A program made the translations under genes and the position numbers. From Nitrospinota bacterium (lineage in GTDB: Bacteria > Nitrospinota > Nitrospinia > JACRGO01), in the NCBI GenBank assembly GCA_016212295.1, contig JACRGO010000049.1, positions 1 to 16,370 of the forward strand: 16,370 nucleotides of DNA, in the 5' to 3' direction. The notes below the pieces were generated by a model, which did no database searches, was not told where the DNA came from, and saw only the letters and a program-made list of their open reading frames with translations. Shown piece by piece: positions 1 through 16,370 of this stretch. Every line of letters begins with the position of its first letter. Within the stretch, counting starts at the first letter, position 1.

Positions 1-110
1 AGCTCTACTGTCCTCCTTGTAAGGGCATGGCCGCCCGGGTGTAATATTTCTATCCCGCTAAGTTCAATGGTGTCTTCAATGGTTGGTTTGTGAATGCCTT
101 TTCTTTTCAT
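1..110 (-). CDS. N-terminal fragment of a possible SAM-dependent methyltransferase
   Basis: An open frame starts with ATG at 110-108 and runs off the left window edge, so only about 36 residues are visible. A strong Shine-Dalgarno, AAGGAGG, lies at 116-122, five bases before the ATG, which makes the start convincing. The visible peptide contains LSGIEILHPGG followed by ALTRRTVE. From memory, this resembles the N-terminus of some class I SAM-dependent methyltransferases, where an LHPGG-LT-R stretch precedes the nucleotide-binding core. No SAM motif is visible yet, so the function is a guess. It starts 23 bases after the permease stop on the same strand and is probably the fourth gene of the TetR-ABC operon. 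Confidence 0.6.
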   Translation of the reverse strand, partial: MKRKGIHKPTIEDTIELSGIEILHPGGHALTRRTVE

Positions 111-133
111 AACGGCCTCCTTAAAAATAAGGG

Positions 134-2506
134 TCACTCATACGAAAGCGCCTCCCGCGTGGATACCGATACAGCCCGTTGCGCCGGAATCCGGCTGGCT
201 ATCCAGCCGAAGATTAAAGTCGCAATCAGGGTTATCACGAAGCCGGTCTTGCTGAATGAATAATGAAGCTCGACTTCCAGCATCAAATTGCCGAAAAATC
301 TTGAAGCAACGATGCTGAGCGGCCATGAAAAAAACAATCCAATAAATATACTGGCAATGCTCACTATCATCCCTTCGGCGACAAACAGGTTGTAGATGAT
401 TTCGGGAGTGGCCCCGATTGCCCTCAGCACGCCGATCTCACGGGTCCTCTCCATGATATTAATGCTTGTGGCCGACGCCATGCCTATGGCGCTGACCACC
501 AGCACCAGCATGGCAAGGAAAACTATTGTCACGAGGATTATCCGCAAATGGTCGTAAATGATCTTTACCCGTTCCGCCTGCATCATCACATATAGCACTT
601 GGAGGCTGGACGGCTCAATCGCCTTCTCTATATCTCTTTTCAGGGCCATTACCTTGCCATAACCCTTGTCCCTGGCGACAAACATCAGGCTGTTGACATA
701 GTGGTCCGGATTGGCCAGGGCATCATACTGCTCCTGGGCCATGTATATCTTCGGCTTTTCAAACTCCTCAACGATCCCGGCCAGCTTTGCCTTTAATTGT
801 TTTCCCCTGACGCTCAGAGTGTGATAACCGCCGACCGGCGGATTACCATAAAGAACCGCCGCCTCCTGGTTCATCACTATTTCAGGTTCGGCAGGACCGC
901 TCAGCCAGCGTCCCTTGATTGACCTGAAGGTAAGGAGATCGCTGTTGTACGGGAGGGCGATAATCCCCACTCCATCGTCCGTTGAGACGACCATATTTTG
1001 CATCGCGCCGCGCCCGCCGTTCCATGTTTCAATACGGCGGATGTTGCCAATGCCGCTGAAATATTTCAGCGCCTCTTCCTTTGATATCTGGTTGATCAGC
1101 ACCACCTGGACATCGTGCTTCATGCTGTTGTTCACGTCCGACAGGAGGTCCTTGAGGGATTGTTGCACATTGAATCCTGTGTTGAAAATCGCCACGCCGA
1201 GGGACATGGCGGCTACGGTCACCGCAAGGCGTTTTTTGCGGCGCATGGTGTTCTCAAAGGCCAATGCTAGGTTTACAGGAAGCCGCATTTTATCAAGGAG
1301 CTTGGATTTTTTAACGCCTGCGTCCTGGTTAATGCCATAATCGTTTAACGCCTCTCGGACCGGTATCCGCGTCCCCTTTAAAATAGCCGGGAGGGACAGC
1401 AATACCGGCAGCAGCAAGCCGGAGGCCATGAGATAAATATACATATAATGCGGCAAGGACGTGGTAAGGACTTCAAAATTAAGGATATTCGCGACAAAGC
1501 AGGCGTATGCGTAGCCTGACTTGACCGCAAGCGGTATTGCGATCATGCCGGACATAACCCCAAGGGCCAGCGCCATCATCAAATAGATTTGAAAGACCTG
1601 AAACCGAGAGGCGCCGATGGCCTTAAGAATGCCGATTTGCCGGATTTGTCCGGCGAGGATGGCCGCTATCAATTGAGAAACCAGCACGGCCCCCAGGAAA
1701 AACGCAAGGAAACCGATACTCCCCTCCATGAACAGCAGGGTATTTAACTGCCACTGGTGAGGATGCTCCATGAATTTCGGTATCTTGACCGTATCAGCCG
1801 CAATACCCAAGGTTTTAAAATAATCAATGAGACCGTCAGCGGCGGCCTGAACTTCCTGCTTTGTCTTTGCATTTTTAAAGCGGATGATCAAACGCTGGTT
1901 GGCCGCCTCGCCTGTGATTTTCGAGTAGGTTTTATTGTCCACATACGCATAAATCAGGTGGTCTTGGGTGCCAGGCGCCTGGGCGGGATCAAAACCGATG
2001 CCGGCAACTGGAACATTAACGACCCTTCCGCCCGCGCGAACGCGCGCGGGAGGACCGGCCTTCAGGTTAGAGAAGCGAAGCCCGTCGCGCTCGACCAGCA
2101 TGGCCCCTGCTTCCGGTGTGATTGGACCGCCGCTGCCATTTTGGTTATAGATCCGCGCCAGGCTGAAAGTGTTGAAATCTCCCACGCCGAACAGCCATAA
2201 GGGGATCCACTCACCCGGATGGGTCTCGATCCTCAGAGTGGCAAAATCCCTGAATTCGGCCTTCTCGATTTCAGGACGGTTTCTTAGAGCCGTCAAATCC
2301 AGCCGCTTAAAATCCTTGGATGTGATGGCGGCGTGAAGAGGGTTGGTCCTGGTATAATTTTCATTCAGATCGCGGTTCAATATGGCATAGGACACCAGGA
2401 TTGAGCCGACACCCCAGAGACCGATTACCAGGGCAAAAATGACAAGTATTATGCGGCCTGGATTGACCCGTAAATCACCAGTGACTTTTCTGAATTTTAT
2501 GTTCAT
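134..2506 (-). CDS. FtsX-like ABC transporter permease, two fused 4-helix halves
   Basis: The protein is 790 residues long. It has a first membrane helix near 18-40, a large extracytoplasmic domain (about 45-255), helices near 260-286, 305-328 and 354-377, then a second unit with helices near 425-443, 654-680, 711-733 and 754-771 around a second large loop. The cytoplasmic coupling motif occurs twice, IGILKAIGA (291-299) and IGVLRAIGA (691-699), which shows an internal duplication. This is the architecture of YbbP/MacB/LolC-like permeases, which act with a MacB/LolD-type ATPase on lipids, lipoproteins, peptides or drugs rather than as classical importers. The substrate cannot be read from sequence. 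I chose ATG 2506. A longer frame from 2575 would translate a palindromic repeat element as its first 23 residues. Neither start has a clear ribosome binding site. It lies 94 bases after the ATPase gene. Confidence 0.9.
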   Translation of the reverse strand: MNIKFRKVTGDLRVNPGRIILVIFALVIGLWGVGSILVSYAILNRDLNENYTRTNPLHAAITSKDFKRLDLTALRNRPEIEKAEFRDFATLRIETHPGEWIPLWLFGVGDFNTFSLARIYNQNGSGGPITPEAGAMLVERDGLRFSNLKAGPPARVRAGGRVVNVPVAGIGFDPAQAPGTQDHLIYAYVDNKTYSKITGEAANQRLIIRFKNAKTKQEVQAAADGLIDYFKTLGIAADTVKIPKFMEHPHQWQLNTLLFMEGSIGFLAFFLGAVLVSQLIAAILAGQIRQIGILKAIGASRFQVFQIYLMMALALGVMSGMIAIPLAVKSGYAYACFVANILNFEVLTTSLPHYMYIYLMASGLLLPVLLSLPAILKGTRIPVREALNDYGINQDAGVKKSKLLDKMRLPVNLALAFENTMRRKKRLAVTVAAMSLGVAIFNTGFNVQQSLKDLLSDVNNSMKHDVQVVLINQISKEEALKYFSGIGNIRRIETWNGGRGAMQNMVVSTDDGVGIIALPYNSDLLTFRSIKGRWLSGPAEPEIVMNQEAAVLYGNPPVGGYHTLSVRGKQLKAKLAGIVEEFEKPKIYMAQEQYDALANPDHYVNSLMFVARDKGYGKVMALKRDIEKAIEPSSLQVLYVMMQAERVKIIYDHLRIILVTIVFLAMLVLVVSAIGMASATSINIMERTREIGVLRAIGATPEIIYNLFVAEGMIVSIASIFIGLFFSWPLSIVASRFFGNLMLEVELHYSFSKTGFVITLIATLIFGWIASRIPAQRAVSVSTREALSYE

Positions 2507-2520
2507 AGTAGTATTGATAT

Positions 2521-2561
2521 AACCCACCCCGGCGCTCCGCGCCACCCCTCCAAGGAGGGGA
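2521..2561. repeat. REP-like double-hairpin element (single copy)
   Basis: Two adjacent perfect hairpins lie here: GGCGC-TCC-GCGCC at 2531-2543 and CCCCTCC-AA-GGAGGGG at 2545-2560, preceded by AACCCACCCC. The same two-hairpin unit, with different but still complementary stem bases, forms both ends of the element at 13007-13188. It sits between the ATPase and permease genes of one operon. It could affect mRNA stability or the ratio of the two products. It is read through without stops in the frame of the permease. Confidence 0.8.
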
Positions 2562-2600
2562 GATTTTATGTGCATTTTATTTTGAGACTTTTAATATGGC

Positions 2601-3299
2601 CTATTGCGTCCTGCTGCGGCCCGTGTCATCAACAATCATGCCGTCCTTGAGGGTAATGATCCGGTCATATTCAACGTATGCAACTTTTTCGTGAGTCACG
2701 ACAATAACGGTCTTGCCGGTCCCAACCAGTTCGGTGAACAGATTCAGGATAATTTCCGTGGTTTTACTGTCCAGATTGCCGGTTGGCTCGTCCGCCACCA
2801 GAATCGGCGGGTCGTTGGCCAGCGCTCTGGCAATGGCGGCCCGTTGCTGCTCCCCGCCGGAAAGGGCCACTGGCAGTTTGTCAGTCTGTTGCGAGATGCC
2901 AACCTGCGCAAGCAAGGCCCCGACTCGCTTTGCGCGCTCCCTGCCTGGGATGACGTTCACAAAATCCATCGCCAACAGTATGTTTTCCTTGACGGTCAGG
3001 GTAGGGATGAGTTGAAAAAATTGAAATACTATGCCTACATTTTTTCCCCGCCACCCGGCAAGAGCGCTTTCGTTAAGTGCGTGGACATCCGTGGAATTGA
3101 TCCTGACCGTACCCTGGCTGGGATGGTCAATGCCTGTCAGCATATTGAGCAGGGTGGATTTGCCGCTTCCGGACTTGCCGGCAATCGCCACATGATTCCC
3201 CTGTGCGATATGGAGATTAATGTTTTTCAGCGCGTCAAAACGGCCTGAAGCCGACTCGAACCACCTGGAAACCTGATTGAACTGAATAAAGTTTGGCAT
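2601..3299 (-). CDS. ABC transporter ATP-binding protein, MacB/LolD type
   Basis: The protein is 232 residues, the usual length for stand-alone LolD/MacB/YbbA-type ATPases. All nucleotide-binding motifs are intact: Walker A GKSGSGKST (41-49), Q-loop glutamine 93, signature LSGGEQQ (146-152), Walker B ILVADEP (166-172) with the catalytic glutamate, D-loop NLDS (175-178), and switch histidine 203 (VTHE). The start ATG at 3299 is backed by AGGAGG nine bases upstream. It powers the permease encoded next on the same strand, so the pair should form a homodimeric ATPase with one or two large permeases at the inner membrane. The gene begins 14 bases after the end of the TetR gene, so the two are almost certainly co-transcribed. 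Confidence 0.95.
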   Translation of the reverse strand: MPNFIQFNQVSRWFESASGRFDALKNINLHIAQGNHVAIAGKSGSGKSTLLNMLTGIDHPSQGTVRINSTDVHALNESALAGWRGKNVGIVFQFFQLIPTLTVKENILLAMDFVNVIPGRERAKRVGALLAQVGISQQTDKLPVALSGGEQQRAAIARALANDPPILVADEPTGNLDSKTTEIILNLFTELVGTGKTVIVVTHEKVAYVEYDRIITLKDGMIVDDTGRSRTQ

Positions 3300-3313
3300 A
3301 TCAATGTCCCTCC

Positions 3314-3946
3314 TTAGCGTCTTCGGATTATTTTTTTAGGCGGTGCGGTTTTGCGCTTTTTGCTGGGCGGCGCCATGCCGTTCCAGAGAGCCTCTACAAA
3401 TTGTCCCACAAGGGGGTCCATGTCCTTTCCGCCGTGAATCTCCATCAGCTCGAATACCGCCAGACTGTGTATCGCGGCAACGAAGAGCCCGGCCGTAGCC
3501 ATGGGATTATCGGCCTTTATCACTCCTTGTGAATTTGCCTCCTTCATGTGCGCGGCCAGGGCCTCCGCCAATTCCTGTTCCGGCATGACTTTAAAGTGGG
3601 CGGCCACATCAGCCATGCTGACCGATGGATTGGTTATCAGGTGCATGATGACGGGAATGAGCGTGCGGAAGTAGTCCAGAATTCTGCGGCCGATCTCCGT
3701 CATGGCCTGGCGCGGATCCGTCCCCTTTGTGCATGAATGGATCACGGCGTCTATATCAACCTGCCGGGGGACCATCGCGGCCAGAAAAAGCTCGGCCTTC
3801 GTGGGATATCTCTGGAATATAGTGGCTTCCGAGACCCCGGCCCTGCGGGCGATTTCCTTGGTTGACCCGAATGCCCCACTCTTCAGAAACACTTCCCGCG
3901 CATGCTGCAGCAACTGCTCATCGCGAATTGTCTTGTGGCGCCCCAT
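3314..3946 (-). CDS. TetR/AcrR-family transcriptional repressor
   Basis: The protein is 210 residues when started at ATG 3946. That start is preferred over ATG 3964 because a GGAGG lies eight bases before it. The N-terminal helix-turn-helix (about residues 8-55) carries typical TetR features: AREVFLKSGAFGSTKEIARRAGVSEATIFQRYPTK in pieces, with a glycine turn and the IFQRYPTK recognition-helix end. The rest is the variable helical ligand-binding domain, and the tail is very basic (KKRK, IIRRR). It is the first gene of the unit that contains the ABC transporter. An 18-base inverted repeat over its own promoter indicates autorepression, relieved by a small-molecule ligand that is probably related to the transporter substrate. 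The ligand is not predictable. Confidence 0.92.
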   Translation of the reverse strand: MGRHKTIRDEQLLQHAREVFLKSGAFGSTKEIARRAGVSEATIFQRYPTKAELFLAAMVPRQVDIDAVIHSCTKGTDPRQAMTEIGRRILDYFRTLIPVIMHLITNPSVSMADVAAHFKVMPEQELAEALAAHMKEANSQGVIKADNPMATAGLFVAAIHSLAVFELMEIHGGKDMDPLVGQFVEALWNGMAPPSKKRKTAPPKKIIRRR

Positions 3947-3967
3947 GATTGGTTCCTCCATCATAAT

Positions 3968-3985
3968 TAAGTTAGCACTAACTTA
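3968..3985. promoter_or_regulatory. TetR-type operator, 18-base inverted repeat
   Basis: TAAGTTAG-CA-CTAACTTA is a perfect inverted repeat with 8-base arms and a 2-base centre. It lies 22 bases before the regulator's start codon. Its left edge, read on the minus strand, overlaps the last base of the -10 box, so a bound dimer would cover the transcription start. Size and position fit a TetR-family operator. Binding itself is inferred. Confidence 0.8.
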
Positions 3986-4013
3986 TGATAATATTTCAAA
4001 CACCTCCTGTCAA
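3985..4013 (-). promoter_or_regulatory. Sigma-70-type promoter of the TetR-ABC operon
   Basis: On the minus strand a perfect -35 TTGACA (4013-4008) and a -10 TATCAT (3990-3985) are separated by exactly 17 bases. The operator follows immediately. No other comparably good promoter was seen for this unit. Confidence 0.8.
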
Positions 4014-4541
4014 GCCTTTTTTTAGATACTTACCCGCCGCAAAAAAGAGATAAACTTTCCGACCGTGAAAAAACATTGCGCTTTTTTTTGAAAATTTCAA
4101 ATATTTTGGGCTAGGTTTTCTTGGACCCCAGGGGATGCGCCCATTTAATCAATCCGCCACCGGAACGGATTTCCTGCACGATACTGAATCCTGCCTCCAT
4201 GGCTTTATTTCGCCGGGCGGTGCGTGCATTGAGGTTTGCGCTGATATTTGCATTGACGTCCTTTTTTCCCCCGCGCGGCTTTGTTGATATTCTGTAACGG
4301 CGCATTATGATGGATGTTGAATTTGCCGGATGAAAGCCATGTTTAACTACATTATTGTTATTTTTTTTTAATGCAGTTAATGATGATATTATTACGTTCA
4401 GGAATTTACATTTTCCGCTTAAAATAAAATCAGCGTTGAATGCTTCAAGAGAAATTTATTTTGATTGCGGCCATGCGCTCTCCAAGAAGCGGTTGAAAAA
4501 CTTGCGCGGAAAACACAAATTTCTGGGCGTAATAATATAAA
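4014..4541. other. Divergent intergenic region, no clear gene
   Basis: This is an AT-rich stretch of 528 bases between the left operon and the plus-strand genes. It contains a 15-base perfect palindrome centred at 4094 (TTTGAAA-A-TTTCAAA) and one weak minus-strand frame, listed separately. I see no tRNA, convincing riboswitch or intrinsic terminator. The promoter of the downstream TPR-like gene must lie here, but no strong -35/-10 pair stands out. Confidence 0.5.
4111..4305 (-). CDS. Doubtful small basic ORF, 64 residues
   Basis: This minus-strand frame encodes a lysine/arginine-rich peptide of 64 residues ending in LIKWAHPLGSKKT. It has an ATG start but no visible ribosome binding site, and I recognise no family. 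It lies upstream of the TetR operon promoter on the same strand. Its G+C content is higher than that of the surrounding spacer, the only hint of coding. It could be a chance frame or the remnant of a larger gene. Confidence 0.22.
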   Translation of the reverse strand: MRRYRISTKPRGGKKDVNANISANLNARTARRNKAMEAGFSIVQEIRSGGGLIKWAHPLGSKKT

Positions 4542-4592
4542 ATGGACACGCGAGCTAAAAAAAAAGCGGCGAAGGAAAAGAAACGCAAGTAG
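4542..4592 (+). CDS. Lysine-rich 16-codon leader ORF in frame with the next gene
   Basis: ATG at 4542 starts a 16-residue peptide, MDTRAKKKAAKEKKRK, that ends with TAG at 4590-4592. The next base begins the ATG of the TPR-like gene in the same frame. The lysine-rich character continues after the stop (MRRQKKAA). The simplest reading is one original gene whose codon 17 became an amber stop. A translationally coupled leader or stop-codon read-through are alternatives. A run of nine A lies at 4557-4565. Confidence 0.4.
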   Translation: MDTRAKKKAAKEKKRK

Positions 4593-5123
4593 ATGCGGAG
4601 GCAAAAAAAAGCCGCTGATACCATAGGGCTGGCGCTGGACCATCTGGAGCGGGACCTGGAGGAGGCCGCTAGGCGGAAAGAGCAAAGCCGCATGGTGGAC
4701 ATCGCCCGCAAAATCCTGAACATCAACGAATCCCATCCACTGGCATGCCGCACCCTCGCGGACCATTACTGGCGCTACGGCGACCCGGACAACGCATATT
4801 TTTATTTTAACAAGCTCACCTCCAGGGCTAATCCCCTTTCCCTGGATTTTTATTATCTGGGGGAGTTCCAATTCCAGCAGCAACGATACGAAGAGGCCCA
4901 GGACGCCTTCAAGAAATTCCTGGGGATGGCCAGATTCTCCATGGAAAGGGAAGTGCGGCTTTTAATCAGCGTAGCCAAGCAAAGGACGAAATTATTAAAG
5001 GACCTCATCAGGAAGGAATCACAATTAAGCCTCTTCACTAAAGAGGGATTATCATTATTTATTAAATCGTTGCTGAACAATAAAAAATTTAATATAAAGA
5101 TATTGGATCAGGCCTCTGCTTAA
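4593..5123 (+). CDS. Small TPR-like helical repeat protein
   Basis: The protein has 176 residues, with no signal peptide or membrane helix. Residues 46-76 (SHPLACRTLADHYWRYGDPDNAYFYFNKL in outline) and 80-113 (a YYLGEFQFQQQRYEEAQDAFKKFL-like stretch) have the alternating A/Y/F/G pattern of two tetratricopeptide repeats. A basic, probably helical N-terminus (residues 1-40) precedes them. TPRs are protein-binding scaffolds; no partner is indicated. The start ATG 4593 directly abuts an in-frame TAG, so the true N-terminus may lie at 4542 (see leader ORF). No enzyme motif is visible. The next gene, V-type ATPase subunit D, begins 300 bases downstream, too far to claim an operon. Confidence 0.7.
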   Translation: MRRQKKAADTIGLALDHLERDLEEAARRKEQSRMVDIARKILNINESHPLACRTLADHYWRYGDPDNAYFYFNKLTSRANPLSLDFYYLGEFQFQQQRYEEAQDAFKKFLGMARFSMEREVRLLISVAKQRTKLLKDLIRKESQLSLFTKEGLSLFIKSLLNNKKFNIKILDQASA

Positions 5124-5346
5124 AAGGAATACCTAAAACATGGATAATGAATAGGCTCTGAAAAAAGGCCAACTCCATTCTGATCGGCATTAAGTAAAAA
5201 TAATAGGTCCACCATACGATGTTGGGTTCCATCCAGAAAAATGTTATATTTGGTTTTATATTATTTTTTGATGGATGCAGAGACGCCCGCGGTACGTTAT
5301 TTATTAAAAAAATTTTATTACGCCGCTGAACTATGCCGGCTTATTT

Positions 5347-5381
5347 CGATGTTCAGTGTTGGATGTTAGATGTTCAATTCC
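5347..5381. repeat. Degenerate heptamer tract (NNATGTT)
   Basis: Five consecutive 7-base units (CGATGTT, CAGTGTT, GGATGTT, AGATGTT, CAATTCC) lie in the spacer before the V-ATPase gene. The period is exact while the first two bases vary. Similar tracts occur at 6149, 6241, 7812 and 10638. Confidence 0.7.
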
Positions 5382-5422
5382 TTAAAGTCCGCCAGAGATG
5401 GCGTTAAGTCAAGCGTGTAAAA

Positions 5423-6049
5423 ATGCCCAGAACCAAAACAAATAGAATAGAGCTGATACGCTTACGCAAAAGGCGGGAGCTGGTGGTAAAGGGGATATCC
5501 CTGTTGACCAGCAAACGCGACGCCTTGATGATTGAGTTCAAGGGGGCGGTAAAGGACGTCCGCCAAATCCGCGAAAAACTTGATTCCCAAATGGCGGAGG
5601 CTTCGCAGGCCCTCATCATGGCCAGGGCGGCGGAACCTCATCACTTGCTGGCCGCCGCGTCCCTTGCCTCGCAAAAAGAAATATCATTTGAAATGTCCAT
5701 GAAAAACGTGTGGGGTGTGCGCATACCCTCCGCGCGATTTCCGGACGCGAGGAGAAATCCATTTGAGCGGGGGTCGGCCCCTGGGCCGCGAAGCCTTTAT
5801 GTGGATGAATCCGCCGGCCTCTTCGAGGAGGTCATAAACACCCTGGCCACAAGCGCCTTGGCTGAGCAGCGTCTCCTGGAAATAGGCGGGGCGATCAAAA
5901 AGGCCACCAGGAGGGTGAACGCCCTGGAAGGCAAGGTAAAGCCGGAGATGGAAAATGACATAAATATTATTCAGACACGGCTGGAGGAAATGGGCAGGGA
6001 GGAAACCTTCCGGTTGAAACGTTTTAAACGGTTGAAGGAAAGGAGATGA
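5423..6049 (+). CDS. ntpD: V-type (A/V) ATPase subunit D, isolated
   Basis: The protein is 208 residues, the normal size for subunit D of V-type/archaeal-type ATPases. This subunit forms the central coiled-coil rotor stalk linking the A3B3 head to the membrane ring. The family pattern is clear at both ends: an N-terminal NRIELIRLRKRRELVVKGISLL-type helix, then KRDALMIEF; a central NVWGVRIP; and the C-terminal helix with TRRVNALE and REETFRLKRFKRLKER. Both long helices needed for the coiled coil are present, so the gene looks functional. No other V-ATPase subunit (A, B, C, E, F, I or K) is in this window, although bacterial subunit D genes normally sit directly after A and B. ATG 5423 is the only sensible start; no Shine-Dalgarno is visible. 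Confidence 0.9.
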   Translation: MPRTKTNRIELIRLRKRRELVVKGISLLTSKRDALMIEFKGAVKDVRQIREKLDSQMAEASQALIMARAAEPHHLLAAASLASQKEISFEMSMKNVWGVRIPSARFPDARRNPFERGSAPGPRSLYVDESAGLFEEVINTLATSALAEQRLLEIGGAIKKATRRVNALEGKVKPEMENDINIIQTRLEEMGREETFRLKRFKRLKERR

Positions 6050-6398
6050 CTGTATCGGAATTTCAAGGTTTTGCTATATAAAACAAAGGCATATTACAAC
6101 GAATTGACACTAATTGTTTCTAAAGGTCAAAAAGTGTATTTTGAAAATCCAAATCACAATTGCCAAATAACAAATAAATCTCAATAACCAAAATTACAAA
6201 GAACAAACAAGGAAAAAGAAATGGAATTGTTTTGGACATTCGGTAATTGTAATTTGTAATTTATTTGTAATTTGCTATTTGTCATTTGGAATTTTGTTTC
6301 ACTTTTGGTTGCGGCCATGCCGCGCTATGAAATATCCGTGTTAATTCGTGGTTCCAGGCTTTTTATTAATCAATTTGCTAATCTATGTTCTTGAAATC
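6050..6398. repeat. Paired heptamer tracts forming a large imperfect inverted repeat
   Basis: This 349-base spacer contains no gene. At 6149-6210 a CAAATNN-type 7-base tract (CCAAATC, ACAATTG, CCAAATA, ACAAATA and so on) is followed at 6241-6296 by the complementary NNATTTG type (TAATTTG, CTATTTG, TCATTTG). Each arm is about 60 bases, so the transcript could form one long imperfect hairpin. A short nonamer-like segment (ATCCGTGTT, AATTCGTGG) at 6336-6353 and a small GCGGC-CAT-GCCGC palindrome at 6311-6323 complete the region. Confidence 0.7.
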
Positions 6399-7559
6399 AT
6401 GGGCATTTTCGATCTGTTAAAAAAATTCGGGATTTTCACGCAGGCCACAAAGGATATCCCCGGCTGCATCACCAATCCGAAGGAAATCCATGGTCATTTA
6501 AAACATATAGGCGAGCAAAAAATCCCGCTGAATCTTCAACTGGACGGTAAATATGAGCAATACTCCAGCCTCTTTCTGAAAAACACCAAAGGCGATCCAT
6601 CGGCGTTTTTCATCGATCCCCTGGTCCCCAAGGAAGGAAACAGAATCCTCGAAGACTCACTGGCAGCCACCTTTTCATATACATTCGAGCGGAAGAGGTT
6701 TACCTTTGACACGGCATTCGCCGGGTCCGTCCAGAGGGAGATAAAAACCATAAAGATCGAACTGCCGAGGACAATCGAGGAATCGGACCGCAAAAAATCC
6801 GGGAACATTGCCGGGCCATTGGAAACGCCTCTAAAGGTCAGGCTGGCCCATTTGGAAAGTGTTTGTGAAAACGGCGCTCCTCTGGACCTCAAAATCCACG
6901 ACCTGTCAAAAACCTTTAAAAGCAGCTTCGTGCATGTTTCCAAAGGGACCCCTCCAGAAATCTTCATTGATATGCTAAAGCCAAAGGAAGGGAACGAACA
7001 AATCAAAAAATCCAGGGACATCCACCTTTCCTACAATTTTCAAAACCGTCACTTTGAATTCGAGAGCGAGTTCGAGGAAATAGAAAGGAAAACCATAACC
7101 GCGCTCAAATTCCGCGTCCCAAGGGCCGTTGAAGAGGTGATGCTCAGAAGGATAACCACGATTGCTCCCGCCGATGGCCAATCATCAACATTATTGGAGA
7201 GAAGAAGATTCCAAAGGGTCAGCCCCGCCACCGGCTCTCCAGTGAATGTATATCTCGGATATGGAAGGGGAAAAACCGAATTGGCCAATATCAGCGTGGG
7301 AGGCGCGGCTTTTTATACCAAGTTGACCTCTAAGGACATGAAGGTTGGATCGGTCTTTTATAAAATGACTCTCGCCCTCCCGGGGGAAGAAGGAAAAATC
7401 GTCATTCCTAAAGCGGTCGTCCGTAACATCGTTGAAAATGTTGCCGTCAACAAAAAGACAAAGAACCTGTGTTCCCTGGAATTCTTTGGTTTAGGCATAA
7501 CAGACCAGGACGCGATCAGGAGATATATCGCGAAAAGGACGCGGGAAACAGGGACCTGA
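6399..7559 (+). CDS. PilZ-domain c-di-GMP receptor with duplicated N-terminal module
   Basis: The protein has 386 residues from ATG 6399. A longer GTG frame from 6348 adds a hydrophobic stretch translated from repeat-like spacer and is less likely. Residues about 28-125 and 145-242 are two copies of a beta-rich domain resembling the YcgR-type N-terminal domain; each carries the same mark, IDPLVPKEGN (72-81) and IDMLKPKEGN (190-199). A C-terminal PilZ domain follows from about 265. It has both halves of the c-di-GMP-binding signature: R269-x-x-x-R273, and N297-x-S299-x-x-G302 within NISVGG. The protein should therefore sense c-di-GMP and act on motility, surface or secretion behaviour. The target is unknown, because no flagellar or polysaccharide genes adjoin it. 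It is cytosolic, with no membrane helix. Confidence 0.85.
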   Translation: MGIFDLLKKFGIFTQATKDIPGCITNPKEIHGHLKHIGEQKIPLNLQLDGKYEQYSSLFLKNTKGDPSAFFIDPLVPKEGNRILEDSLAATFSYTFERKRFTFDTAFAGSVQREIKTIKIELPRTIEESDRKKSGNIAGPLETPLKVRLAHLESVCENGAPLDLKIHDLSKTFKSSFVHVSKGTPPEIFIDMLKPKEGNEQIKKSRDIHLSYNFQNRHFEFESEFEEIERKTITALKFRVPRAVEEVMLRRITTIAPADGQSSTLLERRRFQRVSPATGSPVNVYLGYGRGKTELANISVGGAAFYTKLTSKDMKVGSVFYKMTLALPGEEGKIVIPKAVVRNIVENVAVNKKTKNLCSLEFFGLGITDQDAIRRYIAKRTRETGT

Positions 7560-7874
7560 AAAAATGAAGCTCTCCGTTGCAAGCTACGGGTATTTGTTGA
7601 AGATTTTTTTTATAGCATCCCCCTTGGTCCCCCTTTGTTAAGGGGGAATCAATTGGAGACCCGTGGCAAGCCACGGGGAATTATTAAAAAATTTACCAGA
7701 CTGCCGGGTGGTTTCCTTAAAAATCTCTTTTTCCCACTTTTCACCGATTACACGAATTTTATAAAAAAAAATAATTTAATCCGCGCAATCCGCGTAATCT
7801 GTGGTTAGAAATGTTCTTCGATGTTCAATGTTAATCTTTTAATTCTTCTTTTATTTTTTTAATAATCCTTGCCT
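7560..7874. repeat. Spacer packed with palindromic and short-period repeats
   Basis: No gene is visible in this spacer. It holds CCGTTGC-AAGC-TACGG-like hairpin DNA at 7574-7589. A perfect hairpin CCCCCTT-TGTT-AAGGGGG lies at 7629-7646, and another, CCCGTGG-CAAG-CCACGGG, at 7660-7677. A 9-base tandem (AATCCGCGC, AATCCGCGT, AATCTGTGG) lies at 7778-7804, with its rough complement CACCGATTACACGAATT at 7742-7758. A heptamer tract follows at about 7812-7855. None of the hairpins is followed by a T-run, so they are not ordinary intrinsic terminators. Confidence 0.7.
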
Positions 7875-10625
7875 ATGTCCCCGCCAATCACATCTTCAAC
7901 CGGAATGGTCCTTGGGGCGCCGATCTTCACGCGGCATCCACTCAAGGCCATCTTCTCGCCCAAAACCGTGGCGGTAATCGGGGCCACTGACAAGCCGGGC
8001 AGCGTTGGCCGCACTATCCTGTGGAACCTCATCAGCGCCTCCTTCGACGGCACGGTCTTCCCGGTCAATCCGAAAAGGCCCAGAGTCATGGGCGTCAAGG
8101 CGTATCCAGGCATCGGGGCAGTGCCGGAGGCGGTCGACCTTGCCGTGATAGCAACTCCCGCCTCCTCGATACCCGGGATAATGAGCGAGTGCGTGGAGGC
8201 CGGGGTAAAAGGCGCGATCATCATATCCGCCGGTTTCAGGGAAAGCGGGCCGGCGGGCGTTGAGCTGGAAAGAAAAACGCTTGAGGAAGCGCGGCGCGGA
8301 AAGATACGGATAATCGGCCCTAATTGCCTGGGCGTGATGAATCCAATCACGGGCCTCAACGCCACCTTCGCTGCTGCAATGGCCAAGCCGGGAAAAGTCG
8401 GCTTCATCAGCCAGAGCGGCGCCCTTTGCGCCGCTATCCTCGACTGGAGCTTTCGCGAAAACGTGGGCTTCAGCGCCTTTCTTTCCATCGGCTCCATGCT
8501 GGATGTGGGCTGGGGCGACCTTATTTATTACCTAGGCGATGATCCGCGCACCGAGAGCATCGTTATCTACATGGAATCCATCGGCGACGCCGCGTCCTTT
8601 CTATCCGCCGCCCGCGAGGTGGCCTTGTCAAAACCCATCATCGTGATCAAGGTGGGCCACACTGAGGCGGCGGCAAAGGCCGCTGCCTCCCATACCGGGA
8701 GCATGACAGGAAGCGACGACGTGCTGGACGCCGCCTTCCGCAGGTGCGGGGTGCTGAGGGTCAGCGCCATTGAGGACCTCTTCTATATGGCCGAGGTCCT
8801 GGCCAAGCAGCCCAGGCCAAAGGGGCCGAGGCTCGCCATTCTCACAAACGCGGGCGGGCCCGGGGTCCTTGCCACTGACGCCCTCATCTCCACCGGAGGC
8901 AGGCTTGCGGAATTGTCAGGCAAGACCATCGAATCACTTAACGCAATCCTTCCGGTCCACTGGAGCCACGGCAATCCCGTGGATATTTTAGGGGACGCCG
9001 ATTCAGACCGTTACGCAAAGGCCTTGGAGGTCGTGGCCAAGGACCAGGGAAACGACGGCCTGCTAGCCATATTGACCCCGCAGGCCATGACGAATCCAAC
9101 CCGGACCGCCGAGGCCCTGAAGCCTTACGCCGACACTGACGGCAAGCCTGTGCTGGCCAGTTGGATGGGCGGCGCTGAGGTGATGGAGGGCGAGGCCATT
9201 CTCAACAAGGCCGGTATTCCCACCTTCCCATACCCGGATATCGCGGCCCGCATCTTCAATTATATGTGGAAGTACAGCTTCAATCTCCACGCCCTGTATG
9301 AGACCCCCAGCCTGCCGCCTGAATCCGTGGAAGCCGCGCGCAGCCGCGCGCAAGCCGAGGAAGATATAAGGACAGCCCGGAAAGCAGGCAGGACGGTCCT
9401 GACCGAATTGGAATCAAAGCGGATTCTGTCCGCCTTCGAAATTCCAGCAGTGGAAACCCGCCATGCGGCCACGGAGGAGGAGGCGGTCCAGGAAGCGGAG
9501 AAGATGGGCTGTCCGGTGGTCCTCAAAATTCACTCCCTCACCATCACCCATAAGACCGATGTCGGGGGAGTCAGGCTTGGGCTAAATAACGCGGATGAGG
9601 TCCGCAAGGCGTTCCGTTCCATAAAAACCTCGGTTACGGAAATGGCCGGGCCTGAACATTTCCAGGGAGTGACTGTCCAGCCCATGGTCCAGCGCCAAGG
9701 TTATGAAATAATACTCGGCAGCGGCTTCGATCCCCAGTTCGGTCCGGTCCTGCTTTTCGGCTCCGGTGGACAACTGGTGGAGGTGTTTCGCGACCGCGCC
9801 CTGGCCTTGCCGCCGCTCAATACCACCCTGGCGCAGCGAATGATGGAAGAGACCCTTATTTACAAGGCGCTTAAATGCGTGCGCGGCGGGAAGCCCATTG
9901 ACTTGCCGGCCCTTGAACAGCTCATTGTGCGGTTCAGCCGGCTTGTGGCGGCGTTCCCCGCCATAAAGGAGATCGACGTCAACCCCCTGCTTGTCTCAGC
10001 CGAGGGGTTGATTGCCCTGGACGCCCGCGTTGTCCTTCACGATCCTGGCGTAAGCGAGGACAAGCTTCCCAAACCGGCCATACGGCCTTATCCGCTTCAA
10101 TATGTTTCCGACTGGACCTTGAAGGACGGCGCCTCCATAACCATAAGGCCAATCAGGCCGGAAGACGAGCCGATGATCGTAAAATTCCACCAGGGCTTGT
10201 CAGAGCGAAGCGTTTATTTCCGTTATTTCCAGGTATTGAAGCTAAGCCAAAGGGTCGCGCACGAGCGTTTGGCGCGGATTTGCTTTATCGACTACAACCG
10301 GCAGATGTCCCTGGTGGCCTGCAGGAAAAATCCACAAAGCGGAGAGCAGGAAATTTTCGGCGTGGGCAGATTGACAAAGATCCACGGCAGGGACGAGGCG
10401 GAGTTCGCCATCCTCATAAGCGACACCTTCCAGAGGGGCGGCCTGGGCACTGAGCTGCTCCGCAGGCTGATACAGGTGGCCAGGGACGAAAAGCTCGTTC
10501 GCCTCTTAGCCGATATCCTGCCGGGAAATAATGGAATGATACGAATCTGCGAAAAACTCGGATTCCGGCTTTTCCGCGATCCAAATGATCCGGTGGTGAA
10601 GGCGGAACTGAATTTGATGGAATAA
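7875..10625 (+). CDS. ADP-forming acyl-CoA synthetase fused to GNAT acetyltransferase (Pat/YfiQ-like)
   Basis: The protein has about 916 residues. Positions here count from the TTG at 7869, two codons earlier. Residues about 28-130 form a CoA-binding Rossmann domain ([15 protein letters not shown]), and 160-480 succinyl-CoA-synthetase-like domains with the phospho-histidine motif SHTGS (His 275). Residues 500-735 form an ATP-grasp domain with HKTDVGG (His 561). Residues about 752-915 are a GNAT domain with the acetyl-CoA loop [10 protein letters not shown]. The family includes bacterial protein lysine acetyltransferases that regulate acetyl-CoA synthetase, and ADP-forming acetate-CoA ligases. 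In the enterobacterial Pat enzymes the synthetase part is generally thought to be inactive. Here both histidines are kept, so it may also interconvert acyl-CoA with acid plus ATP. ATG 7875 was chosen; no good ribosome binding site is visible. Confidence 0.9.
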
Positions 10626-10637
10626 CATAAAGAGCTG

Positions 10638-10714
10638 AACATCGAACGTCCAACATCGAACTTTGAACCTTTAATCTTTAACCTTGAACCCTGAACCTTG
10701 AATCATGAATAAAA
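10638..10714. repeat. Eleven-unit heptamer tract (AACNNNN) running into a start codon
   Basis: Eleven consecutive 7-base units keep perfect register from 10638 to 10714: AACATCG, AACGTCC, AACATCG, AACTTTG, AACCTTT, AATCTTT, AACCTTG, AACCCTG, AACCTTG, AATCATG, AATAAAA. The tenth unit contains the ATG (10705) of the following gene. The tract fills almost the whole spacer after the acyl-CoA synthetase gene. Confidence 0.85.
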
Positions 10715-11445
10715 AAACCTCCGCCATAGTGCAGGCCCGCATGAATTCAGAGCGCCTGGCTGGAAAAATCCTCGCGCCCATATCCGGAGTTCCATTATTG
10801 CTGCACGTCATCGAAAGACTGAAAAAAGTCCATGGCCTTGAGGGCATAATCATTGCCACGACCGACCGCAAGGAAGACGACGGGACAGAGGAGTTTTGCC
10901 GGGCGCAGGGAATAAAATGTTTTCGAGGCGACAGCGAGGACGTGTTGAAAAGGTTCATCGACGCCGCGGCTGAGGCCTTCGGCGTGGACGTGATAGCAAG
11001 GATCTGCGCGGACAATCCCCTGTTCGACGTCCCGTTTCTGGCAAGGATGCTGGAGGAGCATCTGAAGTCCGGGGCAGACGTCACGTATTCATCCGCTTCC
11101 GTTCCCATAGGCTCCACGCAGGAGGTGGCTTCATTCGAGGCGCTGAAGAGGGCAAGCCTGGAAACTAATGACCCGAAATGCAGGGAGCACGTCACTCCCT
11201 ATCTCAAGGAAAACCCGGACAGGTTCAAGAACCTTGTGCTTGAGCCGCCGGACTACCTTGCGGGCCACCCGGCCAGACTGACAGTGGACACGGCGGCGGA
11301 CCTTGAACTGGCCAGGAAGATTTACGAGCGCCTGTACAAGCCAGGTTCCATTGTGGATTTAAAGGATGCCTTGGCTCTTCTTGATTCCAATCCCGATTGG
11401 ATGAAAATCAATTCCGCCGTCCGGCAGAAAGGTTGGAAGGAATAG
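10705..11445 (+). CDS. SpsF/CMP-sugar-synthetase-like cytidylyltransferase
   Basis: The protein has 246 residues. The nucleotide-binding N-terminus reads AIVQARMNSERLAGKIL (7-23), the usual QAR-x-x-S-x-R-x-x-GK pattern of the acylneuraminate/KDO cytidylyltransferase superfamily. The metal/sugar site RICADNPLFD lies at 99-108. The C-terminal RLTVDTAADLELARKIYE is the hallmark of the SpsF branch (spore-coat polysaccharide protein F). Such enzymes activate an unusual sugar acid or similar sugar as a CMP derivative for surface glycan or flagellin glycosylation. The exact substrate is unknown, and no other sugar genes lie in the window. There is no Shine-Dalgarno: the start codon is embedded in a heptamer repeat tract, so translation may rely on the unstructured AT-rich leader. 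Confidence 0.85.
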   Translation: MNKKTSAIVQARMNSERLAGKILAPISGVPLLLHVIERLKKVHGLEGIIIATTDRKEDDGTEEFCRAQGIKCFRGDSEDVLKRFIDAAAEAFGVDVIARICADNPLFDVPFLARMLEEHLKSGADVTYSSASVPIGSTQEVASFEALKRASLETNDPKCREHVTPYLKENPDRFKNLVLEPPDYLAGHPARLTVDTAADLELARKIYERLYKPGSIVDLKDALALLDSNPDWMKINSAVRQKGWKE

Positions 11446-11741
11446 GCTTTCGCGGCGCTTGCTATAGTATGGATGCTACCCGCCTATTCTGATAATTTAT
11501 CACGCACATTATTAAGCCCTGAAGGGGGCGAAAGAAAATCGCTCAATTGAGATTACATTGATTTTTTGCAGTTTTCATTGTATCTTGGCATCAAGCTTGA
11601 GTAAGTACAAAAATAATTACCGCTGTTGATGCGGCGCAAATGACAGAATTGTCCGGCAACTCCGACGCGCATTACGCGAGCGCAGGCTTTAGCAAATCCC
11701 ACGAACCGTCTGCGGTTGCCGCTCAATTCCGCCATTAGCCA
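11446..11741. other. Boundary spacer with a large imperfect palindrome (attC-like)
   Basis: No gene is visible. Base composition falls from about half G+C to AT-rich to the right of this point. At 11639-11664 and 11713-11736 lie the two arms of an imperfect palindrome. They share GAATTG and CGGCAA against TTGCCG and CAATTC, with regularly placed mismatches, around a 48-base centre. The outer edge reads GGC-GCA-AAT on the left and ATT-A-GCC on the right, ending five bases before the next gene. A recombination site of integron attC type is one explanation. Positions 11620-11669 recur at 13673-13717. Confidence 0.5.
11620..11669 (+). repeat. Copy A of a ~48-base imperfect direct repeat
   Basis: This stretch and 13673-13717 align from CCGCTG through GCGC-AATG-C-GAATTG-CCGGCA-CTC to a GATGC/GACGC end, with roughly four in five positions equal by eye. 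The two copies flank the cyclase-like gene and the interrupted membrane-protein gene. Confidence 0.6.
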
Positions 11742-12641
11742 ATGAAAATTATGAATAACCGTAATAGTAAAGCAAATAAAAACGACCTGACATTTCAGCA
11801 TTATCTTATTGTCTTTCTTGATATTCTTGGACAAAGAAGAACCTTGCGTGAAATTAAAGATTTGCCTACAAATGAGAATGAAAAAGAAATCTTCTTAGAT
11901 AAAATACGTAAAACAGTAGGGAAGGTTGATGTACTCCGAAATACTTTTCGGGATTTTTTTAACGCTTCAAATTCGCATGTCCCAAATACCGGCCTTGTGC
12001 CTCCAGAACATCGTGAAGAATTCATTGCTTCTCAAAAATCTGAAGCCTACTTTTATGGCTTTTCTGACTCCATAATCGTGGCTGTGCCGCTAATGAACAA
12101 CGATGAAAATTGTACTGCTATTAATGGAGTTTATTCCGCACTGGTAGCTACTTGTGGTATAGGTTTTGTCAGCCTTGCTGCTACTATTGCTTTACGTGCT
12201 GGATTAGATATTGGAATTGGAACGAAAATTGAAGGGCACGAAATATACGGTCCGGCATTAGAACGTGCTCATTTTATTGAAAGCAACTTAGCAGAGTATC
12301 CTCGCTTTGTTGTAGGTAAAGAACTTATAAATTATTTATTAGGGGTTGAAAATCAACAGTGTAACACTCGTCTTGGTGTGATGGCAAAAGGTATGGCCAA
12401 GCTTTGTAAGGAAATGATCATTAGAGACACAGACGGGCGTTTCATGCTTGATTTCATGGGGGAAAAATCCAAGGAGGCGGCTGATGATTCAATTAATGCT
12501 AAAGTAGTAAAACTCGCACGTGACTTTGTGGTTTCACAGCATCAAAAATATGTGAATGATGAAAATGAAAAACTTGCTTCCAGGTATTTTCGATTATTAA
12601 AGTATATCAACTCACGGGAAAAAATATGGGGTGTTGAGTAA
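11742..12641 (+). CDS. Uncharacterised protein resembling a class III nucleotidyl cyclase domain
   Basis: The protein has 299 residues, with no signal peptide. ATG 11742 or ATG 11751 may be the start; neither has a clear ribosome binding site. I do not know a named family for it. Three blocks are laid out like a class III adenylate/guanylate cyclase fold. The first is a strand ending in FLDILG (Asp27, Gly30), where cyclases have their first metal-binding Asp. The second is FSDSIIVAVPL (Asp109), where they have the GD-turn. The third is LRAGLDIGIG...EIYGPALERAHFIESNLAEYPRFVVG (151-192), like the R-G-x-x-x-G...GPAVNxAARLE region. Residues 131-150 are hydrophobic and helical. It may make a cyclic nucleotide, for example for an anti-phage signal, or be a degenerate cyclase. 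The gene is AT-rich relative to the housekeeping genes and followed by an unusual fold-back site. Confidence 0.75.
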   Translation: MKIMNNRNSKANKNDLTFQHYLIVFLDILGQRRTLREIKDLPTNENEKEIFLDKIRKTVGKVDVLRNTFRDFFNASNSHVPNTGLVPPEHREEFIASQKSEAYFYGFSDSIIVAVPLMNNDENCTAINGVYSALVATCGIGFVSLAATIALRAGLDIGIGTKIEGHEIYGPALERAHFIESNLAEYPRFVVGKELINYLLGVENQQCNTRLGVMAKGMAKLCKEMIIRDTDGRFMLDFMGEKSKEAADDSINAKVVKLARDFVVSQHQKYVNDENEKLASRYFRLLKYINSREKIWGVE

Positions 12642-12647
12642 TAACTT

Positions 12648-12716
12648 GGCTAACATCGGACTTAACCGAATGTGCGGAAAAAGCTCCCGCACACCTGCTA
12701 GCCCAGGCGTTAAGCC
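12648..12716 (+). other. 69-base cloverleaf / attC-like site after the cyclase-like gene
   Basis: The outer stem is GGCTAAC (12648-12654) with GTTAAGCC (12709-12716, one bulged A). Inside lie three hairpins: TCGG-ACTTAA-CCGA (12656-12669), TGTGCGG-nine bases-CCGCACA (12671-12693) and CCTG-CTAGCC-CAGG (12694-12707). The right end matches the integron attC R' consensus GTTRRRY, and the left end nearly matches RYYYAAC. It starts six bases after the stop of the cyclase-like gene and ends 19 bases before the next start. It lacks the conserved bases of a tRNA. Confidence 0.5.
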
Positions 12717-12952
12717 TTAAAATTATCCCAAAATCATGTCAAATCTATTTAAATTGAAATCCATTGAAAATATTTATTGGCCACCTAAATGTGTGGTATG
12801 TGAAACAAAAGAAAACTTTTCTTCCTTAAACACAACCTGTTCTATTGTGACAGGCCTTTCATCTAACCTTATTACTGTTTCTACCCATCATAAATTAGTT
12901 ACATTTTATTATCCAATATGCAGGAAGCACAAAATTGTAAGAAGCTGTCTTG

Positions 12953-12980
12953 AAAAAAAAGTTTGCCCCGAAAGGCAAAC
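12953..12980 (-). terminator. Perfect intrinsic terminator-like hairpin, minus strand, inside a gene
   Basis: Read on the minus strand: GTTTGCC, loop TTTCGG, GGCAAAC, then eight T. Stem and T-run are ideal for factor-independent termination, but the site lies within the coding part of the interrupted gene, and no minus-strand gene ends here. It could stop antisense transcription or be accidental. Confidence 0.45.
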
Positions 12981-13006
12981 ATGCGATTGGTATAAAAAAC
13001 CCGCTG

Positions 13007-13188
13007 ACACACCCCGGCCTTCGGCCACCCCTCTCAAGAGGGGAATTCATAGGCGGTGGCGTCCTTTCAATAGGATATTAATGAATAAGGCGCCGCGGCA
13101 AGCCCATGGAAATTATACTGCCGCGATTAAATTTTTTTCCTTTGAAAAATTCCCCTCTTGAGAGGGGTGGCCGCAGGCCGGGGTGTGT
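13007..13188. mobile_element. MITE-like 182-base element with ~40-base composite inverted ends
   Basis: The left end (13007-13046) reads ACACACCCCGG, hairpin GGCC-TTC-GGCC, A, hairpin CCCCTCT-CA-AGAGGGG, AATT. The right end (13149-13188) is the inverse, with hairpin GGCC-GCA-GGCC and ending CCGGGGTGTGT. The 100-base centre has no coding capacity and includes CCGCGGCAAGCCCATGG (13093-13109), a variant of the hairpin at 7660-7677. No clear target duplication is visible. It interrupts a gene frame. Non-autonomous mobility is inferred from the inverted ends and from the related single unit at 2521-2561. Confidence 0.7.
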
Positions 13189-13547
13189 TAAGGATTTCAG
13201 TGGCTGCTTGCAAGGCGGCGGACCATAATGCTTTTTTCAAGACAGCTTCTAAATCTTTTTACAAGGCTTTTTACTACAAGAAGGTTGCTTACATTAGCAT
13301 TAAACCTTTTTATTTCCGTTTTTGCTTTTTTGACGGTTTTGATTCCATTTTTAGGAAGGGGATTAAATGAATCGGATTATTGGATCATATTGATAGGAAT
13401 TGTAGGTACGTTTTTTTTAGTTTTTAGTTGGAGATGGACACCAGTACGAATCAAAGATTTCGATGAAAACAATATTTTCCTTTTTATAAGAAACGACATT
13501 TATGCTCGTGAGTTTAAACATGTAAACAGGGAGAACATATCTGAATC

Positions 13548-13661
13548 GGCATAACCAAGTCATCAACCTGAGCCGGCAAACGTGGAGCTTTTTAGGTTCT
13601 TACCTCAGTTCTTGTTTCCCCTCTTTTTTCGTGCATTGTCTGTATCCGGCCAGCTTATGCC
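13548..13661 (+). other. Third fold-back site (GGCATAA ... TTATGCC)
   Basis: A perfect 7-base outer inverted repeat, GGCATAA at 13548-13554 (it contains the stop codon of the preceding gene) and TTATGCC at 13655-13661, encloses an inner pair GCCGG (13572-13576) / CCGGC (13646-13650). The start ATAACCAAGTCATCAACCTGA looks like the left half of an integron attC site (TAAC plus a TCAA-C-GA box), but the right end lacks GTTRRRY. Confidence as a recombination site is low. Confidence 0.35.
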
Positions 13662-13672
13662 AATCGTTCGTT

Positions 13673-13717
13673 CCGCTGACGCAGCGCGAATGGCGGAATT
13701 GCCCGGCACTCGGATGC
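13673..13717 (+). repeat. Copy B of the ~48-base imperfect direct repeat
   Basis: This is the counterpart of 11620-11669, lying between the interrupted membrane-protein gene and the toxin-antitoxin pair. The opposite palindrome arm seen next to copy A is absent here. Confidence 0.6.
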
Positions 13718-13795
13718 TTCCTTCGCCCCCAAATGTGGCGCAAACAAATCATTCGAGCAAAGATATCGAAGGATCATAGCCACCAGTTATTTTTA

Positions 13796-13805
13796 AAAAC
13801 GTTTT
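13796..13805. promoter_or_regulatory. Palindrome AAAACGTTTT before the toxin-antitoxin pair
   Basis: A perfect 10-base palindrome lies 29 bases before the antitoxin start, in an AT-rich leader. Type II toxin-antitoxin operons usually repress themselves through such a site; that role is inferred only. Confidence 0.3.
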
Positions 13806-13834
13806 CAATGCATCTTTAAAAGGAGGCACAGATT

Positions 13835-14053
13835 ATGAGTCAGAAGATTGTTTCGTTCCAGGAGGCTTTAGATGTAATCGAATCTTTCCCGGAATATCAG
13901 CAGCAGGATCTTATCGAAATCATTCAAAATAGACTCACTGAGAAAAGACGGGAAACGATTGCTGGAAACATAAGGGAAGCGAGAAAAGAATATAATAGAG
14001 GAGATGTTAGAAAAGGTTCTGTTGAAGATATAATGCAAGAGATTACAAAATGA
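13835..14053 (+). CDS. Type II antitoxin of a RelE/ParE-like pair
   Basis: The protein has 72 residues, acidic and predicted to be all-helical. AGGAGG at 13821-13826 gives a strong start at ATG 13835. Its sequence (EALDVIESFPEYQQQDLIEIIQNRL, then ENIREARKEYNRGDVRKGSVEDIMQEI-like C-terminus, in outline) matches my memory of a common family of small antitoxins encoded just before RelE/YafQ/ParE-fold toxins. The N-terminal part should dimerise or bind DNA, and the C-terminal helix should wrap the toxin. The gene overlaps the toxin start by four bases (ATGA), showing translational coupling. Confidence 0.85.
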   Translation: MSQKIVSFQEALDVIESFPEYQQQDLIEIIQNRLTEKRRETIAGNIREARKEYNRGDVRKGSVEDIMQEITK

Positions 14054-14334
14054 GAACGCTCGTTTGGGGCAATACGTTTATAAGGGCGTTAAAAAGGACA
14101 ATAAAAAGAAATCCGCAATATAAACGTATTATTGAGGGCACATTAAGAGCATTAGAAGAAGACCCTTTCGCGCCAAAGCTGGAAACCCATAAACTTAAAG
14201 GAAAACTATCAGGATCATGGGCATGTACTGTAAGATGTGACTTGCGAATAATATTTGATTTCGTAAAGAGTTTAGATCAAAAAGAAGACGACATTTTATT
14301 GCTGGATATTGGAACACATCGTGAAGTTTATTAA
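14050..14334 (+). CDS. RelE/ParE-superfamily toxin
   Basis: The protein has 94 residues, the standard size for this fold. The core is typical: F-x-RALKRTIKRNPQ in helix 1, LEEDPFAPKLETHKLKGKLSGSWACTVRCDLRIIFDF in the sheet, and a final LLLDIGTHREVY. The HKL-x-G-L-x-G-x-W-x-x-x-V-x-x-DLRI signature and the terminal GTHxxVY are the family marks of YafQ/RelE-type ribosome-dependent mRNA interferases. ParE-type gyrase toxins share the fold, so the target is not certain. The start codon overlaps the antitoxin stop. All key positions look intact, so the pair is probably functional. Such pairs are frequent in mobile arrays and islands, as here. Confidence 0.88.
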   Translation: MRTLVWGNTFIRALKRTIKRNPQYKRIIEGTLRALEEDPFAPKLETHKLKGKLSGSWACTVRCDLRIIFDFVKSLDQKEDDILLLDIGTHREVY

Positions 14335-14436
14335 GTTGGAGCAGAACGTTTATTTCCCTGATACAAAGAGAGCCATTTGATTATACGAAGTGGCGTCAAG
14401 GCTTAAATAAAAATTTGTCGATAGATATTTAGTCAT

Positions 14437-14643
14437 TTGGCGACTGACAATTCAAAAAAAGCCAATAGATACTGGTCACATCGCTTGTGCCCCTTCAACA
14501 ATAGAGTGCCGAATTGCACGAAAGACAAGGCAAAAGCCCCTCTTGGCGTTTGCAGCATCTATCATGAAAACCACCCGGTAATCACTTGCCCTATTAGATT
14601 CCGCGAAGATTGGCTTATAACCGATGATGCCGCATCCTTATAG
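14437..14643 (+). pseudogene. Truncated NotI-family restriction endonuclease, N-terminal part
   Basis: The 68 visible codons start with TTG 14437 (no clear ribosome binding site). They carry the cysteine pattern CPF...C..DK...PLGVCSIY...ITCPIRFREDWLITDDAA, typical to my knowledge of the N-terminus of NotI-like type II restriction enzymes, where these cysteines bind metal. Family members are roughly 300 residues or longer, so about three quarters, including the nuclease core, is missing. The frame ends in TAG at 14641, eight bases before the methyltransferase start. A deletion probably fused the two. The fragment alone should not cut DNA. Confidence 0.65.
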
Positions 14644-14650
14644 ATTTGAA

Positions 14651-15588
14651 ATGCCTAAACCGGTTAACGTTGCCTCGGTCCCCCAACGAAGCCCTTTTCG
14701 ATATCCCGGTGGTAAAACATGGTTTGTTCCTACCTTCAGGCATTGGATATCGACCATGCGTGCAAAACCCGCAATCATTGTTGAACCCTTTGCTGGTGGC
14801 GGGATTATCAGCCTGACCGCTCTTTTCGAGAATTTGGTTCAAAAGGCTGTTATGGTGGAACTTGATGAAGAAATTGCTGCGGTTTGGATATCATAGTTCA
14901 AGGCGACGCTGAATGGCTTGCTAACCGCATTCTTGATTTTGAATTATCAAAAGAAGCGGTCATAAGTGAAATAAAAAAAATCCCGCTCACGCTGAGAGAA
15001 AAGGCATTTCAGACAATTCTCAAGAATAGAACATTTCATGGCGGCATTCTGGCCGAAGGTTCAGGGTTCCTCAAATACGGCGAGAACGGGAAAGGCATTC
15101 ATTCCCGCTGGTATCCCGCGACAATCGCGAAACGAATTCTAAACCTGGCCAATATTGCCGATAGGATTGATTTTCGTTGTGATGACGGCTTGAAGGTAAT
15201 GGAGGAATTCTCCGGCAGATGTGGCGTTGTTTATTTTATCGATCCTCCCTATACAGCCGGCGGCAAAAAAGCAGGCAAGCGTTTATACAAACATTATGGC
15301 TTGGATCATGAGCGATTATTTCGCGCGTGCGAAAATATGGAAGGCGATTTCCTGATGACGCATGATAACGCTGAAGAAGTCAAGGATATGGCTCGAAGCC
15401 ATGGTTTTCAAATGCGCCTGGTACCCATGAACAACACGCATCATGCGACAATGGAGGAACTGGTGATCGGCAGGAATTTATCATGGATGGACGGTTTTCC
15501 CTCGGTGCATGAGCTTAACGCTGAATATGCATACAGGGCAACAAAGAAAAAGCGGTGTGGCAAGCCGCTCAAGGCGGATACGGCATAA
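14651..15588 (+). pseudogene. D12-class DNA adenine methyltransferase with a one-base frameshift
   Basis: The N-terminal part (from ATG 14651; an earlier ATG at 14624 overlaps the NotI fragment) has the SAM motif X FRYPGGKT, motif I VEPFAGGG and motif II VELDEE, and then hits TAG at 14894. The remaining protein continues in the next frame from 14887: DIIVQGDAEWLANRIL, then catalytic motif IV FIDPPYTAGGKKAGKRLY, and TAA at 15586-15588. Restoring one G in TTTGG-ATATC (14883-14892) would give AAVW-DIIVQGDAEW and a single enzyme of about 313 residues. The enzyme class methylates adenine N6 and would have protected the site cut by the adjoining NotI-like enzyme. The lesion could be real decay or a sequencing error. 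Confidence 0.75.
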
Positions 15589-15871
15589 AGCCGCCATAAC
15601 TTTTAGCTTAAAAATTAAGTTTATAAGCACATATGAAAGAACTCAATACAGTTAAAAAATATTAATGACCATTTTCAGTTAGAAGTTAATGATGCATATA
15701 TGGATGTTAAAAAAAACCATACGAATGAATATTTCTCAATTGATGTAATAAATTATGAAAAAGTTCATTGCTGTTCAAAATAGAATTTTTTAATATTATA
15801 GTCCCTTTGTTTTCAACGTTTTTGGACAAGAAAATTCAAATTTCCAGATTAAGGTTTCATATTTTACTTTT
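15589..15871. other. AT-rich spacer without a recognisable gene
   Basis: This stretch of 283 bases is very AT-rich. It includes a weak CTTAA-AAA-TTAAG hairpin at 15607-15619. A segment TTTTTGGACA at 15827-15836 is roughly inverse to CTGTCCAAAAC at 15886-15896 near the transposase stop; these could mark an insertion-sequence end. I see nothing else. Confidence 0.35.
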
Positions 15872-16370
15872 TTATCCATAAGCTGCCTGTCCAAAACCCG
15901 GGAATTGAAATTGCGGTGAATTTTCTGGTGTTATTGGCGGTTTTCCAAAGGGGTCGTGGAGCCACTCCACTAAGTCCCTGTAACTAAAGAGATTCAACCT
16001 TAACATGGTTGCAAGATTTGACATGGACCATTGGGCCTTTGACAGGTGATGGAGGTATTTCAGCAGCATCAGCGTTATTAAGGCTGTCCAAATTTGAATG
16101 CGCAATGCGTTTTCCAATAAAGGTTTTAACTTTCAGATGCTGTTTAAGGGTTTTAAAGAAAATCTCGATTTCCCAGCGATCTTTGTAGATGGAAGCAATA
16201 GTGCTGGAGCCGAATTCCAGGTGATTGGCAAGCAGGACAATTTCACGGCCATTGACTTCGTCCCGGACCACCACACGCCTGAGGAGATGCGGACACCGTT
16301 CTTCAGCTTTAATGCCGGTAAGGCTAATGATCTGGTCCGCCAAAATAGAGCGGTTTTGGGGAATTTTGCG
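15872..16370 (-). pseudogene. IS4-family transposase, C-terminal part, frameshifted and cut by the window edge
   Basis: The minus-strand frame is open to the right edge. It encodes ILADQIISLTGIKAE..., LRRVVVRDE, then IVLLANHLEFGSSTIASIYKDRWEIEIFFKTLKQHLKVKTFIG. The Y-x-x-RW-x-IE-x-FFK-x-LKQHL stretch is the Y-(2)-R-(3)-E-(6)-K signature of IS4-family DDE transposases, including the catalytic Glu. At about 16111-16116 the frame shifts: ENALRIQIWTALITLMLLKYL..., the normal continuation, lies in the next frame and ends at TAA 15872. The residues normally between FIG and ENA seem missing, so a small deletion is likely. The gene is probably inactive. Its N-terminal half lies outside the window. 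Confidence 0.8.

Follow-up and report, generated by a model that had tools for sequence, protein, structure and literature searches.

Apparent integron cassettes side by side: a mobile cyclase-homology-domain gene next to an unrelated, interrupted membrane-protein gene

On contig JACRGO010000049.1 of a Nitrospinota bacterium (assembly GCA_016212295.1), two adjacent forward-strand genes raise the question of whether they work as a unit. We analyzed positions 1 to 16,370 of this contig (the window, 16,370 nt). A sequence-only reading had joined a cyclase-like protein, gene 1, to the membrane-protein gene that follows it, gene 2, as a possible signaling-defense module with the layout of Pycsar anti-phage systems. 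Our analysis indicates instead that the "module" is in all likelihood two unrelated integron cassettes lying side by side, and that the first of them would carry, as its one gene, a member of a widespread cyclase-homology-domain (CHD) family.

Gene 1 (11,742–12,641, + strand) encodes 299 amino acids, and the motif blocks FLDILG, FSDSIIV, and RAGLDIGIG...EIYGPALERA...YPRFVVG are all present in its reading frame, as the earlier reading described. Its closest relatives are found in two Desulfobacteraceae genomes: the protein at locus L027 is 84% identical over its full length, and that at L028 is 63% identical and shortened at its C terminus. Gene 1 is thus a real gene, conserved across genomes.

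Alignment of the window gene with L027 and L028 revealed where the shared sequence starts. Homology begins at TTAGCC (TAGCC in L028), just 5′ of the start codon, and the upstream flanks are unrelated. Once a cassette is excised from an integron, its initial bases complete the core site, and their reverse complement is expected as the inverse core 3′ of the stop codon. Downstream of gene 1, the sequence GGCTAAC at 12,648 is the exact reverse complement of G plus TTAGCC, the first bases of the cassette itself (7/7; shuffle p = 0.005). The L027 cassette matches its own start at 6/7 positions (p = 0.09), and the cassette for a VOC protein that precedes the L028 gene does so at 7/7 (p = 0.002). The base to the left of TTAGCC is A, rather than G, in both the window and L027. 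The fold-back site between genes 1 and 2 (approximately 12,645–12,720) folds on the bottom strand with a z-score of −4.65, and none of 200 shuffled sequences folded as well. Cassette 1 accordingly starts at TTAGCC, ends with the G of the attC core that follows, and spans 11,735–12,709 (+); its attC spans 12,648–12,715 (+), with the inverse core GGCTAAC at 12,648–12,654 and the core GTTAAGC at 12,709–12,715. This attC folds strongly, yet its L″ and L′ boxes are degenerate, a departure from canonical integron cassettes, and it escaped detection by a strict attC finder. A search of Rfam found nothing.

The host genome encodes three full IntI integrases scoring over the cut-off and one broken copy (contigs C3, C146, C182, and C50), several of them near contig ends; none is on the window contig. 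Several near-identical attC sites occur in this genome. In the integrase-bearing contigs, the strict pattern search yielded no integron attC; sites were afterward located by manual inspection and sequence similarity. One IntI above the cut-off is encoded in the genome of L027 and one in that of L028. In neither of the two next-closest relatives does the genome encode one, and there the gene abuts its upstream neighbor in an operon-like arrangement. Given the boundary, the inverse-core match, and the integrases, an attC is the best reading of the site that separates genes 1 and 2, a reading that bears out the earlier suspicion that a fold-back site might mean independent movement of the two genes. 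Gene 1 would thus be a mobile integron cassette. Like described cassettes, including those with anti-phage functions, cassette 1 consists of one gene, terminated by an attC and in the same orientation, with integrases elsewhere in the genome; no cyclase-fold integron cassette was described in the literature library that we searched. Clusters of attC sites lacking an integrase are termed CALIN (PMC9024848). The two cassettes form a small CALIN-like cluster, which the draft assembly may have split from an integrase.

The surroundings support the description of this region as island-like. GC-rich segments at 11,620–11,739 and 13,655–13,760 flank both cassettes and form an 87% inverted repeat (TGCCGCTCAATTCCGCCATTAGC / GCGAATGGCGGAATTGCCCGGCA), and parts of 11,446–11,566 recur elsewhere in the host genome. 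A toxin-antitoxin pair with a YafQ/ParE-like toxin (E = 2.5e-8) lies directly 3′ of cassette 2, at 13,835–14,334; it is possibly a further cassette, with no clear attC after the pair. Farther downstream, a D12-class (Dam-like) adenine methyltransferase is spread over two frames at 14,624–15,588, apparently as a frameshifted remnant.

Gene 2 lies on the same strand in a cassette of its own. Cassette 2 (12,710–13,654, +) runs from TTAAGCC to its own attC core, as delimited by the inverse core and outer stem of an attC-like site at 13,548–13,661 (+), in which GGCATAA pairs with TTATGCC on the outside and GCCGG with CCGGC on the inside. The inverse core GGCATAAC at 13,548 matches the expected GGCTTAAC at 7/8 positions (shuffle p = 0.02). 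The gene itself spans 12,736–13,554 in two pieces that share a frame. Its 5′ part (12,736–12,939, +) encodes a zinc-ribbon-like CVVC...CRKH motif of the form CxxC...CxxH, and its 3′ part (13,251–13,554, +) encodes two predicted membrane helices and a tail, so the Cys/His site and helices noted earlier are both there. The interruption, also noted earlier, is larger than the visible palindrome: it consists of a whole 311-nt dispersed, MITE-like element at 12,940–13,250, whose ends, on comparison, carry 13-nt terminal repeats (AGAAGCTGTCTTG/CAAGACAGCTTCT). Within it lies a nested palindromic repeat (13,007–13,188) whose 41-nt arms are 98% complementary. With the element removed, the two pieces of gene 2 join in one uninterrupted frame. 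Near-complete copies of 92 to 98% identity occur in the same genome, which has 107 matching places, many at contig ends. Residues 61 to 90 of the first piece seemed to be repeated genome-wide; most of that repetition is the inserted element. Gene 2 matched no Pfam, NCBIfam, or PADLOC family and contains no recognized nucleotide-binding domain. Searches for homologues came up empty in plasmids and phages, in viral contigs, in the genomes of the four closest relatives, and in 77 genomes of the phylum. A lone 28% match among 395 genomes of the phylum of L027 covered a membrane stretch with a stop and was judged to be due to chance. Since these searches were limited, gene 2 is an orphan here rather than proven unique. 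It is a separate passenger cassette, now inactivated by a transposable element.

What, then, does gene 1 encode? An AlphaFold2 model built on a 74-row alignment reached a pLDDT of 89 and a pTM of 0.86. In a Foldseek search of the PDB, all 32 matches at E ≤ 0.001 were adenylate or guanylate cyclases. With VIA-align, the best match was Rv1264 (Z = 15.2 over 160 residues; rmsd 3.8), and the best 50 entries listed were all cyclases with Z > 13. A viral fold library gave one match at E ≤ 0.001, from a giant virus, and otherwise a giant-virus cyclase and noise. At the profile level, a PDB-sequence search with the family profile matched class III cyclases weakly but in register, and hhalign of the same profile to 30 canonical cyclase domains from kin genomes was colinear. 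The gene 1 protein is thus predicted to have the class III nucleotidyl cyclase fold, or CHD, in agreement with the layout that the sequence-only reading had recognized.

The active site sets this protein apart. Like class III cyclases (PF00211), it has their fold and motif order, and D27 and D109 align by hhalign with both canonical metal-binding aspartates. Unlike them, it lacks the transition-state Asn and Arg, whose positions in the GxxVNxAxR helix are occupied by E174 and F178 in the window protein; the description "not a standard" cyclase was apt. All 74 aligned members have D109, R152, P187, and R188, and 72 of them have E180; Asn occurs in 12, and no Arg is conserved. D27 is likewise invariant (74/74), partly by imposition, because FxDILG served as a scan pattern. 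The family thus differs from class III cyclases by its own invariant R152 and P187-R188, and the subclade of the window protein differs further by a helical insert between the two metal aspartates. Because the Asn/Arg pair is lost while R152 and P187-R188 are invariant, any chemistry would be nonstandard, and these residues may take over the roles of the lost pair. An ordinary class III adenylate or guanylate cyclase acting in host signaling, unrelated to defense, would share the domain-level fold, and canonical cyclases are numerous in genomes of this phylum. However, Pfam Guanylate_cyc does not match gene 1 and scores the true cyclases of the same genome at E = 1e-22 to 1e-40. Together with the missing catalytic pair and the patchy, cassette- and plasmid-borne distribution of the family, this makes an ordinary cyclase improbable.

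That distribution emerged when genome contigs were scanned with an alignment of five sequences and FxDILG as pattern, which yielded 77 relatives. Viral contigs contributed four more, three of them alike, and the genome scan, viral contigs, and four plasmid loci together amount to 83 distinct loci, which a profile search placed in one family. By record title its members come from 13 phyla, plus plasmids and viral contigs, as sampled by these narrow scans. Gene 1 had no match in Pfam, NCBIfam, or PADLOC; the family is unnamed in all three, yet widespread. The window protein did match phrog_23933 of PHROGs, a group of unknown function (E = 1.3e-9), as did the four plasmid-borne relatives (E = 1e-27 to 1e-35). 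In a quick tree, the window protein groups with the two Desulfobacteraceae sequences, and these form a long-stemmed clade of five with one Omnitrophota and one Planctomycetota sequence. This placement is consistent with lateral transfer.

The same loci allowed us to ask whether gene 1 keeps company with a membrane protein. L027 stands alone as a cassette, and L028 is flanked by the VOC cassette and by a small gene pair whose sequence resembles a toxin-antitoxin module; neither has gene 2 alongside, and gene 2 was undetected in both genomes. Among same-strand immediate neighbors within 100 nt of family genes, 2 of 44 have at least two predicted membrane helices. No membrane partner recurs among the 83 loci, and the membrane neighbors of different loci do not cluster. 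A zinc-binding, HNH-like neighbor (CxxC...EHxPP) was considered as a recurring partner and dismissed, being found at two loci only. The cassette boundaries and the neighborhoods of the homologues led us to reject an operon of genes 1 and 2. Co-occurrence of both genes was not found in the collections searched, which comes close to the outcome, homologues that never neighbor a membrane-protein gene, that the sequence-only reading had itself named as counting against the pairing.

These observations bear directly on a Pycsar-like two-gene module, in which gene 1 would make a cyclic pyrimidine that activates the gene 2 membrane protein. The gene 1 protein shares the cyclase fold and both metal aspartates with the PycC component of Pycsar (PycC with PycTM or PycTIR), and a membrane-protein gene does adjoin on the same strand. 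PycC proteins keep these aspartates (D102/D146 in EaPycC and D62/D106 in AnPycC; PMC11224242), and therefore those residues alone do not separate a Pycsar cyclase from other cyclases. Neither the window protein nor four relatives matched the PADLOC PycC profile at E ≤ 10, and no recurring membrane effector was found in the 83 neighborhoods; TIR-type neighbors were covered through PADLOC tallies of the 25 commonest families. With the two genes in separate cassettes, no recurring membrane family beside the relatives, and a putative effector that is broken and has no recognized nucleotide-binding domain, we regard the Pycsar-like module as very improbable. The proposed pairing of cyclase and membrane effector therefore finds no support.

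The defense half of that proposal fares better, on grounds other than gene 2: it is the type I restriction-modification (RM) and GajA/OLD neighbors of the family that suggest it. By neighbor clustering, HsdM-type methylases lie beside the family gene at six loci, with hsdS on the other side in three (L079, L082, and L093). In these three, the family gene has hsdS on one side and hsdM on the other, and the gene ends overlap or abut (L079:3697–7236, L082:3595–8118, and L093:3841–7149), and L082 carries two tandem family copies. GajA/OLD-type ATPases occur near the gene at six loci (L007, L034, L056, L064, L092, and L095). One or the other type of system is present at 11 of 83 loci (about 13%), L064 being counted in both sets. 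At L007 (3806–7011), genes for an AAA ATPase and a UvrD-type helicase come after the family gene in a Gabija-like arrangement, with AbiEii and PP2C genes upstream. Neighbor tallies by PADLOC (MTase_I, Specificity_I, and GajA) and by Pfam (N6_Mtase, HsdM_N, Methylase_S, AAA_15, MmeI_N, and ResIII) agree, and 99 control proteins from other loci gave at most one member per PADLOC family. The RM-linked members are scattered over several separate places in the quick tree. Because the control is small and drawn from other taxa, these counts do not measure an enrichment; they hint strongly that in some other bacteria the family associates with defense genes. Anti-phage systems carried by integrons have been published (Kieffer et al. 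and Darracq et al., as listed in PMC13092281).

The RM loci also bring in a different role for the domain. A catalytically dead CHD could bind a nucleotide or metal and serve as a sensor or regulatory subunit of neighboring defense enzymes, for example by tuning type I RM. The family-wide loss of the transition-state Asn and Arg is compatible with such a dead, nucleotide-sensing domain, as is the overlap or abutment with hsdS and hsdM at L079, L082, and L093. On the other hand, every member retains one metal aspartate and two arginines, as a dead domain need not do, and most relatives, including that of the window, are not beside RM genes. We consider a dead domain possible, if unlikely.

We favor, with a probability of roughly 0.6, the explanation in which two unrelated cassettes adjoin and cassette 1 carries a putative metal-dependent, cyclase-fold nucleotide enzyme of phage defense. 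The gene 1 protein would be a dimeric, Mg2+/Mn2+-dependent nucleotide-binding enzyme with R152 and P187-R188 in place of the lost catalytic pair, and it would act in phage defense either alone or with whichever defense system the gene lands beside. Stated more broadly, to cover sensing, the mobile gene probably encodes a metal-dependent protein of cyclase fold, a nucleotide enzyme or sensor, with a putative role in phage defense. A further step would make the family a new class of defense enzyme, with an active site rebuilt around the invariant arginines and P187, whose product or substrate is an unknown nucleotide signal, and which travels here on an integron cassette and elsewhere forms part of type I RM operons; this proposal is tentative and on present evidence rather unlikely.

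The window shows that cassette shuffling can mimic an operon. The family retains the metal-binding core of cyclases and not their catalytic pair, and RM or GajA/OLD loci adjoin its genes in several lineages. If the proposed role is correct, these proteins would represent a further nucleotide-based defense strategy, possibly one that moves as a single integron cassette.
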